From Bacteroidales bacterium (GTDB lineage Bacteria; Bacteroidota; Bacteroidia; Bacteroidales; UBA932): 64,000 nt of DNA. The stretch lies in assembly GCA_017455065.1 (NCBI GenBank), contig JAFTBU010000049.1, forward strand, positions 1-64,000, written 5' to 3'. The notes below the pieces were generated by a model, which made no database searches, was not told the DNA's origin, and worked only from the letters and a program-made list of their open reading frames with translations. Every line of letters starts with the position of its first letter. Positions within the stretch are counted from its first letter, which is position 1. Positions 1-64,000 of this stretch are shown here, one piece after another. The translations under genes were made by a program, and so were the position numbers.

Positions 1-573
1 AGCGACGCCCCTATTCGTCTTGAAAATGCTGTCCTCAGCACCGTGGAAAACGACATCCCTGCTTATGCGGAAATGACTGTTGCATCTGCAGTCAAGCTGA
101 AGAAACTGATGTACATCCTTTCCAAGAGCGTCCCTTTCAAGCCCAGCAACGAAACGCTGGGCCGCGACCTTGGAATCAGCCGCAACATTGTTCCTGATTA
201 CATTGAGTATCTCACCAAATCCGGCCTTTTTGGCGCCCTGCACGAACCTGGTCACAGCGACAATCTGCTAACTAAGGTGGAGAAGCTCTATCTTGGCAAC
301 AGCAACATCGCCCTTGCCCTTTCCGAAGACGGAATCATTGACTCCGGCAACATGCGTGAGACCAACTTCCTGGCCTGGACCTCGCAGGTACATAAAGTCA
401 CATCTTCCAAGATCTCCGATTTCGAGATTGACGGCATTACCTTTGAGGTTGGAGGAAAGAACAAAAAAGGGAAACAAATCAAAGACGCCGAGGTTGGATA
501 CCTCGTAAAAGACGATATGGAATTTGCCGCAGGCCACTCCCTTCCCATCTGGATGTTCGGCTTTATATATTGA
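1..573 (+). CDS. C-terminal part of AAA-type ATP-binding protein (DUF4143 region), 5' truncated by the window
   Basis: The frame is open from base 1, so the gene starts upstream. About 190 codons are visible. They resemble the C-terminal half of the large family of bacterial AAA ATPases that carry a DUF4143 domain: a helix-turn-helix-like segment (SNETLGRDLGISRNIVPDYIE, split by a short linker from SGLF) followed by a small alpha/beta domain that is nuclease-like in these proteins. The Walker motifs would lie upstream and cannot be seen. The cellular role of the family is poorly known; many copies per genome are common in Bacteroidales. The C-terminus looks complete. Confidence 0.6.
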   Translation, partial: SDAPIRLENAVLSTVENDIPAYAEMTVASAVKLKKLMYILSKSVPFKPSNETLGRDLGISRNIVPDYIEYLTKSGLFGALHEPGHSDNLLTKVEKLYLGNSNIALALSEDGIIDSGNMRETNFLAWTSQVHKVTSSKISDFEIDGITFEVGGKNKKGKQIKDAEVGYLVKDDMEFAAGHSLPIWMFGFIY

Positions 574-593
574 GGTATTAGACATTAAAAAAA

Positions 594-633
594 ACGCACA
601 ACCTTTCGCTAATTATGCGTAAAAGTTGTGCGT
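594..633. repeat. Inverted repeat ACGCACAAC / GTTGTGCGT
   Basis: Perfect 9-bp arms (594-602 and 625-633) separated by 22 bases. An A-run lies just left of the left arm, so the hairpin would be followed by a U-run only if read on the minus strand, where no gene runs into it. It may be a recombination or protein-binding site rather than a terminator. Confidence 0.5.
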
Positions 634-645
634 ATAATTGTAGTC

Positions 646-660
646 TACTGATTATCAGTA
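646..660. repeat. Palindrome TACTGAT-T-ATCAGTA
   Basis: Two perfect 7-base arms around one central base, 12 bases after the previous inverted repeat. The geometry suits a dimeric protein site. No owner of the site can be named from the sequence. Confidence 0.45.
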
Positions 661-881
661 TAGTACGGTGGTACTGGGAAAACAGTCTCTATCCTGAGGG
701 CATCATCTCAGTTTCCTGAGGGAAAAGCGGAGCCAAGAGGAAATGATGGATCAAAATTCATTCACTGCTCCAGCGCTTCGCTGAAGGAATGGCGGCGTTT
801 GCTGAATACCTGCCCGGGATCGGAATATATGGTATGATTATTGGTTATCGTCCGGAAGCGTGAACTAAAACCTTTTGTTTT

Positions 882-2948
882 ATGAAAAAGTTTCTGTTTA
901 TCCTGACAACGATAACGCTCGTCCTGACAGCTTGCGAGCGCGATGACTTCCAATTCAGCCCGGAAAGCCCGGGTGTATCCGATCTGACAGATCCTTCCCT
1001 GGCATGGAGTTCAGACTCATTCGAAGCCGCTTCCGGCGCGGAGAACGTCTTCCCCACTCTCACGAACACCTGCAACGTGAGCGTAACATACACATCCTCG
1101 CAACCGGAAGTAGCCACAATCAGCGGCGACGGCACCATTACCCTTATAGGCGCAGGCTCGACTCTGATAACGGCTTCATCAGCGGCCGACCAGAGATATT
1201 CGGCATCCAGCGCCTCATACCTGCTGACCGTCGTGGGCAACTCCGGCAGCGACGCGTACGACGGATCTCTCACTTTCGCATCCTCCGGAGACCCTTCTTC
1301 GGACGATGACATATCCACCACCACCTTCAAAGGCAAGATCACCATCAATTTTTCCCAGTCAGGAGACGCCTCCGTCAGCGGAGACAGTTATGGCTATGTA
1401 TCAGTGGACGGCAACAAGGTCACCGTGAACAACACCGGCGGAGAAGTGCTCATCTACGAGCTCACCGGCACCACCGGCAACGGCTTCTTCAAAGTCTACG
1501 GGGCCAAGAAACAGGCTATCGTCCTGAACGGCGTGAGCATCACCAATCCGGACGGCGCGGCCATCAACAACCAGAACAAGAAACGCACTTTCATCGCCGT
1601 CTATGGCGACAACACCCTATCGGACAGCGAATCCGCAGCATATGAGCAAGTGGGAGAGGAAGACCTCAAGGCTGTCCTCTTCAGCGAGGCCCAGCTGATT
1701 TTCAGCGGCAGCGGCCTGCTCAGGGTCAATGCTCTGAACAAGCAGGACAAGTCTGCCATCGCCACCGATGATTATATCCGCATGATGCAAAGCCCTACCA
1801 TCAAAGTGAACACAAAAAACGGGGCCGGCCACGGCTTCAAGGGCAAGGACTACGTCCAGCTTTCAGGCGGTTCCCTGGCCGTAACCTCAGCCGGTGACAT
1901 GAAGAAAGGCATCACCACGGACGATTATGTCCTGGTGGAAGGCGGCACACACATGGTGACAGTGACCGGTGGAGTGGCCTGGGACGATGAGGACTCCGAA
2001 TACAGCGGCACGGCAGGAGTGAAAGCAGACAACTACTTCGCCATGACGGGAGGCACCCTCACCATCAAGAACACCGGAGACGGCGGCAAAGGGATCAATG
2101 CCGGAAGCTATGATTTCGACGCCGAAAACCATACCCTCTCCGACAGCTACATCTCCGGCGGCACACTCAACGTGACCACCACCGGCAAGGAAGTGAACGA
2201 TGTCTCTGCAAAGGGCATCAAAATCGGTTGGGTGACCAAAGAAGGCAGCGGAGACCACGCAACGGTTACAGGCTACGCCGGCAAACTGACCATAAGCGGC
2301 GGCACGGTGAGAGTGAACAGCACCAATGGTGAAGGCCTGGAGGTCAAGGGAGACCTTACCTTCGAAGGAGGTGAAACATGGGTATCTTCCGGGAGCGACG
2401 ACGCCATCAACTGCCAGGGAGACCTGACCGTGGACAAGGGCTTCGTGTATGCATTCTCCGCCGGAAACGATGCCATGGACTCAAACGGCAACACCCGCCT
2501 CAACGGCGGCTATGTGATGGCCATCTGCACCAGCGGCAGTCCGGAAGTGGCCATCGATGCCAATACGGAAGAGGGCAAGAAACTTTATATCGGCAGCGGC
2601 GCGACTCTCGTTGCTTACGGCGGCCTGGAAAGCGGTTACTCCGCCTCCCAGAACGTGTACAGCATGAACGGAACGGCAGGAGCCTGGAACGCACTCTATG
2701 GAAACGGCTCATTCATCGCCGCTTTCAAGGTCCCGTCCGGCATCTCCAATTTCATCGTATCGGCACCCTCGCTCTCCGGCGGTTACCAAGGAGTGAGCGT
2801 CAGCGGAGAAGGCAAATGCAGCGGTGTATGGGCGACGGAAGGCATCTCCGGCGGTTCCTCTGTCACCATCTCCAACTACACTGGTGGCAACGGTGGTCCC
2901 GGTGGCAATGGAGGAGGCCCGGGGGGCTGGGGTCCTCGAGGCTTCTAG
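882..2948 (+). CDS. Carbohydrate-binding beta-helix lipoprotein (Cthe_2159/DUF4353-like) with Ig-like domain
   Basis: This is a 688-residue surface or periplasmic lipoprotein. The signal peptide ends in a lipobox (LTAC, Cys about 18). Residues of about 40-115 resemble a bacterial Ig-like (Big_2) domain. From about 120 to 650 there are repeated Gly/Thr/Asn-rich strands with motifs such as GNKVTVNNTG and SGGTLNVTTTG, typical of the right-handed beta-helix family whose best known member, Cthe_2159 of Clostridium thermocellum, binds polygalacturonate. The last 20 residues form a Gly/Pro-rich tail ending GWGPRGF. In this family binding is Ca-dependent; a catalytic role is unproven. The 3' end overlaps the convergent ZIP gene by 4 bases. 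The ligand is unknown. Confidence 0.75.
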   Translation: MKKFLFILTTITLVLTACERDDFQFSPESPGVSDLTDPSLAWSSDSFEAASGAENVFPTLTNTCNVSVTYTSSQPEVATISGDGTITLIGAGSTLITASSAADQRYSASSASYLLTVVGNSGSDAYDGSLTFASSGDPSSDDDISTTTFKGKITINFSQSGDASVSGDSYGYVSVDGNKVTVNNTGGEVLIYELTGTTGNGFFKVYGAKKQAIVLNGVSITNPDGAAINNQNKKRTFIAVYGDNTLSDSESAAYEQVGEEDLKAVLFSEAQLIFSGSGLLRVNALNKQDKSAIATDDYIRMMQSPTIKVNTKNGAGHGFKGKDYVQLSGGSLAVTSAGDMKKGITTDDYVLVEGGTHMVTVTGGVAWDDEDSEYSGTAGVKADNYFAMTGGTLTIKNTGDGGKGINAGSYDFDAENHTLSDSYISGGTLNVTTTGKEVNDVSAKGIKIGWVTKEGSGDHATVTGYAGKLTISGGTVRVNSTNGEGLEVKGDLTFEGGETWVSSGSDDAINCQGDLTVDKGFVYAFSAGNDAMDSNGNTRLNGGYVMAICTSGSPEVAIDANTEEGKKLYIGSGATLVAYGGLESGYSASQNVYSMNGTAGAWNALYGNGSFIAAFKVPSGISNFIVSAPSLSGGYQGVSVSGEGKCSGVWATEGISGGSSVTISNYTGGNGGPGGNGGGPGGWGPRGF

Positions 2949-3712
2949 CCCAATACCACATCGAGCACCATCATCAGGACAAAGCCCAGGGCGAAGCCGA
3001 TGGTGCCGATGTTGGAATGTTTCCCCTGCGAGTATTCGGGGACCAGCTCTTCCACCACCACATAGAGCATTGCGCCGGCCGCGAAAGAGAGCATGTAGGG
3101 CATGATACCCAGGATGGAGGTCGCCAGGAGCAGCACGAGCGCACCGCCGACAGGTTCGACGATCCCGCTCAGGGCGCCGATGCCGAAGGCCTTCCAGCGG
3201 GAGTTCCCCTCAGCGCGCAGCGGCATGGAGATGATGGCGCCTTCCGGGACATTCTGGATGGCGATACCTAGGGACAATGCAAGAGCTCCCGCAATATTGA
3301 AATCTGCCGTCAGGGCGCCTGCGATAGCGACGCCCACGGCCATTCCTTCAGGGAAATTATGGATGGTGACCGCCAGGGCAAGTTTTGCCGTACGGGAAAG
3401 ACGGCTCCTGGGGCCTTCGGCCTCACCATTGGCATGAAGATGAGGGGTGATGTAGTCGATCAGCAGCAGGAAGGCGAATCCGGCCAGCAGGCCTACAGTC
3501 GGCGGGACCACGGCTGCCACGCCCTCCCCCATCTCGATGGCTGGGATGATGAGCGACCAGACAGACGCCGCCACCATGACTCCGGAGGCGAAGCCCAAAA
3601 GAACTTTCTGCACCAGCTCCGGCATATCCCGTTTCATGAAAAAGACGAAGGCCGATCCCAGGGCTGTCCCCAGGAACGGAACCATCAATGCCGTAACAAC
3701 AGAATTCATCAT
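2945..3712 (-). CDS. ZIP family metal transporter
   Basis: About 255 residues with eight predicted membrane segments, consistent with ZIP (ZupT/GufA-type) divalent cation importers. The family signature HNFPEGMAVG (TM4) and the matching TM5 block AIQNVPEGAI supply the metal-site His, Asn, Pro and Glu residues. A His-containing loop (TPHLHANGEAEG) lies before TM4. The reading frame continues upstream, but a TAnnTTTG promoter at 3718-3725 makes the ATG at 3712 (or 3709) the real start and the leader almost absent. The substrate is probably Zn, Fe or Mn; this cannot be settled by sequence. Confidence 0.9.
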   Translation of the reverse strand: MMNSVVTALMVPFLGTALGSAFVFFMKRDMPELVQKVLLGFASGVMVAASVWSLIIPAIEMGEGVAAVVPPTVGLLAGFAFLLLIDYITPHLHANGEAEGPRSRLSRTAKLALAVTIHNFPEGMAVGVAIAGALTADFNIAGALALSLGIAIQNVPEGAIISMPLRAEGNSRWKAFGIGALSGIVEPVGGALVLLLATSILGIMPYMLSFAAGAMLYVVVEELVPEYSQGKHSNIGTIGFALGFVLMMVLDVVLG

Positions 3713-3717
3713 AAAGC

Positions 3718-3725
3718 CAAAGTTA
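3718..3725 (-). promoter_or_regulatory. Promoter -7 element TAACTTTG for the ZIP gene
   Basis: Exact match to TAnnTTTG read on the minus strand. It ends 5 bases before the ATG at 3712, so the transcript should be leaderless or nearly so. It lies back to back with the plus-strand element at 3737-3744. Confidence 0.65.
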
Positions 3726-3736
3726 ATAAAAATTGC

Positions 3737-3744
3737 TATTTTTG
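3737..3744 (+). promoter_or_regulatory. Promoter -7 element TATTTTTG for the DUF2490 gene
   Basis: Exact match to TAnnTTTG, 35 bases before the ATG at 3780. It forms a divergent promoter pair with the ZIP promoter. Confidence 0.6.
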
Positions 3745-3779
3745 ATATCCATATATTTGTCCAATCAGTTAAGTAGTGT

Positions 3780-4424
3780 ATGAAAAAGGTATTAGTCACC
3801 GTCCTGTCCATACTCGCGATATCCGCGGCGCAGGCATCCGCCCAGACCAGCTCCGACCTCGGCACCTGGAGCAGCATCCAACTTGTCAAATCTTTCGGCG
3901 CTCCCTATGCCATGGCACGTCTGGAGCACCGCTCCTTCGACAATGTCCGCGGCACTGAGTGCTGGTTCGCCATGGCCGGCGGCGGGTACAATTTCAACAA
4001 TTGGCTCAAGGGAGACCTGAGCTACGAGTACTGGAGGATACCCTCGGCAGGAGACATGGTCCAGCACAAGGCGGTACTGAGCCTCACCGAGACCTTCAAG
4101 CGTGAGGGCCTGGCGCTTGCCTTAAGGGAAAAATACGAATTGGCCTACAATCCCGGTGCGGATTCCTTCAGCCACACCCTGAGGACCCGGCTCCGCGGCC
4201 AATACAAGGCCCAGGACAGCATCTTCACGCCCTATCTTATGTACGAGTTCTTCAGCAACATAAGCAACGGCAATTGGGTCCGTTCGCTGCATTACGCCGG
4301 CACCGAGATCAGTCTCGGCGGGGGCCATTCACTGGATTTCTTCTACATGTACCACCTATATGACAAAGGCGGCCTGACGGCCGCCTGCCACGTTTTGGGT
4401 GCCGGTTACAATTTCGTTTTCTAG
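3780..4424 (+). CDS. DUF2490-type outer membrane beta-barrel protein
   Basis: 214 residues with a cleavable signal peptide (cut after AQASA, about residue 21) followed by alternating aromatic strands and a terminal Phe (GAGYNFVF), as expected for a small outer membrane barrel. The pattern of W/Y-rich strands (YEYWRIP, LREKYELAYN, YLMYEFFSN) matches DUF2490 proteins of Bacteroidota. Function is unknown. It is monocistronic, with its own promoter, and overlaps the convergent symporter gene by 4 bases. Confidence 0.75.
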   Translation: MKKVLVTVLSILAISAAQASAQTSSDLGTWSSIQLVKSFGAPYAMARLEHRSFDNVRGTECWFAMAGGGYNFNNWLKGDLSYEYWRIPSAGDMVQHKAVLSLTETFKREGLALALREKYELAYNPGADSFSHTLRTRLRGQYKAQDSIFTPYLMYEFFSNISNGNWVRSLHYAGTEISLGGGHSLDFFYMYHLYDKGGLTAACHVLGAGYNFVF

Positions 4425-6013
4425 ACAGCCTGATCCGACTCTTCCGAGAGGGCGTCGGTGGCACGGACGGTGACGGTGCTTTCGTAGCAGCCGAACATCT
4501 CGTCCACTTCCTGTTTCTTCCCGACTTTGGTGAAGAGACTCACCACCGGCACTACGACCAGGCCCAGCAGCATGGCCAGCATGCCGGCATTGATCGGCGA
4601 GGTGAAATAAGGGCTGATGAAAGTCTTGCCCGTGAAGGTGCAGTACATACAGCCGCACATGACAGCCACACCGGTGATGAATGAAGCCCAGACGGATGCG
4701 GCGGTGGTGCGTTTCCAGTAGAGTCCGTACAGGAACGGAGCCAGGAATGCTCCGGCCAGCGCTCCCCATGAGATACCCATGAGCTGGGCGATGAAGGTCA
4801 CGGAACTCTTGGCCTGCACTATGGCGAGCACAGAAGATACGATGATGAAGAAAAGTACGAGCAGGCGTATGCAGAGCAGCTGCCTGCGGTCATTCATATG
4901 CACGCCTTTGCGGGCCCTGGCCAGCGCCGGGTCGATGATGTCCAGGGTGAGCGTGGAGCCGGAAGTGAGCACCAGCGAGGACAGGGTGGACATGGAAGCC
5001 GAGAGCACCAGGATGATCACGACGCCTATCATCAGGTCCGGAAGGGTGGCCAGCATGGACGGGACAATGCTGTCGTAAACCGGGGTGCCGGCAGCAGTGT
5101 ACTCGATGTTCTGGCCGTAGAGCCTGCCGAAACCGCCGAGGAAATAGCAGCCTCCCGCCACGATGATGGCGAAGAAGGTGGAGATGATGGTGCCCTTGCG
5201 GATGGCAGCCTCATTGCGGATGGCGTAGAACTTGCCTACCATCTGGGGCAGACCCCAGGTGCCGAGGGATGTCAGCAGCACCACGCCCAACAGGTAGATG
5301 GGCTGGGGTCCCAGGAATGAGACGAATGCGCCGCTGAGGCCGGGCGCCGTCTCCGAGGGGATGTGCGACAGGCTTTCCACCGCAGCACTGAAGCCTCCGT
5401 TGCCGCTGAGCACGGAAGCGACCACAGCGCATATGCCCACCAGCATGATCAGGCCCTGGATGAAGTCGTTGACCGCTGTGGCCATATAGCCCCCTACCAG
5501 CACATAGATACCGGTGAGGATGGCCATACCCAGCACACACCATACATAGTCCACATTGAAAGCCATGCTGAAAAGACGTGACAGGCCGTTGTACAAGGAG
5601 GCGGTGTAAGGGATGAGGAAGATGAACACGATGACGGATGCCGCGACCTTGAGAGCGTTGCTGAAGAAACGCTTCCCGAAGAAGTCGGGCATCGTGGCAC
5701 TCTGCAGATGCTGGGTCATGAGGCGGGTGCGACGCCCCAGGATGCGCCATGCCAGCAACGAGCCGATCAGAGCGTTGCCGATGCCGATCCAGGTGGCGGC
5801 CAGACCATATTTCCAGCCGAACTGACCGGCGTATCCGACAAAGATGACCGCCGAGAAATAAGATGTACCGAAAGCGAATGCCGTAAGCCAGGAGCCGACA
5901 TTGCGGCCTCCCAGGACGAATCCCTGGACGTCAGATGCGGTCCGGCGGCAATAGAAGCCGACGCCGATCATCACGGCAAAGAACAGGATAAGGAGAATAC
6001 ACTTGACTAACAT
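4421..6013 (-). CDS. Sodium:solute symporter (SLC5/SSS family)
   Basis: 530 residues with about 13 membrane segments. The N-terminal block with the GRNVGSWLTAFAFGTSYFSA motif and the later GVILVLSASMSTLSS-type segment are hallmarks of the sodium/solute symporter family (PutP, PanF, SGLT). A Na gradient drives uptake of a small organic solute; the substrate cannot be named, and proline, pantothenate or sialic acid are all possible. A TAnnTTTG element ends only 4 bases before the ATG, indicating a leaderless or nearly leaderless transcript. Confidence 0.9.
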   Translation of the reverse strand: MLVKCILLILFFAVMIGVGFYCRRTASDVQGFVLGGRNVGSWLTAFAFGTSYFSAVIFVGYAGQFGWKYGLAATWIGIGNALIGSLLAWRILGRRTRLMTQHLQSATMPDFFGKRFFSNALKVAASVIVFIFLIPYTASLYNGLSRLFSMAFNVDYVWCVLGMAILTGIYVLVGGYMATAVNDFIQGLIMLVGICAVVASVLSGNGGFSAAVESLSHIPSETAPGLSGAFVSFLGPQPIYLLGVVLLTSLGTWGLPQMVGKFYAIRNEAAIRKGTIISTFFAIIVAGGCYFLGGFGRLYGQNIEYTAAGTPVYDSIVPSMLATLPDLMIGVVIILVLSASMSTLSSLVLTSGSTLTLDIIDPALARARKGVHMNDRRQLLCIRLLVLFFIIVSSVLAIVQAKSSVTFIAQLMGISWGALAGAFLAPFLYGLYWKRTTAASVWASFITGVAVMCGCMYCTFTGKTFISPYFTSPINAGMLAMLLGLVVVPVVSLFTKVGKKQEVDEMFGCYESTVTVRATDALSEESDQAV

Positions 6014-6017
6014 ATGC

Positions 6018-6025
6018 CAAATGTA
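6018..6025 (-). promoter_or_regulatory. Promoter -7 element TACATTTG for the SSS symporter
   Basis: Exact TAnnTTTG match immediately upstream of the ATG at 6013. A direct repeat of AAATGTAAC (6019-6027 and 6040-6048) covers the promoter at 21-base spacing and may be a regulator site. Confidence 0.65.
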
Positions 6026-6052
6026 ACAAAAAAAACGGTAAATGTAACGCAG

Positions 6053-6955
6053 TTACCTGCAGTACGAAAGGATATCCGCCAAGACCTCCTGATGGTCGGT
6101 CTCGTTGTGGATTTCGTGGCGCAGGCCGGGATAGACTTTCAGCGACACATTTTGATATCCCCTGTCCTTCATGGCCCGGACGGCTTTGGCGAGAGCCTCG
6201 TCATCCACCCGGCAGGGATCCTCGGCCCCTGAGATGAAATGGACGGGGAGTTCGGTGTGGGAGGCTTTCCAATCCGTGGAATAGCAGTCTTTCATGAGGA
6301 GCAGAAGGTTCAGGAAACCGTCGGCTGTGAAAATATACTGGCACAAGGGGTCCGAGTGGTAGGCCTTGAGTATGTCAGGGTCGGAGCAGACCCAGCCTGC
6401 GGGCCAGCCCTCTTTTTCGAAGGGCTTGTTGTAGGCTCCGAAGGACATTTTCTGAAGTATCGCAGGACGGTGATGCCAGCCCTTGATGCAGCCGATGACC
6501 CTGGCGAGAAATATGCCGGCGCCCTTTGCCGGGTTGTCCGAAGGACAGCCGCAGACGATGAGGCTGTCTATCATGCTGTCATAGCGCTTGGCGTATGAAC
6601 GCACCGCCATGGACCCCATGCTGTGGCCGAAGAGGTTGAGCGGGACGCCGGGCCATTTGTCCCGGGCCCACAGAGTCACGGCCTTCAGGTCCTCCACCAG
6701 GCCCAGCCAGCCATCCTTCCCCATGAATCCGAGGTCTTCCTCCGATTTCACGGAAGCCCCGTGCCCCCTGTGGTCATTGCAGACCACCGCATATCCGTTA
6801 CTGCACAGGTACTCCATGAGTGGGATGTACCTTTCCTTGTGCTCGCACATGCCGTGCGATATCTGTACTATGCCTTTGGGCGAGCCCTCGGGCTCAGCGT
6901 AAATGAGGGAAAGGCGGAGTCCGTCGAACGGGGAGATGATGATGTCTGATTTCAT
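6053..6955 (-). CDS. Alpha/beta hydrolase, monoacylglycerol lipase-like
   Basis: 300 residues, cytoplasmic. Order of motifs: oxyanion region (VQISHGMCEHKERY), HRGHG, nucleophile elbow GHSMGS (Ser about 109), a cap region, a late acid loop (SGAEDPCR) and the catalytic His near the C-terminus (GLRHEIHNE). This is the serine hydrolase/lysophospholipase group (Hydrolase_4). Start chosen at ATG 6955 because it overlaps the stop of the upstream Na/Pi gene (ATGA, 4 bases), implying translational coupling. The natural ester is unknown. Confidence 0.85.
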   Translation of the reverse strand: MKSDIIISPFDGLRLSLIYAEPEGSPKGIVQISHGMCEHKERYIPLMEYLCSNGYAVVCNDHRGHGASVKSEEDLGFMGKDGWLGLVEDLKAVTLWARDKWPGVPLNLFGHSMGSMAVRSYAKRYDSMIDSLIVCGCPSDNPAKGAGIFLARVIGCIKGWHHRPAILQKMSFGAYNKPFEKEGWPAGWVCSDPDILKAYHSDPLCQYIFTADGFLNLLLLMKDCYSTDWKASHTELPVHFISGAEDPCRVDDEALAKAVRAMKDRGYQNVSLKVYPGLRHEIHNETDHQEVLADILSYCR

Positions 6956-8628
6956 GCGATATTGAGTGTCCTGATGGTTTTGGCAACGTTGATCATATGG
7001 TCTGCGATACGCTCGGCATTGGACGAAAGTTCCAGGTACTGTGCGCCTACGGTCGGAGTGCATATGCCCTTTTCCATGCGGGAGATATGTCCCTCTTCCA
7101 TCTTGCGGGTATATTCGTCGATTTCCTCCTCGACTGCGTTCGCCTGGTCCAGAGCCGCCAGGTCTTCATCTTGATAGGCCTTGACCATATAGTCGAAAAG
7201 GCGGTGGATCAGCATCTTGAGCTGGCTGATCTCATATTTGGCCTCGTCCGAGAACTGCTGCGACGAATCGGCCAGGGCCGTGGCGTATTCGACTATATTC
7301 TCGGCGTAGTCACCTATCCTTTCCAGATCGCGCACGCTCCTGTATGTACCGGAAAGATAGGCGCGGTCCTTTTCGCCGAGACCCCCTTCACCGCTCAGGC
7401 GGACTATGAATGCTATGAGCTCTTTGTTCAGGAAGTTCAGCTGGCGCTCATCGCGCTCGAAATCGGGCTTCCCGGAGAAGTCCAATTGGACAGCCATCCC
7501 GAAACTCCTGTCCATGTTCGCCAGGGCGATGTCGGCCATACGGAGGATTTCCCTCTTGACCTGTCCCACGGCCACGGGAGGGGTACGGAGCATGTTTTCA
7601 TTGACATAGTGCAATGTAAACTCCGGCTCTTCCTGCACCTGCCGCTCGGGGATCATCTTTTCCACGAGGGAAACCAGAGCCCCTGTCAGAGGGAGCATAA
7701 GCAGCACCGTCACCACATTGAAGAAGGTGTGGAACATGGCCAGCTGTATCTGCGGCGCCGAAGGGAACAAGGTCTCGAACAGGCCACCGAAGGAGATGCC
7801 GGCGAAGCCCAGGCACAGCGCGGCGAGCAAGAAGAGCACCACACCGGCGCAGTTGAACAGCAGATGGATGAGGGCCGTGCGCTTGGCATTGGTGCCGCTG
7901 GTGACACCGGCGATGATGGCCACGACGCAGGAGCCTATATTGGAACCCATGGTCAGGAAGATACCCTGGTCGATGCCGATGAGTCCCGTCACGACCATCG
8001 CAAGGGCGATGGAAGTCATCACGGAGGAACTCTGGATGATGGCGGTGAACAATGTTCCGATCAGCACGAGCAGCAGAGGGTTGCGTATGCCGGCGAGAAA
8101 GACTTTGACACCATCCAGCGCGGCGAATGATTCCATCGACCCGCTCATCAGCTCCAGACCCACGAAGAGGAGTCCGAAACCTGCCAGGATGCCTCCGAGG
8201 GTCTTGTAGCGGCTTCTCTTGGAGAAGAGGATGAGGAACGCTCCCAGTCCGGCGAAGGCTGAGAAAATGACACTGGTGGACACGGAATTGCCGCCGGACA
8301 TACCCAAGGCGACGATCTGGGCCGTCACCGTGGTACCGATGTTCGCGCCGTAAATGATGGTGGCTGCCTGTGCGAGGGAGATGATCCCGGCATTGACGAA
8401 ACCTATGGTCATGACCGTGGTCGCACCTGAGCTTTGGATGGCGGCAGTGCCCAGGGCACCGATACCTACACCCAGTAACTTGCTTCCCGAGGCTTTGGAA
8501 AAGAGTTTTTTCAGTTTCTCTGAGCTCGCAGCTTCCAGGTTGGAGCTCATCATCTTGCACGCTATGAGAAATACGCCGATTCCTGCGAGAAGAGTCAGCA
8601 GGGAGGTTATGACAGCTGTTAAATCCAT
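6952..8628 (-). CDS. Na/Pi cotransporter family protein with C-terminal PhoU-like domain
   Basis: 558 residues. The N-terminal two thirds contains two repeats of the Na/Pi cotransporter family, each with a Gln-Ser-Ser motif (AAIQSSGATT and AIIQSSSVMT). Residues from about 340 onward form a helical PhoU-like region. It is expected to use a Na gradient to move phosphate or a related anion at the inner membrane; in many bacteria this family's direction and substrate are uncertain. The frame is open far upstream, but family comparison and the position of the divergent promoter place the start at ATG 8628. It is co-transcribed with the downstream hydrolase. Confidence 0.85.
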   Translation of the reverse strand: MDLTAVITSLLTLLAGIGVFLIACKMMSSNLEAASSEKLKKLFSKASGSKLLGVGIGALGTAAIQSSGATTVMTIGFVNAGIISLAQAATIIYGANIGTTVTAQIVALGMSGGNSVSTSVIFSAFAGLGAFLILFSKRSRYKTLGGILAGFGLLFVGLELMSGSMESFAALDGVKVFLAGIRNPLLLVLIGTLFTAIIQSSSVMTSIALAMVVTGLIGIDQGIFLTMGSNIGSCVVAIIAGVTSGTNAKRTALIHLLFNCAGVVLFLLAALCLGFAGISFGGLFETLFPSAPQIQLAMFHTFFNVVTVLLMLPLTGALVSLVEKMIPERQVQEEPEFTLHYVNENMLRTPPVAVGQVKREILRMADIALANMDRSFGMAVQLDFSGKPDFERDERQLNFLNKELIAFIVRLSGEGGLGEKDRAYLSGTYRSVRDLERIGDYAENIVEYATALADSSQQFSDEAKYEISQLKMLIHRLFDYMVKAYQDEDLAALDQANAVEEEIDEYTRKMEEGHISRMEKGICTPTVGAQYLELSSNAERIADHMINVAKTIRTLNIA

Positions 8629-8636
8629 ACGGAGGA

Positions 8637-8644
8637 CGAATATA
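8637..8644 (-). promoter_or_regulatory. Weak promoter -7 candidate TATATTCG for the Na/Pi gene
   Basis: One mismatch to TAnnTTTG, 8 bases before the ATG at 8628. It faces the plus-strand promoter at 8668-8675. Confidence 0.35.
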
Positions 8645-8667
8645 CGAATTAAATTCAAGTTTTTGAG

Positions 8668-8675
8668 TAAATTTG
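8668..8675 (+). promoter_or_regulatory. Promoter -7 element TAAATTTG for the flavodoxin-like gene
   Basis: Exact TAnnTTTG match ending 4 bases before the ATG at 8680, a nearly leaderless arrangement. Confidence 0.65.
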
Positions 8676-8679
8676 GACC

Positions 8680-9507
8680 ATGAAAAAATTCAGATTCATC
8701 ATTGCCATAGCTGCAGCTTTGACAGCCGCAGTTTCCTGCGGACAGGGCAAGGACGCCCGGAAAGTGCTGGTGCTGTATTATTCCCAGTCCGCCAATACCA
8801 AGGCCCTCGCGGAAGAGTTCGCAGAGCGCCTGGGAGCCGACATCGAAGAAGTCTTGCCTGTCGAGCGCTATGCCGGTGCCTACCAGGATGTGATCAACCG
8901 CAGCAGCAGGGAGCGTCAGGAGGGCGTCCTTCCCGAGGTGAAACCCCTCAAAGCCGACATAGCCTCCTACGATCTCATCTTCGTGGGATACCCGATCTGG
9001 TTCGGCACCTACGCCCTGCCCATGGCGTCGGCACTGGAGAGTATCGACCTCAACGGAAAGAAAGTGGTCCCCTTCTGCACCTTCGGCAGCGGAGGTCTGG
9101 AGGCCAGCGCAAAGGACCTGCAGGACAAGTTCCCCAAGGCAGAGGTCATGCCGGGCTACGGAGTCCGTGCAGCCAGGATGGATGCGATTTCCGCGGAAGT
9201 GGACCGTTTCCTGAAGTCCGGAGGCTATATCGAGGGTGAGGCGGCCGTGTTGGAAGCCTTCCCTGAGGCCCACCCCGTAAGTGAAGATGAGTCGGCCATT
9301 TTCGATGCCGCCGTGGGAGATTATCCCATGATACAGGCCAAGCCCGCGGCAGTCGCTTCCAGGACCGTCCCCGGAGGGACCGAATATTTGTTCACCGCCC
9401 TGTCGCAGCCTATACCGGGTTCAGCCGCATCCTCCCTCCCGCAGATGAAGGTGTACGTATTGGCAGAAAACGGCAAAGCCCCCGTATTCACGAGGGTCGT
9501 CAGATAG
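8680..9507 (+). CDS. Flavodoxin-domain lipoprotein
   Basis: 275 residues. The signal peptide ends in a lipobox (AVSC, Cys 20). Residues of about 29-185 form a flavodoxin fold: FMN phosphate loop YYSQSANTKALA, then the aromatic loop FVGYPIWFGTYALP and the later FCTFGSGG loop. The last 60 residues form a small extra domain. Flavodoxin-like NAD(P)H:quinone or electron-carrier roles are known for the fold; here the protein is predicted to sit outside the cytoplasm, which raises the question of how it gets flavin and electrons. It starts a two-gene unit with the GH3 gene 15 bases downstream. Confidence 0.75.
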   Translation: MKKFRFIIAIAAALTAAVSCGQGKDARKVLVLYYSQSANTKALAEEFAERLGADIEEVLPVERYAGAYQDVINRSSRERQEGVLPEVKPLKADIASYDLIFVGYPIWFGTYALPMASALESIDLNGKKVVPFCTFGSGGLEASAKDLQDKFPKAEVMPGYGVRAARMDAISAEVDRFLKSGGYIEGEAAVLEAFPEAHPVSEDESAIFDAAVGDYPMIQAKPAAVASRTVPGGTEYLFTALSQPIPGSAASSLPQMKVYVLAENGKAPVFTRVVR

Positions 9508-9522
9508 AATAACATTAAGAAT

Positions 9523-11736
9523 ATGAAGAAGATACAAGGATTGGCAGCGGTGGCTCTCGCCACAGCGCTCCTGGTTGGGTGCACGATACAGGGCGGCCAT
9601 GAAACCAAGGTCGAAGCCCTTTTGGCCAGGATGACTCTCGCTGAGAAACTGGGACAGCTCCAGCAGCTTGTCCCCTCCGGCGGCAACATCACCGGTCCGG
9701 ACGGAGGCGTACTCGATACGGAGGAGCTCATACGCGCCGGACTCTGCGGGTCCATACTCAGCGAGCAGGACCAGGAGAAACTCCTGCATTACCAGAAGAT
9801 TGCCGTGGACAGCACCAGGCTCGGCATCCCCTTGATCTTCGGATACGACTTCATCCACGGTGCGAGGACGACCTTCCCGGAAAACCTCGCCCTCTCCTGC
9901 AGCTGGAATCCGGAGCTGGTCGAAAGGACTGCAGCGGTCGCCGCGCAGGAAGCGGCGGCATTCGGCTACCACTGGACCTTCTCGCCCATGTGCGACGTGG
10001 CCATAGACCCTCGCTGGGGGCGGGTGTCCGAGGGTTCGGGAGAGGATCCCTGGCTCTCCGGCCAGCTGTCCGCGGCGATGGTGCGCGGATATCAGGGAAA
10101 GGACCTCAGCTCACCCGAGACCATCCTCGCCTGCGTGAAACATTTCGCCGCCTACGGAGCGGCCGAAGCGGGACGCGACTACAACACTGTGGACATGTCC
10201 GAGCTGATGTTCCGCGACAGGCATCTGCCGTCCTACAAAGCCGCCATCGATGCCGGCGCCCTCAGCGTGATGTCTTCTTTCAATGATTTCATGGGAGTAC
10301 CCGCCAGCGGCAACAAATGGCTCCTGACCGACCTGCTCAGGGATGAGCTCGGTTTCAACGGTTTCGTCGTTAGCGACTACAACGCCGTGACCGAGATGTG
10401 CGCCCACGGAGTGGCGGCCGACTGGAAGGATGCCGCAGGGAAAGCCCTCAACGCCGGACTTAACATGGATATGGTGGACGGCGCCTTCGTCATCCACGGA
10501 GAGCAGCTCGTCAAGGAAGGGATAGTGAGCGAGAAGACCATAGACAGGCTCTGCCGCGAGGTGCTCCTCGTCAAGCAGGAGCTCGGTCTGTTCGACGATC
10601 CTTTCCAATACGGCAGCAAAGACAAATGGGAAAATGACGTATACCGCCCTGAGAGCATACAGACGGCGCGGGAGGCGGCAAGGGAGTCCATGGTACTCCT
10701 CAAGAACGAAGGCGTCCTGCCTTTCAAGGGGACGGAGCGTATCGCTCTCATAGGCCCTGCCGGGGCGTCCAAGTCCTACACCACCGGAGCGTGGTCGGGA
10801 ATGGCCGAGCCCGAAAAGGCGGTAAGCTTCCTCGAGGGTCTGCAGGAGAGGTTCGGCAGTGTCCGGTACGAACAGGGATCCTCCGATTTCGAAGCCATCG
10901 AAGGCGGCATACAGAGGGCGCAGAAACTCGCAAGGCAGTCTGACGTGGTCCTCATGGCACTCGGTCTTCCCAGCGACTACGGCGGAGAGGCCGCATCCCT
11001 GGCTTCCATCGATATCCCCGAGGCCCAGCGCGAGCTTTTCGATGCAGTCGCAGCGACCGGCAAGCCCATTGTCCTCCTGCTCTCGACAGGACGCCCCATG
11101 ACCATAGCTGAAGAAACGGAGCGCTCGGCCGCCCTCCTCGTCACCTGGCATGCAGGCATACAGGCCGGCAACGCCCTCGCCGACATACTCTCCGGTGATT
11201 TCAATCCTACCGGACGGCTCACCATCACCTTCCCCTACAGTCTCGGGCAGGTGCCCATACATTACAACCACAAGGTCACCGGCCGCCCCAACCCAGGCCC
11301 CCAGGCCACTGGACGCTATTTTTCACGCTACATGGATGTCCCGAATGAGCCGCTGTTCACTTTCGGCGAAGGTCTGAGCTATACGACTTTCGCCTATTCG
11401 GAAATCGAGATCCCCGAGCCTGAGATCAGGATGGGAGAAGATGTGAAAGTGCGGGTGAAGGTCACCAATACCGGATCCGTCGCGGGGACTGAGACCGTGC
11501 AGCTGTATCTCCACGACCTGGTCGCATCCACCACGAGACCCGTAAGGGAGCTCAAGGGATTCGAGCGGGTGACGCTCTCCCCCGGCGAATCACGTACCGT
11601 GGAATTCACCATCACGCCCGAGCTCCGCTCGTTCTGCCGCGCGGACATGAGCACAGGTGAGGAACCCGGTGATTTCGAGGTCTTCGCCGGTCACGATTCC
11701 CGGGCCGCCCTCAGCACCAGATTCACTGTCAGATAG
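9523..11736 (+). CDS. Glycoside hydrolase family 3 beta-glucosidase-type lipoprotein (BglX-like)
   Basis: 737 residues. Lipobox VGC (Cys about 20), so it is probably periplasmic and membrane-anchored. Order: GH3 N-terminal TIM barrel with the KHF substrate motif and the nucleophile Asp285 in the motif GFVVSDYNAV, GH3 C-terminal domain (VLLKNEGVLP; LPSDYGGEA), and a fibronectin III-like domain at about 650-730. The length matches BglX of E. coli. It should remove terminal beta-linked glucose or similar residues from oligosaccharides. It probably shares the promoter of the flavodoxin gene. No SusC/SusD pair is nearby, so the glycan target is unknown. Confidence 0.92.
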   Translation: MKKIQGLAAVALATALLVGCTIQGGHETKVEALLARMTLAEKLGQLQQLVPSGGNITGPDGGVLDTEELIRAGLCGSILSEQDQEKLLHYQKIAVDSTRLGIPLIFGYDFIHGARTTFPENLALSCSWNPELVERTAAVAAQEAAAFGYHWTFSPMCDVAIDPRWGRVSEGSGEDPWLSGQLSAAMVRGYQGKDLSSPETILACVKHFAAYGAAEAGRDYNTVDMSELMFRDRHLPSYKAAIDAGALSVMSSFNDFMGVPASGNKWLLTDLLRDELGFNGFVVSDYNAVTEMCAHGVAADWKDAAGKALNAGLNMDMVDGAFVIHGEQLVKEGIVSEKTIDRLCREVLLVKQELGLFDDPFQYGSKDKWENDVYRPESIQTAREAARESMVLLKNEGVLPFKGTERIALIGPAGASKSYTTGAWSGMAEPEKAVSFLEGLQERFGSVRYEQGSSDFEAIEGGIQRAQKLARQSDVVLMALGLPSDYGGEAASLASIDIPEAQRELFDAVAATGKPIVLLLSTGRPMTIAEETERSAALLVTWHAGIQAGNALADILSGDFNPTGRLTITFPYSLGQVPIHYNHKVTGRPNPGPQATGRYFSRYMDVPNEPLFTFGEGLSYTTFAYSEIEIPEPEIRMGEDVKVRVKVTNTGSVAGTETVQLYLHDLVASTTRPVRELKGFERVTLSPGESRTVEFTITPELRSFCRADMSTGEEPGDFEVFAGHDSRAALSTRFTVR

Positions 11737-11748
11737 CAGGACCAGGCG

Positions 11749-12789
11749 TCACTGCATATCTCTGAGCCTGACATCCGTCCCGGGGAGCATCTCCGGGAGG
11801 GCGGACAGGTCCGTCCTGGAAAAATGATAAGGGATGAGCACCTTGGGGCTGATGAGCTTGGTGGCTTTCATGCACTGCTCCACGGTCATGGTATAGGGCT
11901 GGTTCACGGGAAGGAACGCCACGTCGATGTCCTTGAGCTCCGACATCTCAGGGATGTCTTCAGTATCCCCCGCTATGTAGATGCGGAGTCCGTCTGCGGT
12001 GAGGACGAAACCATTGTCCCTGCCCTTGGGATGGAACTGGGTATGGCCTTCGGTGTAGTTGTAGGCGGGTACTGCATCCAGCACGATGTCCCCGGGGAGG
12101 GTCAGGCGGTCGCCGTTGGCCATCGCCTTGCCGTAGCCGAGCATCGAGGCGCAGCGGGCGTTGGTGACCAGTTCGGTCCAGCCGTCCTCGGTCAGGGCTG
12201 CGATGGCGTCCTTGTCGAAATGGTCCCCGTGCTCATGGGTGACCAGGATGACGTCGGCCTTGGGGAACTCTTTCGCATAATCCGTAGCCTTGCCGTAGGC
12301 GCCGACAGGATCCACATGTAAGGTCAGTCCCTTGTAGCGGAGCGCCAGGGTGCCGTGCTTGATGAGGGCTATGGTCAACGGAGCGCCGCCGTCGGTGAAG
12401 AAGGTTTCCGCGGCATATGTGGTCACCGCTTTCCCGGCGGCCGTCCATGCCTCGATGCCGCCCTTCAGGTTGTACACGGTATATCCGGCCCCGGAAAGCT
12501 TTGCGGCAGCTTCGGAGCTGCGCCTTCCGGTGCGGCAATAGATCGCCAGCGCCGTCCCCTTGGGGTAGTCAGCCGCCACCTTGTCAATGAAATCTTCGGC
12601 ATACCAGTCGCAGTTGGACGCCCAGGGCAGGTGCCCCGCGGCATATTCTTCGGCAGTGCGGACATCCAGGGTGGCGACCTGGGCATCGGCGGACTTGGCC
12701 TCGAAGGCAGTCGGCTCGAGGTCGGTGAATGCTCCTGCAGAGCATGAAAGGAGAGTCATGAGAAATGAGAAGAGACAAATCGTTTTCAT
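11749..12789 (-). CDS. Rhodanese / metallo-beta-lactamase-fold fusion lipoprotein
   Basis: 346 residues. Signal peptide with lipobox (LLSC). Residues of about 25-125 form a rhodanese domain with its active-site Cys loop YCRTGRRSSE. Residues of about 135-345 form a metallo-beta-lactamase fold of the UlaG-like metal-dependent hydrolase group, with the HxHxDH motif (THEHGDH) and the later GDTED metal ligand. Rhodaneses move sulfane sulfur; this MBL group hydrolyses lactones, phosphodiesters and other substrates. The order rhodanese-MBL is the reverse of the common persulfide dioxygenase-rhodanese fusion. The frame extends 9 codons upstream, but ATG 12789 gives a proper signal peptide. The physiological substrate is unknown. 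Confidence 0.85.
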   Translation of the reverse strand: MKTICLFSFLMTLLSCSAGAFTDLEPTAFEAKSADAQVATLDVRTAEEYAAGHLPWASNCDWYAEDFIDKVAADYPKGTALAIYCRTGRRSSEAAAKLSGAGYTVYNLKGGIEAWTAAGKAVTTYAAETFFTDGGAPLTIALIKHGTLALRYKGLTLHVDPVGAYGKATDYAKEFPKADVILVTHEHGDHFDKDAIAALTEDGWTELVTNARCASMLGYGKAMANGDRLTLPGDIVLDAVPAYNYTEGHTQFHPKGRDNGFVLTADGLRIYIAGDTEDIPEMSELKDIDVAFLPVNQPYTMTVEQCMKATKLISPKVLIPYHFSRTDLSALPEMLPGTDVRLRDMQ

Positions 12790-12855
12790 AGCGGCAAGAT
12801 ACAAATTAATTGGCAATGTTGAGACTCCGCACGCTGCCAGTCGGCAGGACGCTGA

Positions 12856-14412
12856 TCAGAATGACAGCAGGGCGTCGTCATGATGGCGTGCCGCCCTGAA
12901 CTCGTCGTCCAGTATCATGGTGAAGCCGTTCTCTGAGCTGTAGGGCTCCCAGGCGGGTATGCCTTTGAGATTAGGGTCGCCTGTCTTGATGAAGGACAGC
13001 CAGATATCGCTCACCTTTTCCTGGAAGCGGTAGGCACGGTCCGAACCGCCTGTCATCTCACGCATGTTCTGCACATTGTTGAACATGAAAGGCAGTTCCA
13101 TGCCGTGGCTGGCCCCGAGGACGTTCTCCTCAGGCATCCAGGTGAAGAGGTAGAGATAGGCAGGGGCACCGCCCTGGGCGGCTTTTGCCGCAGCCTGCCT
13201 CACGGCGCCGCCGCGGAAATTGAGGTCGGCGTACACGGCGTGCTTCAGAGGGAAGCCGGGATAGGCTTCTGCGAAGAGCTTCAGGAATTCGTCGGTACGG
13301 GGACCGTAGCGACGCTGGAGAGCAGCCTTCACCGCGGCATCGGAGCCGTCGATTCCGATATTGAAAGTGAATTCATTGAAATTGGTACCTACCAGCAGAG
13401 GGATATCCTTCCCGAGCTCGGGAGCACCGGCATCCATTGGGCCCATGGCAATCACGGTGCCGTCCCCAACGGGGTTCGCACCTGCGCGGGACTTGCGGGA
13501 AGCGGCCAGCAGTTCATCATAGCTGAATCCGCTCAGGTCCACGTCCGGACCGGGCTTGAGACCGAGTGCCGCGACGAATTCCAGGCCCTGGGGACGGGTC
13601 TGAGCGGGATCGGAGAGCCTCAGGAAAGAACCGCTCTGCACCACCGCCTTATGGAAAAGGCCTTTTGCCGAAGGCATGGCGAGGAGGGCGGAGACTTTGC
13701 CGCCACCACCCGACTGTCCGCCGACTGTGACATTGGCGGGGTCACCGCCGAAGAGGGCGATATTGTCACGCACCCATTCCAAAGCTTTGACTATATCTTG
13801 CTGTCCCAGATTAACGGACTGGGCATACTTGCCTCCGAGTCCGCTCAGGTCCAGATAGCCGAGGACATTCAGACGGTGATTGATATTGACCACCACCACA
13901 TCTCCTTTCAGGGCGAGGGCACGGCCCTCATAACAAGGCAGGTCATGGCCGGAGCCGCTGGCATAGCCGCCGCCGTGTATCCAGACGAATACAGGGCGCT
14001 TCTTAGAGTCATTGATACCGGGGGTCCATACGTTCAGCACCTGGCAGGCTTCGTCCATAGGCTCCAGGTAGAACTGGTTGCCGAAGCCATAGTCGGACTG
14101 GGTGTTGCCGTCGTTGTAAAGCAAAGTCTCGGTCTGGGGGCACTGGGGACCGTACAATTTGCACTGTCTGATGCCTTCCCAGCGGTCGGGAGCCTGAGGA
14201 GGCATGAAGCGCTCAGCCTTGGCGTAGCGTATTCCCTTGAAGGTGTATATGGTGCCGTCGAGGTAACCTTCGACAGTACCGTAGATGGTGTTGACCCTGG
14301 TGTTTTCACCGGCGGAAACCGCTCCGTCGGGAAGATACTTCTGCACATGGCCGGAAGTGCAGGCACCTAGCATCAAAAAGGCCGGAATCAAGACAGAAAA
14401 AAACTTTTTCAT
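12856..14412 (-). CDS. Type-B carboxylesterase lipoprotein
   Basis: 518 residues, with an N-terminal lipobox (LGAC). It carries the carboxylesterase type-B fold: the oxyanion motif WIHGGGYASGSG, nucleophile elbow GGQSGGG with Ser234, acid Glu in GTNFNEFTF, and His in ASHGMELPF. Members hydrolyse carboxyl esters such as p-nitrobenzyl esters; in gut Bacteroidota many act on glycan or plant phenolic esters, but the substrate here is not predictable. It lies 66 bases upstream of the rhodanese/MBL gene on the same strand, so the two may be co-transcribed. Confidence 0.88.
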   Translation of the reverse strand: MKKFFSVLIPAFLMLGACTSGHVQKYLPDGAVSAGENTRVNTIYGTVEGYLDGTIYTFKGIRYAKAERFMPPQAPDRWEGIRQCKLYGPQCPQTETLLYNDGNTQSDYGFGNQFYLEPMDEACQVLNVWTPGINDSKKRPVFVWIHGGGYASGSGHDLPCYEGRALALKGDVVVVNINHRLNVLGYLDLSGLGGKYAQSVNLGQQDIVKALEWVRDNIALFGGDPANVTVGGQSGGGGKVSALLAMPSAKGLFHKAVVQSGSFLRLSDPAQTRPQGLEFVAALGLKPGPDVDLSGFSYDELLAASRKSRAGANPVGDGTVIAMGPMDAGAPELGKDIPLLVGTNFNEFTFNIGIDGSDAAVKAALQRRYGPRTDEFLKLFAEAYPGFPLKHAVYADLNFRGGAVRQAAAKAAQGGAPAYLYLFTWMPEENVLGASHGMELPFMFNNVQNMREMTGGSDRAYRFQEKVSDIWLSFIKTGDPNLKGIPAWEPYSSENGFTMILDDEFRAARHHDDALLSF

Positions 14413-14564
14413 ATAAATAAACTCTACAAAAACTCTATCGTGACACTACATCAGATGGATTAAAAAATAGCTATATTGCTTATAATCAAAAGTTTACCTA
14501 ATTATTAAATAAATTTATTACCTAAACAACGAAAAAAAGTAACCTCTACAATCAAAATAATGCC

Positions 14565-14572
14565 TATATTTA
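14565..14572 (+). promoter_or_regulatory. Candidate promoter -7 element TATATTTA for the phosphate-themed cluster
   Basis: One mismatch (final G to A) to TAnnTTTG, 20 bases before the ATG at 14593, inside an AT-rich 180-base divergent intergenic region (14413-14592) that contains nothing else recognisable. Confidence 0.4.
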
Positions 14573-14592
14573 CGCTATAAACGTAATCAATT

Positions 14593-15255
14593 ATGGGGAT
14601 ATTTTCAATATTTTCAAGAAGCAATTCCGAAACCATCATCAACACGATGGACAATCTGCTCGGAGATATGGAGCGGGCTCTTACCGTGCTCAGGAATGGC
14701 ATCAAGAATTATCTGTATGGAGACATGCCCGAGTTCACCCAGAATCTGACTGAGATAGCTACGATCGAGTCCGCCGTCAGGAATTCGGTCCAGGAAATCG
14801 AGCATGGCCTGTACACCCGCGGATATCTGGTCAGATTCCGTGGCGACGTGATGAGGCTTCTCGAGCGTTTTGAGCACATAGTATCCCTGGTGAGCGTGGA
14901 CTTGGTACAGTTCGAGATCGAGTCTCCCAAGATCCCGCTCGAGTTGCGCAAGGATTTCATCAAGCTCGCAGAGCTGGCCACCATGACCGTGGAAGCCTGC
15001 GTGCCTGCCACCCAGGCCTTTTTCCGGGATCCTGACAGCGTCCCGGAAAACGTCAGCAAGGTATATTACTTCGACCACGAGGCCGTGAAGCTCTCGCAGT
15101 CCATCAAACGGAAGGTCTTCCACGACATGGAATATCTAAAGCTCAGTGAGAAGTTCCATCTCCGCTATTTCGCCCTCCATATCGAGGAGCTGTCCAGCGC
15201 GGCGGTGAAAGTAGCCGAGCAGCTTTCTGTCATGGCCATCAAGCGAAGCCTGTAA
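14593..15255 (+). CDS. DUF47 family protein (PhoU-like phosphate transport regulator)
   Basis: 220 residues, almost entirely helical, matching the DUF47/TIGR00153 family. These PhoU-like cytoplasmic proteins usually sit beside PiT-type phosphate transporters and modulate them. Here the partner only 9 bases downstream is a PiT-derived membrane protein carrying a DNA-binding domain instead of a normal PiT. It is the first gene of a plus-strand run of nine closely spaced genes ending at 22957. Confidence 0.85.
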   Translation: MGIFSIFSRSNSETIINTMDNLLGDMERALTVLRNGIKNYLYGDMPEFTQNLTEIATIESAVRNSVQEIEHGLYTRGYLVRFRGDVMRLLERFEHIVSLVSVDLVQFEIESPKIPLELRKDFIKLAELATMTVEACVPATQAFFRDPDSVPENVSKVYYFDHEAVKLSQSIKRKVFHDMEYLKLSEKFHLRYFALHIEELSSAAVKVAEQLSVMAIKRSL

Positions 15256-15264
15256 GGACACGCC

Positions 15265-16848
15265 ATGCAGTATATCTTATACATATGTATAATATTGTGC
15301 CTGCTGGCCATCAGCGTAGCGATACTCGTATTCGAGTACCCCGCGCTGAGAGGTTTGATGAAAGCCTCCGGAGCTTCTGAGTTCCGATGCCTGCGCCCTT
15401 TGGCCGGCCTTGTGATGGCCGGGGCCGTAGTGCTGAGCGTACTCTTCGACAATCCGGTCAGCGACGCCGCTGCGGATGCTGCAGGTGACCTGCCCGCCTA
15501 CGGGTTCCTTGCCGTGGGTCTTTCCGTCATCCTGTCCTTTGCGGTCAGCAAGAACCTGAGTCCTTTCATGGCAGTCCCCTACGCTTTCATTTGCGCACTT
15601 TTGGGGTACCACACAGCCATCGACGGACGTTTCGATGTATGGCCTGCCGTCCGTTACGTTGTGTTATGGGTCGGCTTTTCATTCCTGTGCCTGTTCCTGG
15701 CGATGCTCTTTTACTGGCTGATCGCATTCGTAAGGAACAGATCCGGCCATCTGCTCAAGCAAGGCTACTACTACCGTTTCTTCTCTCTTATATTCAGTTT
15801 GTTCATGCTGGGGGCATACGCATGGAACAACTGTCTCATGGTCACCCTCTTCCCCGAGTACCTCTTCGGCAATACGATAGAAGCGGCAGGCATGGCGATA
15901 GGTGTCATAGCCATCACGGCCCCGTTCCTCCTGCGCAACATCAGTGTCAAGAGCTGGAGCATCTGCGATGACGTGATGGACATCAACAGCCCTTCCATCC
16001 TGGCTTCCATCCTGTCCGTAGGTGTCACTTTCGCTATCTCGCCTGTCCCCCTCTCCGCCGAATGCCTCATGGTCTCCGCCCTCTGCGGAATCAGCTATCT
16101 CAGGCACAAGGCCCTGATAGAAGGAGAGTTTGTCTGGAGAACCTTCGTAGCCACTGTCGTGTCATCCCTTTCTGGTTTCATCTCCGCGTACGCCATGGGG
16201 ATGATGCTCCGCGGCACAGTATTCAGCAGTGTGATGGCCATCATCATCATAGGCAGCATCACGGTCATGGTGATGTACATGACCAAACTCCGCAGAAAGG
16301 AGATCGAAAACAGGGTGCTCGCTGCCCGCCAGCGCCAGATGCACAGTACGGAGCAGTCTCTCTCCGCATTGGAAGTCCGGGCTGAGATGAACGAAATGGA
16401 GCTGCTCAACAAGCTCGAAGTCAAGCGCAAGGAGCTCGTGGATTTCGCAGTGGGAGTCAGCGACCAGAAGGAATTCATGGAGAAGGTCTATGACGGTCTC
16501 CAGGAAGTCCGCGATGCCCCTGACGGCGCCCCCAAGAACAAACAGCTGGACCAGCTGCTCTCCTCCATCAGGCAGAGGATGTATTTCACCCGGGAGATGA
16601 ACGATTTCTACGCCCGGAGTGAGGTGCTCCACAGCGATTTCAACAGCCGCCTGAGCGAAGCCTATCCCGACCTCACCGAGGGCGAGCGCAAACTCGCCGT
16701 CCTGCTCAGGCAGGGCTTCACCAGCAAATACATAGCGACGCTCATGAACATCACTCCCAAGAGCGTCGAGATCAGCCGCTACCGCCTCCGCCTCAAACTG
16801 GGCCTCGGCCGCAGCGACAACCTCGTGAAATTCATCAAATCCATCTAA
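15265..16848 (+). CDS. PiT-like membrane domain fused to LuxR-type HTH: probable membrane-bound regulator
   Basis: 527 residues. Residues 1-335 hold about ten hydrophobic segments arranged as two halves that follow the layout of inorganic phosphate transporter (PiT/PHO4) proteins. The PiT signatures are lost: the first and second GANDxxN positions read VFEYPALRG and AYAWNNCLM, and the two PVSTTH positions read SPFMAVP and PVPLSAE. Residues of about 339-410 are a charged coiled coil. Residues of about 469-527 are a LuxR/GerE-type helix-turn-helix (LTEGERKLAVLLRQG, TSKYIATLMNITPKSVE). I infer a non-transporting sensor that regulates transcription from the membrane, with DUF47 as its partner. 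The PiT link rests on pattern reading by eye; the HTH is clear. Confidence 0.7.
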   Translation: MQYILYICIILCLLAISVAILVFEYPALRGLMKASGASEFRCLRPLAGLVMAGAVVLSVLFDNPVSDAAADAAGDLPAYGFLAVGLSVILSFAVSKNLSPFMAVPYAFICALLGYHTAIDGRFDVWPAVRYVVLWVGFSFLCLFLAMLFYWLIAFVRNRSGHLLKQGYYYRFFSLIFSLFMLGAYAWNNCLMVTLFPEYLFGNTIEAAGMAIGVIAITAPFLLRNISVKSWSICDDVMDINSPSILASILSVGVTFAISPVPLSAECLMVSALCGISYLRHKALIEGEFVWRTFVATVVSSLSGFISAYAMGMMLRGTVFSSVMAIIIIGSITVMVMYMTKLRRKEIENRVLAARQRQMHSTEQSLSALEVRAEMNEMELLNKLEVKRKELVDFAVGVSDQKEFMEKVYDGLQEVRDAPDGAPKNKQLDQLLSSIRQRMYFTREMNDFYARSEVLHSDFNSRLSEAYPDLTEGERKLAVLLRQGFTSKYIATLMNITPKSVEISRYRLRLKLGLGRSDNLVKFIKSI

Positions 16849-16868
16849 TAACATTAAATCTCAAAACC

Positions 16869-18236
16869 ATGAAAAAAGTATTGACTACTTTGATTGTCAT
16901 GCTGGTTGCCACAGCCGCCTTCGCCCAGAAGGCTCCGGTCAAATACAACCAGTATGGTGTTGCAGTCCAATCCGACAGGCTTGACGTGGAGGCCCAGGAC
17001 GGCATCCTCGTCCTGGCTTCGCCTAATTCCGGTTACAAACTCTGGTTCGACATCCGCGCACAAGCCGACGGAGCCGTATTCTTCGGACAGAACGCCGACT
17101 ATGACGCCATCGGTAACGGCACCAGCATCCGCCGCGCCCGTTTCGCCGTCAAAGGCCAGATCGACGAGAGCTGGTACGGTGAATTCGACATGGACCTGGC
17201 AAATGGTCTGGTAGAGCTCAAGGACGCCCTCATCCGCTACACCGGAGTCCCCAACCTCGAACTCCAGGTCGGTAACTTCAAGGAGAACTTCTCCCTCCAG
17301 CGCAACACTACCTCGAGATATCTCCAGTTCATGGAGCGTCCTATGGTTTGCTCAGCCCTTGCTCCTTCCCGTCATCTCGGAATCAACGCCAAATATGCCA
17401 AGGACTGGATCTGGCTGTCCCTCGGAGCCTTCACCACCGAGATCGCCGGCAATGAAGAGTGGACCAACATCGCCGACAACAACAAGGACTACGGCCGCAA
17501 CTCCGGCTACTCCATCACCGCCAAGGCGATCGTCCGTCCCCTCTACAAAGCTGAAAACGCCAGCCTGCATTTAGGCGCAGCCGTTTCATACCGCACACCT
17601 CTCGCCAGCGCAGCTACCGGCGAATGGGGATTCTACCGTGCCAGCGCACGCAACTCCACCAGCATCAACCGCAAGAAATACCTTGACACCAACCTCCTTC
17701 CCGGCTACGACCACAACCTCCTGTGGACCGCCGAGATCGCCGGTCACTGGGGCGGACTCCGCTATGAGGCCGCTTACATCGCCGACAATGTGTTCTTCAA
17801 GGCCGATGCAGCCGACAACACACCCAAGCGCTTCGACGGATGGTATGTCCAGGCCGGCTACCTGCTCTTCGGCGGTCACCAGAGGTACGATGCCAACGGT
17901 GGCAAGTACACCAAGATCAAACCCGGCCAGAAGTGGGGTGACATCGAGCTCTGCGCCCGTTACGAGACCGTCAATCTCAACAACCGCGGAGTTTACGGAG
18001 GTTCTTCCGAAGCTTACGCACTCGGTCTGAACTGGTGGGTCAACAACAATGTCAAGATCCAGCTCAACTATCAGTTCAACAACAACGACCGCTACGCCAA
18101 CGGCAAGGGCAAACTCCTTGTCGGACACGATGCCTCAGGCAAACCTACCAAGGACTACACCAAGGTCGTAGAGGAATCCGGCAAAGCAGGTGTAGACTAC
18201 AGCATGGTCGCTCTCCGTTTCGAAATCGACTTCTAG
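16869..18236 (+). CDS. Porin O/P family outer membrane porin
   Basis: 455 residues with a signal peptide (cut after AFAQ). The body shows the Porin O/P layout: a strand ending WFDIRAQADGAVFFG, the RRARFAVKGQI segment, and the conserved loop VGNFKENFSLQRNTTSRYLQ followed by a block with ALAPSRHLG. It ends with Phe (ALRFEIDF) for barrel assembly. The P. aeruginosa relatives OprP and OprO are phosphate and pyrophosphate selective; many Bacteroidota homologues are uncharacterised. The position after DUF47 and the PiT-like regulator supports an anion or phosphate role. Confidence 0.88.
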   Translation: MKKVLTTLIVMLVATAAFAQKAPVKYNQYGVAVQSDRLDVEAQDGILVLASPNSGYKLWFDIRAQADGAVFFGQNADYDAIGNGTSIRRARFAVKGQIDESWYGEFDMDLANGLVELKDALIRYTGVPNLELQVGNFKENFSLQRNTTSRYLQFMERPMVCSALAPSRHLGINAKYAKDWIWLSLGAFTTEIAGNEEWTNIADNNKDYGRNSGYSITAKAIVRPLYKAENASLHLGAAVSYRTPLASAATGEWGFYRASARNSTSINRKKYLDTNLLPGYDHNLLWTAEIAGHWGGLRYEAAYIADNVFFKADAADNTPKRFDGWYVQAGYLLFGGHQRYDANGGKYTKIKPGQKWGDIELCARYETVNLNNRGVYGGSSEAYALGLNWWVNNNVKIQLNYQFNNNDRYANGKGKLLVGHDASGKPTKDYTKVVEESGKAGVDYSMVALRFEIDF

Positions 18237-18262
18237 ATTCATCCTCCTAACACAGAATCATT

Positions 18263-19087
18263 ATGAAAAAGATATTCTTCATAGCAGCAGCCGCACTCCT
18301 CGCTCTTACAGGATGCGTAAAGGACGAAATCTTCAAAGGCCCTTCAGCCATTGAAAAGGTAGCATTCTCGCCCAAGGCTCCCACCTCCAAGGATGCAGTC
18401 ACCGTAACGGCGACCATCACCGGACTCCAGGCCGTCACCAAAGCCACCCTCAACTACAACGGTACCACCGTGGACATGACAGGTTCCGGCACAAGCTTCA
18501 GCGCGACCATCCCCGCCCTCGCTGACGGCACCGATGTCAGTTTCACCGTGACCGCTGTCAATGATGCCGGCTTCACCACCACTTCCGACAAGTACACCTA
18601 CAAGGTAGGCGACCCCGCCCCCGATTGGTCCAAGCTCAAATTGAACGAGGTCTACGGCGCCGGCGCTGACAACGAGAAATTCTTCGAGCTCTACAACGGC
18701 AGCGACTTCCCCATCAAACTTACCGGTGTGAACATCAGCAAGGATGAGGAGAACTGCTGGACCGGCATCGACGGAGAAGTGGTCCCCGCCCACGGATTCT
18801 TCGCAATCATCGGTGCAAAGGGCACCACTCCCAGAGGCTTCAGCAGCGGTTTCTCCGCCAAGAAGAGCGTCATCGTAGAAATCTTCGCCCCGGACGGCAC
18901 CAAGCTCGACACCTTCCAGCGCGGTGACAAGGACGACCAGGGCAAATGGGGTACTTCCATCACCAACTACAGCGGTTCCTGGAGCCGTGTACCCGACGGC
19001 ACCGGCAAATGGATGCGCACCGACACCTTCACTCCCGGCGTTGCCAACAGCACCTCCGCCACTGAAGATGACTATGTCAAAAATTAA
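18263..19087 (+). CDS. Lamin-tail-domain lipoprotein
   Basis: 274 residues. Lipobox LTGC (Cys 18). Residues of about 30-115 look like an Ig-like domain and residues of about 125-270 like a lamin tail domain: LKLNEVYGAGADNEKFFEL followed by the LTGVNISKD strand and a late PDGTGKW segment. Such domains in bacteria are found on secreted nucleases and phosphatases and probably hold proteins at the cell surface or on a ligand. No catalytic domain is present. Together with the porin upstream it may form an outer membrane uptake unit. Confidence 0.78.
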   Translation: MKKIFFIAAAALLALTGCVKDEIFKGPSAIEKVAFSPKAPTSKDAVTVTATITGLQAVTKATLNYNGTTVDMTGSGTSFSATIPALADGTDVSFTVTAVNDAGFTTTSDKYTYKVGDPAPDWSKLKLNEVYGAGADNEKFFELYNGSDFPIKLTGVNISKDEENCWTGIDGEVVPAHGFFAIIGAKGTTPRGFSSGFSAKKSVIVEIFAPDGTKLDTFQRGDKDDQGKWGTSITNYSGSWSRVPDGTGKWMRTDTFTPGVANSTSATEDDYVKN

Positions 19088-19106
19088 CATTTGATCCTAT
19101 TGCATT

Positions 19107-19745
19107 ATGGCAGAACTTAAAATCGGCGAGCAGAGCAAGCCGCGCTTCGAATTCCGCAGCTTCGGCCAGTGCTTCTGCGAGCAGCACAAGAGGATGGCCC
19201 GTCTCTCAGTCCCCGTACCCGAGAAAGTATGGGAGCGTAGCAGCGACGAGATCTACATCATTTCCGCAAAGAACGACATCAACAACACCAAGATCCGCGA
19301 CGGCAAGATGGACATAAAGACTTATGTCCAGACTGTCGACGGTCTCGAGCAGTGGAACCCTCTCATGAAGGGCGAATTCCCCATCTCCCGCGAGGTCCTC
19401 GAAAAAGAGGTCTTCCCCGCTTTCATGGTGGAGATGCCCAAACTTGACAAGGACACTTATACCTTCGATGAATTCATCGCCATGGTCAAGGCCAATCCCG
19501 ACCTGGCGGCGGTGCGCGTGCACAAGCAGCGCTTCGGATACATGGTCAACAACACCATCTGCGAGGTCGGAAACGTCCTCATCAACGGAGCCAAGGTGGT
19601 GACCATCAATTCCGAGTCCACAGAGATCGAAGACATCAAGAAGACCATCGCAGACTGCGGCCTCGAAGGAGTGGAGAACATCAACTACCTCCAGGCCATA
19701 AAGCGTGTGATCGGCATGAGCGACAAACCCTTAGCAAACGAATAA
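19107..19745 (+). CDS. Probable divergent CYTH-like protein
   Basis: 212 residues, cytoplasmic. I do not recognise it firmly. The arrangement of charged strands (FEFRSFGQ near residue 15, KMDIKTYVQT near 70, VRVHKQRFGYMV near 135, then INSESTEIEDI) parallels the triphosphate-tunnel (CYTH) fold, and it sits 3 bases upstream of an unmistakable CYTH gene. The metal-binding ExExK of the N-terminus is not conserved (FEFR), so a catalytic role is uncertain. It may be a binding or regulatory partner of the next gene product. Confidence 0.5.
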   Translation: MAELKIGEQSKPRFEFRSFGQCFCEQHKRMARLSVPVPEKVWERSSDEIYIISAKNDINNTKIRDGKMDIKTYVQTVDGLEQWNPLMKGEFPISREVLEKEVFPAFMVEMPKLDKDTYTFDEFIAMVKANPDLAAVRVHKQRFGYMVNNTICEVGNVLINGAKVVTINSESTEIEDIKKTIADCGLEGVENINYLQAIKRVIGMSDKPLANE

Positions 19746-19748
19746 GCC

Positions 19749-20225
19749 ATGGCACAGGAAATTGAAAAGAAATTCTTGGTGAAAGGCGATTTCAAAGCCG
19801 ATGCCTTCAAAGCTACACGCATCACCCAGGGTTACCTCTGCAGCGTTCCCGAAAGGACCGTACGCATCAGGGTGAAGGGTGACAAGGGATTCATCACCGT
19901 AAAGGGTATAGGCAACGCTTCCGGAGCAGCCCGTTTCGAGTGGGAGAAAGAGATCCCCGTCGATGAGGTCAAGGCCCTTCTCGACCTTGCCGAGCCCGGC
20001 GTGATAGACAAGACCCGCTACCTGGTGAAGAACACCGACGGCAAGCACACCTGGGAAGTGGACGAGTTCTACGGAGACAATGACGGCCTCACCGTAGCCG
20101 AAGTGGAGCTCCAGGACGAGAATGAAGCATTCGACAAGCCCGCATGGCTCGGAGAAGAGGTCACCGGAGACCCCAAGTACTTCAACTCGATGCTGATGAA
20201 AAATCCCTACAAAAACTGGAAGTAA
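19749..20225 (+). CDS. CYTH-domain triphosphate tunnel metalloenzyme (probable inorganic triphosphatase)
   Basis: 158 residues, the usual length of short bacterial CYTH proteins. The signature EIEKKF (ExExK) is at residues 4-9, followed by VRIRVKGDKGFITVKG and the basic/acidic strands ARFEWEKEIP, EVDEFYGDNDG and AEVELQDENE that line the tunnel. Bacterial homologues of this size, such as NeuTTM of Nitrosomonas, are Mg-dependent tripolyphosphatases. In a cluster with phosphate-transport-type genes a role in short-chain polyphosphate turnover is likely. Confidence 0.88.
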   Translation: MAQEIEKKFLVKGDFKADAFKATRITQGYLCSVPERTVRIRVKGDKGFITVKGIGNASGAARFEWEKEIPVDEVKALLDLAEPGVIDKTRYLVKNTDGKHTWEVDEFYGDNDGLTVAEVELQDENEAFDKPAWLGEEVTGDPKYFNSMLMKNPYKNWK

Positions 20226-20246
20226 TCAACTAAACGACTGAAGGAT

Positions 20247-21854
20247 ATGTCAGACGAAGTCAAGCAGGAACAGGCGGTCTTCGACCCGCTGGACATGAAC
20301 AACTACAGGATCGAGAAGCTCCCGAAGATGGCCAAATCCAACTTCGAGAAGTGGATGGCACGCCTGGGCGGCCCCCTGGCCATCCTTGCCTTCGTCCTGA
20401 TATATTTCTTCGGTCATTTCGGATTCATCGACCACTTGGATCCGGACTCGCTGAGCGCCAAGGCCCTGGCCCGCTGCAATGAGCTGGGGCTTGACGCTTT
20501 CCTTAAAGCCAATTACGCGATGCTCGCCATCTTTGTGGCGAGTCTCATACTGTGGATGACGGAAGCCATACCCAACTACCTGACTTCCCTCATCCTTATT
20601 TTCGGAATTGTCGTCTTCGGCGTCACCCCGCAGAAGGAAGCCCTAGCCCAGCTCGGCCACCCCGTGATGTGGCTCAACATCCTTTCCTTCGTGCTGGCCA
20701 GCATGCTGGTCAAGACCAAGTTTGCCAAACGCCTCGCCCTGGCCTTCGTGATCAAGTTCGGACGCAGCGCCAAGGGAGCCCTCTGGAGCTTCCTCATCAT
20801 AAACCTGGTCCTCTCAGCCTTCATCTCCGCCACGACCGTCAAGGCGACCATCATGCTCCCTATCTTCATGACGGTCTGCGCCATCTACGGTGCCTCCGAC
20901 GGCCACCGCAACAACTTCGGACGCAACCTCGTCATCCAGAACCTGTTCCAGGTCAACATCGGCGCCAACGCCTTCTACACGGGCAGCGGAGCGCACCTGC
21001 TGGCCATTTCCCTGATCGCCGGATTCGCAGGCTCCTGTGACTTCGGCTATGCCGACTGGCTCGTCACCTGCGGTCCCATGAGCGTGATCATACTCATAGT
21101 GGGCCTCCTGGCCGGCATGTATATCTTCTTCCCCATGAAGAAGGACGAACAGAAGCCCCAGATCGAAGGCGGCATCGAAAGGCTCCGCCAGGAGCTCGAC
21201 GCCATGGGCAAGATGACCGCCGAGGAATACAAGGCTGTGGGCATCTTCATCATCGTCCTCTTCCTGTGGGTCACCAAAGGCACCTTCCACAACATCGACG
21301 AGACCATAGTGGCCCTGCTCGGCGCCGTCCTCGCCCTCATTCCGGGCATAGGCGTGGTCAAGTGGAACGACGTGGACATCCCCTGGCACCTGATGCTCTT
21401 CTCGGCCGGCGCCTATACCCTCGGAAGCGGACTCAACGCCACCGACCTGCCCAACACCATGGTCAATGCGGCGTTCAACTCCCTCGGAATCAACGACAAC
21501 ACCCCCTTCTGGATACTCTATGTCATACTGACCTTCCTGATGATGTATTCCGGCCTGGTATTCCAGTCCAAGACCATCAGGACCATGGTCTTCGTACCCA
21601 TAGCCCTGGGCGTGGAGCAGAGATTCGGTTTCCCCCTGCTCAGCATCTCCCTGCCGGTATCCATGCTCATAGAGCACTGCTACGTGCTCCCGTTCAACAG
21701 CAAGCCGGCGGCCTTGCTCTACAACACCAACCAATACAGCCAGACCGACGCTTTCAAGTTCGGCATAACCATGATGACATTCTCCTGGCTGCTGATACTC
21801 ATCTGGGGGCAGACCGTCCTCAAATGGTTCGGCTACACACCGGGATTGTTCTGA
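20247..21854 (+). CDS. SLC13/DASS family anion:sodium symporter
   Basis: 535 residues with about 11-13 membrane segments after a 30-residue polar N-terminus. Features of the divalent anion/Na symporter family are visible: ILWMTEAIPNYLTSL near the first repeat and the matching LFSAGAYTLGSGLNATDL segment later, with the SxxVKATIMLPIF-type helix hairpin. Characterised members carry dicarboxylates, citrate, sulfate or phosphate. The genomic setting (DUF47, porin, CYTH) makes phosphate or another inorganic anion the more interesting option. Substrate not proven. Confidence 0.85.
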   Translation: MSDEVKQEQAVFDPLDMNNYRIEKLPKMAKSNFEKWMARLGGPLAILAFVLIYFFGHFGFIDHLDPDSLSAKALARCNELGLDAFLKANYAMLAIFVASLILWMTEAIPNYLTSLILIFGIVVFGVTPQKEALAQLGHPVMWLNILSFVLASMLVKTKFAKRLALAFVIKFGRSAKGALWSFLIINLVLSAFISATTVKATIMLPIFMTVCAIYGASDGHRNNFGRNLVIQNLFQVNIGANAFYTGSGAHLLAISLIAGFAGSCDFGYADWLVTCGPMSVIILIVGLLAGMYIFFPMKKDEQKPQIEGGIERLRQELDAMGKMTAEEYKAVGIFIIVLFLWVTKGTFHNIDETIVALLGAVLALIPGIGVVKWNDVDIPWHLMLFSAGAYTLGSGLNATDLPNTMVNAAFNSLGINDNTPFWILYVILTFLMMYSGLVFQSKTIRTMVFVPIALGVEQRFGFPLLSISLPVSMLIEHCYVLPFNSKPAALLYNTNQYSQTDAFKFGITMMTFSWLLILIWGQTVLKWFGYTPGLF

Positions 21855-21869
21855 TAAATCATTGATAAT

Positions 21870-22484
21870 ATGTCTTGGGAATTCATACTTCGGCTCGTGA
21901 TAGCCGGTCTGCTCGGTGCGGGCATAGGACTGGAACGTGAGATACGCGCCAAAGAGGCCGGTATCAGGACCCACTTCATCGTGGCCCTGGGCAGCGCCTT
22001 GTTCATGCTCATCTCGCAATTTGCCTTCGACGGCCGCTTCGATGCCGCGAGGGTCGCCGCACAGGTGGTCTCGGGCATCGGTTTCATCGGCGCCGGCGTC
22101 ATCATTTTCCAGAAGAATGTAGTCCGCGGCATCACCACTGCTGCGGGCCTCTGGGTCGCGGCCGGCATAGGCCTGGCCTGCGGGGCAGGGATGTTCGACA
22201 TTGCCATCGCCGCAGCCCTCCTCACCATCATGTGCCTGGAGACCATGCATTTCATCACCAAGCGCTACGGTGAAAGGACAGTGCTGATGGTCATCCACGA
22301 CATCAAGGCCGATGAATTCAAACCCATCATAGCCAAGATCGAGAAATGCCGCGTGGAAGTCCTCAACTACGGAATCAGCGAGAGCGTCGCGCAGATCGAG
22401 ATGCGCATACGCCATCGCTACTATTCCGAGACTTTCCAGGAACTCATCGCCATCACCAAAGGCTACGACGTGGATATCGAATGA
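21870..22484 (+). CDS. MgtC/SapB family membrane protein
   Basis: 204 residues. The N-terminal MgtC domain has the family motif GLLGAGIGLEREIRAKEAGIRTH and AAQVVSGIGFIGAGVI, with four to five membrane segments up to about residue 125. The C-terminal 75 residues form a small ACT-like soluble domain. In pathogens MgtC inhibits F1Fo ATPase and influences phosphate uptake and Mg homeostasis; the role in gut commensals is unknown. Placement in a phosphate-themed run fits the reported MgtC-phosphate link. Confidence 0.85.
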   Translation: MSWEFILRLVIAGLLGAGIGLEREIRAKEAGIRTHFIVALGSALFMLISQFAFDGRFDAARVAAQVVSGIGFIGAGVIIFQKNVVRGITTAAGLWVAAGIGLACGAGMFDIAIAAALLTIMCLETMHFITKRYGERTVLMVIHDIKADEFKPIIAKIEKCRVEVLNYGISESVAQIEMRIRHRYYSETFQELIAITKGYDVDIE

Positions 22485-22957
22485 CAGGCCATATCCAGAA
22501 AACCAATGCCGCCCGGCTCCTCGAGGCGGCGGGTATCCCTTTCGAGCTCATCCCCTACGAGGTGGATGAGGACAATCTGGCGGCGGAGCATGTGGCGGAG
22601 CAGCTGGGCGAGCCCATAGAGCAGGTCTTCAAGACCCTGGTGCTGAGGGGTGACCGCAACGGGCTGTTCGTCTGCGTGATGCCGGGAGACATGGAAGTGG
22701 ACCTCAAGGTGGCCGCCCGGATCTCCGGCAACAAATCGGCTGCGATGATACATATGAAAGAGCTGCTTCCCGAGACGGGATACATACGAGGCGGCTGCTC
22801 CCCCATCGGCATGAAAAAGCCGCTGCCGACCTTCTTTTACGAATCAGCTCTCCTCTACGACTATATCTATGTCAGCGCCGGGATACGCGGGCTGCAGATA
22901 AAAATCAGCCCCGGGAAGCTGATTGACTTCGTCGGGGCCGGGATATATCCGCTCTAG
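22481..22957 (+). CDS. ybaK: Cys-tRNA(Pro)/Ala-tRNA deacylase-type protein (YbaK/EbsC family)
   Basis: 158 residues of the YbaK/ProX editing fold. Visible are TNAARLLEAAGIPFEL, the VFKTLVLRGD strand, the K-containing NKSAAMI segment, the GGCSPIGMKKPLPTF loop and the terminal block SAGIRGLQIKISP. Such proteins hydrolyse mischarged Cys-tRNA(Pro). Start fixed at ATG 22481, which overlaps the TGA of mgtC (ATGA). It is the last gene of the plus-strand cluster; its function seems unrelated to phosphate. Confidence 0.88.
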   Translation: MTGHIQKTNAARLLEAAGIPFELIPYEVDEDNLAAEHVAEQLGEPIEQVFKTLVLRGDRNGLFVCVMPGDMEVDLKVAARISGNKSAAMIHMKELLPETGYIRGGCSPIGMKKPLPTFFYESALLYDYIYVSAGIRGLQIKISPGKLIDFVGAGIYPL

Positions 22958-22958
22958 A

Positions 22959-23327
22959 CTACTTCAGGAAAGCGAAGAATACGGCCGCGATGATCAGGCC
23001 GAAACTTACGAAATGGTTCCACTGCAGATGCTGTCCGCGGAAGACCAGGATCACGAAAAGTGTGAACACCGTAAGCGACACGGCCTCCTGGATGACCTTC
23101 AGCTGCACCAGGTTGTAGGGTCCTCCGTTCTCGATGAATCCCATCCTGTTGGCAGGGATCATGAAACTGTACTCAAAGAGGGCGACCCCCCAGGACATGA
23201 GTATGATAAGGATCAGGGGCCAGTCGGTGGTGATTTTCATCTCCTGGAGCTTGAACTGGCCGTACCAGGCGAATGTCATGAAGATGTTCGATACGACGAG
23301 CATCAAAACTGTAAGCAAACCTTTCAT
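22959..23327 (-). CDS. DMT family protein (DUF486)
   Basis: 122 residues, four membrane segments, matching the small DUF486 group related to drug/metabolite transporters: an N-terminal segment VVSNIFMTFAWYGQFK, then WGVALFEYSFMIPANR, and a C-terminal WNHFVSFGLIIAAVFFAF. Function unknown. The frame starts 7 codons upstream, but the promoter position and family length favour ATG 23327. It converges on ybaK with a 1-base gap. Confidence 0.82.
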   Translation of the reverse strand: MKGLLTVLMLVVSNIFMTFAWYGQFKLQEMKITTDWPLILIILMSWGVALFEYSFMIPANRMGFIENGGPYNLVQLKVIQEAVSLTVFTLFVILVFRGQHLQWNHFVSFGLIIAAVFFAFLK

Positions 23328-23345
23328 TTCATCAAAACAGGGTTG

Positions 23346-23353
23346 CAAATATA
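23346..23353 (-). promoter_or_regulatory. Promoter -7 element TATATTTG for the DUF486 gene
   Basis: Exact TAnnTTTG match on the minus strand, 18 bases before the ATG at 23327. Confidence 0.6.
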
Positions 23354-23417
23354 GTTATTATTCCTCGTCATACGTAAAACAGTCAGTTTCTTCGAGTCCG
23401 TATTTACCGAAAATAAC

Positions 23418-23425
23418 TATTTTTG
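23418..23425 (+). promoter_or_regulatory. Promoter -7 element TATTTTTG for the acid phosphatase operon
   Basis: Exact TAnnTTTG match, ending 7 bases before the ATG at 23433; a very short leader. Confidence 0.65.
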
Positions 23426-23432
23426 TGTTATT

Positions 23433-24173
23433 ATGAGACACGCAGCCATTTCATTGATACTAGCAGCCGTCCTGACTCTTTCCGGCACCTGCCTTGCGCA
23501 GACCGGCGGAGGGATCCATGTCTGGGAAGACGCGGTGATGCCTGACCCCACAGTTTACCTCCCTGTCCCCCACTCCATGGATTCTGAGCTCATCAAGAGC
23601 GACCTCGTCTGGCACGAATGGGGCAAATCCATGCGCGACACCGAGCGCGGAGCCCGTGCAAAAGCCGACGCCAACAGCAGCATGGACTACCTCTGCTCCA
23701 TCTTTTCTGAGCCCATGGGCATCACCCTTTCCAAGGAGAACACCCCGGTCATCTACAAATTCCTCGAGGACTGCGCCAGCACCACTTACCTGAAATGCCC
23801 TGTCAACGCCAAGAAGCATTTCAAGCGCACAAGGCCCTACATCCAGTTCGATGAGGGCACCCTCGTGCCCGAAAAAGAGACCAGGGTCACCGGCAAGATA
23901 TCTTATTCCTATCCTTCGGGCCACACCATCGACGGATGGGGCGCCGCCCTGCTCCTCGCCGAGCTGTATCCCGAAGCCTCTTCCGAGATTTTCAAGGTAG
24001 GATACGAATACGGCATCAGCCGCATCATCGCGGGTTATCACTGGCACAGCGACGTGGTCGCCGGCCGCATGGTGGCTTCTGCCGAATTCGCCACCCTGCA
24101 GAGCAGCCGCGAATTCCAGAAAGCCCTTAAGAAAGCCCGCAAGGAACTCAAGCAGAAACTCGCACAGAAATAG
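23433..24173 (+). CDS. Class A acid phosphatase / PAP2 superfamily phosphatase
   Basis: 246 residues with a signal peptide (cut near CLAQ). The three PAP2 motifs are complete: KKHFKRTRPY, YSYPSGHT and GISRIIAGYHWHSD, with the nucleophilic His in the last motif. The overall length and spacing fit periplasmic class A non-specific acid phosphatases (PhoN/PhoC). It should release inorganic phosphate from organic monoesters in the periplasm. It is followed after 2 bases by an alanine symporter gene and has its own promoter. Confidence 0.9.
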   Translation: MRHAAISLILAAVLTLSGTCLAQTGGGIHVWEDAVMPDPTVYLPVPHSMDSELIKSDLVWHEWGKSMRDTERGARAKADANSSMDYLCSIFSEPMGITLSKENTPVIYKFLEDCASTTYLKCPVNAKKHFKRTRPYIQFDEGTLVPEKETRVTGKISYSYPSGHTIDGWGAALLLAELYPEASSEIFKVGYEYGISRIIAGYHWHSDVVAGRMVASAEFATLQSSREFQKALKKARKELKQKLAQK

Positions 24174-24175
24174 CC

Positions 24176-25645
24176 ATGTTAGAAAGGATAGTCTCGGCAG
24201 TCAACGGCATCGTCTGGAGTCCCCCTCTGGTCGTACTGCTCATCGTCGCCGGGCTGTTCTTCTCCTTCCGCACCCGTTTTGTCCAGGTGCGGAGGCTCGG
24301 GCTGATGGTCCGCTCACTTTTCAGCAAGGATAGCCGTGAAAAGAAAGACCGCAAGGGCATATCCTCCTTCGAGGCCTTCTGCGTCGCCCTCTCCGGAAGG
24401 GTCGGCACCGGCAACATCGTAGGCGTGGCCACCGCCATCGCCCTCGGAGGCCCCGGGGCAGTCTTCTGGATGTGGATAATCGCGTTTTTCGGGGCCTCCA
24501 CGGCCTTTGTGGAGTCCACCCTGGCACAGATGTACAAATTCAAGCACAGCAGCGGTTTCCGGGGCGGTCCGGCCAGTTACATCGAACACGGGATGAAGCA
24601 GAAATGGATGGGAATGCTCTTCGCCATTGTCACCATCCTGGGCTACGGACTGATGCTCACCACCGTCCAGGCCAACGGAGTCAGCTCCGCCATGGACAAT
24701 TCCTTCGGAATCTCGAAACTCGCCTCCGGGCTCATCGTCGCCTTCATCCTCGCCCTGGTCATCATCGGGGGCATCAAGAGCATAGCCCGCGTGGCGTCCC
24801 TGGTCACCCCTTTCATGGCCCTGGGCTACATCATCCTGTCTCTGGTCATCATAGGGATGAACATAGACAAAGTGCCCGAGGTCCTGGGCTCCATCTTCAC
24901 AGGCGCCTTCGGCATAAGGCCCGTGGCCGGCGGCATACTCGGCTCCACCATCATGATGGGAGTCAAGCGGGGGATATTCTCCAATGAGGCCGGGCAGGGC
25001 GGCGGCGCCATCGTCTCCGCTTCCGCCGAGGTCCCCCACCCCGTGAGGCAGGGCCTCGCCCAGTCATTCTCAGTCTATGTGGACACCATACTCGTCTGCA
25101 CCGCGACGGCGCTGATGATACTCTGCTCCGGCTGCTACAACATCCTCGATGCCGGCACTGGCGAGATCCTGTACGCCGGCGCTCCGGAGCTCGGGGACAA
25201 TTATGTCAGCTACACCCAGGCGGCGGTGGATTCGGCGGTGAAGGGTCTGGGCGGGCAGTTCGTAAGCGTCGCCCTGTTCTTCTTCGTGTTCACGACCATC
25301 ATGGCCTACTATTTCTACTCCGAATCCAGCATCATCTATCTTTTCAGCCGCAGCAGGGGCAACGGGGCCGTGTGGGAGAAAGTCTGCATCTGGCTGATGC
25401 GCATCGGCATCCTGGCTGCCACGGTGTTCGGGGCGGTCCGGGAGACCAATGTGATCTGGCAGCTGGGCGACATAGGCGTGGGACTGCTGGCATGGATAAA
25501 CGTGATAGCCCTGCTGATCCTGAGTCCCAAGGCCATACTGGCCTTGAAAGACTACGAGGGCAGGATGGCGGCGGGAGAGAATGATCCCCGGTACGAGCCA
25601 TCCGGACTGGGTATTGAGCCCGGTGTATGGGAAGAAAAAGATTAA
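24176..25645 (+). CDS. Alanine/glycine:sodium symporter (AGCS family)
   Basis: 489 residues with about 11 membrane segments. Strong family features: an N-terminal FFSFRTRFVQVRRLG segment, the SGRVGTGNIVGVATAIALGG loop that binds the amino acid and sodium, and the later KRGIFSNEAGQGG motif. AGCS proteins (DagA, AlsT) import alanine or glycine with Na. The start codon lies 2 bases after the phosphatase stop codon, so the genes are co-transcribed, though no functional link is obvious. Confidence 0.92.
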   Translation: MLERIVSAVNGIVWSPPLVVLLIVAGLFFSFRTRFVQVRRLGLMVRSLFSKDSREKKDRKGISSFEAFCVALSGRVGTGNIVGVATAIALGGPGAVFWMWIIAFFGASTAFVESTLAQMYKFKHSSGFRGGPASYIEHGMKQKWMGMLFAIVTILGYGLMLTTVQANGVSSAMDNSFGISKLASGLIVAFILALVIIGGIKSIARVASLVTPFMALGYIILSLVIIGMNIDKVPEVLGSIFTGAFGIRPVAGGILGSTIMMGVKRGIFSNEAGQGGGAIVSASAEVPHPVRQGLAQSFSVYVDTILVCTATALMILCSGCYNILDAGTGEILYAGAPELGDNYVSYTQAAVDSAVKGLGGQFVSVALFFFVFTTIMAYYFYSESSIIYLFSRSRGNGAVWEKVCIWLMRIGILAATVFGAVRETNVIWQLGDIGVGLLAWINVIALLILSPKAILALKDYEGRMAAGENDPRYEPSGLGIEPGVWEEKD

Positions 25646-25649
25646 TTGT

Positions 25650-25657
25650 TAAATTTG
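25650..25657 (+). promoter_or_regulatory. Promoter -7 element TAAATTTG
   Basis: Exact TAnnTTTG match 13 bases before ATG 25670. It drives the three-gene group 25670-27799. Confidence 0.6.
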
Positions 25658-25669
25658 CAGAATTAATAC

Positions 25670-26074
25670 ATGAATGTCATGACGAAAGAATTAAGCCAGA
25701 AACTTGCTGCCGACTGCGACGACATCTACGCATCGCTCATCGACGAAATCGTATCGGACATACTCGAGCATTTCGTGTACAGGACCATTCCTGACGGGAA
25801 CCCCGAATGCGACGAATTCGTGGAATACCTCGCAATCAACGTATTCACCCATGGCAGGACCCTGAAAAGCTTCCCTGACATCAACTACGAAGCCGGTCAG
25901 ATCGCCCGCGCATGCATAGAAGATCTCGATCCCGCTGAAAGATTCATCATCGACTATCATTTCGCAGAAACCGAGGACAAGACCCCGAAGGATGATGATA
26001 TCATGCACGAGATCATGAAACACATGGACGCAGTCCTCTACGACATCGGACAGCGCCTGAAAGGCATAGACTAG
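25670..26074 (+). CDS. Conserved hypothetical acidic protein
   Basis: 134 residues, acidic, mostly helical, without signal peptide or Cys-rich motif. I do not recognise the family. The second half (AACIEDLDPAERFIIDYHF-like region near residues 84-103, followed by a short TEDKTPKDDD linker) looks like a small helical domain. An alternative ATG lies at 25679. It leads a group with a Nudix hydrolase and a class II aldolase-type protein, spaced by 16 and 2 bases. No function can be assigned. Confidence 0.6.
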   Translation: MNVMTKELSQKLAADCDDIYASLIDEIVSDILEHFVYRTIPDGNPECDEFVEYLAINVFTHGRTLKSFPDINYEAGQIARACIEDLDPAERFIIDYHFAETEDKTPKDDDIMHEIMKHMDAVLYDIGQRLKGID

Positions 26075-26090
26075 GGGCTTACCGGGCCGG

Positions 26091-26492
26091 ATGAAGGAAA
26101 TCGAAGTCGTGGCCGGAATCATCCGGCAGGGTGACAGGATATTCGCGACCCAGAGGGGTTACGGCGAATTCAAGGACTGGTGGGAATTTCCCGGCGGCAA
26201 GATGGAGCCGGGCGAAACCCCCAGGCAGGCCCTGCGCCGGGAGCTTTCCGAAGAATTGGATGCCGACGTCACCGTTGGCGGGCTCCTCAAGACCGTCGAA
26301 TGGGACTACCCTTCCTTCCACCTCACCCTCCACTGCTTCTGGTGCAGCCTCAACTCCGGGGCCCTGCACCTCCGCGAGCATGAATCCGCCCGATGGCTGG
26401 GCCACGCTGAGCTGCACAGCGTCAGATGGCTTCCGGCCGACGAAGACATACTTCCCTTGATCAGCAAAGAAATCGATAATCACAATACTTGA
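26091..26492 (+). CDS. Nudix hydrolase, MutT-like (8-oxo-dGTP diphosphatase type)
   Basis: 133 residues, the length of MutT. The Nudix box is complete (GGKMEPGETPRQAL through RELSEEL), preceded by the WWEFPGG strand that MutT uses to close over the base. A C-terminal Trp-containing strand (HSVRWLPADEDILPLI) also matches MutT/CTP pyrophosphohydrolase NudG. Expected to hydrolyse oxidised or unusual nucleoside triphosphates in the cytoplasm. Confidence 0.9.
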   Translation: MKEIEVVAGIIRQGDRIFATQRGYGEFKDWWEFPGGKMEPGETPRQALRRELSEELDADVTVGGLLKTVEWDYPSFHLTLHCFWCSLNSGALHLREHESARWLGHAELHSVRWLPADEDILPLISKEIDNHNT

Positions 26493-26494
26493 AC

Positions 26495-27799
26495 ATGAAA
26501 GAGATAGACGTTAATCTCATGCATCCCGCAGAGCAGATCGCCATAATCATCGGCAGGATCTACCGTGCGGAGATGACCACGACCTCAGGCGGCAACCTGT
26601 CGATAATGGATGACAACGGTGACATGTGGATCACCCCCGCCGGCATAGACAAGGGTTCCCTGACCCCCGAAGATATCATGTGCGTAAAGGCTGACGGCAC
26701 CATCGTAGGCCGCCACAGACCCTCTTCAGAGTATCCTTTCCACAAGGCGCTCTACAAGATGCGTCCCAACCTCCACTCCGTCATACACGCCCACCCTCCG
26801 GGACTCGTGACCTTCAGCATCGTGCACCAGGTGCCCGACACCTCCATCATACCCCAGGCCCTCAGCGTCTGCGGGCCCGTAGGATTCGCCCCCTATGCCC
26901 TCCCCGGCAGCGAGCTCCTCGGTGAGAAGATAGCCGCGGAGTTCCAGAAGAACCCCGACTACAAGGCTGTGATCATGGAAAACCACGGCGTGGTGCTCAT
27001 GGGCACGGACATCGCCGACGCCTACCAGAGGTTCGAGACCCTCGAACTCTGCGCCAGGACCATACTCAACGCAAAGGCCCTCGGAGAGCCCCGTTACCTC
27101 AGCCCCGAGCAGATCCACAGCCACATGCAGGCCGTGCATCACAACATCCCCCATTTCATGGATGTAACCCATCCTTCGGATGAAAGGGCCATAAGGGCCG
27201 AAATCTGCAGGATAGTGCGCCGCGCCTGCGCCCAGGGACTCATGTGCAGTTCCTACGGTACCGCATCGGTCCGCTGGAGAGGCAATGATTTCCTCATCAC
27301 CCCTGCCAATGTGCAGCGCTGGGACATAGAGCCCGAAGACATCGTACAGGTCAAGGACTGCAGCATCGAGCCCGGCAAGACCGCCAGCCGCTCCGTAGCC
27401 CTGCACTACGAGATCTACAGGCGTAATCCCAAGGTCAACAGCATCATCGTGACCCAGACCCCTTCCCTCATGGGATTCTGCTGCACCGAGGCCAAATTTG
27501 ACGTGCGCACCATACCCGAGAGCTGGATCTTCCTGCAGGACGTGCACAAATTCCCCTTCGGAAGCCAGCACAGCGACATGGACGCCATAGCCGCCGAACT
27601 CGAGCAGAGGCCCTGCGTGATGCTTGAAAACGATTCCATCCTCGTGACTGGAGACAAGCTCATCAACACCTTCGACAAGCTTGAAGTCGCGGATTTCTCC
27701 GCCCGTTCACTCATACTGGCAGCTCCCGTGGGCAAACTGAACCCCATCACGGACTCCGAGATCGAAGAGCTCAGAGTCGCGTTCCATGTGGGTCAGTAG
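26495..27799 (+). CDS. Tandem class II aldolase/adducin-like protein
   Basis: 434 residues made of two class II aldolase domains. The N-terminal one (about 10-215) keeps the metal and catalytic residues: SSEYPFHKALY, VIHAHPP and MENHGVVLMG. The C-terminal one (about 225-415) has the same fold order, but the HxH site reads IIVTQTPS and the late His site reads MLENDSILVTG, so it is probably non-catalytic. The family includes L-fuculose-1-phosphate and L-rhamnulose-1-phosphate aldolases and L-ribulose-5-phosphate epimerase. The ATG at 26495 is preferred over an in-frame TTG at 26489. Substrate unknown. Confidence 0.82.
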   Translation: MKEIDVNLMHPAEQIAIIIGRIYRAEMTTTSGGNLSIMDDNGDMWITPAGIDKGSLTPEDIMCVKADGTIVGRHRPSSEYPFHKALYKMRPNLHSVIHAHPPGLVTFSIVHQVPDTSIIPQALSVCGPVGFAPYALPGSELLGEKIAAEFQKNPDYKAVIMENHGVVLMGTDIADAYQRFETLELCARTILNAKALGEPRYLSPEQIHSHMQAVHHNIPHFMDVTHPSDERAIRAEICRIVRRACAQGLMCSSYGTASVRWRGNDFLITPANVQRWDIEPEDIVQVKDCSIEPGKTASRSVALHYEIYRRNPKVNSIIVTQTPSLMGFCCTEAKFDVRTIPESWIFLQDVHKFPFGSQHSDMDAIAAELEQRPCVMLENDSILVTGDKLINTFDKLEVADFSARSLILAAPVGKLNPITDSEIEELRVAFHVGQ

Positions 27800-27806
27800 G
27801 GATTTC

Positions 27807-29465
27807 CTACAGAGCTATCAGGATCAGCAACTGTGCCACCAGCACCCTCATGAACATGGTAAGAGGGTAAACGGTGGCATAGTTTATTGATGCATAGTCC
27901 GTACCGTACATGTTCTGGGAGAAGGCCAGGACAGCAGGGTCGGTGGTGCCTCCGGAGATGAGGCCGCAGATTTCATAGAAATTGAGCTTGAACACCAGGC
28001 GTGAAACCAGGATGATGGTCAGCACGGGTATGATGGTGATCAGGGCTCCGTAAAGTATCCAGAGATAGCCGCCGGAGACGATCGAGCTCACGAAGGTCCG
28101 TCCTGCGCCTATACCCACCGCCGCCATGAAGAAGGAGATGCCTATCTCGCGTATCATCATATTGGCACTGATGGTCGTATAAGTGGTGATCTTGAGCCTG
28201 GGGCCGAAATATCCCAGGAGTATGGCCACGATGAGAGGGCCGCCGGCGAGGCCGAGTTTCACGGGCTGGGGTATGCCGGGGAATGCGATAGGGACGCTTC
28301 CGAGTATCACACCCAGTACTATCCCGAAGAATATGGGGACAAGGTTGGGACGGTCCAGGGAAGAAATCTTGTTGCCTATCTCCTTGGAAAGGGCCTTTAT
28401 ATCCTCCTCGGTACCGACGACTGTGATACGGTCCCCCATGTTGAGCATAAGCCCCGGACGGGCCACAAGCTCGATCCCTGAGCGGGAGACACGGGTGACG
28501 GACACATTGTAACGGCGCCTGAACCCGAGCTCCGAAAGCTTCTTTCCGGTGAGCGCGGAATTGGTGACTACAAGTTTCCTGTCCACCTTCTCAGTATCTA
28601 TGGCCCTCCAGTCGCTCTGATGCATGGGTACTTCCTCACCGAAGATGATGCGGACATTGTCCACATGATTGTGGTCGGTGACCAGGAGGAGTTTGTCGCC
28701 TTCATACAGGACGGTATCGGACCTGGGTATGATTATCTGTCCGTCATGCATCACCCTGGAGATGACGAACTTGTCGCCCATGTCAGAGACTATGGACGCG
28801 ATGGTCTTGCCGAAAATGGCGGGATTGCTCACCTGGCAGTGCATGCGGCGGGCTGTTTCACCGGCATCCTGGTCTTTGTCGAGGGCGGCTTTCTCTTTGT
28901 CCAGGTCGATCTTGAAGATGCCTTTGGAGAGGATGATGAGGAAGATGACTCCCAGTACACCTATGGGATAGGCGACGGCATAGGCTGAAGCCAGGACGCT
29001 GGCGTCACCGGTGGCGGTCACCGAGTCTGACAGGGTCTGCTGCGCCGCACCGAGGCCGGGCGTATTGGTCACTGCACCTGACATCACTCCGGTCATGGTG
29101 AAGAGGTCCTCCCCCGTCACCCAGTGGATGACGAAGGTCACCAGCACGGCGAGCAGCACCAGGCTGACGGCCAGCAGGTTGAGTTTGACCCCTCCCTTCT
29201 TGAAGGAAGCGAAGAATCCGGGACCTACCTGGAGACCTATGGAGAAGACGAAGAGGATCAGGCCGAAGTCCTTCATGAACTGGAGCACGGTCGGATTGCA
29301 CCTCAGGCCGAAATGGCTGACGATGATGCCCACGAACAGTATCCAGGTCGAGCCTATGGATATGCCCTTGATCTTGAACCGGCCCAGCAGGAGTCCCAGG
29401 CCTATCACGAAAGCGAAAAGCAGTATCGAATGGGCTATGCCCGTACCGGTGAAAAGCGATCCCAT
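27807..29465 (-). CDS. AspT/YidE-type transporter with two RCK_C domains
   Basis: 552 residues. Two blocks of five to six membrane segments (about 10-190 and 375-550) flank two soluble RCK_C (TrkA-C) domains (about 205-375), as in the AAE family of E. coli YidE/YbjL and the aspartate:alanine exchanger AspT. The membrane halves carry the conserved GLQVGPGFFAS and TTDPAVLAFS motifs. Exchangers of this family move aspartate/alanine, succinate or related acids. The start overlaps the stop of the upstream peptidase-like gene by one base (TAATG), so translation is coupled. Confidence 0.9.
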   Translation of the reverse strand: MGSLFTGTGIAHSILLFAFVIGLGLLLGRFKIKGISIGSTWILFVGIIVSHFGLRCNPTVLQFMKDFGLILFVFSIGLQVGPGFFASFKKGGVKLNLLAVSLVLLAVLVTFVIHWVTGEDLFTMTGVMSGAVTNTPGLGAAQQTLSDSVTATGDASVLASAYAVAYPIGVLGVIFLIILSKGIFKIDLDKEKAALDKDQDAGETARRMHCQVSNPAIFGKTIASIVSDMGDKFVISRVMHDGQIIIPRSDTVLYEGDKLLLVTDHNHVDNVRIIFGEEVPMHQSDWRAIDTEKVDRKLVVTNSALTGKKLSELGFRRRYNVSVTRVSRSGIELVARPGLMLNMGDRITVVGTEEDIKALSKEIGNKISSLDRPNLVPIFFGIVLGVILGSVPIAFPGIPQPVKLGLAGGPLIVAILLGYFGPRLKITTYTTISANMMIREIGISFFMAAVGIGAGRTFVSSIVSGGYLWILYGALITIIPVLTIILVSRLVFKLNFYEICGLISGGTTDPAVLAFSQNMYGTDYASINYATVYPLTMFMRVLVAQLLILIAL

Positions 29466-31060
29466 TATCTCTCGAATTTGAAGCGCACGTCGATGGGGAT
29501 GTTGTCCAGGCCCATAAGGCTCATATCCTCGTCGAGACGGGCGGGTTTGACGGCGTATTCCTTTTCGAATGCGTCCGCAGCCTCGATGTCACCCTCAGCC
29601 TGGGTCTTCAGGATGAAAGCGGCGAGCTCGCCCAGGCACTCGCGTGTCCTGGCGTAGTCGATGCGGTACTGGCCGGAGCCTGTCCTCTTGAGCGCGGAAT
29701 TCTTGGTGAGATAGTTGAGTATCATGATGTTGGCACGTCCGAGAGCCTCGCCTTCACCGAAGCGCTGGGAGCGCAGAAGGCTGGTCACGAAGGTGGCCAT
29801 GGAGTTCTTGGGAGAGTCGAGGGTCCTCATGTCGGGCTGGGACTCGAGCAGGTTGCAAGCCAGGAAGGTGCCGACCACATTGGCCTTCATCTCCTCGAAA
29901 GGAAGGGCGTGGGGGCCGAGGGCGTTCTCCACGCTGCCCTTGCCGTTGACTGTCTCCATGACGCCGAGGCCGTGGGCGATCTCGCGGAATGCGAGGTTCA
30001 GCATGAAGGCGTTGCTGGTCACGTCAGGAGCGTCGTCCCCGAGGAAGAGGCCTGCCACAGGCGCAACGATGAGGTTGAACTTGGCTTCTATGACGTTGCG
30101 CAGCAGGATGGTGCGGGTGCCCCTTTCCTTCTGCACCCTCTCATCGCGGGGAAGGTTGATGGCGATTTCCTTGATGCCGGCGTTGTAGCTGCCGCCGTAG
30201 TAGAGGGCGTCGCAGACGAACACATCGGAATAGTTTCCGGGGGCGAAAGCCTTGTAGGCGTCGTCGCAGGGAAGGTTTTTCTGGAGTTCAGGGATCATGG
30301 CGGCGTACTTGGACATACGCTCGGTCATGGGGAGGTTCTTCAGGAGGACCATGGCGCCGTAGGACTTCTTGATGCCCTTGAACTGGTCGTCGTTGGTCTC
30401 GTTGGGACCGATCACGAGGTCCATCTTGCTGTCTTCCATCTCAAGCCATGCGATGTCGGACTCATAGTAGTCGTCGCTGCGCAGGGCCTCGACCTTCTTG
30501 AGGAGGTAGTTGCGCACGCTGGGCTTGATGGTGATCTCGGCGGCCGCGGTGAGGTAGGCCGCTATCTTCTCTATCTCGTCGGAATACTCTTCGTGGAACC
30601 ATACGGTCTTGAGATCTCCTTTCTCGTCACGACGGATGAGCGTGTAAGGGCTGTCCTTGTCGGGAAGGGAAGCCGCGTCGAATTTGTCGGAACTCAGGTC
30701 TGAGGGATAGAAATTGACGCCTGCAGGCCTCTCGCCGTAACCCTCGATGAAGGGAGCTCCGTCCAGGCGGTTCCAGGGGCCGTAGTTGATCATGGCATAT
30801 TCCCTGATATCATCTTCGGGTATCCTGTCCATCAGGGATTTGTCGCCGAAATACTGTTTCCAGTAGATGTTGTCCGCCTCATAGGAAGCGAAACGGTAAA
30901 GGTTCAGGACTTCGCGTCCGTTCTCAGTGATTCCGTCGAGATTAGGGGCAGGTATGGTGACTGTCGCGTATTTGTCGATGTGATGCTGGATTGCGCTCTT
31001 GTGTCCACCGCAGGAGACAAGGGCCACAGAAACGATTGTTAGGATAAGTATCTTTTTCAT
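29465..31060 (-). CDS. DPP III-like (M49-related) lipoprotein with altered zinc site
   Basis: 531 residues. Signal peptide with lipobox (LVSC, then GG). The C-terminal half resembles the Bacteroidota dipeptidyl-peptidase 3-type family whose zinc motif reads HExxH plus a downstream EExKAD. Here the first motif is REIAH (Arg359 in place of His; Glu360 and His363 kept) and the second is EEMKAN (Glu389-Glu390, Asn394 in place of Asp). The N-terminal half (NLYRFASYEADNIYWKQ) follows the family. It may be an inactive or repurposed peptidase. Start chosen at ATG 31060; an in-frame ATG 9 bases upstream lies inside the promoter. Confidence 0.7.
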   Translation of the reverse strand: MKKILILTIVSVALVSCGGHKSAIQHHIDKYATVTIPAPNLDGITENGREVLNLYRFASYEADNIYWKQYFGDKSLMDRIPEDDIREYAMINYGPWNRLDGAPFIEGYGERPAGVNFYPSDLSSDKFDAASLPDKDSPYTLIRRDEKGDLKTVWFHEEYSDEIEKIAAYLTAAAEITIKPSVRNYLLKKVEALRSDDYYESDIAWLEMEDSKMDLVIGPNETNDDQFKGIKKSYGAMVLLKNLPMTERMSKYAAMIPELQKNLPCDDAYKAFAPGNYSDVFVCDALYYGGSYNAGIKEIAINLPRDERVQKERGTRTILLRNVIEAKFNLIVAPVAGLFLGDDAPDVTSNAFMLNLAFREIAHGLGVMETVNGKGSVENALGPHALPFEEMKANVVGTFLACNLLESQPDMRTLDSPKNSMATFVTSLLRSQRFGEGEALGRANIMILNYLTKNSALKRTGSGQYRIDYARTRECLGELAAFILKTQAEGDIEAADAFEKEYAVKPARLDEDMSLMGLDNIPIDVRFKFER

Positions 31061-31066
31061 ATCCGG

Positions 31067-31074
31067 CAAAGATA
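31067..31074 (-). promoter_or_regulatory. Promoter -7 element TATCTTTG for the DPP III-like/AspT pair
   Basis: Exact TAnnTTTG match ending 6 bases before ATG 31060. Confidence 0.65.
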
Positions 31075-31100
31075 CGGAAAAAAATGCTTATTTTTATGGC

Positions 31101-32159
31101 ATGGGATTGTTGTTCAAGAAAAACATAAGGGACAATTTCAGCCGCTCCGAGCTTACGATGAGCCGTTTCATCGTGGCGGGCTGCCTGCTGCTGGTAGTGC
31201 TCAATGTGGCACTGTTCATCTTCGTGCCGAAGAACCTCGCCCCCCTGTCCATCATCGCGTCCAACGCCATCACCGCCATCATAGCAGTGCTGGCCATGAA
31301 ACCCGTCGACACCCTCATCCAGAACGCCCTGGTCAAGCGCCAGGACGAGCTGCGTGACGGAGCCGCCAGGCAGAAGGCCCTGGAGGAAAGGATAGACGAG
31401 CTGGAGCACGAGAACAAGGCCCTGGAGAACCGCCTGGACACCCGGAGCCAGACCGGCGCCGCCCCCGCGGAAGTGAACTACACTTTCAAGCTCGAGCAGA
31501 TGGAATACTCCAAGAAAGGCTACGTAGTGAAGGAAGACGAGCTGGAAAGCTTCCTGGAAGATTCCCGGTTCAGGGACAAGATCCCCGACATCGGCCTGCT
31601 CGACAAGATGCTCGGGGCCATGAAGCTCAAGGAAAACGGCGTCAGGAAGATACTTTACCTTCACAAGAACTATTACAAAGTCTCGATAGGGATAGATTTC
31701 AGCCGCATCAAATTTGCCTACGACGGGGACAAGACCTTGTTCTACGGCGTCAGGTTCGCGATGCTGCACGACATCTCCAGCGAGCTGGACCGCGACCCCG
31801 GCGACATAGACCACTGCTGGATACTCAATGTCGGGGAAGAGCACAGCGAGATCCTTTCCGACCCGGGCTACGACGCATTCAAGGAAGGCTACTCCCTGAT
31901 GCAGGACGAGCTCACAAGGCAGAGCCTGGAGCGCGAGGTGCAGGACCTCTGCACCGAATACACCCGCATCTTCCGTGAGAGCCTGAAGGAAAGGTTCCCG
32001 GGGATAGATTTCACCGATGAGATAGAGACCAGCGACAAGAGCTGGTACTCGCTCAGGGACGGCAGGAGCAACATCCGCGAGATAGCCTCCAGCATGCTCA
32101 TGCTGGCCAATGTAATAAACCGCACCCAGTCAGTCGACGATCAAAACCAACAGATATGA
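31101..32159 (+). CDS. Unknown membrane protein with coiled coil
   Basis: 352 residues, no family recognised. A basic N-terminus is followed by two hydrophobic segments (about 22-42 and 47-65), then a coiled coil (about 75-120, with ERIDELEHENKALENRL) and a soluble alpha/beta region rich in acidic residues with GVRKILYLHKNYYKVSIGI and ILNVGEEHSEIL. The soluble part faces the cytoplasm if the positive-inside rule holds. Its stop overlaps the start of the plug lipoprotein (ATGA), so the genes are coupled. The start at 31101 is preferred because a near-consensus promoter TATTTTTA lies at 31089-31096. Confidence 0.65.
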   Translation: MGLLFKKNIRDNFSRSELTMSRFIVAGCLLLVVLNVALFIFVPKNLAPLSIIASNAITAIIAVLAMKPVDTLIQNALVKRQDELRDGAARQKALEERIDELEHENKALENRLDTRSQTGAAPAEVNYTFKLEQMEYSKKGYVVKEDELESFLEDSRFRDKIPDIGLLDKMLGAMKLKENGVRKILYLHKNYYKVSIGIDFSRIKFAYDGDKTLFYGVRFAMLHDISSELDRDPGDIDHCWILNVGEEHSEILSDPGYDAFKEGYSLMQDELTRQSLEREVQDLCTEYTRIFRESLKERFPGIDFTDEIETSDKSWYSLRDGRSNIREIASSMLMLANVINRTQSVDDQNQQI

Positions 32160-32611
32160 AAAAGATCATAGCCATCATCACCGGCATCCTCACCCTCGCA
32201 TCCTGCGGGACGGCCTCCAGGGCCGTCGATCCCGAAAACGACAGCACCAAGGAAAGCATAAACATAGGCTACGGCCAGGTCTCCCGCGACCAGACGACAG
32301 GAGCGGTGTCCAAGGCCAAGCTCAGGGAAAACGACGCCCAGTCCTACACCAACATCTATGACTACATCAGGGCCAAGCTCCCCGGAGTGCAGGTGCTCTC
32401 AGGCAACAAACTGCTCATCCGCGGCGTCAACTCCATCAACGCCAGCACCGATCCCCTTATACTCGTGGACGGCGTCGAGATTGGTGACATCAGCACCCTC
32501 AGCCCCTCCGAAGTGAAATCCATGGAAGTCATCAAGGACGGCACCGCCGCCATCTACGGTGTGCGCGGAGCCAACGGAGTGATACTGATCACCACTAAGG
32601 GAGGAAGGTGA
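32156..32611 (+). CDS. Stand-alone TonB-receptor plug domain lipoprotein
   Basis: 151 residues. Lipobox LASC (Cys 17), then a region reading INIGYGQVSRDQTTGAVS, the typical start of a SusC-type plug, and a complete plug domain with IRGVNSINASTDPLILVDG, the strand SMEVIKDGTAAIYGVRG and the ending GVILITTKGG. There is no beta barrel. A plug without a barrel but with a lipid anchor may bind or gate another outer membrane protein, or act as a decoy. It is coupled to its neighbours on both sides by ATGA and TGATG overlaps. Confidence 0.82.
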   Translation: MKKIIAIITGILTLASCGTASRAVDPENDSTKESINIGYGQVSRDQTTGAVSKAKLRENDAQSYTNIYDYIRAKLPGVQVLSGNKLLIRGVNSINASTDPLILVDGVEIGDISTLSPSEVKSMEVIKDGTAAIYGVRGANGVILITTKGGR

Positions 32612-33327
32612 TGAAGGTTTCAGAGCAGACTCTTTCCGAACTGATGGACAATGTCAGGGGCTATGTCTTCCCGGACTATTTCCCCTGTGATGAGGAGCGG
32701 ATAAAGGCAATCACAACCTGTTTCTCCGACTCCGGCACCGCCGATGCCTTCATGGACAGCCTTCCCGAGATACGCAGGCTCCTGCTTACCGACGTGGAGG
32801 CCGTTGGCAGCAACGATCCCGCCGCTGACGGAGCGGAAGAGATCATACTCTGCTACCCCGCCATCAAGGTGATGCTGCACTACCGCACCGCCCACCGCCT
32901 GCTGGAGCTCGGCGTCCACATTGTCCCGAGGATACTCACCGAGATGGCGCACTCCGCCACCGGCATTGACATCCATCCCGCCGCAGTCATTGGCGAGTAC
33001 TTCGCCATCGACCACGGCACCGGCATAGTCGTCGGCAAGACCGCCGTTATCGGAAAGCATGTCATGCTCTACCAGGGCGTCACCCTGGGCGCCAAGAACT
33101 TCCGCTACGACCAGGACCGCCATCCCCTCGACGTGCCGCGCCACCCCGTCCTGGAGGACAATGTCACGGTCTATTCCAACGCCTCCATCCTGGGCCGCGT
33201 CACCATAGGGCACGACACCGTGGTGGGAGGCAACGTCTGGCTCACCCACGACGTACCCCCTCACTCCAGGATCACCCAGAGCAAGTTCACCTCCCACATC
33301 GCCTTTTCAGACGGAGAAGGTATCTAG
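32611..33327 (+). CDS. cysE: Serine O-acetyltransferase
   Basis: 238 residues. A helical N-terminal domain is followed by a left-handed beta-helix of hexapeptide repeats from about 110 (GIDIHPAAVIGEYFAIDHGTG, then VVGKTAVIGKHVMLYQGVTLGA). The active-site His residues lie in the DHGTG and VTLGA regions. It makes O-acetylserine, the direct precursor of cysteine. It resembles the EpsC-type serine acetyltransferase of Bacteroidota. ATG 32611 forms a TGATG junction with the plug gene, so it is the third member of that unit. No cysK is in the window. Confidence 0.9.
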   Translation: MKVSEQTLSELMDNVRGYVFPDYFPCDEERIKAITTCFSDSGTADAFMDSLPEIRRLLLTDVEAVGSNDPAADGAEEIILCYPAIKVMLHYRTAHRLLELGVHIVPRILTEMAHSATGIDIHPAAVIGEYFAIDHGTGIVVGKTAVIGKHVMLYQGVTLGAKNFRYDQDRHPLDVPRHPVLEDNVTVYSNASILGRVTIGHDTVVGGNVWLTHDVPPHSRITQSKFTSHIAFSDGEGI

Positions 33328-34049
33328 CGGTACATGTGTATGGCTATCACCTGCTTATCGCCGACGAAACCGGCGTAGAAACGCTCGTCCCCGAGGACAT
33401 AGCGCCTGTACTGGATCTCGTCTCCCAGCCTGGCCTCGTGCATGAAACATAGGCTCACATCCGAAGGATGCTTCAAGGCATCCTCGCAGCGGCATTCCAG
33501 GTCGAGGGCCCAGCGCAGGTAGTTGGTGTTGTTGGTGTGTCCGACGAAATCCGTATCACAATACTCCACCCGGCGGGTATAGACGGCGTCCGGCTCCACC
33601 CCGCGGGGCATCATCACCTTCCCTGCCGGCTCGTCATAGACAGTCTCGGTGTCCTGGGGGGAAAGGTCCATCTCCAGCTGCTCCACCCTCTTGACCGTGC
33701 GGGTCGCCGTGTCGAGCACGACGCTCGAGCTGGAAGCCTTCACCAGCAGGGTTCCGTCCTCCGAAAGCAGGCGGTAGTTCCTGATGAAGAAAGGCCCGTT
33801 CTGACCGTTGTGCCAGGTCTCCATGACCAGTTTCTCACCCAGCACCGGATAGCGCAGGACGGTGAACCTTATCCTGGAATACACCCAGGCGACTCCGTGG
33901 CGGGCCATTTCGGTCTCGCCGCAGCCAAGCTCTTCCGCACCCACGAGCCCGAGCTCCTGGGTCACGGAAAGGAGGGAATTGGGAGACAGCATCCTGTCCC
34001 CGTCAGCCAGATAGCTGGGTATGGTGAAACGTTCAATATGTTTACTCAT
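33324..34049 (-). CDS. Acyl-ACP thioesterase (FatA/FatB-like)
   Basis: 241 residues made of two hot-dog folds, as in acyl-ACP thioesterases. Visible are the N-terminal strand SPNSLLSVTQELG, the WVYSRIRFTV block and the catalytic region DTDFVGHTNNTNYLRWALD in the second fold, whose Asp, His and Asn are those of plant-type enzymes. It hydrolyses acyl-ACP to free fatty acid. Start at ATG 34049 overlaps the end of fabI by 8 bases. It is the last gene of the acyl-ACP operon and overlaps convergent cysE by 4 bases. Confidence 0.9.
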   Translation of the reverse strand: MSKHIERFTIPSYLADGDRMLSPNSLLSVTQELGLVGAEELGCGETEMARHGVAWVYSRIRFTVLRYPVLGEKLVMETWHNGQNGPFFIRNYRLLSEDGTLLVKASSSSVVLDTATRTVKRVEQLEMDLSPQDTETVYDEPAGKVMMPRGVEPDAVYTRRVEYCDTDFVGHTNNTNYLRWALDLECRCEDALKHPSDVSLCFMHEARLGDEIQYRRYVLGDERFYAGFVGDKQVIAIHMYR

Positions 34050-34836
34050 CGTACATAGGGTTTGGGAGCACGGCACAGAAGCCTCCGTCATTGTAGATAT
34101 TCTGCATGGTGACCTTGCGGGTGAGGTCGGAGAAAAGGGCGGTGACCAGCGAGGCGCAGTCCTCGGCCGTGGCATTGCCCAGGGGCGAATAGGCGTCCGC
34201 GCAGCCGAGCATCCGATCCATCCCCTTGATGCCCGATCCCGCCGTGGTGGGGGTCGGAGACTGGGAGACGGTGTTTATCCTGACATGCCTGGACTTGCCG
34301 TACACCATGCCGAAATTGCGGGCGACAGACTGGAGCATGGCCTTGGCGTCGGCCATGTCGTTGTAGCCGGGCATGACCCTGTCGGCGGCGATGTAGGTCA
34401 ATGCCACCACGGAGCCCCACTCTCTCAGGGCGTCCTTGCGGTAGAGGGTGCCGAGGAGCTTGTGCAGCGAAAGTGCCGAAATGTCGAGGGTCTTCATGAA
34501 GAAGTCGTAGTTGGGATCCTCGTAAGGGCGGCCCTTGCGTATGTTGGGAGACATCCCCACGGCGTGGAGCACGAAATCGAAGGGTCCTCCGAAATGAGCC
34601 ATGGTGCCGTCCACGAGGGCCTCTAGGTCCTGCACGGAAGTGGCGTCGGCCGCGATCACGGGGCTGCCCGTCGCCTCCGCCAGGGCAGCGGTCTCCCCCA
34701 TCCTCAAGGCGAGGGGCGTGTTGGTGAGCACGATGCCGGCTCCCTGTTCGCAGACTGCCTCAGCGACTTTCCAGGCTATGGATTTGTCATTCAGGGCTCC
34801 GAAGATGAGGCCCTTCTTTCCTTCAAGCAATTTCAT
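34042..34836 (-). CDS. fabI: Enoyl-ACP reductase (NADH), FabI
   Basis: 264 residues of the SDR family. N-terminal cofactor loop GKKGLIFGALNDKSIAWKVA with the FabI-type AxNDKSIAW variant, and the catalytic Tyr and Lys in YNDMADAKAM. The length equals E. coli FabI (262). It performs the last reduction of each fatty acid elongation round. A 7-base gap separates it from fabZ upstream. Confidence 0.95.
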   Translation of the reverse strand: MKLLEGKKGLIFGALNDKSIAWKVAEAVCEQGAGIVLTNTPLALRMGETAALAEATGSPVIAADATSVQDLEALVDGTMAHFGGPFDFVLHAVGMSPNIRKGRPYEDPNYDFFMKTLDISALSLHKLLGTLYRKDALREWGSVVALTYIAADRVMPGYNDMADAKAMLQSVARNFGMVYGKSRHVRINTVSQSPTPTTAGSGIKGMDRMLGCADAYSPLGNATAEDCASLVTALFSDLTRKVTMQNIYNDGGFCAVLPNPMYDE

Positions 34837-34843
34837 GTTCAGT

Positions 34844-35263
34844 TCATTTGCGGTCGGTGATCATGAAAGACATCCTGGCGCTGCAGCAGAGTTTCCCTTC
34901 CACTGTGGCGCGGGCGTCTATCACGAAAAACATGGCCTTCTTTTCCACCAGGACGGCTTCCACATGCACGGTATCTCCGGGATGGACGGCTTTCTTGAAA
35001 CGGACCTCGTCCAGCCCCGCATACATGGCCAGGCGGCCTTCCAGGTATTTGCGGGTGATCAGGGCGCTGGACTGCGCCATGATCTCGCAGAGAATCACTC
35101 CGGGGACCACGGGGTCGCCGGGGAAATGCCCCTGCAGGAAGAACTCGTCCCCCCTTACGGTGTATTCGGAGACGGTCTTGTCCTCCCCTATCAGTTCTGA
35201 CTTGTCCACCAGGAGCATGGGCTCCCTGTGGGGCAGTACGGATTTGAGTTCTTCGCGTGTCAT
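34844..35263 (-). CDS. fabZ: 3-hydroxyacyl-ACP dehydratase, FabZ/FabA-like
   Basis: 139 residues, single hot-dog fold. Catalytic His46 lies in LQGHFPGDPVVPGV and Glu60 in ILCEIMAQ, the FabZ pair. It removes water from 3-hydroxyacyl-ACP to give trans-2-enoyl-ACP, the substrate of the FabI encoded next. Its start overlaps the ligase stop by 4 bases (ATGA). Confidence 0.92.
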   Translation of the reverse strand: MTREELKSVLPHREPMLLVDKSELIGEDKTVSEYTVRGDEFFLQGHFPGDPVVPGVILCEIMAQSSALITRKYLEGRLAMYAGLDEVRFKKAVHPGDTVHVEAVLVEKKAMFFVIDARATVEGKLCCSARMSFMITDRK

Positions 35264-36903
35264 GAGTACAGGAATCTCTTCAGGCTTCCCTTGGGCGTCT
35301 TGGCGAAAGGCTCAAGACGTATTTCATAAGAATGGATCGCGGAATAGGCGGGCAGGCTGGCGTTGAGCTTGCGCACGTTGCTTTCCATGATGATCCTCAG
35401 ACTCTTGGCATCCAGATGGGTCTCGGCGGACTTGTCCTGGTCCGGGACTATGATGGCATGGAGCGAATTCCCCCTCTGGACTATGAGCGATTCATAGACA
35501 TAGGGCAGGGAGTTCAGCATGACCTCTATCTCCTCGGGGAAGATGTTCAGTCCGTTGGATGTCAGGAGCATATTCTTGCAGCGGCCCACCAGGAAGAGGG
35601 TGCCGTCCTTGTCGACGGTGCCCAGGTCTCCCGTCTTGAACCAGCCGTCGGGCGTGAAGGCGTCCGCGGTGGCGCGGGGGTTGTTGTAGTAGCCGGAGAA
35701 GACGCAGTCTCCCTTGACCTGGAGCTCGCCGGGGACGCTGGAGGGGAAGGGGGAATCGATACGGGCCTGGACGGTCCCGAGTATCTCTCCGCAGGATTTG
35801 GACTTGTAGCTGCCGACAGAACCGACTGCCAGCAGCGGGGCGCACTCCGTGAGGCCGTAGCCGGTGATGAAGGGCATGCCGATCTGGTCCACCAGCAGGT
35901 GCTCGATATCCGGAGGGATGGCGGCGCCGCCGGTGGCGAAGACTTCGAGATTGCCCCCGAGGGCATCGAGGACCTTGGCGCGGAGGCGGGCGCAAAGTTC
36001 GGGATAATCCTGGTAATGGCGGAGCTTCCGGCTGATCTCCGGATCCTTGAGCTCGGCGCCGAGGGTGTACTCCACGAATTTGCTGAGCACCACCGGTACG
36101 GCCAGGAATATCCTGGGGTGATAATCCCGCATCATCTTTTCGATGCTCGCCGGCACGGGCACCCTGCCCAGCACGACCACGTGCATGCCCATGGACATGG
36201 GCAGCACCACATCACAGGTGAGGCCGAATATATGTGCGAAGGGCAATATGCTGGTGTAGGTCTCCCCTTCCTTGTACGGGAGGTGCCTGCTGAATTCGAA
36301 GACGTTTACGCTGAAATTCCTCGGGCTGAGCATGACCCCCTTGGGGCTGCCTGTGGAGCCTGAGGTGTACATGATGGCGCAGACGTCATCCATGCCGAAA
36401 CCCTGGTAATGGATATCGGAAGCAGTGAGCCCGGAGGGGTGCTTCTGTGCGAACGCTTCCCGGGCAGCATCCACAGCGCCCTTGAAAGGCTCCCTGGAGG
36501 CCAGCACCTCATAGCTGTCTATATCGATGACTGCCAGCACCTTGGGCATGGATTCGAAATCCATGCGGTCGAAGATGTTCTTTTCGGTGTAGAGTATCTT
36601 GCTGCCGGAGTGCTTGACAAGCTTCTGTGTGTCGGTGGGGAGGAAGCCGTTGAACATCTGCACTGCGATGTAACCGCCGCTCATGCAGGCCATGAACACC
36701 TCGATCCAATGGGTGCAGCTCTTGGCGTTGATGGCCACGCGGTCGCCGCGGGTCAGGCCGGCAGCCTGCCACAACAGATGCAGATTGCGTATCCTGGCCG
36801 CAAATACGGCGTAAGTCTCAGACCCTTTGCCGTAATCCGAAAGGGCCGGACGGTCCCAGCAGCGTATGACCGATCTCTCAAACTGGTCTATGAAATTTTC
36901 CAT
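35260..36903 (-). CDS. AMP-binding acyl-CoA/acyl-ACP synthetase
   Basis: 547 residues of the ANL adenylating family. Motifs in order: YTSGSTGSPKGVML (P-loop, about 183-196), FAHIFGLTCD, TGYGLTECAPL, GWFKTGDLGTVDKDG, and the C-terminal hinge GRCKNMLLTSNGLNIFPEE with a late catalytic Lys in KTPKGSLKRF. It activates a fatty acid with ATP and passes it to CoA or ACP. Being the first gene of an operon with FabZ, FabI and an acyl-ACP thioesterase, acyl-ACP is the more likely product. The specificity is an inference. Confidence 0.88.
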   Translation of the reverse strand: MENFIDQFERSVIRCWDRPALSDYGKGSETYAVFAARIRNLHLLWQAAGLTRGDRVAINAKSCTHWIEVFMACMSGGYIAVQMFNGFLPTDTQKLVKHSGSKILYTEKNIFDRMDFESMPKVLAVIDIDSYEVLASREPFKGAVDAAREAFAQKHPSGLTASDIHYQGFGMDDVCAIMYTSGSTGSPKGVMLSPRNFSVNVFEFSRHLPYKEGETYTSILPFAHIFGLTCDVVLPMSMGMHVVVLGRVPVPASIEKMMRDYHPRIFLAVPVVLSKFVEYTLGAELKDPEISRKLRHYQDYPELCARLRAKVLDALGGNLEVFATGGAAIPPDIEHLLVDQIGMPFITGYGLTECAPLLAVGSVGSYKSKSCGEILGTVQARIDSPFPSSVPGELQVKGDCVFSGYYNNPRATADAFTPDGWFKTGDLGTVDKDGTLFLVGRCKNMLLTSNGLNIFPEEIEVMLNSLPYVYESLIVQRGNSLHAIIVPDQDKSAETHLDAKSLRIIMESNVRKLNASLPAYSAIHSYEIRLEPFAKTPKGSLKRFLYS

Positions 36904-36921
36904 AAATATCCTTTTTCAATG

Positions 36922-36929
36922 CAAAGATA
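36922..36929 (-). promoter_or_regulatory. Promoter -7 element TATCTTTG for the acyl-ACP operon
   Basis: Exact TAnnTTTG match on the minus strand, 18 bases before ATG 36903. It faces the queuosine promoter at 36954-36961. Confidence 0.65.
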
Positions 36930-36953
36930 TCTGTTTGTGATGAAAAAATAAAG

Positions 36954-36961
36954 TATCTTTG
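36954..36961 (+). promoter_or_regulatory. Promoter -7 element TATCTTTG for the queuosine genes
   Basis: Exact TAnnTTTG match. With the usual spacing, transcription would begin near 36964-36968, right at the first hairpin of the leader. Confidence 0.65.
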
Positions 36962-36967
36962 CGGCGA

Positions 36968-37000
36968 GGATACGGATGGTCCGTATCCAAGTGTGCTTGG
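36968..37000 (+). promoter_or_regulatory. Structured 5' leader (two overlapping hairpins) before the queuosine precursor transporter
   Basis: A perfect 9-bp hairpin (36968-36976 with 36980-36988, 3-base loop) begins at about the predicted transcript start. A second stem CCAAG-TGTG-CTTGG (36987-37000) shares two C residues with the first, so the two may be alternatives. They are followed by an A-rich stretch and the ATG at 37023. Queuosine genes are often controlled by preQ1 riboswitches; I could not match a known preQ1 class by eye, so this is a candidate regulatory RNA only. Confidence 0.4.
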
Positions 37001-37022
37001 AACCACTGAAAAAACAAGTTTT

Positions 37023-37724
37023 ATGACTGGAAAAAATCTTTCTGAAAGGCAGGCTTTCACCATGCCTTTCCTGCTGATGGCGATAATATTCGTCGTTTGT
37101 CTCGTAGCATCCAACCTCTTTGCATCCAAGATCTTCACCTTAGGCGCGAAGATAGTGCTGCCCGGGGCTGTGATCATCTTCCCCATCTCCTACATAGTCA
37201 ACGACTGCCTGAGCGAAGTCTATGGCTTCCGCAAATCCAGGCTCGTGATATGGATAGGATTCATGACCAACATAGCATTCGTGCTGACCGCATATCTGGT
37301 GACCATACTCCCCGGAGCACCGTTCTGGGACGGAGACGAAGCCTTCCAGTATGTCTTCAGTGCAGCGCCCAGGGCCACGGTGGCCTCCATGGTGGCCTAC
37401 CTTGCAGGCTCCACCATCAACGCCTGGGTCATGAGCCGCATGAAAGTCGCCCAAGAAGGCAGGAACTTCTGGCTGAGGGCCGTCCTTTCCTCTCTGGCCG
37501 GAGAAGCGGCGGATTCGCTGATCTTCATCCCCTTCATGTTCTGGACAGAGGGCATCTGGGTCGTGCTGACCATGATGCTCTGCCAGGTCTCCGCCAAGGT
37601 CCTCTACGAAGTCATCATGCTGCCCGTGACGACCAGGGTCGTGAAGCATGTAAAAGCTATCGAGGGCATAGATGTGTACGACCGCGACATTTCATACAAT
37701 CCGTTCAAAATCAAAGATATCTGA
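37023..37724 (+). CDS. yhhQ: Queuosine precursor transporter (VUT/YhhQ family)
   Basis: 233 residues with about six membrane segments. Family features: the N-terminal [12 protein letters not shown] segment, [21 protein letters not shown] (VUT hallmark, about 48-68) and [14 protein letters not shown] later. E. coli YhhQ imports preQ0 and preQ1. The next gene, starting 1 base after the stop codon, is QueF, which makes preQ1 from preQ0; the pairing supports salvage of a preQ0-type precursor. A long in-frame extension upstream would run into the leader hairpins and is not used. Confidence 0.92.
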
Positions 37725-37725
37725 T

Positions 37726-38187
37726 ATGGCACAAGGCAGAAGGGACGAAGGGCTCGAGGCTCTCGGACGCAAGACCGTCTACAAGGACGACTATGCCCCC
37801 GAGGTGCTGGAGACCTTTGTCAACAAACATCAGGACAATGACTACTGGGTCAGGTTCAACTGCCCCGAATTCACCACGCTCTGCCCCATCACGGGCCAGC
37901 CGGATTTCGCTGAGATCAGGATCAGCTACATCCCCGACGTGCGCATGGTGGAAAGCAAGAGTCTCAAGCTCTACCTTTTCAGTTTCCGCAACCACGGAGA
38001 CTTCCATGAGGACTGCGTCAACATCATCATGAAGGACCTCATCAAGCTCATGGACCCCAAATACATAGAGGTCACGGGCTTTTTCACTCCGAGGGGCGGG
38101 ATATCCATCCACCCCTACGCCAATTACGGCCGCCCGGGTACGAAATTTGAAGCACTTGCCCAGCAGCGCTTCGCCGCTCACGAGTAA
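37726..38187 (+). CDS. queF: NADPH-dependent 7-cyano-7-deazaguanine reductase (preQ0 reductase)
   Basis: 153 residues, the single-domain (B. subtilis-type) QueF. Catalytic Cys53 lies in LCPITGQPD with Asp60, and the NADPH motif region reads [16 protein letters not shown]. It reduces the nitrile of preQ0 to the amine of preQ1 in queuosine synthesis. Start placed at ATG 37726, 1 base after the yhhQ stop. Confidence 0.94.
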
Positions 38188-38199
38188 ACCAGCTTCAAG

Positions 38200-39453
38200 A
38201 TGGGGACCGCCTATGTCATACTCTCCCTGGGTCTTCTGATAGTCATCGCGCATCTGTGCGAGGTGATATTCAGGAAGACCAGGATACCCAGCGTCCTCAT
38301 CCTGATGCTCATCGGCCTGCTGATAGGACCGGTGCTGCATATCATAGCTCCGGGCAGTTTCGGGAAAGCCGGTGACGTGTTCACCACCGTGACCCTGGTC
38401 TGCATACTCTTCGGCAGCGGAGCGGGCCTCAACATCGACACCATCAGGGATTCCCTGGGAAAGGCCTCGCTGCTGACTCTCCTGAACTTCCTGGGCATGC
38501 TCATCATCTGCATACCCTTCGGAAGGTTCGTGCTCGGCCTCGACTGGCTCCACAGCCTCTACCTCGGCGCCGCGGTCGGAGGGACTTCTTCCGCCATTGT
38601 CATACCTATGGTGAACCAGCTCAAACCCGGCCCGAGGGCCGGTACGATGCTGCTGCTCGAATCCACCCTCAGCGACGTGCTCTGCCTCGCGGTGGCACTG
38701 TCCCTGATGCAGGTGATAGAGTCCGGGACTGTCAATGTCTGGAAGTCCGTACTCGACATGCTGGTTTCCGTGGCTTTCGCGGCCGTGGTGGGATTTGCAC
38801 TCGGAAGGCTCTGGCTGGTGGCCCTGAAGCGCTACCTCAAGGGGATGCAGAATCCCATTTTCACATCTTTCGCCCTGGCCTTCATCATCTACGGCCTGTG
38901 CGAACTGGTCGGGCTGAACGGAGGCCTGGCAGTGCTGAGCTACGGCATCTCCCTGGGCAATTCGGGAAGCAGCGAATCTTTCCGCCGCCGTCTCCGTCCC
39001 GACGAAGAGCTGGACATAGACCAGAAAGACAGGGATTTCTTCGCGGAGGTGATCTTCGTGATGCAGACCTATTTCTTCGTGTACATAGGCATCAATCTTC
39101 AGTTGGACAATCTGTGGCACATCGCCGTGGGCGCGGTCATCGCCGTATTGGCCCTGGCCTGGCGCCATTTCTCCGCGAGACTCACCGGCGGGCCTGCGAT
39201 GGACAGGCGCGACCGCAGGCTGCTCGCCACCCTCGGGCCCAAGGGACTCGTGGCCGCCGTGCTTGCCACCATCCCATTGCAGCATGCGCTGGAAACCGGA
39301 GAACTCCCCCATCTCTACGGAAAGGGAGTCGAAGTGATGTCTGATGCGCTGCTGTACGGCACCACAGTCCGTGACGTGGCCTACGCCGTGGTCCTGATCA
39401 GCATCGTCGCCAGTTCCCTGCTGGTCATCTTCGGGGAGAAGCGTAATCGATAA
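38200..39453 (+). CDS. Cation:proton antiporter (CPA family, membrane domain only)
   Basis: 417 residues with 11-12 membrane segments. An N-terminal block RIPSVLILMLIGLLIGPVL, the unwound helix region LGAAVGGTSSAIVIP and ESTLSDVLCLAVAL are typical of CPA1/CPA2 Na(+) or K(+)/H(+) exchangers (Asp in LSD and Gly/Thr/Ser in the crossing helix). There is no C-terminal RCK domain. It follows queF after 12 bases and is probably on the same transcript, with no evident functional link. Confidence 0.85.
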   Translation: MGTAYVILSLGLLIVIAHLCEVIFRKTRIPSVLILMLIGLLIGPVLHIIAPGSFGKAGDVFTTVTLVCILFGSGAGLNIDTIRDSLGKASLLTLLNFLGMLIICIPFGRFVLGLDWLHSLYLGAAVGGTSSAIVIPMVNQLKPGPRAGTMLLLESTLSDVLCLAVALSLMQVIESGTVNVWKSVLDMLVSVAFAAVVGFALGRLWLVALKRYLKGMQNPIFTSFALAFIIYGLCELVGLNGGLAVLSYGISLGNSGSSESFRRRLRPDEELDIDQKDRDFFAEVIFVMQTYFFVYIGINLQLDNLWHIAVGAVIAVLALAWRHFSARLTGGPAMDRRDRRLLATLGPKGLVAAVLATIPLQHALETGELPHLYGKGVEVMSDALLYGTTVRDVAYAVVLISIVASSLLVIFGEKRNR

Positions 39454-39484
39454 GTTATTTTTTCGCAGAATCACGAAAAATTGC

Positions 39485-39492
39485 TAACTTTA
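39485..39492 (+). promoter_or_regulatory. Candidate promoter -7 element TAACTTTA for hydG-hydF
   Basis: One mismatch to TAnnTTTG, ending 7 bases before the ATG at 39500. Confidence 0.45.
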
Positions 39493-39499
39493 AAGCATT

Positions 39500-40915
39500 A
39501 TGTACAACCCTTCATCAGTCCACGCGGACGATTTCATAGACCACGGGGAGATACTCGAGACACTTGACGAGGCGGCACGGGAAAGCCGCAACCCCGTCAG
39601 GGTCGGGCAGATCCTCGAGAAAGCCCGTTTATACAAAGGCCTGAGCCACAGGGAGGCAGCCATACTCATGGACTGCGACGACCCCGACCTCGAAGAGCGC
39701 ATCTACGCCCTGGCCAGAGAGATCAAACACAGGTTCTACGGCAACAGGATAGTCCTTTTCGCTCCCCTGTACCTTTCCAACTACTGCATCAACGGATGCG
39801 TGTACTGCCCCTACCATGCCAAGAACCGCACCATCCCCCGCAAGAAACTCTCCCAGGAAGAGATAGAGCAGGAAGTGAGGGCCCTCATCCGCATGGGGCA
39901 CAAACGTCTCGCCGTCGAATCCGGAGAAGACCCCAGGAACAATCCCCTGGAGTACATCCTGGACTCCATCCATACCATCTACTCCGTAAATGAAGGAGGC
40001 AACTCCATACGCCGCGTAAATGTGAACATAGCCGCGACGGACGTGGAATCCTACCGCAAGCTCAAGGCCGCCGGGATAGGCACCTACATTCTTTTCCAGG
40101 AGACCTACAATAAAGAACAATACCGCCAGCTCCATCCCACCGGTCCCAAGAGCGACTACGACTGGCACACCGAGGCCATGGACCGCGCACAGGAAGGCGG
40201 CTGCGACGACGTCGGCATAGGAGTCCTGTTCGGTCTGAGCAACTACCGCTACGAACTCGCCGGCCTGCTCATGCACGTAGAGCATCTGGAGGCCAGGTTC
40301 GGAGTCGGTCCCCATACCATCAGCGTCCCCCGTATCTGCCCCGCCGACGACATCTCGGTGGACGATTTCCAGGACGCCCTCCCCGACCACATCTTCCGCA
40401 AGCTGGTCGCCGTACTCAGAGTGGCCGTCCCCTACACGGGCATGATAGTCTCCACCAGGGAATCCGCCCGCATGCGCAAACTGCTGCTGGATTGCGGAGT
40501 GTCACAGATCAGCGGAGGGTCGCGCACCAGCGTCGGAGGCTACACCACCGAGGAAAGGCACAACGAGACCTCGCAGTTCGACGTCTCGGACACCCGTTCC
40601 CTGGAGGAAGTGGTGGAATGGCTGCTCGACCAGAACCATATCCCGAGTTTCTGCACAGCCTGCTACCGCGAAGGCCGCACCGGAGACCGTTTCATGAGTC
40701 TCTGCAAGAGCGGGAACATCAGCCTCTGCTGCACCCCCAACGCCTTGATGACCTTGAAGGAATACCTGATGGACTACGCTTCCCCGCAGACCCGGGAGAA
40801 AGGCGAGCGCCTGATCGCCAGGAGTCTCTCGGACATCCCCCGCGAACAGACACGCCGCATCACCCAGGAGCGTCTGGAAGCTATAGAGCACGGAGCAAGG
40901 GATTTCCGTTTCTAG
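39500..40915 (+). CDS. hydG: [FeFe] hydrogenase H-cluster maturase HydG
   Basis: 471 residues, the family length. The radical SAM motif is CINGCVYC (Cys96, Cys100, Cys103), a CxxxCxxC of tyrosine-lyase type. The C-terminal cluster-binding motif is present (CTACYREGRTGDRFMSLC). HydG cleaves tyrosine to make CO and cyanide and delivers an Fe(CO)2(CN) unit for the H-cluster. It is followed by hydF after one base. The catalytic subunit and hydE lie on the opposite strand within 10 kb. Confidence 0.96.
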   Translation: MYNPSSVHADDFIDHGEILETLDEAARESRNPVRVGQILEKARLYKGLSHREAAILMDCDDPDLEERIYALAREIKHRFYGNRIVLFAPLYLSNYCINGCVYCPYHAKNRTIPRKKLSQEEIEQEVRALIRMGHKRLAVESGEDPRNNPLEYILDSIHTIYSVNEGGNSIRRVNVNIAATDVESYRKLKAAGIGTYILFQETYNKEQYRQLHPTGPKSDYDWHTEAMDRAQEGGCDDVGIGVLFGLSNYRYELAGLLMHVEHLEARFGVGPHTISVPRICPADDISVDDFQDALPDHIFRKLVAVLRVAVPYTGMIVSTRESARMRKLLLDCGVSQISGGSRTSVGGYTTEERHNETSQFDVSDTRSLEEVVEWLLDQNHIPSFCTACYREGRTGDRFMSLCKSGNISLCCTPNALMTLKEYLMDYASPQTREKGERLIARSLSDIPREQTRRITQERLEAIEHGARDFRF

Positions 40916-40916
40916 G

Positions 40917-41999
40917 ATGGAAAGGCTGCACATCGCATTTTTCGGTCCCACTAACAGTGGCAAGTCCACCCTGGTCAACGCAATCTGCGGCCAGGAAGTA
41001 TCTCTGGTGAGCGAAGTTCCCGGCACGACGACGGACCCTGTCCGCAAAACCGTGGAATTGCCGGAGCTGGGCCCCTGCGTACTCATCGACACCGCGGGGC
41101 TGGACGACACGGGCATCCTGGGCAGCGAACGCGAGCGGCGCAGCCGCGCCATCATCGACGAAACCGATATCGCAGTCATATTGGACACCCCCGACGCTCC
41201 GGCCCCCTCGGAGGCTGTCAGCGGCCTTATGTCAATGCTGGAAGCGGCGGGAGTCCCCAGCCTGGTCCACCGCAGGGGAGATTCCGTCCCCTCATTGCTT
41301 CAGCGTCTGGCGGCAGCAGCGCCCCGGGAGGAGGAACGCTTCCTCACGGGAGGGCTGGTGCATGAGGGCAACAGCGTCCTGCTGGTCATGCCGCAGGATT
41401 CCGAAGCCCCCAAGGGCCGGCTGATCCTGCCGCAGGTACAGGTGCTGAGGGAGCTGCTGGACCGTGGCTGCGTGCCGCACAGCTGCACTCCCGATTCCCT
41501 GAAGGACGCCCTGCAAAGCCTTTCCCGCCTGCCGGACCTGGTCATCACGGATTCGCAGGTCTTCGGCCTGGTGGAACGGAGCATCCCGAAGGAGTGCCCG
41601 CTCACCTCATTCTCAGTGCTGCTGGCCGCCGCCAAAGGAGACATCCGGCTCTTCGTGGAAGGGGCCGGGGCCATAAATACGCTGAAACCCGGCGACCGCG
41701 TACTTATCGCCGAGGCTTGCACCCATGTGCCGGATACGGAAGACATAGGCCGAGTGAAGATACCAGCGCTGCTGCGAAGGAAAGCCGGAGACATCAACGT
41801 GGAAATCGCAGCCGGGAACGATTTCCCGGAGGACCTGTCGCCCTACGCATTGATCATCCACTGCGGAGCCTGCGTCGCCAACGCCCGCCTGGTGCGCTCT
41901 CGCCTGAGGAAAGCACGCCTCGCCGGCGTACCCATCACAAATTACGGGATAGCGATCGCCGCGCTGCAGGGCATACTTCCACGGATATCCCTGCCATAG
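40917..41999 (+). CDS. hydF: [FeFe] hydrogenase H-cluster maturation GTPase HydF
   Basis: 360 residues. N-terminal GTPase domain with P-loop GPTNSGKS (10-17), switch motif PGTTTDP and DTAGLDD. A dimerisation domain follows, then the C-terminal iron-sulfur domain with EACTHVPD (CxH) and HCGACVAN (HCGxC), the ligands of the HydF 4Fe-4S cluster. HydF is the scaffold on which the 2Fe subcluster is assembled and handed to HydA. It ends 6 bases before the convergent hydE. Confidence 0.95.
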   Translation: MERLHIAFFGPTNSGKSTLVNAICGQEVSLVSEVPGTTTDPVRKTVELPELGPCVLIDTAGLDDTGILGSERERRSRAIIDETDIAVILDTPDAPAPSEAVSGLMSMLEAAGVPSLVHRRGDSVPSLLQRLAAAAPREEERFLTGGLVHEGNSVLLVMPQDSEAPKGRLILPQVQVLRELLDRGCVPHSCTPDSLKDALQSLSRLPDLVITDSQVFGLVERSIPKECPLTSFSVLLAAAKGDIRLFVEGAGAINTLKPGDRVLIAEACTHVPDTEDIGRVKIPALLRRKAGDINVEIAAGNDFPEDLSPYALIIHCGACVANARLVRSRLRKARLAGVPITNYGIAIAALQGILPRISLP

Positions 42000-42005
42000 C
42001 GGCAG

Positions 42006-43091
42006 TCAGCGGGTCTTTTTCGTAAAGGCAAGGGAATCTCCCCACTCATTGTAGAGAATCTGGTGGCCTATCGCTGCCAGACGGATGTCCAGGCAGGATT
42101 TGCACTGGTCGGGCCTGTCTTTGACACAGGCCTTGTCGGGATATATGAAATAACTCTCCCTGTATTCTCCGGGCGTGAGGTTGGGCATTATGACATTGGC
42201 CCCGGCTGCTATGGCCTTCTCCCTCCCCTGGGGATCGACAGTCTGGTTGGCGGTGGCCGCCACCATATTGATTTCGGGCATCATAAGCCGCAGGACGGCG
42301 ATCATCTTGAGCGTCATGTCCATGCGTGCATCTGCAGGAGGGACCTGGTCCCTGAAACGGTAAAGCGGGGTATCGGGATGCGGGATGTAGGGACCGAGAC
42401 CTACCATCGCCACATCCATGCGCTTGAAGAACAACAGGTCATCTGCCAGCTGGTCCAGGGTCTGGAAAGGCAGGCCCACCATCACCCCGGTGCCGGTTTG
42501 GTAACCAATGCTTTTCAGCATCTCCAGGCATTCCACCCGCTTCCTGAAACTGTGCTTGTCATTCTTGGGGTGGATCTTGTAATAGAGTTCTTCGGAAGAT
42601 GACTCGATACGCAGCAGGTAGCGGTGCGCGCCGGCTTCAAACCAAGAGCGGTAGGTCTCTTCGCTCTGTTCACCCAGGGACAGGGTGATGCCGAGGCTGC
42701 CTCCGTCTATCTTTTTGATCTCCCGCACCAGCTGCGCGATATGGTCGACGAAAGCGGGGTCGCTGCGTTCTCCGCTCTGCAGGGCGACGGAGCCATAGCC
42801 CAGCTCATGGGCCAGACGGGCGCAGGAGAGCACATCTTCGTCGCTGAGGAGGTAGCGCTCCACCTTGCCGTTCCCGCTGCGCAAGCCGCAGTACAGGCAA
42901 TTCTTCTCGCACACATTCCCGTATTCGATGAGCCCGCGCAAGTGGACATAATTGTCCAGATACCGGAACTTGACCTCCCTGGCACGACGCAGGAGTTCCT
43001 TCATCCGGGGGCCTTCAGCCGCCAGGAGGACCTTGATCTCTTCCTTGCCGAAATCCTGGGCGAGGAGTATGTCTTCGAAGCTGCGGTCCAT
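42006..43091 (-). CDS. hydE: [FeFe] hydrogenase H-cluster maturase HydE
   Basis: 361 residues, radical SAM. The cluster motif is CEKNCLYC (Cys61, Cys65, Cys68). The VALQSGERSDP strand and the ESSSEELYYKIHP segment are HydE features, and a C-terminal Cys pair (CKSC) may hold an accessory cluster. It supplies part of the dithiomethylamine-bridged 2Fe precursor. It is the last gene of the hydrogenase operon, separated by 2 bases from the ATPase gene upstream. Confidence 0.95.
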   Translation of the reverse strand: MDRSFEDILLAQDFGKEEIKVLLAAEGPRMKELLRRAREVKFRYLDNYVHLRGLIEYGNVCEKNCLYCGLRSGNGKVERYLLSDEDVLSCARLAHELGYGSVALQSGERSDPAFVDHIAQLVREIKKIDGGSLGITLSLGEQSEETYRSWFEAGAHRYLLRIESSSEELYYKIHPKNDKHSFRKRVECLEMLKSIGYQTGTGVMVGLPFQTLDQLADDLLFFKRMDVAMVGLGPYIPHPDTPLYRFRDQVPPADARMDMTLKMIAVLRLMMPEINMVAATANQTVDPQGREKAIAAGANVIMPNLTPGEYRESYFIYPDKACVKDRPDQCKSCLDIRLAAIGHQILYNEWGDSLAFTKKTR

Positions 43092-43093
43092 GG

Positions 43094-43627
43094 TCAGCTG
43101 CCTATATTTTCGTGAATGAGTTCTGTCAGGCTGCGTATGATCTCATAGTCGTTGAGATTCATGCCTTCGAATACTTCCTTGACTTCGGAGGTGCTCAGCT
43201 CGAAAGTCCCTTCGTCCGTGATGTAGCGTATGGTGAACTCTATGTCCTGGTACTGGCAGATGAAATTGGCGAAGCAGCCTGAAAGGTCGCCCTTGGGCTG
43301 CAGGTCGATGTGCGAACGCTGATACGAGGCATAGATCTCAGTACCCTCCCCCACCTTGGATTTGAGGTAGAAGCGGCCGTTGCAGATCTGCGAATGGAAT
43401 TTCAGCAGGGCTATGCCCATGCCTATCTTGCGCTCTTTGCGGCAGGAGTAGAAATGGTCGTTTATCGCGTCGATCATGTCCTGGGGCATGCCGCAGCCGT
43501 TGTCTATGATCTTGATAGAGAGCAGGTCACGCGCTGCGCTGTCCTCCATCTCTATGGTGATACGGGTGGCTCCGGCACGGATGGAGTTGTGGGTGATGTC
43601 TATTATGTGCAGGTCGAGGCTTTTCAT
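43094..43627 (-). CDS. Histidine-kinase-type ATPase domain protein of the hydrogenase operon
   Basis: 177 residues. GHKL ATPase motifs: DITHNSIRAGA (N box), KIIDNGCGMP (G1) and RKIGMGIALLK (G2). There is no dimerisation or His-phosphorylation domain. The C-terminal 60 residues form an extra small domain. Homologues occur in [FeFe] hydrogenase clusters of Clostridia and Thermotogae without a tested role. It may serve as an anti-sigma-like kinase or partner of the PHP or hydrogenase-like proteins next to it. Confidence 0.8.
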   Translation of the reverse strand: MKSLDLHIIDITHNSIRAGATRITIEMEDSAARDLLSIKIIDNGCGMPQDMIDAINDHFYSCRKERKIGMGIALLKFHSQICNGRFYLKSKVGEGTEIYASYQRSHIDLQPKGDLSGCFANFICQYQDIEFTIRYITDEGTFELSTSEVKEVFEGMNLNDYEIIRSLTELIHENIGS

Positions 43628-43628
43628 T

Positions 43629-44363
43629 CTATAGTATCACTGGCTCTCCGGGACGGAGGGCGTACTTGAAATTCTCGAAACTGAAAGACGGCATCTCCAG
43701 GACGCTGAAGACCTTGGCGATGTCGTCTATGTAATGGGCGTCGCTGCTCTGGATGAAGTTGAAATCGCTGAACCACGGGCAGTCCTCGAGGAACTTGTAG
43801 CCGTCGCGGCGGCAGCGGGAGCTGAGCTCCAGGGCGTGGAACTTGAGTTTGTCCGGGACCATGCCGAGTTGGGAGGAGATGCTGAAACTGCTGCGGTCCA
43901 CATGGGCAGGGATGAATATCCCGCCCATTTCATAGACTTTGCGCTGGAGTTCCAGCATGGGTAGGTCCAGGGCGTTTATCAGCAGATGGGGCACCTGGTC
44001 CAGGACGTTCTCCTCTTCGTCCACCACCAGTTGGTAGCCGAAACGGTCCACGTCGTTTTCAAACCATATCACCCTCGAATCCAGGAACTTCTGGAACTCG
44101 GCAAGCTTTTCGGAACTGGGCATGAAGGCCAGGCAGTGCACTTCCTCACGGGTGGTGACTTCCGCACCCATGAGCACATGAAGGCCGGCCTGCTCGCCAA
44201 GTCTTCTGGTGACTTCTGCATTAAGGGTGGAGTTGTGGTCGGTGATGCCTATGATATCCAGGCCCCTCTCCTTAGCTTTGGCTACGATAGCCGAGGGGCT
44301 CATCTCGAGGTCCCCGCAGGGAGACAGCACCGAGTGGATGTGCATATCGGCCTTGAACTGCAT
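43629..44363 (-). CDS. PHP domain phosphoesterase of the hydrogenase operon
   Basis: 244 residues of the PHP fold with its four metal motifs visible: DMHIHSVLSPCG (HxH), ITDHNS, a mid-chain HVDRSS and a late QSSDAHYID. PHP proteins hydrolyse phosphate esters or nucleotides with a trinuclear metal centre. This short form with a C-terminal PHP-associated segment is found in hydrogenase clusters; the substrate is unknown. It begins 6 bases after the upstream DRTGG gene and ends 1 base before the ATPase gene. Confidence 0.85.
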   Translation of the reverse strand: MQFKADMHIHSVLSPCGDLEMSPSAIVAKAKERGLDIIGITDHNSTLNAEVTRRLGEQAGLHVLMGAEVTTREEVHCLAFMPSSEKLAEFQKFLDSRVIWFENDVDRFGYQLVVDEEENVLDQVPHLLINALDLPMLELQRKVYEMGGIFIPAHVDRSSFSISSQLGMVPDKLKFHALELSSRCRRDGYKFLEDCPWFSDFNFIQSSDAHYIDDIAKVFSVLEMPSFSFENFKYALRPGEPVIL

Positions 44364-44369
44364 CCAGGC

Positions 44370-44699
44370 TTATTTGAGAAGTTCGTAGAGCTTTCCGCAG
44401 ACCTGGAATGTGGCATCGTGGCTCACCAGGATGCATATATCCTCTTCCTTGGCGTGCTCCAGCATATCCTCGTCGGGCACTCCGTCGCGGACCAGTATCA
44501 CCGCAGGGATGTCCTTGAGGGAAGCGATGGCTGTCACGTTCTTGTGGGTCTGCATGGTGACCCAGACCTGGCCGCTGCGGGCATTGCCCATCACGTCGCT
44601 CAGCAGGTCGGAAGCGTAGGCTCCGCTGACTTCTGCGTCGAGATTGGCTTCGTTCAGGCACTTCAGGTCCAGTTTTTCAATGATTTCCTTGACTGTCAT
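44370..44699 (-). CDS. DRTGG domain protein (copy 2)
   Basis: 109 residues forming a single DRTGG-type domain, a Rossmann-like module otherwise known from CBS-containing pyrophosphatases and phosphotransacetylases. Features: EVSGAYASDLLSDVMGNA, VWVTMQTHKN and the AVILVRDGVPDEDM strand. It resembles the gene at 46482-46826 in length and motif order. It probably binds a small ligand or protein and acts with the hydrogenase-like subunit encoded just upstream. Confidence 0.8.
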   Translation of the reverse strand: MTVKEIIEKLDLKCLNEANLDAEVSGAYASDLLSDVMGNARSGQVWVTMQTHKNVTAIASLKDIPAVILVRDGVPDEDMLEHAKEEDICILVSHDATFQVCGKLYELLK

Positions 44700-44700
44700 A

Positions 44701-46062
44701 TCAATGATCCGTTTTTTCGTCCTTATGTATTTCCTTGGTCCGCACCTTCTCTCCCCAGATGTCCCGGATGGCGCTCTCTGAGGCCCGGGAATTGCGGTTG
44801 ATGAAGATGCAGGTGTCTATCCTGGCGTCGCCGCGCACGATGTCTTCGGCCAGGGCGGCGCAGGAGGGCGCACCGCAGGCGGAGCAGTTCACTCCGGGCA
44901 GGGCGCTTTCTATCTTTTTCATGCGCTCGGCCATCTTGAAGGCCTCGGCATAATTGTCATCGAGCTTGTAAATGGAACGGGGCTTGATCTCCGGAATCTC
45001 CATCTGGTCCTCTATCATGGCGGTGAATTCGGGATCGTAGCTGCGCATGCCGGGGCTCCTGGGGCGCTGCAGACGGTCGAATATCCTGGCCCTGTTCTCC
45101 AGCCGCTTGCGGGCGACGAAGCGGTTGTTCACGGCGAGGACGCCTCCCACGCAGCCCTGGTCGCAGATACGCATCTCCACGAGACCGCGGGCATCGATAG
45201 CGTCATCTTCGAGTTTTTCCAGGAAATCCAATACGTTCTGCAGGCCGTCCACCGCATAGTGCTCACCCTTGAAGAGGGCGGCCTCACCTCCTGAGAGGGG
45301 CCAGAGCACGCCGCGGGAGGTCAGGGCGTGGTTGACCGGCTCGGTATCCCTGCTCCGCTCATGGAGCATGAGGCGGACTTTGTTGTAGAGGAAATCCATG
45401 TTGATGACACCCGAGATGCAGGTCTCCTTGCCGCTTACAGGATATTTGACTGCGGCTATCTTGGCCGCACAGGGAGTCACGTAAAACACCCCTATGGACT
45501 CACGGCTGGCCCCTTTGTCCATCAGGCGCTTTATGATGACCCGGGAAGCTAGTTCCAGCGGGGAACGGAGCCGTATCAGATTGCCCACCAGCGAGGGGAA
45601 CCTCACCTGAATGAGCCGGGTGATGGCGGGACAGTAAGGTGAGATGAAAGTCCCGATCTCAGGGTGGCGTTCCATGTACTGGGTATACAGGTCGGCCATG
45701 TACTCCACTTCATGCTCCACCTCGTAGATGTGGGTGAAACCGAGTTTCTTCAGGCAGGAATAGATGGCCCTGGTCCTGTATCTGTCATCGAACTGGCCTA
45801 TGAAGGTGGCCGGGACGAGACATACCCGATACTCGTAATCCTCTATCATGGCGAAATCGTCCTGCTGGATGTAGATCGCCTTGTGAGGGCATATCTTCAT
45901 GCACTCCCCGCAGTCGACGCATTTGTTGTCGTTTATCACAGCCTTGCCGTCCCGGATGCGGATGGCGCCCGTAGGGCATACCCGCATACAGGCCGTACAA
46001 CTCTGGCAGAGCTGCCCGTCGACCTTGAGTGAATGTCTGAAATATGTTTCCCTTTTCGTCAT
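44701..46062 (-). CDS. Hydrogenase-like iron-sulfur protein (HydS/HfsB-type sensory or accessory subunit)
   Basis: 453 residues. Two N-terminal 4Fe-4S motifs (CQSCTACMRVCP and CVDCGECMKICP), then an [FeFe] hydrogenase large-subunit domain, then a C-terminal iron-sulfur domain (CSACGAPSC). In the hydrogenase domain the four Cys that hold the H-cluster cubane appear kept: L1 ISPYCPAI (Cys144), L2 TPCAAK, L3 RICDQGCVGG. The proton-relay Cys just before Cys144 is Tyr143, and the L3 tail GGGQP is absent. This suggests a slow or sensory enzyme, as in group C/D hydrogenases, not the main catalyst. It has no PAS domain. Confidence 0.85.
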   Translation of the reverse strand: MTKRETYFRHSLKVDGQLCQSCTACMRVCPTGAIRIRDGKAVINDNKCVDCGECMKICPHKAIYIQQDDFAMIEDYEYRVCLVPATFIGQFDDRYRTRAIYSCLKKLGFTHIYEVEHEVEYMADLYTQYMERHPEIGTFISPYCPAITRLIQVRFPSLVGNLIRLRSPLELASRVIIKRLMDKGASRESIGVFYVTPCAAKIAAVKYPVSGKETCISGVINMDFLYNKVRLMLHERSRDTEPVNHALTSRGVLWPLSGGEAALFKGEHYAVDGLQNVLDFLEKLEDDAIDARGLVEMRICDQGCVGGVLAVNNRFVARKRLENRARIFDRLQRPRSPGMRSYDPEFTAMIEDQMEIPEIKPRSIYKLDDNYAEAFKMAERMKKIESALPGVNCSACGAPSCAALAEDIVRGDARIDTCIFINRNSRASESAIRDIWGEKVRTKEIHKDEKTDH

Positions 46063-46065
46063 TTG

Positions 46066-46479
46066 TCAGCGAAGATAAACTGTCATGGTGACGGTGGTGC
46101 CCACTCCGACCGTCGTATCGATCTTGAGTTCGTCAGTATTTTTCTTGATGTTGGGCAGGCCCATGCCGGCGCCATAGCCCATCTCCCGCACCTTGGCGGA
46201 AGCGGTGGACCAGCCTTCCTGCATGGCAAGTTCTATGTCCGGGATGCCGGGACCCTGGTCAGCCACCACCATCACTATCTTCTCGGGGTCGATATCCACG
46301 TCGATCCTGCCGCCATAGGCATGTGCGACCGCATTGATTTCCGCTTCGAAGAGAGCCACTACGGTCCGCTTGATGTCGGCTGCATCCACGCCGAGCTGCT
46401 TCAGCGTGCGTTTGACACTGCTGGAAGCCTGGCCGGCGTCGGAGAAATTGCCGCGCTCTATGTCGAAGGTGTAATGCAT
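46066..46479 (-). CDS. RsbW-like ATPase (anti-sigma-type) of the hydrogenase operon
   Basis: 137 residues, GHKL fold of the serine kinase/anti-sigma size. N box FEAEINAVAHAYGG, G1 VADQGPGIPD and G2 GYGAGMGLPN. Similar to RsbW/SpoIIAB-type proteins, with the long G2 lid. Start at ATG 46479 overlaps the end of the DRTGG gene upstream. It lies directly upstream of the hydrogenase-like subunit; the pair DRTGG + ATPase recurs at the other end of the operon (44370 and 43094). Confidence 0.8.
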   Translation of the reverse strand: MHYTFDIERGNFSDAGQASSSVKRTLKQLGVDAADIKRTVVALFEAEINAVAHAYGGRIDVDIDPEKIVMVVADQGPGIPDIELAMQEGWSTASAKVREMGYGAGMGLPNIKKNTDELKIDTTVGVGTTVTMTVYLR

Positions 46480-46481
46480 GG

Positions 46482-46826
46482 CTAATACAGGGGTTTGATA
46501 CCGGCACCGTAGAGTATGCCGCTGATCTTGAAGATGCTGTAGCGGGATTTGATGATGGTGATGCCCATCTCTTCCGCAAGGGCGATCATCTCGGCGTCGG
46601 GCTGCTTGTCGCGTCCTATCACCACCACCCGCAGGTCCGCCATTTCGGAGGTGCGCATAGTCTGGTTGTTGCAAAGGCCGGTGATGAGCACCGTCTCGTC
46701 CATGGAGAAACGCAACACGTCGCTCATCAGATCGGATGCGAAGGCCTTCTGCACTTCGTAGACATCATCGGCGGGAGCTCCGGTGACCTGCCCGTCCACA
46801 AGTTTTGCTATTTCGTCTATTTTCAT
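46482..46826 (-). CDS. DRTGG domain protein (copy 1)
   Basis: 114 residues, a single DRTGG-type domain with EVQKAFASDLMSDVLRFS, TVLITGLCNNQTMRTSEM and the strand RVVVIGRDKQPDAEM. It corresponds to the 44370-44699 protein position by position. Neither gene has a signal peptide or Cys cluster. It begins after an 85-base gap downstream of hydC, the largest gap in the operon, so an internal promoter or processing site is possible there. Confidence 0.8.
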   Translation of the reverse strand: MKIDEIAKLVDGQVTGAPADDVYEVQKAFASDLMSDVLRFSMDETVLITGLCNNQTMRTSEMADLRVVVIGRDKQPDAEMIALAEEMGITIIKSRYSIFKISGILYGAGIKPLY

Positions 46827-46860
46827 TTCAGTTCAGGATGGAAACATCGGAAAAACACCA

Positions 46861-46888
46861 CGGGCCTGCTCTGAGGAGGGCCGGCCCG
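46861..46888 (-). repeat. GC-rich inverted repeat between hydC and the accessory genes
   Basis: CGGGCC (46861-46866) pairs with GGCCCG (46883-46888), and a 10-base palindrome GGGCCGGCCC sits at 46878-46887. It has no U-run and could be an RNA processing or attenuation site that lowers expression of the downstream accessory genes relative to hydABC. Confidence 0.4.
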
Positions 46889-46910
46889 AAGCGTTTTCAA
46901 CGATTATGTC

Positions 46911-47396
46911 TTAATCTGCGTACTCCGCAAGTATTCCCTTGATCCTTTCGGGAACGAGGCGGCCGTAGGTCTTGCCGTTGATGGTCATGACAGGGGCCAG
47001 ACCACAGGCACCCACACAGCGCAGCACGTCCAGGGAGAACTTGCCGTCGGGGGTGACCCCGCCTTCGGAGATCTTCAGCTCGCTCTTCAGTGCGTCCAGT
47101 ATCTTCTCGGCGCCCTTGACATAGCAGGCGGTGCCCAGACATACCGAGATCGCGTACTTGCCCTTGGGGTTCATGGTGAAGAAGCTGTAGAACGAGACGA
47201 CGCCGTACACCTTTCCGGGAGGGATTCCGAGGAATTCCGCCACGACCTGCTGGACCTCTTCAGGCAGGTAGCCGAAGTGCTCCTGGGTCTTGTGGAGGAC
47301 GTTGATCAACTCTCCGGGATTATTGTCGAAAGAAGCGCAGATTTCCTTGATCTTCTGGTAGCTGGCTTCATTGATTTTTATCTTGTGTCCACACAT
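46911..47396 (-). CDS. hydC: Bifurcating [FeFe] hydrogenase subunit HydC (NuoE-like)
   Basis: 161 residues with a thioredoxin-like [2Fe-2S] domain: CLGTAC and CVGACGL supply the four Cys. The N-terminal helical part (ELINVLHKTQEHFGYLP) matches NuoE. In HydABC it forms part of the electron path between NADH and ferredoxin. The gene follows hydA after 7 bases. Confidence 0.94.
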   Translation of the reverse strand: MCGHKIKINEASYQKIKEICASFDNNPGELINVLHKTQEHFGYLPEEVQQVVAEFLGIPPGKVYGVVSFYSFFTMNPKGKYAISVCLGTACYVKGAEKILDALKSELKISEGGVTPDGKFSLDVLRCVGACGLAPVMTINGKTYGRLVPERIKGILAEYAD

Positions 47397-47403
47397 GGTT
47401 CAA

Positions 47404-49179
47404 TTATTTTTCGATGTCAAACTTGATCCTCTTGTCGAAGTAATGAGTGTGAAGCAGGTGATGCGACTTCTCCGAGCAAGGCTCGCCGTAGAACTCCTTG
47501 TAGATCGCCTGGACCTCAGGATTTTCATGGGACTTGCGTATGGGCATCCTCCTGTCCGCCTCGTAGATGGCTGCGTGACGGGCCTTGATGATGGATGCGT
47601 CTCCGTGGTGATAAGGCTGGCCGGCGCCGTCGATGCAGCCGCCGGGGCAGGCCATCACTTCCACGAAGTGGTAAGGGCAGTTGCCGGCTTTGATCTGCTC
47701 GAGTATGGTGCGGGCGTTCTTCAGTCCATAGACCACTGCCACCTTGAGGTCTGCCACTCCCGGGACGGGGACGGTAGCTTCGCGTATGCCTTCCAGGCCG
47801 CGGACTTCCTCGAAGTCAATTTTCGGGAGGGTCTTGCCTGTGAGCACCTCGACTGCAGTACGCAGGGCTGCCTCCATGACTCCTCCGGTGACACCGAAGA
47901 TGACGGCTGCGCCAGTGGACTCGCCCAGAGGGGAATCGAATTTCTCGTCGGGCAGGTTCTGGAAGTCTATGTTGCAAAGCTTGATGAGGCGTGCGAGCTC
48001 ACGGGTGGTGATGGAGTAATCCACATCGGGGTTGCCGTTTACCTTGAACTCGTCACGCTCGCTCTCGTACTTCTTGGCGACGCAAGGCATGACGGAGACG
48101 GAGACCATCTTCTCGCGGGGGACGCCGATCTTGTCTGCGAAATAGGACTTGACCGTAGCGCCGAACATCTGCTGGGGCGACTTGGCCGTGGAAGGATAGT
48201 CGCGCAACTCGGGATAGAATTTCTCGTAGAAATTGACCCAGGCGGGGCAGCAGGAGGTCATGACGGGGAGCTTGACATCCTTGTCGCCGGAGAGGAAGGC
48301 CTTCAGGCGGCCGATGACTTCCGTTCCCTCCTCCATGATGGTGAGGTCGGCGGACCAGTCTGTGTCGAATACATAATCGAAGCCGATGGCCCTCAGGGCG
48401 GCTGCCAGTTTGCCCGTGACGATGCTTCCGGCGGGCATGCCGAACTCTTCGCCCAGAGCCACGCGGACGGCCGGGGCGACCTGCACGCAGGTGGTGACTT
48501 CGGGATTGGCAATGTCGCGGAGTATCTTCGCGGTATGGTCCACTTCGGTGAGGGCGCCCACGGGGCAGACAGCGACGCACTGGCCGCAGAATACGCAGTT
48601 GGTATCGACCAGGTCATCGTCGAAAGCGGTGGAAACCACGGCGGAGAATCCTCTGTGGACGGCGCCGAGCACACCTACGCTCTGATACTCGTGGCATACG
48701 GACTCGCAGCGGCGGCACATGATGCACTTGTTCTCATCGCGGACGATGGACGGGGACAGGGTCACGGGATACTGGGACTTCTGTCCGGTGAAGGGGATGT
48801 CGCGTATGCCCATCTGGGCTGCCAGGGCCTGGAGCTCGCACTTGCCGCTCTTGGCACAGCGGAGACAGTCGTTGGGATGGTCGCTGAGCATCAGCTCGAG
48901 CACCGTCTTGCGGGCATTGACCGCGCGGAGCGAATTGGTCTTGACGACCATGTCCGGCATACACTCTGTGATACAGGCCGGAGCGAGATTCCTGCGGCCC
49001 GCAACCTCGACCACGCACACACGGCATCCGCCGGGGTGGTTCTTGAGGGCGAGACCGTCAAGTTCGAAATTGCAGAGGGTAGGAATCTTGATACCCATCT
49101 GCTCGGCAGCTTTCAAAATGGTCGTACCCTTGGGCACTTCCACTGCTCTGTTGTCTATAGTCAATTTGATAGTATCCAT
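47404..49179 (-). CDS. hydA: [FeFe] hydrogenase catalytic subunit HydA (electron-bifurcating, group A)
   Basis: 591 residues. N-terminal plant-type [2Fe-2S] domain (CNFELDG, CRVC), His/Cys 4Fe-4S site (HPNDCLRCAKSGKC), two 4Fe-4S motifs (CIMCRRCESVC; CVFCGQCVAVCP), then the H-cluster domain: L1 TSCCPAW (relay Cys310, ligand Cys311), L2 MPCVAKKYE, L3 EVMACPGGCIDGAGQP, and a C-terminal small-subunit region. It makes or oxidises H2; with HydB and HydC it couples NADH and reduced ferredoxin. Start set at ATG 49179: a GGAGG lies 7 bases upstream, which rules against two in-frame upstream starts. L3 has Ala in the usual GGGQP stretch. Confidence 0.95.
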   Translation of the reverse strand: MDTIKLTIDNRAVEVPKGTTILKAAEQMGIKIPTLCNFELDGLALKNHPGGCRVCVVEVAGRRNLAPACITECMPDMVVKTNSLRAVNARKTVLELMLSDHPNDCLRCAKSGKCELQALAAQMGIRDIPFTGQKSQYPVTLSPSIVRDENKCIMCRRCESVCHEYQSVGVLGAVHRGFSAVVSTAFDDDLVDTNCVFCGQCVAVCPVGALTEVDHTAKILRDIANPEVTTCVQVAPAVRVALGEEFGMPAGSIVTGKLAAALRAIGFDYVFDTDWSADLTIMEEGTEVIGRLKAFLSGDKDVKLPVMTSCCPAWVNFYEKFYPELRDYPSTAKSPQQMFGATVKSYFADKIGVPREKMVSVSVMPCVAKKYESERDEFKVNGNPDVDYSITTRELARLIKLCNIDFQNLPDEKFDSPLGESTGAAVIFGVTGGVMEAALRTAVEVLTGKTLPKIDFEEVRGLEGIREATVPVPGVADLKVAVVYGLKNARTILEQIKAGNCPYHFVEVMACPGGCIDGAGQPYHHGDASIIKARHAAIYEADRRMPIRKSHENPEVQAIYKEFYGEPCSEKSHHLLHTHYFDKRIKFDIEK

Positions 49180-49186
49180 ATGCATT

Positions 49187-49191
49187 CCTCC
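49187..49191 (-). promoter_or_regulatory. Shine-Dalgarno GGAGG for hydA
   Basis: A strong ribosome binding site, rare in this window, 7 bases before ATG 49179 in the hydB-hydA junction. It decides the hydA start and may reflect high expression or an acquired operon. Confidence 0.6.
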
Positions 49192-49192
49192 C

Positions 49193-50986
49193 TTATTTAA
49201 CGCTGATAGCACCGAATTTGCACTTCTCGTAGCAGGTGCCGCACTTGATGCAGTCGACCTGGTCTATGAAGTGCGGAGTCTTGGCGGCTCCGCTGATGGC
49301 GCCGACAGGGCATGCCCTCGCGCAGGCGGTACAGCCCTTGCACTTATCGGGATCGATCACATATTTCTTGAGAGCCTTGCACTGGCCGGCACGGCACTTC
49401 TTCTCGGTGACATGCTCCACGTACTCGTCCCAGAAATTGTTGATGGTGGAAAGCACGGGGTTCGGAGAGGTCTGGCCCAGACCGCAGAGAGCGGTGTCCT
49501 TGATGACGGTGGAGAGGGTCTTGAGCTCTTCGAGATCCTCCATGGTGCCCTTGCCGTCGGTGATCTTGGTGAGGATTTCCAGCAGACGCCTGTTGCCCAC
49601 GCGGCAGGGGGTGCACTTGCCGCAGGACTCGTCCACGGTGAAGCCGAGGTAGAATTTGGCGATGGCGACCATGCAGTCGTCCTCGTCCATGACAATCATA
49701 CCGCCGGAGCCCATCATCGAGCCTGCAGCGACGAGGCTGTCGTAGTCGATGGGGGTGTCGAGGTGCTTCTCGGTGAGGCAGCCGCCGGAAGGACCGCCGG
49801 TCTGGACGGCCTTGAATTTCTTGCCGCCTTTGATACCGCCGCCGATCTCGTAGATGATCTCACGCAGGGTGATACCCATGGGGACCTCGATGAGGCCGAC
49901 GTTGTTGATCTTGCCGGCGAGGGCGAAGACCTTGGTACCCTTGGACTTCTCGGTGCCGATGCTGGCGAACCAGTCGGCGCCCTTGTTTATGATGACGGGG
50001 ATGTTGGCGTAAGTCTCGACGTTGTTTACGTTCGTAGGCTTGCCCAGATAGCCGGACTGTGCGGGGAAGGGCGGTTTGAAGGTAGGTTCACCGCGCTTGC
50101 CTTCCATGGAATGGATGAGGGCGGTCTCCTCACCGCAGACGAATGCGCCTGCGCCGTAGCGGAGCTCGATCTCGAAGTCGAAGCCCGTACCGAGGATGTC
50201 CTTGCCCAGCAGGCCGTAGTCCTCAGCCTGCTTGATGGCCACCTGGAGACGGTGGATGGCGAGGGGATATTCGGCGCGGATATAGATGAGACCCTTATTG
50301 GCTCCGATGCAATAGCCGCAGATGGCCATGGCCTCGAGGATGGAGTGGGGGTCGCCTTCGAGGAGGGACCTGTCCATGAATGCGCCCGGGTCTCCCTCGT
50401 CAGCGTTGCAGACTACATATTTCTGCTCGCCGACGCGGCTTTTGGACGCTATCTCCCATTTAATACCGGTGGGGAAACCTGCACCGCCGCGGCCGCGAAG
50501 GCCGGATTTCTTGATCTCCTCGATGACCTGTTCGGGGGTCATTTCGGTGAGGCACTTGCCAAGCGCGGCATAGCCGTCACGGGCGATGGCTTCCTCTATG
50601 TTTTCAGGATCGATGAAACCGCAGTTTCTCAGTGCGATCCTGAGCTGCTTCTTGTAGAACTCCATGTGCTTGGAGTCGGAGATGCTCTCGTGGGTGTCGG
50701 GAGCTACATACAACAGACGCTGTACCTTGCGGCCTTTGATGATGTGCTCTTCGATGATTTCCTTGGCATCGGAGGGTTGGACCCTGACGTAGAAGGTGTT
50801 GTCGGGGATGATTTTAACGATGGGACCCCTTTCGCAGAAGCCGAAACAGCCGGTGACGACCACCTTTGCGAAATCGGTCAGATCATGGTTGACGAGCTGC
50901 CTGTTGAGCTCGTCGACGATCTCATGACTCGAGGATGCGGAGCAACCAGTACCGCCGCATACCAAAATGTGCATCTTTACTGCCAT
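49193..50986 (-). CDS. hydB: Bifurcating [FeFe] hydrogenase subunit HydB (NuoF-like, FMN/NADH-binding)
   Basis: 597 residues. Order: N-terminal thioredoxin-like [2Fe-2S] domain (CGGTGC, CFGFC), NuoF core with the NADH/FMN loops GRGGAGFPTGIKW and NADEGDPGAFMDR, the SLBB domain, the NuoF 4Fe-4S site (ESCGKCTPCR) and two C-terminal 4Fe-4S motifs (CKGCTACARACP; CIKCGTCYEKCK). It is the flavin subunit where NAD(H) reacts in HydABC. It lies 30 bases downstream of the HndB-like gene and 13 bases upstream of hydA. Confidence 0.95.
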   Translation of the reverse strand: MAVKMHILVCGGTGCSASSSHEIVDELNRQLVNHDLTDFAKVVVTGCFGFCERGPIVKIIPDNTFYVRVQPSDAKEIIEEHIIKGRKVQRLLYVAPDTHESISDSKHMEFYKKQLRIALRNCGFIDPENIEEAIARDGYAALGKCLTEMTPEQVIEEIKKSGLRGRGGAGFPTGIKWEIASKSRVGEQKYVVCNADEGDPGAFMDRSLLEGDPHSILEAMAICGYCIGANKGLIYIRAEYPLAIHRLQVAIKQAEDYGLLGKDILGTGFDFEIELRYGAGAFVCGEETALIHSMEGKRGEPTFKPPFPAQSGYLGKPTNVNNVETYANIPVIINKGADWFASIGTEKSKGTKVFALAGKINNVGLIEVPMGITLREIIYEIGGGIKGGKKFKAVQTGGPSGGCLTEKHLDTPIDYDSLVAAGSMMGSGGMIVMDEDDCMVAIAKFYLGFTVDESCGKCTPCRVGNRRLLEILTKITDGKGTMEDLEELKTLSTVIKDTALCGLGQTSPNPVLSTINNFWDEYVEHVTEKKCRAGQCKALKKYVIDPDKCKGCTACARACPVGAISGAAKTPHFIDQVDCIKCGTCYEKCKFGAISVK

Positions 50987-51016
50987 GTCGGGTTGGGATG
51001 GTTAGGTTCGATAAGG

Positions 51017-51406
51017 TTAAATAGATCTGTAGTTCGCGGGCAGGATGCCTTCGACCAGCTCACCTTCGGCTATGTACTTGTCGATGATCTGCTGGGCGCG
51101 GGCTATGTTGACGCCTCCGAACACGATGGGGTCCTTGCCAGGAATGGTGACTTCGACAGTGGGTTCGGCATAGCTGTAGCCCATGTCTCCCACCTGCATC
51201 ACAAGCGCCTTGATCTGGCGTTTGTCGAGTTCTGAGATGAGATAACTCATCGTTTCCTTGGCTCCTGATGCAATACCGCTGGTGGCCATTCCTACCTTGA
51301 TTTGAATGATAGCTTCGGAGGAGTCGCTCTTTTCACGCATCGACATCCTGCCTTGCATACCCTCTTTTATCTTGCGGAGATCCGCCAGATTTTTGATTTT
51401 ATCCAT
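51017..51406 (-). CDS. HndB-like thioredoxin-fold protein without cysteines
   Basis: 129 residues. The fold and order match the [2Fe-2S] ferredoxin-like HndB family of NADP-reducing hydrogenases: VGMATSGIASGAKETM at the first cluster strand and QVGDMGYSYAEPTVEV at the second. In cluster-binding relatives these contain CxxxxC and CxxxC; here there is no Cys in the whole protein, so it cannot hold the cluster. It opens the hydrogenase operon. It may be structural, or help assemble HydB. Confidence 0.8.
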   Translation of the reverse strand: MDKIKNLADLRKIKEGMQGRMSMREKSDSSEAIIQIKVGMATSGIASGAKETMSYLISELDKRQIKALVMQVGDMGYSYAEPTVEVTIPGKDPIVFGGVNIARAQQIIDKYIAEGELVEGILPANYRSI

Positions 51407-51464
51407 AGGTTTTCTCTGATTGTTATGAGATGAAATGAAATAGTCAGCGTCGTTATGTGTTCAA

Positions 51465-51472
51465 CAAATATA
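51465..51472 (-). promoter_or_regulatory. Promoter -7 element TATATTTG for the hydrogenase operon
   Basis: Exact TAnnTTTG match on the minus strand, 58 bases before ATG 51406. The leader of about 50 bases is longer than those of most genes here. It lies back to back with the promoter at 51486-51493. Confidence 0.65.
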
Positions 51473-51485
51473 AAAAATATTGTGA

Positions 51486-51493
51486 TAACTTTG
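51486..51493 (+). promoter_or_regulatory. Promoter -7 element TAACTTTG for the sulfoxide reductase fusion gene
   Basis: Exact TAnnTTTG match. The predicted transcript start (about 51496) falls at or after the ATG at 51495, favouring the next ATG at 51516. Confidence 0.6.
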
Positions 51494-51515
51494 CATGGCA
51501 AAAGCACTTATTTTC

Positions 51516-53072
51516 ATGAAACTTGAGGAATATGTGGAGAGCCGCATCCTGCCCATGTACGACGGATTCGATCCGGCGCACCGCAGGCAGCATGTCCTGA
51601 CCGTGATCTCACAGGCCATGGAACTCGCTTCGCACTACGATGTGGATCCGGACATGGTCTATGCCGCGGCCGCCTACCACGACACGGGGCTGTCTGAAGA
51701 CAGGAAGACCCACCACCTGGTTTCAGGGAGGATAATCCGCGGCGACCGGCAGCTCCGCAGATGGTTCAGCGAAGAGCAGGTCGAGACCATCGCCCAGGCG
51801 GCGGAAGACCACCGCGCCTCCTCCGACCACGAGCCGCGCAGCATCTACGGCAGGATAGTGGCCGAAGCCGACAGGCAGATCATCCCCCGTACCGTGATCC
51901 TCAGGACCGTTCAGTACGGCTTTTCACATTATCCCGGACTGGACAGGGAGGGACATTGGCAGAGGACCCTGGAGCACCTTCAGGAAAAATACGCCGAAGG
52001 AGGCTACCTGAAGCTTTGGATACCCGAGTCCCCCAACGCCGCGAGGCTCGCCGAGCTGCGCGCGCTCATACGCGACCGCAAGGCACTCCGCGCCCTTTTC
52101 GACGAATTCTATGACAATATGAGCAAGGAACAGAAATATACGGAGCTGGCCGCCCAGGCAGGCGCCCTCATCGCAGGCGAGACCGACATGGTCGCCGCCA
52201 TGGCCAACCTTTCATCTCTCATCCACGGAGCCTTCGGGTTCTGGTGGACAGGCTTCTACCGCGTCAGCGGGGAGCAGCTCGTCCTCGGTCCCTTCCAGGG
52301 GCCGGTGGCCTGCACCCGCATCCCCTTCGGCAAGGGGGTGTGCGGCAGCGCCTGGAAAGCCGCTGAAACCATCATAGTACCGGACGTGGAGCAATTCCCC
52401 GGGCACATCGCCTGTTCGAGCGAAAGCCGCAGCGAGATCGTCGTACCCGTCAAGCGCGGGGACAATGTCATCGCGGTGCTGGACATCGACAGCGCCGCCC
52501 TGGGCACCTTCGACGGGACCGACGGGAAATACCTGGAGCAGATCTGCGACGCCATCGCACTAGTCGGCACCCGCACCATACACCTCGCAGGAGGCTGTTT
52601 CTGGGGCACCGAGCACTACATCCGCATGGTACGCGGAGTCGTCTCCACCGAGACCGGATTCGCCAACGGAAGGGGCGAGAACCCCAGCTACAAGGAGGTC
52701 TACACCGACACCACCGGATTCGCCGAAACCGTCAAGGTCGTCTATGACCCTTCCGTGCTTTCCCTGGAAGTGCTCTTGGAGCTGTTCTTCAAGGCAATCG
52801 ACCCCCTTTCCCTCAACCGCCAGGGAGAAGACGTGGGCACCCGCTACCGCACCGGCATCTACTACTCCGACCCCGCCGACCTTCCGGCTATAGAGAAAGT
52901 CTATTCTGCGGTGCAGGAAAGGCTCGGTCAGCCCCTTGCCGTCGAGCTCCTGCCCCTCGAGAACTACTACCCCGCCGAAGAGTACCACCAGGATTATCTG
53001 CTCAAGCATCCCGACGGATACTGCCATCTCAGGCCCGAGCTCTTCGAGTTCGCCAGGAATGCAAACAGATAA
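51516..53072 (+). CDS. HD domain - free methionine-(R)-sulfoxide reductase (GAF) - MsrA fusion
   Basis: 518 residues, three domains. About 1-195: HD-type domain with RRQHVLTV, AAAYHDTG and AEADRQI. About 200-350: GAF domain of the fRMsr (YebR) type with all three reactive Cys: Cys266 and Cys276 in CTRIPFGKGVCG and Cys300 in PGHIAC, the same 10- and 24-residue spacing as E. coli YebR. About 354-518: MsrA with the nucleophile Cys361 in GGCFWGTEHY. One protein should thus reduce free Met-R-sulfoxide and Met-S-sulfoxide (free or in protein); the HD part adds a possible phosphohydrolase. An alternative start at ATG 51495 adds 7 residues. Cytoplasmic. Confidence 0.88.
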   Translation: MKLEEYVESRILPMYDGFDPAHRRQHVLTVISQAMELASHYDVDPDMVYAAAAYHDTGLSEDRKTHHLVSGRIIRGDRQLRRWFSEEQVETIAQAAEDHRASSDHEPRSIYGRIVAEADRQIIPRTVILRTVQYGFSHYPGLDREGHWQRTLEHLQEKYAEGGYLKLWIPESPNAARLAELRALIRDRKALRALFDEFYDNMSKEQKYTELAAQAGALIAGETDMVAAMANLSSLIHGAFGFWWTGFYRVSGEQLVLGPFQGPVACTRIPFGKGVCGSAWKAAETIIVPDVEQFPGHIACSSESRSEIVVPVKRGDNVIAVLDIDSAALGTFDGTDGKYLEQICDAIALVGTRTIHLAGGCFWGTEHYIRMVRGVVSTETGFANGRGENPSYKEVYTDTTGFAETVKVVYDPSVLSLEVLLELFFKAIDPLSLNRQGEDVGTRYRTGIYYSDPADLPAIEKVYSAVQERLGQPLAVELLPLENYYPAEEYHQDYLLKHPDGYCHLRPELFEFARNANR

Positions 53073-53078
53073 AATAGC

Positions 53079-53086
53079 TATATTTG
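53079..53086 (+). promoter_or_regulatory. Promoter -7 element TATATTTG for the CNNM-type gene
   Basis: Exact TAnnTTTG match, 10 bases before ATG 53096, just after the stop codon of the fusion gene. Confidence 0.6.
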
Positions 53087-53095
53087 CAGCCTGAT

Positions 53096-54151
53096 ATGAC
53101 ACTTCTTCTCGTATTCCTGCTGGGAGCGATGACCATTTCGTTCCTCTGCTCCATACTCGAGGCCAGCCTCATGAGCACCCCCATCTCCTACATCACCATG
53201 CTGGAGGAACAGGGCGTGCGGCACGCCGCAAGGCTCAAACAGTACAAGTTGGACTCGTCGCGCCCCCTCGCGGCCATATTGTCCCTCAACACCATAGCCA
53301 ACACCATAGGCGCAGCAGGAGTCGGCCGCCAGGCCACCCTCATCTTCGGTTCCGAATGGTTCGGGGTCGTGAGCGCCATCACCACGGTGCTAATACTCCT
53401 GTTTTCGGAGATCATCCCCAAATCCCTGGGCACCACCCATTGGAAAGCCCTCACCGGTTTCACCACCGTGACGGTGCGCACGCTCATCATTGCCCTGTTC
53501 CCCATAGTCGCCTGCGTGGAATGGTTCCAGAAACTCATCACCCCAAAGACCAGCGACACGGGAGTGTCCCGCGAAGAGATCAGCGCGATGGCAGACGTAG
53601 CCGAGGAGTCGGGAGAGCTCGAGGAGGATGAGAACGAGATCATCCAGAATCTCATCAACATAGACGAGATCACGGCCAAGGATGCCATGACCCCCCGCGT
53701 CGTAGCGGCCATAGCACCGGAGTCCATGACCATCAAGCGCTTCTACAAAGACCGCCGCTTCCTGCATCACAGCCGCATCCCCGTGTATGCCGACAAGGAT
53801 GACTACATCACCGGCTACATACTCCGCATGGAGGCTCTCCAGCTGATGGCCGAGGACAAATTCGACACGACCCTCGGGGACATCCGCAGGGATGTGGAGA
53901 GTTTCCCCGAGAACACTCCCATCGAGAATATCTGGGATGAAATGCTCGAGAAGAAGGAGCAGATAGCAATAATAATCGACGACTACGGCGCCTTCCAGGG
54001 TCTCGTCACGATGGAGGATGTCATAGAGACCGTCCTCGGGGACGAAATCGTTGACGAAAGGGACGCAGTCGTCGATATGCAGCAGCTGGCCCGCGAAAAA
54101 TGGAAGAAGATCTCCCATCTTCGCAAGCCAGCCAAAAACACTACCAAATAA
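53096..54151 (+). CDS. CNNM/hemolysin C-type membrane protein with CBS pair
   Basis: 351 residues. N-terminal DUF21 (CNNM) membrane domain of three to four segments (about 1-140; SFLCSILEASLMSTP is the typical first segment), an acidic linker, then a pair of CBS domains (about 185-315; DAMTPRVVAAIAP, RIPVYADKDD, LVTMEDVIETVLGDEI). The C-terminal CorC/HlyC domain is missing. Relatives export Mg or Co or respond to Mg-ATP. ATG 53096 is chosen over 53084 because the promoter overlaps the earlier start. Its end overlaps the convergent peptidase gene by 11 bases. Confidence 0.88.
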   Translation: MTLLLVFLLGAMTISFLCSILEASLMSTPISYITMLEEQGVRHAARLKQYKLDSSRPLAAILSLNTIANTIGAAGVGRQATLIFGSEWFGVVSAITTVLILLFSEIIPKSLGTTHWKALTGFTTVTVRTLIIALFPIVACVEWFQKLITPKTSDTGVSREEISAMADVAEESGELEEDENEIIQNLINIDEITAKDAMTPRVVAAIAPESMTIKRFYKDRRFLHHSRIPVYADKDDYITGYILRMEALQLMAEDKFDTTLGDIRRDVESFPENTPIENIWDEMLEKKEQIAIIIDDYGAFQGLVTMEDVIETVLGDEIVDERDAVVDMQQLAREKWKKISHLRKPAKNTTK

Positions 54152-56159
54152 TCACCCTCTCAGATTCGGGGCGGTACATCTTGTCGCCTTCCTTGATGCC
54201 GAAAGCATCGAAGAAGCTCTGGAAATTCCTTACAGACACATTTACACGGTTCTCACCGAGCGAGTGGGGATCGGTGAGGGTCTGCCTCTGCTTGGCCTGG
54301 TCGGTGATGTTCTGGGCCCATACCCTTGCATAAGCCAGATAGAACCTCTGGGCGGGAGTGAAGCCGTCGATGAGGGGAGCTTCCTTGCCTTCGAGAGTCT
54401 TCATCAGGGCGGAATATGAGATGCTCAGGCCGCCGTGGTCGGCTATGTTCTCACCGAGAGTGAGGGCGCCGTCGGCATGGACGCCGGGCAGGACTTCGAC
54501 CTCGTTGAACTGGTTCACCAGGATGGCAGCCTTGGCCTTGAAGGCCTCATTGTCCTCGGGAGTCCACCAGTCGGACATGTTGCCGTCCTTGTCGAACAGG
54601 CGTCCCTGGTCGTCGAATCCATGGGTCATCTCGTGGCAGATCACGACTCCGATGGCGCCGTAGTTGACGGCGTCGTCAGCCTCGGGATAGAAGAAAGGAG
54701 GCTGGAGTATGCCTGCGGGGAAGCATATCTCGTTGGAAGTGGGATTGTAGTATGCATTGACGGTCTGGGGAGACATGAACCATTTCTCCTTGTCCACGGG
54801 CTTGCCGAGATTGGAGAGATTGTCGGCCACGTTCCAAGCGGAGACTCTGCGCATGTTCTCGAAGTAGCTCAGGGAAGGATCGATCTCGAGGGTGGAATAG
54901 TCTTTCCATTTGTCGGGATAACCTATCTTGATGTGGAAGGTGGAGAGTTTCTCCTGGGCCCTGGCCTTGGTTTCGTCGCTCATCCATTCCAGGTCTTTGA
55001 TATGGTCGGAGAGGGCACCCTGGAGGTTGTGCACCAGGTCGAGCATCCTCTGCTTGTAGCTCTCGGGGAAATACTTTTCGACATAGAGCTTGCCGACTGC
55101 CTCACCGAGGACTCCGTTGGGTACGGACATGGCCCTCTTCCAGCGGGGCCTCTGCTCCTGGACACCTGACATCTGCTTGGAATAGAAGTCGAAGGACGCC
55201 TCGATGAAATCATCGCTGAGGTAATTGGCGGCACCGTCCAGCAGCTGGGCCTGGAGATAGTGGCGGAGCTTGACGGGGTCGATGGTCTTGAACATCTTGT
55301 TCAGGGCCTCGAAATAGGAAGGCTGCTCGAGTATGAGCTTGTCCTGTGCGGGGATGCCGAGCTCTGCGAGGTACAGGTCGAGATGGAGGTTGGGATAAGC
55401 CTTAAAGAGAGCCGCGGAAGTGGTGGGGTTGTAGGAAGCCTCCACATCGCGCTGCTGCACCTGGGACCAGGTGGGCTCTGCGATGGCCATCTCCACTGCG
55501 AATGCGTCATCTGCGATGACGGCCGCATCGCCGTAGCCGGCGAGGGTGAAGATCTTCTCCAGGTAGTCGCGGTATCCCTTGCGGATAGCCTCGTGCTCGG
55601 GGAGGAGATAATAGTCACGGTTTCCGAGGGACAGTCCGGATTCTCCGATATAGAGGATGTTGTTCTTGCTGTCCATCAGGTCGTCCTGGACGCCGGCGCC
55701 ATAGACGCTGCCGAGGCCGTAGATGCCTCCGCGGCCGCTGTACTGGGCGAAAGTCTTGGTGTCCACCACTCCTTCGAGCTCCTTGAGCAGGGGCAGCACG
55801 GCGGCTGCGCCTTCCTTGTTGAGCCTGACGGAGTCGAGTCCCATGGTGTAAAGGTCGGCGATCTTCTGGGCCTCGGTGCCTTTTTCATTGGTGGAGGCGG
55901 CGAGTTCCTTGAAAAGCTCGTTCAGATTGATCTGGTTGTTCTCCGCCAGGATGTCGAAGGAACCGTAGCGGGAATACTCGGGTTTGAGGGGGTTGTTGCG
56001 CTGCCATCCGCCGGTAGCGTACTCGTAGAAGTCCTCTCCGGGGGCTACTGCGGTATTGAAGTCCTTGGGGTCGATGGCCTTGACGCCACCCTTCTGACCG
56101 CAGGACTGCGCCGCCAGCACTGAGGCGGCGATACAAACTGCAAGCATGATTTTTTTCAT
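54141..56159 (-). CDS. M13 family metallopeptidase (PepO/neprilysin-like) lipoprotein
   Basis: 672 residues, family length. Lipobox AQSC. Zinc site HEMTH (His509, Glu510, His513) and the third ligand Glu570 with Asp574 in ENIAD. The substrate-binding NAYYNPTSNEI motif lies before the zinc site and a C-terminal aromatic ending (RVIIW) replaces the eukaryotic CxVW. Expected to cleave peptides up to about 40 residues in the periplasm. It is the third gene of a minus-strand group after the TSUP and cyclophilin genes. Confidence 0.94.
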   Translation of the reverse strand: MKKIMLAVCIAASVLAAQSCGQKGGVKAIDPKDFNTAVAPGEDFYEYATGGWQRNNPLKPEYSRYGSFDILAENNQINLNELFKELAASTNEKGTEAQKIADLYTMGLDSVRLNKEGAAAVLPLLKELEGVVDTKTFAQYSGRGGIYGLGSVYGAGVQDDLMDSKNNILYIGESGLSLGNRDYYLLPEHEAIRKGYRDYLEKIFTLAGYGDAAVIADDAFAVEMAIAEPTWSQVQQRDVEASYNPTTSAALFKAYPNLHLDLYLAELGIPAQDKLILEQPSYFEALNKMFKTIDPVKLRHYLQAQLLDGAANYLSDDFIEASFDFYSKQMSGVQEQRPRWKRAMSVPNGVLGEAVGKLYVEKYFPESYKQRMLDLVHNLQGALSDHIKDLEWMSDETKARAQEKLSTFHIKIGYPDKWKDYSTLEIDPSLSYFENMRRVSAWNVADNLSNLGKPVDKEKWFMSPQTVNAYYNPTSNEICFPAGILQPPFFYPEADDAVNYGAIGVVICHEMTHGFDDQGRLFDKDGNMSDWWTPEDNEAFKAKAAILVNQFNEVEVLPGVHADGALTLGENIADHGGLSISYSALMKTLEGKEAPLIDGFTPAQRFYLAYARVWAQNITDQAKQRQTLTDPHSLGENRVNVSVRNFQSFFDAFGIKEGDKMYRPESERVIIW

Positions 56160-56168
56160 GATAACTGT

Positions 56169-56912
56169 TTATTGGTTTATGGTTTCGATTTTCATATCCA
56201 GATCCTTGATGGGACGGTCGGCGGAGTCGGTGGAGACTTCCTGTATCTTGCCCACGACCTCCAGGCCGCTCTCCACTTCCCCGAACACGGTGTACTGCCC
56301 GTCCAGGAACGGAGTGCCGCCCACGGTGGTGTAGGCAGTCTTCATCGCTTCGCTCAGGCGGCCGAGTCCCTTTTCACGGACAATGGCATTGGCTTCTGCC
56401 TCGAGCTGGTCCTGCAGTGCGGAGAGGCCGGCGGTGTCGCGGTCGCGGCGCATGGACATGATTTCGGCGCGGTGCTGCATGGCCAGGTCGTTGAACACCG
56501 ACTGCAGGGCCTGCATGCGGGACTGTTTCTCCAGCTGGCCGAGCTGGCCCTCGGAGTACTTCTGTCCCCAGACTATGTAGAACTGGCAACCGCTGCTGCG
56601 GCGCTCGGGGTTGACATTGTCCCCCTGGCGGGCGGCCGCGAGGGCTCCCCTCTTGTGGAAGAGTTCCGGCTTGAACTCGGCGGGGATGGTATAGCCCACG
56701 TCGCCGGCACCGAGGTGCCTGCCTTTGGGAGCGCCCTTGCTGTCGGGGTCGCCGCCCTGGATCATGAAATCCTTGATGACGCGGTGGAAGAGAGTACCGT
56801 CGTAGAAACCCTCGGATACGAGCTTGAGGAAATTGTCGCGGTGCGCGGGAGTCTCGTCGTAGAGCCTCACCGTGATGTCACCGTAGGGAGTTGTGATTTT
56901 AACTTTTGACAT
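56169..56912 (-). CDS. Peptidyl-prolyl cis-trans isomerase, cyclophilin type
   Basis: 247 residues, no signal peptide, so cytoplasmic. The cyclophilin core is split: FHRVIKDFMIQGGDP and GCQFYIVWG are canonical (Arg and Phe of the active site present), then a helical insert of about 60 residues (about 130-195) precedes the last part with GTPFLDGQYTVFGEVESGL. Similar inserts are common in Bacteroidota cyclophilins. It assists proline isomerisation during folding. The start is 9 bases downstream of the TSUP stop. Confidence 0.93.
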   Translation of the reverse strand: MSKVKITTPYGDITVRLYDETPAHRDNFLKLVSEGFYDGTLFHRVIKDFMIQGGDPDSKGAPKGRHLGAGDVGYTIPAEFKPELFHKRGALAAARQGDNVNPERRSSGCQFYIVWGQKYSEGQLGQLEKQSRMQALQSVFNDLAMQHRAEIMSMRRDRDTAGLSALQDQLEAEANAIVREKGLGRLSEAMKTAYTTVGGTPFLDGQYTVFGEVESGLEVVGKIQEVSTDSADRPIKDLDMKIETINQ

Positions 56913-56921
56913 ATCTGTGGA

Positions 56922-57668
56922 TTAACTTACAAGCATCATGACGACGGCTATCACGGTGACGGTCTCCACGAAGATGCGGAAGGCCTTCTCCGGCAGCCAT
57001 TTGACTATCTTTATGCCTATGAACGCTCCCAGCAGTATCACCGGCAGCATGGTGGCATCGAGGGCCAGGGAGCCCCAGCTTATGTTTTTCCAGACGAAGA
57101 TCTGCAGGGGCAGTTTGAGCAGGTTCACCATCAAGAAGAACCAGGCGTTGGTGCCCACGTAGGACATCTTGTCCTTACGCATGGAGAGCAGGTAGATGGC
57201 CATCACGGGGCTGGCAGCATTGCCTATCATCGTGGTGAAGCCTCCGAGCAGTCCGAAGAGGGCGCTGAACCACCATTTCTTCATCCATTTGTTGTCCTTG
57301 CCGAAGAATTCCCCCCAGAACATCACCAGCAGGGCGCCGGCGAGGGTCCAGCCCATGAGTTTGCGGAACTGCCCCGCGGGGATGAATTTGTCCACGGCGA
57401 TGGCGACGAAAAAGCCCAGCACGGCCGTGGGCAGGAGCCTCGCGACCGTCTTCCAGTCGGCCACCCTCTTGTAGTAGGAGACGGCGATGATGTCGGCCAT
57501 GCAGAGCATGGGCAGGATGACTCCGGTGGATTCCTTGGCTCCGAAACTCATGGCCATGAAAGGGATCACGAGCATGGTCATACCCTGCACTCCGGTCTTG
57601 GACATTCCGATGCAGATGGCGCAGAGCGAGATGATGAGCCACTGGGTAGCTGTGAGGGTTTCGATCAA
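56922..57668 (-). CDS. TSUP family transporter (TauE/SafE-like)
   Basis: 248 residues, about seven to eight membrane segments. The paired motifs GMSKTGVQGMTMLVIPFMA near the N-terminus and the matching second-half segment GFTTMIGNAASPVMAIYLL are family hallmarks. TSUP proteins export or import sulfur-containing organic anions such as sulfite, sulfoacetate or thiosulfate. No sulfur pathway gene is adjacent, so the substrate is unknown. Confidence 0.88.
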   Translation of the reverse strand: MIETLTATQWLIISLCAICIGMSKTGVQGMTMLVIPFMAMSFGAKESTGVILPMLCMADIIAVSYYKRVADWKTVARLLPTAVLGFFVAIAVDKFIPAGQFRKLMGWTLAGALLVMFWGEFFGKDNKWMKKWWFSALFGLLGGFTTMIGNAASPVMAIYLLSMRKDKMSYVGTNAWFFLMVNLLKLPLQIFVWKNISWGSLALDATMLPVILLGAFIGIKIVKWLPEKAFRIFVETVTVIAVVMMLVS

Positions 57669-57690
57669 GGTATTAATACTAATAAGTTTG

Positions 57691-57698
57691 CAAATATA
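57691..57698 (-). promoter_or_regulatory. Promoter -7 element TATATTTG for the TSUP-cyclophilin-M13 group
   Basis: Exact TAnnTTTG match on the minus strand, 22 bases before ATG 57668. A one-mismatch plus-strand element GATATTTG lies at 57719-57726 and may serve the SGNH gene. Confidence 0.6.
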
Positions 57699-57731
57699 GG
57701 AAAGTTCCCAAAAATGCGGATATTTGCATAT

Positions 57732-58391
57732 ATGAAAAAGACCTCACTCCCTTTCCTGCTGGCAGCCGTCCTATTCCTGGCGGCTTGCGGCCCCAAGACC
57801 CCGGTCAAAGTCGCCTGCGTGGGCGACAGCATCACCGCCGGGGCGACCATAGAACACCCCGAAACCGACGGATACCCCGCCCGGCTGCAGGCGCTGCTGG
57901 GAGAGGGCTTCGAAGTGCGCAACTTCGGTTTCAGCGGGAGGACACTGCTGAACAAGGGCGACCGCCCTTACATGAAAGAGCCGATGTACCGGGACGCCCT
58001 CGATTTCGAGCCCGGCATCGTGACCATCAAGCTCGGCACCAACGACACCAAACCCTGGAACTGGCAGTACAGCGCCGAGTTCAAGCAAGACCTGCTCACC
58101 ATGGTCCGCGCCTTCCAGGCATTGCCCTCCTCCCCCAAGATATACCTCTGCTACCCCGTGGCAGCGTTCCGGGAAGACTGGGGCATCAACGACAGCCTCA
58201 TCCGCACCGACGTGCAGAAATATATCTCAGAAGTGGCCGCCGAGACCGGCTGCAAGGTCATCGACCTCTACACCCCCTTCCGCGACAGGCCGGATCTGTA
58301 CAACGACGCCATCCATCCCAATGTGGAAGGTGCCGCGCTCATCGCCGCCACCATTGCCCCGGAACTCTGCAAATACCGCCGCCGCAAATAA
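57732..58391 (+). CDS. SGNH/GDSL hydrolase lipoprotein
   Basis: 219 residues. Lipobox LAAC (Cys 19). SGNH blocks: CVGDSITAG (Ser nucleophile), NFGFSGRTLL, LGTNDTK and the C-terminal DAIHPNVEG (Asp and His). These are esterases or deacetylases; gut homologues often remove acetyl groups from xylan or other glycans. ATG 57732 gives the proper signal peptide; an in-frame ATG at 57714 is upstream of the likely promoter. Confidence 0.9.
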   Translation: MKKTSLPFLLAAVLFLAACGPKTPVKVACVGDSITAGATIEHPETDGYPARLQALLGEGFEVRNFGFSGRTLLNKGDRPYMKEPMYRDALDFEPGIVTIKLGTNDTKPWNWQYSAEFKQDLLTMVRAFQALPSSPKIYLCYPVAAFREDWGINDSLIRTDVQKYISEVAAETGCKVIDLYTPFRDRPDLYNDAIHPNVEGAALIAATIAPELCKYRRRK

Positions 58392-58409
58392 TCTTCACAA
58401 AGTAGAAAC

Positions 58410-58844
58410 ATGTTGCTATCCAAGGAAATCGCCGTCTATCTCAATCTGGCGGCATGCAAGCTCAAGCAGTATTCCTCGACCATGATGAGGCAGTCCAACC
58501 TGGGCCTGACCCCCGAGCAGTTCCTGCTCATCGACCTGCTCTGGAACGAGGGTCCCATGTCCCAGCAGAGGATCGCGGACATGATGCAGAAAGACAAGAA
58601 CTCCGTCACCAAACTCCTCGACGCCCTGGAGCGCAAGGAACTGGTGGTCCGCTGCAAGAACCCCAACGACCGCCGGTCCAACACCATAGTCCTCACGCCC
58701 AAGGGCGAGGACATGAAAGCCGCGGCCAAGGAAACGGGTATTTCCATGCTGGACAACGCCATGATAGGCATCAGCGAAAAGGAACTGAAGGGCTTTCTGG
58801 CGACCCTGAAGAAACTTACGGACACGATGTCTTCCATTTCATAA
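58410..58844 (+). CDS. MarR family transcriptional regulator
   Basis: 144 residues. Winged helix with LTPEQFLLIDLLW, the recognition helix region MSQQRIADMMQKDKNSVTKLLDALE and the wing RRSNTIVLTPKG. MarR proteins usually bind an aromatic ligand and control adjacent genes. The nearest candidates are the SGNH gene 18 bases upstream and dnaN downstream; an own operator was not identified. Confidence 0.92.
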   Translation: MLLSKEIAVYLNLAACKLKQYSSTMMRQSNLGLTPEQFLLIDLLWNEGPMSQQRIADMMQKDKNSVTKLLDALERKELVVRCKNPNDRRSNTIVLTPKGEDMKAAAKETGISMLDNAMIGISEKELKGFLATLKKLTDTMSSIS

Positions 58845-58852
58845 ATATTTGT

Positions 58853-58860
58853 TAAATTTG
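58853..58860 (+). promoter_or_regulatory. Promoter -7 element TAAATTTG for dnaN
   Basis: Exact TAnnTTTG match, 25 bases before ATG 58885. Confidence 0.6.
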
Positions 58861-58884
58861 CCTGTTATTAAATAAGTAGAGAGT

Positions 58885-60006
58885 ATGGAATTAAAAGTAT
58901 CAAGTGCCGAACTGCTCAGGGGCGTGATGGACGTATCCAAGGCTATACCCGCCAAGACCCCGCTTCCCATCCTGGAAAACTTCCTTTTCACGGTCAAGGC
59001 CGACAGCCTCGAGTTGACGGCTTCGGACCAGGAGCTTACACTACGCACCCTGGTGCCCGTGGAGAGCGTAAAGGCAGAAGGCAGCATAGCTGTGCCCGCA
59101 AGGCAGGTGATCGACCTGCTGAAGTCACTTCCCGACCAGCCGCTCAGCATCAAGACCACTTCCGACAGCACCTTCGAGTGCGTCTGGAGCAATGGTAATT
59201 CCTCTCTCCCCTACTTCCCCGCCGAGGATTATCCTGACATCAAGGGCGCTTCCGAGGAAGCCCTCACAGTTAGTTTCCCGGCCCAGGTGCTCATCGACGG
59301 CATAAACGGCACCGTCTATGCCACAGCCGATGACGAGATGAGACCGGCCATGAACGGTATCTTCTTCGACATGGGCAAGACAGGCACCACCCTCGTGGCT
59401 TCAGACTCCCACAAGCTCATCTGCTACACTTCCGATGAGATGGCAGCTCCCCAGGAGGCCTCCTTCATCCTTCACAAGAAGGCCGCAGTCGTGCTGAAGT
59501 CCATCATCGGCAAGGATGTGGAAAATGTGGAAATCAATTTCGACAGCAGCACCGCGGTGTTCACCTTCGGCGCCACCATGATGGTCTGCCGTCTGGTAGT
59601 GGGCAAATATCCCAAGTACAGGGACGTCATCCCCCAGAACAACCCCAACATCCTCAGGATAGACAGGGTCCAGCTCCTGAACACCGTCCGCCGCGTGGCC
59701 GTCTGCGCCAACAAGGCCTCCAACCATATCAAGTTCGACCTCAACCCCGGTCAGCTCGAAATCACGGCCCAGGACCTCGGGTTCGCCCTCGCAGCCTATG
59801 AAAAACTCAGCTGCGAGTACAGCGGAGCCCCTCTGAGCATAGGTTTCAAGTCCTCTTTCCTCATCGACATACTCAGCAACATGAGCTGCGAGACCCTGGT
59901 GATGAAGTTCGCCGACGCCCGCCGCGCCGCCCTCATCGTCCCCGCCGAGGAAGAGAGCGACAGTGAAAAGATCTGCGGCATCCTGATGCCGATAATGGTT
60001 TCATAA
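58885..60006 (+). CDS. dnaN: DNA polymerase III beta subunit (sliding clamp)
   Basis: 373 residues, three-domain sliding clamp. Visible are KAIPAKTPLPILENF (domain 1), SDSHKLICY (domain 2) and the C-terminal ILMPIMVS that completes domain 3. It encircles DNA and tethers polymerase III and other partners. In this genome it heads a group with a proofreading-type exonuclease and is not next to dnaA. Confidence 0.96.
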   Translation: MELKVSSAELLRGVMDVSKAIPAKTPLPILENFLFTVKADSLELTASDQELTLRTLVPVESVKAEGSIAVPARQVIDLLKSLPDQPLSIKTTSDSTFECVWSNGNSSLPYFPAEDYPDIKGASEEALTVSFPAQVLIDGINGTVYATADDEMRPAMNGIFFDMGKTGTTLVASDSHKLICYTSDEMAAPQEASFILHKKAAVVLKSIIGKDVENVEINFDSSTAVFTFGATMMVCRLVVGKYPKYRDVIPQNNPNILRIDRVQLLNTVRRVAVCANKASNHIKFDLNPGQLEITAQDLGFALAAYEKLSCEYSGAPLSIGFKSSFLIDILSNMSCETLVMKFADARRAALIVPAEEESDSEKICGILMPIMVS

Positions 60007-60013
60007 CAGCAAG

Positions 60014-60859
60014 ATGGAATTGAATCTCGAAAGGCCGCTGCTCTTCTTCGACATCGAAAGCACCGGCCTGAATATCGCACAAGACAGCATAATCGAACTG
60101 AGTTTCGTCAAGGTCCTCCCCGGCGGAGAAAACAGGATCAAAACCTGGAAGATAAAGCCCTGGGACTACCAGAGGAAGGCTCAGAGGCCCATCGAGCCCT
60201 CAGCCTCCAAGGTGAACGGAGTGACCGACGACATGCTCACCCAATGCCCCAGGTTCTTCGAAGTGGTGGACGAGGTGGTGGAATGGCTCAAGGGCAGCGA
60301 CCTGGCCGGTTTCAATTCCTCCAAATTCGACCTTCCCATGCTCGCCGAAGAGATAGAGAGGGTCAGGTTCTATTGCGGCAAGGAGCTCGACATAGACCTC
60401 CACGAAGCCAAGATGGTGGATGTCCAGAACATCTACCACGCCATGGAGCCGAGGAACCTGCGCGCCGCCTACCGCTTCTACTGCGGAGGCAAGGATTTCG
60501 ACAACGCCCACACCGCCGAGGCCGACACCGTCGCCACCTACGAGGTGCTCAAGGCTCAGCTCGACCGCTATCCCGAGACTTTGAAAAACGACATAGGCTG
60601 CCTGTCATCCTTCGTCGGCAAGAAATACGTGGACTTCTCCGGCAGCCTCATCCGCTCGGACAGCGGAGAGATACTGGTCAATTTCGGAAAGCACAAGGGC
60701 AAAAGCGCCCGGGAGGTCTTCAACACCGACCCCTCGTATTTCAGCTGGATAGCCGGTGGCAGCTTCACCCTTGACACCAAGAGGCAGTTCGCCCTGCTCG
60801 AGGAGCAGTTCAAGCGCGAGAGGCTCGCGGCCAAATTCAATTCAGGGAGACTTTTCTGA
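60014..60859 (+). CDS. DEDDh 3'-5' exonuclease (DnaQ/epsilon-like) with C-terminal DUF3820-like domain
   Basis: 281 residues. Exonuclease motifs: FFDIESTGL (Asp, Glu), FNSSKFDLP (Asp) and HTAEADTVA (His, Asp), the DEDDh arrangement. Residues from about 210 resemble a DUF3820 segment (LVNFGKHKGKSAREV and SYFSWI). It lies 7 bases after dnaN, supporting a role as proofreading subunit or repair exonuclease working with the clamp. Confidence 0.9.
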   Translation: MELNLERPLLFFDIESTGLNIAQDSIIELSFVKVLPGGENRIKTWKIKPWDYQRKAQRPIEPSASKVNGVTDDMLTQCPRFFEVVDEVVEWLKGSDLAGFNSSKFDLPMLAEEIERVRFYCGKELDIDLHEAKMVDVQNIYHAMEPRNLRAAYRFYCGGKDFDNAHTAEADTVATYEVLKAQLDRYPETLKNDIGCLSSFVGKKYVDFSGSLIRSDSGEILVNFGKHKGKSAREVFNTDPSYFSWIAGGSFTLDTKRQFALLEEQFKRERLAAKFNSGRLF

Positions 60860-61425
60860 TGAACATACCTGTACTCACCCACAACGGGCACGTAATGGTA
60901 CGGCCCGACACCACCATTGACAAATTCAACAGGGATTTCTATCCTCCCGAATTCGTCAATACTCTGAGTTACACCCCCGTGCTTTTCGCACGCATATGCA
61001 AGGCCGGCCGCAGTGTCGGAGCGGAATTCGCCGACCGTTACTATGACGCCTACAACTACGGCGTGCTGCTGTACGCCGACGACCTGGCACCCAGGAGCTC
61101 CGAGGGATTCGCCAGCGCCAGCTGCCTGGACCACACCTCCTTCCTCCCCTTCCCCCTCTACGGCAAGATCACCCTGGGGCACAAGGAGAATGAATTCAAG
61201 CTCCGCCGCGGAGGACGCGTCATCTTCAGGCATTCCGACGCACAGGCTTCCATGATCGAGGAGGCCATCTGCGAAATCAGCAAATATGTCTACCTGAGGT
61301 CGGGAGACCTCATCGCCATCGAACTCGCCGGAAGGAAAAAGATCTTCAGGCCCAAAGATAAGACCGTCCGCATCAGCGGGAGCTACTGCGGCAACGGAAC
61401 CATAGATTTTGAAATCAAGAAATAA
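60859..61425 (+). CDS. Conserved protein, possibly FAH-like fold
   Basis: 188 residues, no firm family. Two stretches recall fumarylacetoacetate hydrolase-type proteins: KAGRSVGAEFADRYYDAYNYG near residues 50-70 and the late strand SGDLIAIELAGRKKIF. The usual ExE metal triad cannot be seen clearly. The start overlaps the exonuclease stop (TGATG), so it is translated together with the replication genes. Function not assigned. Confidence 0.5.
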   Translation: MNIPVLTHNGHVMVRPDTTIDKFNRDFYPPEFVNTLSYTPVLFARICKAGRSVGAEFADRYYDAYNYGVLLYADDLAPRSSEGFASASCLDHTSFLPFPLYGKITLGHKENEFKLRRGGRVIFRHSDAQASMIEEAICEISKYVYLRSGDLIAIELAGRKKIFRPKDKTVRISGSYCGNGTIDFEIKK

Positions 61426-61428
61426 ACT

Positions 61429-62811
61429 ATGAAACTCATCCCGATCTACACGTGGAACAAAAGCGTTCTCCAGTTCAACAAAAGGAGCGACCGTTTGTCC
61501 CACCAGCCCTGGTTTCAGGGAGTCCTGCTCTTTGCCTGCGTGGTCATCGCCATGCTCCTGGCCAATCTTCCCGCCACGGGAGCCCTTTATCACGGCATAC
61601 TGGAGACCCACATCCAGCTGCATCTGAGCAGTCCTGACAGCCGTATCGACATACTCTTCCCCAGGGACATGACCATAGAGAAGTTCATCAACGACATTTT
61701 GATGGTGGTGTTCTTCTTCACGGTAGGACTTGAAATCAAACGGGAGATCACCTACGGCGAGCTTTCCTCCGTAAAGAAAGCCCTGCTGCCCGTGATCGCA
61801 GCCTTCGGCGGAGTCATCTTCCCCGCCCTCATCTACACCCTGGTGAACCACGGCACCGCCGGTTCCAGCGGCTGGGGCATCCCCACCGCCACCGACATCG
61901 CCTTCGCCGTCTGCATACTGTCAGTGCTCGGAGACAAGGTCCCCGTCTCCCTGAAGGTGTTCCTGACGGCCCTCGCCATCGCCGACGACCTCATTGCCAT
62001 ACTCGTCGTCGCCATATTCTACGGCGGCAGCATCAACATCCCCCTGCTGCTGATCGCAGTGCTGGTGATACTGCTGACGCTTGGGCTGAGGCGGCTCGGG
62101 GAGAAACGCATGTTCCCTTACCTGCTGATGGCCTTCCTCGTGTGGGTGCTGTTCTACTATTCCGGCATCCATGCCACCATGTCCGGTGTCGTGATGGCCT
62201 TCCTCATCCCCGCGAAACCCATATACAACAAGTCCCAATATTACCACAAGAGGAATCGCTATATCAAACTGCTGGACCAGTACGCCGGCATCGACGGTGA
62301 CTCCGAATTCCCCAACGGGCCCCAGAAGCACTGCCTGCGCAAGCTGCACGCCGTCGCCCAAGGGTCCATGGACATGAGCTACCGCGTGGAGCACGCCCTC
62401 AATCCCTGGGTCAATTTCGTCATCATGCCCATCTTCGCCCTGGCCAACGCCGGTGTCGTGATCAGCGGGCCAGAAATCAGCAGCGTGAGCATAGGCATCT
62501 TCCTGGGTCTGGTGCTGGGCAAGCCCCTGGGCATCACCCTGGCGAGCCTGCTGGCCATCAAGACCGGAGCCGGCGAAATGCCCGAGAAAGCGACCTGGCC
62601 CATGTTCTTCGCCGTGGCCTGCCTGGGAGGTATAGGATTTACGATGTCCATCTTCGTGGACACGCTTTCATTCAGCGACCAGGCCCCGGAGATCGCTGCA
62701 AGGATGCGCGACATGGGCAAGATAGCCGTCCTGGTGGGCTCGATCTGTGCCGGTGTGCTGGGCAGCGTGCTCATCAACATCGTGCACAAAGTGCAGAGCT
62801 CTCGGAAATAA
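61429..62811 (+). CDS. nhaA: Na(+)/H(+) antiporter NhaA
   Basis: 460 residues, somewhat longer than E. coli NhaA (388). Twelve membrane segments are expected. The key motifs TATDIAFAVCILSVLG and IADDLIAILV with the Asp pair Asp186-Asp187 (E. coli 163-164) are present. A polar stretch of about 65 residues (about 265-330, from KPIYNKSQYY to AQGSMDMSY) enlarges the loop before the last segments, as in other Bacteroidota NhaA proteins. It exchanges Na for protons to control pH and sodium. Confidence 0.94.
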   Translation: MKLIPIYTWNKSVLQFNKRSDRLSHQPWFQGVLLFACVVIAMLLANLPATGALYHGILETHIQLHLSSPDSRIDILFPRDMTIEKFINDILMVVFFFTVGLEIKREITYGELSSVKKALLPVIAAFGGVIFPALIYTLVNHGTAGSSGWGIPTATDIAFAVCILSVLGDKVPVSLKVFLTALAIADDLIAILVVAIFYGGSINIPLLLIAVLVILLTLGLRRLGEKRMFPYLLMAFLVWVLFYYSGIHATMSGVVMAFLIPAKPIYNKSQYYHKRNRYIKLLDQYAGIDGDSEFPNGPQKHCLRKLHAVAQGSMDMSYRVEHALNPWVNFVIMPIFALANAGVVISGPEISSVSIGIFLGLVLGKPLGITLASLLAIKTGAGEMPEKATWPMFFAVACLGGIGFTMSIFVDTLSFSDQAPEIAARMRDMGKIAVLVGSICAGVLGSVLINIVHKVQSSRK

Positions 62812-62823
62812 AGGAAAAATTAC

Positions 62824-62831
62824 TATCTTTG
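62824..62831 (+). promoter_or_regulatory. Promoter -7 element TATCTTTG for the tRNA gene
   Basis: Exact TAnnTTTG match, 8 bases before the first base of the tRNA. Confidence 0.65.
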
Positions 62832-62839
62832 TACTCCAA

Positions 62840-62912
62840 GCCACTTTAGCTCAGTCGGTAGAGCAGCGCATTCGTAACGCGCAGGTCAACAGTCCGAGTC
62901 TGTTAAGTGGCT
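62840..62912 (+). tRNA. tRNA-Thr (anticodon CGU)
   Basis: 73 bases folding as a cloverleaf: acceptor GCCACTT/AAGTGGC (7 bp), D stem GCTC/GAGC, anticodon stem 62866-62870 with 62878-62882, loop TTCGTAA with anticodon CGT at 62873-62875, five-base variable loop and T stem AACAG/CTGTT. CCA is not encoded. Two oddities: the last anticodon-stem pair is A-C, and the T loop reads TCCGAGT, so the nearly universal U55 is C. A T-run follows at 62914-62922. Confidence 0.9.
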
Positions 62913-62913
62913 C

Positions 62914-62922
62914 TTTTTTTTT
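62914..62922 (+). terminator. T-run after tRNA-Thr
   Basis: Nine T residues directly after the tRNA; with the stable tRNA stem upstream it can act as a simple terminator. It also touches the purB stop codon on the other strand. Confidence 0.5.
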
Positions 62923-64000
62923 ACAGTATCCCCACCCTCTTCAGGATCAGGTCCACATTCTTGAAATAGTAATCCAGGGTGAAGCAATCCTCGATCTCGG
63001 CGTCTGTAAGCCTCGATGTGACGGCCTCGCAGGCCTTGAGCAAGTCCTTGTAAGGCTTATGGTTGCTCCATGCCTCCATGGCGAGGGGCTGCACGGTGTC
63101 ATAGGCGGCCTCGCGGGCAAGGCCCTTGCCTATGAGGGCGTTCATCACCCTCTGGGCGAAGATGACCCCGTCGGTCTTGTAGATATTGGCGAGCATGTTT
63201 TCCGGATAGACGGTGAGTTCGTCCAGTATCCTCGTGAAACGGGCCAGCATGTAGTCCAGCAGTTCGGTGGCGTCGGGAAGGATGATCCTCTCGGTGCTGG
63301 AGTGGGAGATGTCCCTCTCGTGCCAGAGAGCCACATTCTCATTGAAAGCCACCATATATCCGCGCATCACGCGGGCGCAGCCGCAGATATTCTCGCTGCT
63401 GATGGGGTTGCGTTTGTGAGGCATGGCGCTCGAACCTTTCTGGCCCTTGGTGAAACGCTCTTCAGCTTCACGTATCTCAGTCCTTTGGAGTCCCCTGACT
63501 TCCGTGGCCATCTGCTCCAAGGTGGAGGCGATGACGGAGAGGGTGGACAGATAGAAGGCGTGACGGTCCCTCTGGAGGACCTGGGTGGATATGCGGGCGC
63601 TTTCTATGCCGAGCTTTTCGCAGACATAATCCTGGATGAAAGGAGGGATGTTGGCATAATTGCCCACAGCTCCGCTCATCTTGCCGGCTTCCACGCCTGC
63701 GGAAGCCAGGTTGAAGCGCTCCATATTGCGCCGCATCTCCTCATACCACAGCGCCCATTTGAGGCCGAAACTGGTGATATCTGCATGAATACCGTGGGTG
63801 CGGCCTATGCAGGGGGTGTCCTTGAATTCGAGGGCGCGCTTCTTGAGCACGGACATCAGGGCTTCCAGGTCGGAGCGGAGTATGGCATTGGCCTGCTTGA
63901 TCAGGTAACCGTTGGCGGTGTCCACCACATCGGTGGAGGTCAGTCCATAGTGGACCCACTTCCTCTCCTCGCCCAGGCTTTCGCTGACACAGCGGGTGAA
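62921..64000 (-). CDS. purB: Adenylosuccinate lyase, 5' part outside the window
   Basis: 360 codons are visible; the frame is open to base 64000, so the N-terminus lies beyond the window. Fumarase/aspartase superfamily motifs: [13 protein letters not shown], the [14 protein letters not shown] block with the catalytic His, and the signature loop [17 protein letters not shown] with the catalytic Ser. The enzyme acts twice in purine synthesis, making AICAR and AMP with release of fumarate. The C-terminus is complete. Confidence 0.95.

Follow-up and report, generated by a model that had tools for sequence, protein, structure and literature searches.

The window (the whole stretch of 64,000 nucleotides that was analysed) carries an operon in which one gene joins a PiT-derived membrane domain, a coiled coil and a LuxR-type helix-turn-helix (HTH) in a single chain (Table 1). 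The fusion ORF begins 9 bases past the DUF47 ORF, a position that the initial annotation had given and that the ORF coordinates bear out. The same annotation had placed a coiled coil and a LuxR/GerE HTH after the membrane part; both were recovered, with GerE scoring above the Pfam cut-off over residues 470–516, an HTH fold also present, and helices spanning residues 320–417 and 422–466 in the AF2 model. Among the Pfam matches of the fusion protein up to an E-value of 1 there was no receiver domain of the NarL/FixJ type, and structure prediction gave the N terminus as a PiT fold rather than a receiver domain.

Table 1. Features of the operon and of the region upstream of it.
Feature	Position	Strand	Basis or size
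Three CTCTACA-type heptamers, direct repeat with 11-base period	14422..14450	+	predicted LuxR-domain site
Fourth, single CTCTACA unit	14544..14550	+	sequence
DUF47 protein (probably PitR-type), 220 aa	14593..15255	+	PF01865; family alignment A3
Fusion protein: PiT-derived membrane domain, coiled coil and LuxR HTH in one chain	15265..16848	+	527 aa
Residues 1–319: PiT-fold membrane domain, substrate motifs degenerate	15265..16221	+	
Residues 320–466: last membrane helix running into long coiled coil	16222..16662	+	AF2 model
Residues 470–527: LuxR/GerE HTH	16672..16845	+	
Porin_O_P (phosphate-selective porin family), 455 aa	16869..18236	+	PF07396, 145.1 bits
Lipoprotein with lamin-tail domain, 274 aa, operon gene four	18263..19087	+	PF00932, 35.3 bits
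212-aa protein, predicted triphosphate-tunnel (TTM) fold	19107..19745	+	structure prediction
CYTH-domain protein, 158 aa	19749..20225	+	PF01928, 56 bits
DASS-family sodium-coupled anion symporter, 535 aa	20247..21854	+	PF00939, 179.1 bits
MgtC-family membrane protein, possible last gene	21870..22484	+	PF02308, 129.8 bits

Assignment of the membrane part to the PiT family drew on profiles and on structure. In the Pfam search, the window protein on its own gave no match to PHO4 (PF01384), and residues 1–335 gave no Pfam match of any kind. A PiT profile signal was obtained through orthologs: PHO4 exceeded its cut-off of 33.7 in ortholog G028 (44 bits, with neighbours in frame), and 8 of the 13 members of alignment A1 had no PHO4 match at E-values up to 1. 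Structure prediction matched the membrane domain to the PiT fold. The PiT identity proposed at the outset was thus upheld, by the signal via orthologs together with the structure match, but a direct PHO4 match of the window protein was not obtained. Elsewhere in the window's genome there was no PHO4 match at E-values up to 0.001. The window protein is a degenerate PiT domain followed by a coiled coil and a LuxR domain, encoded beside DUF47, and so combines a transporter-derived membrane domain with an output domain in one chain, as transceptors and one-component membrane regulators do.

The order of genes in the operon is conserved among relatives. The DUF47 protein scored 23.7 bits against PF01865 (cut-off 24.4), with residues 20–216 aligned to positions 14–213 of the 214-position profile. 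The porin is gene three of the cassette in relatives as well, and 88 of the 113 related loci have a homolog of the lamin-tail lipoprotein, a total that includes places fetched twice (e.g. L133 and L139). The 212-aa protein matched no Pfam or NCBIfam family and gave no CYTH match up to an E-value of 1, and hhalign against the neighbouring CYTH family returned a Prob of 0.2; it is 76–92% identical to 12 of 13 aligned homologs and 27% identical to the remaining one, from a locus with an unfused PiT gene. The CYTH-domain protein next to it matched PDB entries 3typ (E 2.8e-23) and 2fbl (E 9.7e-23), and the DASS symporter scored 200.4 against TIGR00785 (cut-off 198.6). An MgtC gene follows DASS in three loci of the same genus and is absent from those loci of other genera that extend beyond DASS.

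Other genes of the window and its genome were noted in passing. A Na+/Pi cotransporter with C-terminal PhoU domains lies at 6952–8640 (−), about 6 kb from the cassette, and the genome has a second Na/Pi cotransporter gene on another contig (G000:C26). A search for PstA returned matches below the cut-off only, and absence of Pst is likely. A protein encoded at 11749–12816 (−) unites rhodanese and metallo-beta-lactamase-type domains. By eye, the ORF at 51495–53072 (+) joins HD-hydrolase-like, GAF-type and MsrA-like parts, its HD-like stretch closely resembling an independent ORF that immediately precedes the cassette in L006 and L078, and the region from about 39500 to 50986 holds HydG-, HydF- and HydE-like genes with subunits of an electron-bifurcating [FeFe] hydrogenase.

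Residues of the GAND and PVSTTH motifs take part in substrate handling by PiT transporters. Most of the substrate motifs have been lost in the window's clade, and the window protein has neither a GANDxxN nor a PVSTTH-type motif: most of motif 1 is gone, and the first STSQ motif has lost its two serines. The first serine of the first PVSTTH-like motif, an alanine in the window protein, is kept in 7 of 30 rows of the clade. The hhalign alignment places the acidic residue of motif 1 at E24, a position that is acidic in 28 of the 30 rows (D in 20, E in 8, with one S and one gap); the first Asn of motif 2 falls on N188 (30/30 rows), and P262 corresponds to the Pro of the last motif (26/30). The MAFFT alignment A4 places N188 three positions off, and L245, whose motif-2 region is similar to that of the window protein, aligns there as in hhalign. 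Wide conservation is thus limited to the acidic position and to a single Asn and a single Pro. The initial annotation had all four signature sites changed; the sites are indeed degenerate, but the positions of E24, N188 and P262 are kept, so not every residue is lost and, as aligned, the substrate sites are not blank.

To place the fusion among its relatives, loci with a DUF47 gene of this type were compared. When 393 genomes of the order, taken to be Bacteroidales, were searched starting from DUF47, 45 gave a match. The 100 fetched loci, which are loci at hand rather than an even survey, comprised 58 degenerate fusions, 21 intact fusions, 15 PiT genes without LuxR, 3 DUF47–LuxR fusions and 3 uncalled loci; these states were set by score thresholds of local profiles (intact, PiT profile over 100 bits), the degenerate count includes L246, an intact-type fusion with a frame break, the unfused count includes L264 and L283, which end at contig edges and are possibly fusions, and L013 and L110 are one locus. 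The porin lies inside the fetched stretch in 57 of the 58 degenerate, 17 of the 21 intact, 2 of the 3 DUF47–LuxR and 1 of the 15 unfused loci. Every fusion of the family has DUF47 alongside unless a contig end intervenes.

The intact fusions represent 15 family codes of the order plus one of another order (G851). A class-level search of 396 genomes, some of them of the same order, with the best three candidates of each genome scored and rows taken up to an E-value of 1e-40, found at least one full-length fusion outside the order (that of G851), and others may have been missed; G824, which shares the family code of G851, matched the PiT part only. A profile of alignment A4, in which 17 of the 19 rows are intact fusions, matched the TmPiT structure 6L85 with an E-value of 1.6e-33. 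In these 17 rows, motif 1 retains its D in 16, one of its two Asn in 15 and the other in 17, and the first S and the Q of STSQ, GANN and P-x-SS are present in all 17. The first motif is changed in three intact fusions (L257, L261 and L262).

At the other end of the range, the membrane part is shortened in L012, L013 and L104, and in L098–L100 PiT is absent and DUF47 is fused directly to the coiled coil and LuxR domain. Hydropathy indicates two membrane helices between DUF47 and the coiled coil–LuxR part in L098 and L099; L100 holds the DUF47 end only, the gene being cut by a contig boundary. Two fusion genes are interrupted: L122 (2808–4430, genome G179) has an in-frame TAG between the membrane part and the coiled coil and is the only full-length row with an internal stop in the genus survey of fusion genes, and L246 (1990–3807, genome G372) has its frame break within the PiT part. 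Genome G026 has two full-length copies of the fusion gene (C39 and C37). In L244 (3075–4616 (−), genome G055), DUF47 is followed by a 513-aa protein with a matching LuxR end and then by the porin; the membrane part of that protein gave no match to the PiT or the degenerate profile at E-values up to 0.001. The series of unfused, fused intact and fused degenerate forms, and of forms in which the membrane domain is lost, offers a stepwise case of a transporter becoming a regulator.

A DUF47 tree was used to order these states. It was a quick tree (SH-aLRT support only, long branches, midpoint root; L111, L277 and L281 left out), in which 56 degenerate fusions and the three DUF47–LuxR rows formed one clade (SH-aLRT 98), nested in a clade of 75 rows (98) together with 14 intact fusions, L246 and L283. 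The intact fusion L256 joins that larger clade next (96), and L244, classed as degenerate, is a very long branch outside it. Degeneration in the window's family is therefore most likely secondary, to judge from the tree, with the window fusion a decayed descendant of an intact one. Because six intact fusions (L260, L263, L267, L268, L272 and L284) sit among unfused loci, the tree is compatible with more than one count of fusion gains and losses.

Substitution rates were compared between the two parts of the protein. In 13 pairs from the degenerate clade, dN/dS was 0.10–0.26 for the membrane part (where dS exceeded 1 in 7 of the 13) and 0.01–0.17 for the coiled coil–LuxR part, the membrane part being the faster in 12 pairs and L126/L127 the exception. 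Two intact pairs had identities of 0.77 vs 0.75 and 0.77 vs 0.62 (membrane vs LuxR part), so in these the conservation of the membrane part equals or exceeds that of the LuxR part. Both parts are under purifying selection; the membrane part is relaxed, not free.

The region upstream of DUF47 contains a candidate target for the LuxR domain. The three heptamers read CTCTACA, CTCTATC and CACTACA, with aaaa and gtga between them, and lie 9 bases ahead of the start of a divergent esterase gene (12856–14412). Near the fourth unit, at about 14565, is TATATTTA, which we take to be a Bacteroidetes-like −7 element. Within the window the tandem pattern matched twice, the two matches overlapping, where 0.04 matches were expected. 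When one mismatch was allowed, it gave two overlapping matches in the whole of the window's genome, at this place only; the reversed control gave three matches, and it is therefore the place of the site, not the number, that counts.

Across the genus, CTCTACAA was found upstream of DUF47 in 46 of 53 distinct regions, the highest 8-mer count in shuffles being 9. An exact, longer tandem, a pattern that the window's own site does not fit, occurred at 24 sites in 24 of 300 genus genomes, once in each, and its reversed control nowhere. All 24 genomes fall within the 64 of 300 with a complete or partial cassette, as counted with the best four candidates per genome scored (hypergeometric p 1.4e-18, kinship ignored). 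By coordinates, 22 of the 24 sites lie just upstream of the cassette. The 23rd is on another contig, some 190 bases ahead of DUF47; the 24th lies 129 bases from a contig end, and DUF47 of the same genome starts 89 bases into a different contig.

The units are oriented and follow the fusion. Here, and in the 8-mer count above, duplicate regions were removed by comparing the final 60 or 80 bases, except in the unit count for intact fusions alone and in the comparison of recognition helices below. Strict single units were present in 30/30, 13/17 and 2/7 regions of three groups of the window's clade, the last group being the distinct regions of truncated and DUF47–LuxR loci, and in 0/13 unfused regions; among intact fusions they were present in 13 of 20 regions, and a strict tandem in 1 of 20. 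Forward and reverse units numbered 177 and 25 for degenerate fusions (53 regions, shuffle mean 19.0), 50 and 7 for a set restricted to intact fusions (20 regions out of 21; shuffles averaged 13.6 and reached at most 27) and 2 and 8 for unfused loci (13 regions, shuffle mean 3.7). The recognition helix also varied together with the unit: loci with H506 had 14 ACTTNACA units in 7 loci (shuffle 0.23), against 4 in 62 loci with Y506 (shuffle 2.15), in a comparison that is mostly of one clade, in which one locus, without the variant unit, is counted twice (L013 and L110), the helix of L106 was read at the wrong place and those of L263 and L265 were unreadable. The oriented CTCTACA repeats upstream of the operon are likely to be the regulator's target, and the simplest reading of the pattern is that the LuxR domain binds them and controls its own operon.

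Direct repeats with an 11-base period are more typical of OmpR/PhoB-type than of LuxR-type regulators. Because the repeat resembles such sites, it might instead be bound by a different, e.g. PhoB-like, regulator, and the LuxR fusion would then act elsewhere. We consider this improbable, since the 24 exact tandem sites in the 300 genus genomes are spread one per genome over cassette carriers, the one-mismatch tandem of the window's genome lies at this place only, units are not enriched ahead of unfused PiT cassettes, and a variant unit accompanies the change in the LuxR recognition helix. Decay of the fusion into a gene without function is a near-negligible prospect. The degenerate substrate motifs, the in-frame stop in one ortholog (G179/L122) and the frame break in one intact-type fusion (L246) would fit it, but no full-length genus row other than that of G179 has an internal stop, dN/dS is well below 1 in both parts (in 7 of the 13 pairs the dS of the membrane part exceeds 1), and the operon and repeats are conserved.

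Were the window protein still to transport phosphate or another anion, with the LuxR part as a regulatory add-on, this would fit the lack of another PHO4 match in the genome, the motif set kept in intact fusions and the residual acidic and Asn positions. It is nevertheless very unlikely, given that the window protein lacks the two serines of the first STSQ motif and retains little of motif 1, the first serine is kept in only 7 of 30 clade rows, the domain has been deleted in related lineages, and two Na/Pi cotransporter genes and the operon's DASS symporter could cover anion uptake. A less remote chance, still well short of even, goes to the domain being a mere anchor or docking platform in the window's clade, with DUF47 sensing phosphate and LuxR as the output. 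The three loci in which PiT is missing and DUF47 is joined directly to membrane helices, coiled coil and LuxR argue for such an anchor, as do the faster evolution of the membrane domain in 12 of 13 pairs and the presence of DUF47 beside every family fusion not ended by a contig edge. Against it, the domain is still under purifying selection, and the conservation of an acidic position 24 (28/30) and of N188 (30/30) goes beyond the needs of an anchor. Conserved E24 and N188 favour a ligand-binding domain, and loss of the domain in related lineages favours docking of DUF47 at the membrane; its absence from L098–L100 and its shortening in L012, L013 and L104 are points against the PiT domain as the sensor.

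Weighing these points, we think it rather probable that the window protein is a membrane-bound one-component transcription regulator of PiT descent, with DUF47 as input and its own operon as target through the CTCTACA repeats. The initial annotation had proposed a phosphate sensor that reads anion state through the former transporter and DUF47, and this is partly supported. The locus is best read as encoding a one-component regulator within a phosphate-themed operon, but sensing of anions by the former transporter is putative, and dispensable in a related lineage where DUF47 is fused straight to LuxR. In the mechanism that we propose, DUF47 would bind the cytoplasmic face of the PiT-derived domain and relay phosphate or flux state, and the coiled coil would alter the dimer state of the LuxR domains. 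These would bind the CTCTACA repeats upstream of DUF47 and thereby set transcription of the regulator's own operon, comprising DUF47, the regulator, the phosphate-type porin, the lipoprotein, the two triphosphate-tunnel proteins and the DASS anion symporter. We equate PitR with DUF47, a name absent from PMC13170248. The PitR/PitA precedent, together with an output domain that belongs to the PiT chain here and to DUF47 in three loci, leads us to prefer a model in which DUF47 carries the phosphate signal and acts on the PiT-derived domain, the coiled coil and LuxR domain being the output; the real input may then be DUF47 rather than the former transporter. Where the motifs are kept, the protein may combine phosphate transport with regulation; in the lineage of the window, transport is probably gone and the domain would serve as a receptor or scaffold. 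There is perhaps a slightly less than even chance that the intact PiT–LuxR protein is a single-chain transporter and transcription factor, gated by DUF47 and controlling a phosphate/triphosphate operon through CTCTACA repeats, with the window protein as a receptor stage and DUF47–LuxR as the end stage. A PiT–LuxR protein of this kind may let a gut bacterium read phosphate and control genes via one molecule, and since transporter domain, DUF47 and DNA-binding output are held in two adjacent genes with one predicted site, the path is testable in a reporter strain.

The fusions share the common fold, the two-half layout and the adjacent DUF47 gene of PiT transporters (PF01384; TmPiT 6L85), and the intact ones also share the substrate motifs, most of which the window's clade has lost; PiT transporters, for their part, are without the C-terminal coiled coil and LuxR domain. 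The latter end is homologous to that of large Bacteroidetes coiled-coil LuxR regulators, many of about 850–1000 aa. Matches to these are confined to the coiled coil–LuxR end, the PiT part having no match to their long N-terminal part, and such regulators are the likely donor of that end, as far as homology indicates. CadC and ToxR have an N-terminal winged helix and a simple membrane helix, whereas in the fusion the LuxR domain is C-terminal. With TcpP, they are likewise membrane proteins with a cytoplasmic DNA-binding domain (PMC10269533), but the membrane part of the fusion is a transporter fold of many helices.

Two further systems link a transporter to gene control. CbrA, an SLC5 transporter joined to a histidine kinase, is a known transporter-sensor fusion (PMC13022988); it and other SLC5-STAC histidine kinases are transceptors, which couple transport and signalling domains in one protein (PMC13022988; PMC7096432). 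CbrA is a kinase with a separate response regulator, whereas here the transporter-derived chain, of the PiT family, itself bears the DNA-binding domain. In Staphylococcus aureus, PitR with PitA represses PhoPR and controls phosphate signalling, and PitA is present in 97.8% of PitR genomes (PMC13170248). The output of the PitR/PhoU regulators of PhoPR, among which PitR, paired with PitA, likewise links transporter and gene control, is a separate two-component system; here the output domain is part of the transporter-like chain itself or, in three loci, of the DUF47 chain. The discussion of that 2026 survey leaves unsettled the mechanism by which PhoU/PitR relay the phosphate state of a transporter to gene expression (PMC13170248). 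Among the literature matches listed, from a search that was thin on subscription journals, there was no description of a PiT–LuxR fusion. This agrees with the initial annotation, which knew of no described example; the fusion is not singular, however, since PiT–LuxR proteins with kept motifs occur in 15 family codes. Transporter-sensor fusions and membrane-bound one-component regulators are both already known; what appears to be new here is the direct PiT-to-DNA layout, found in many families of one order.
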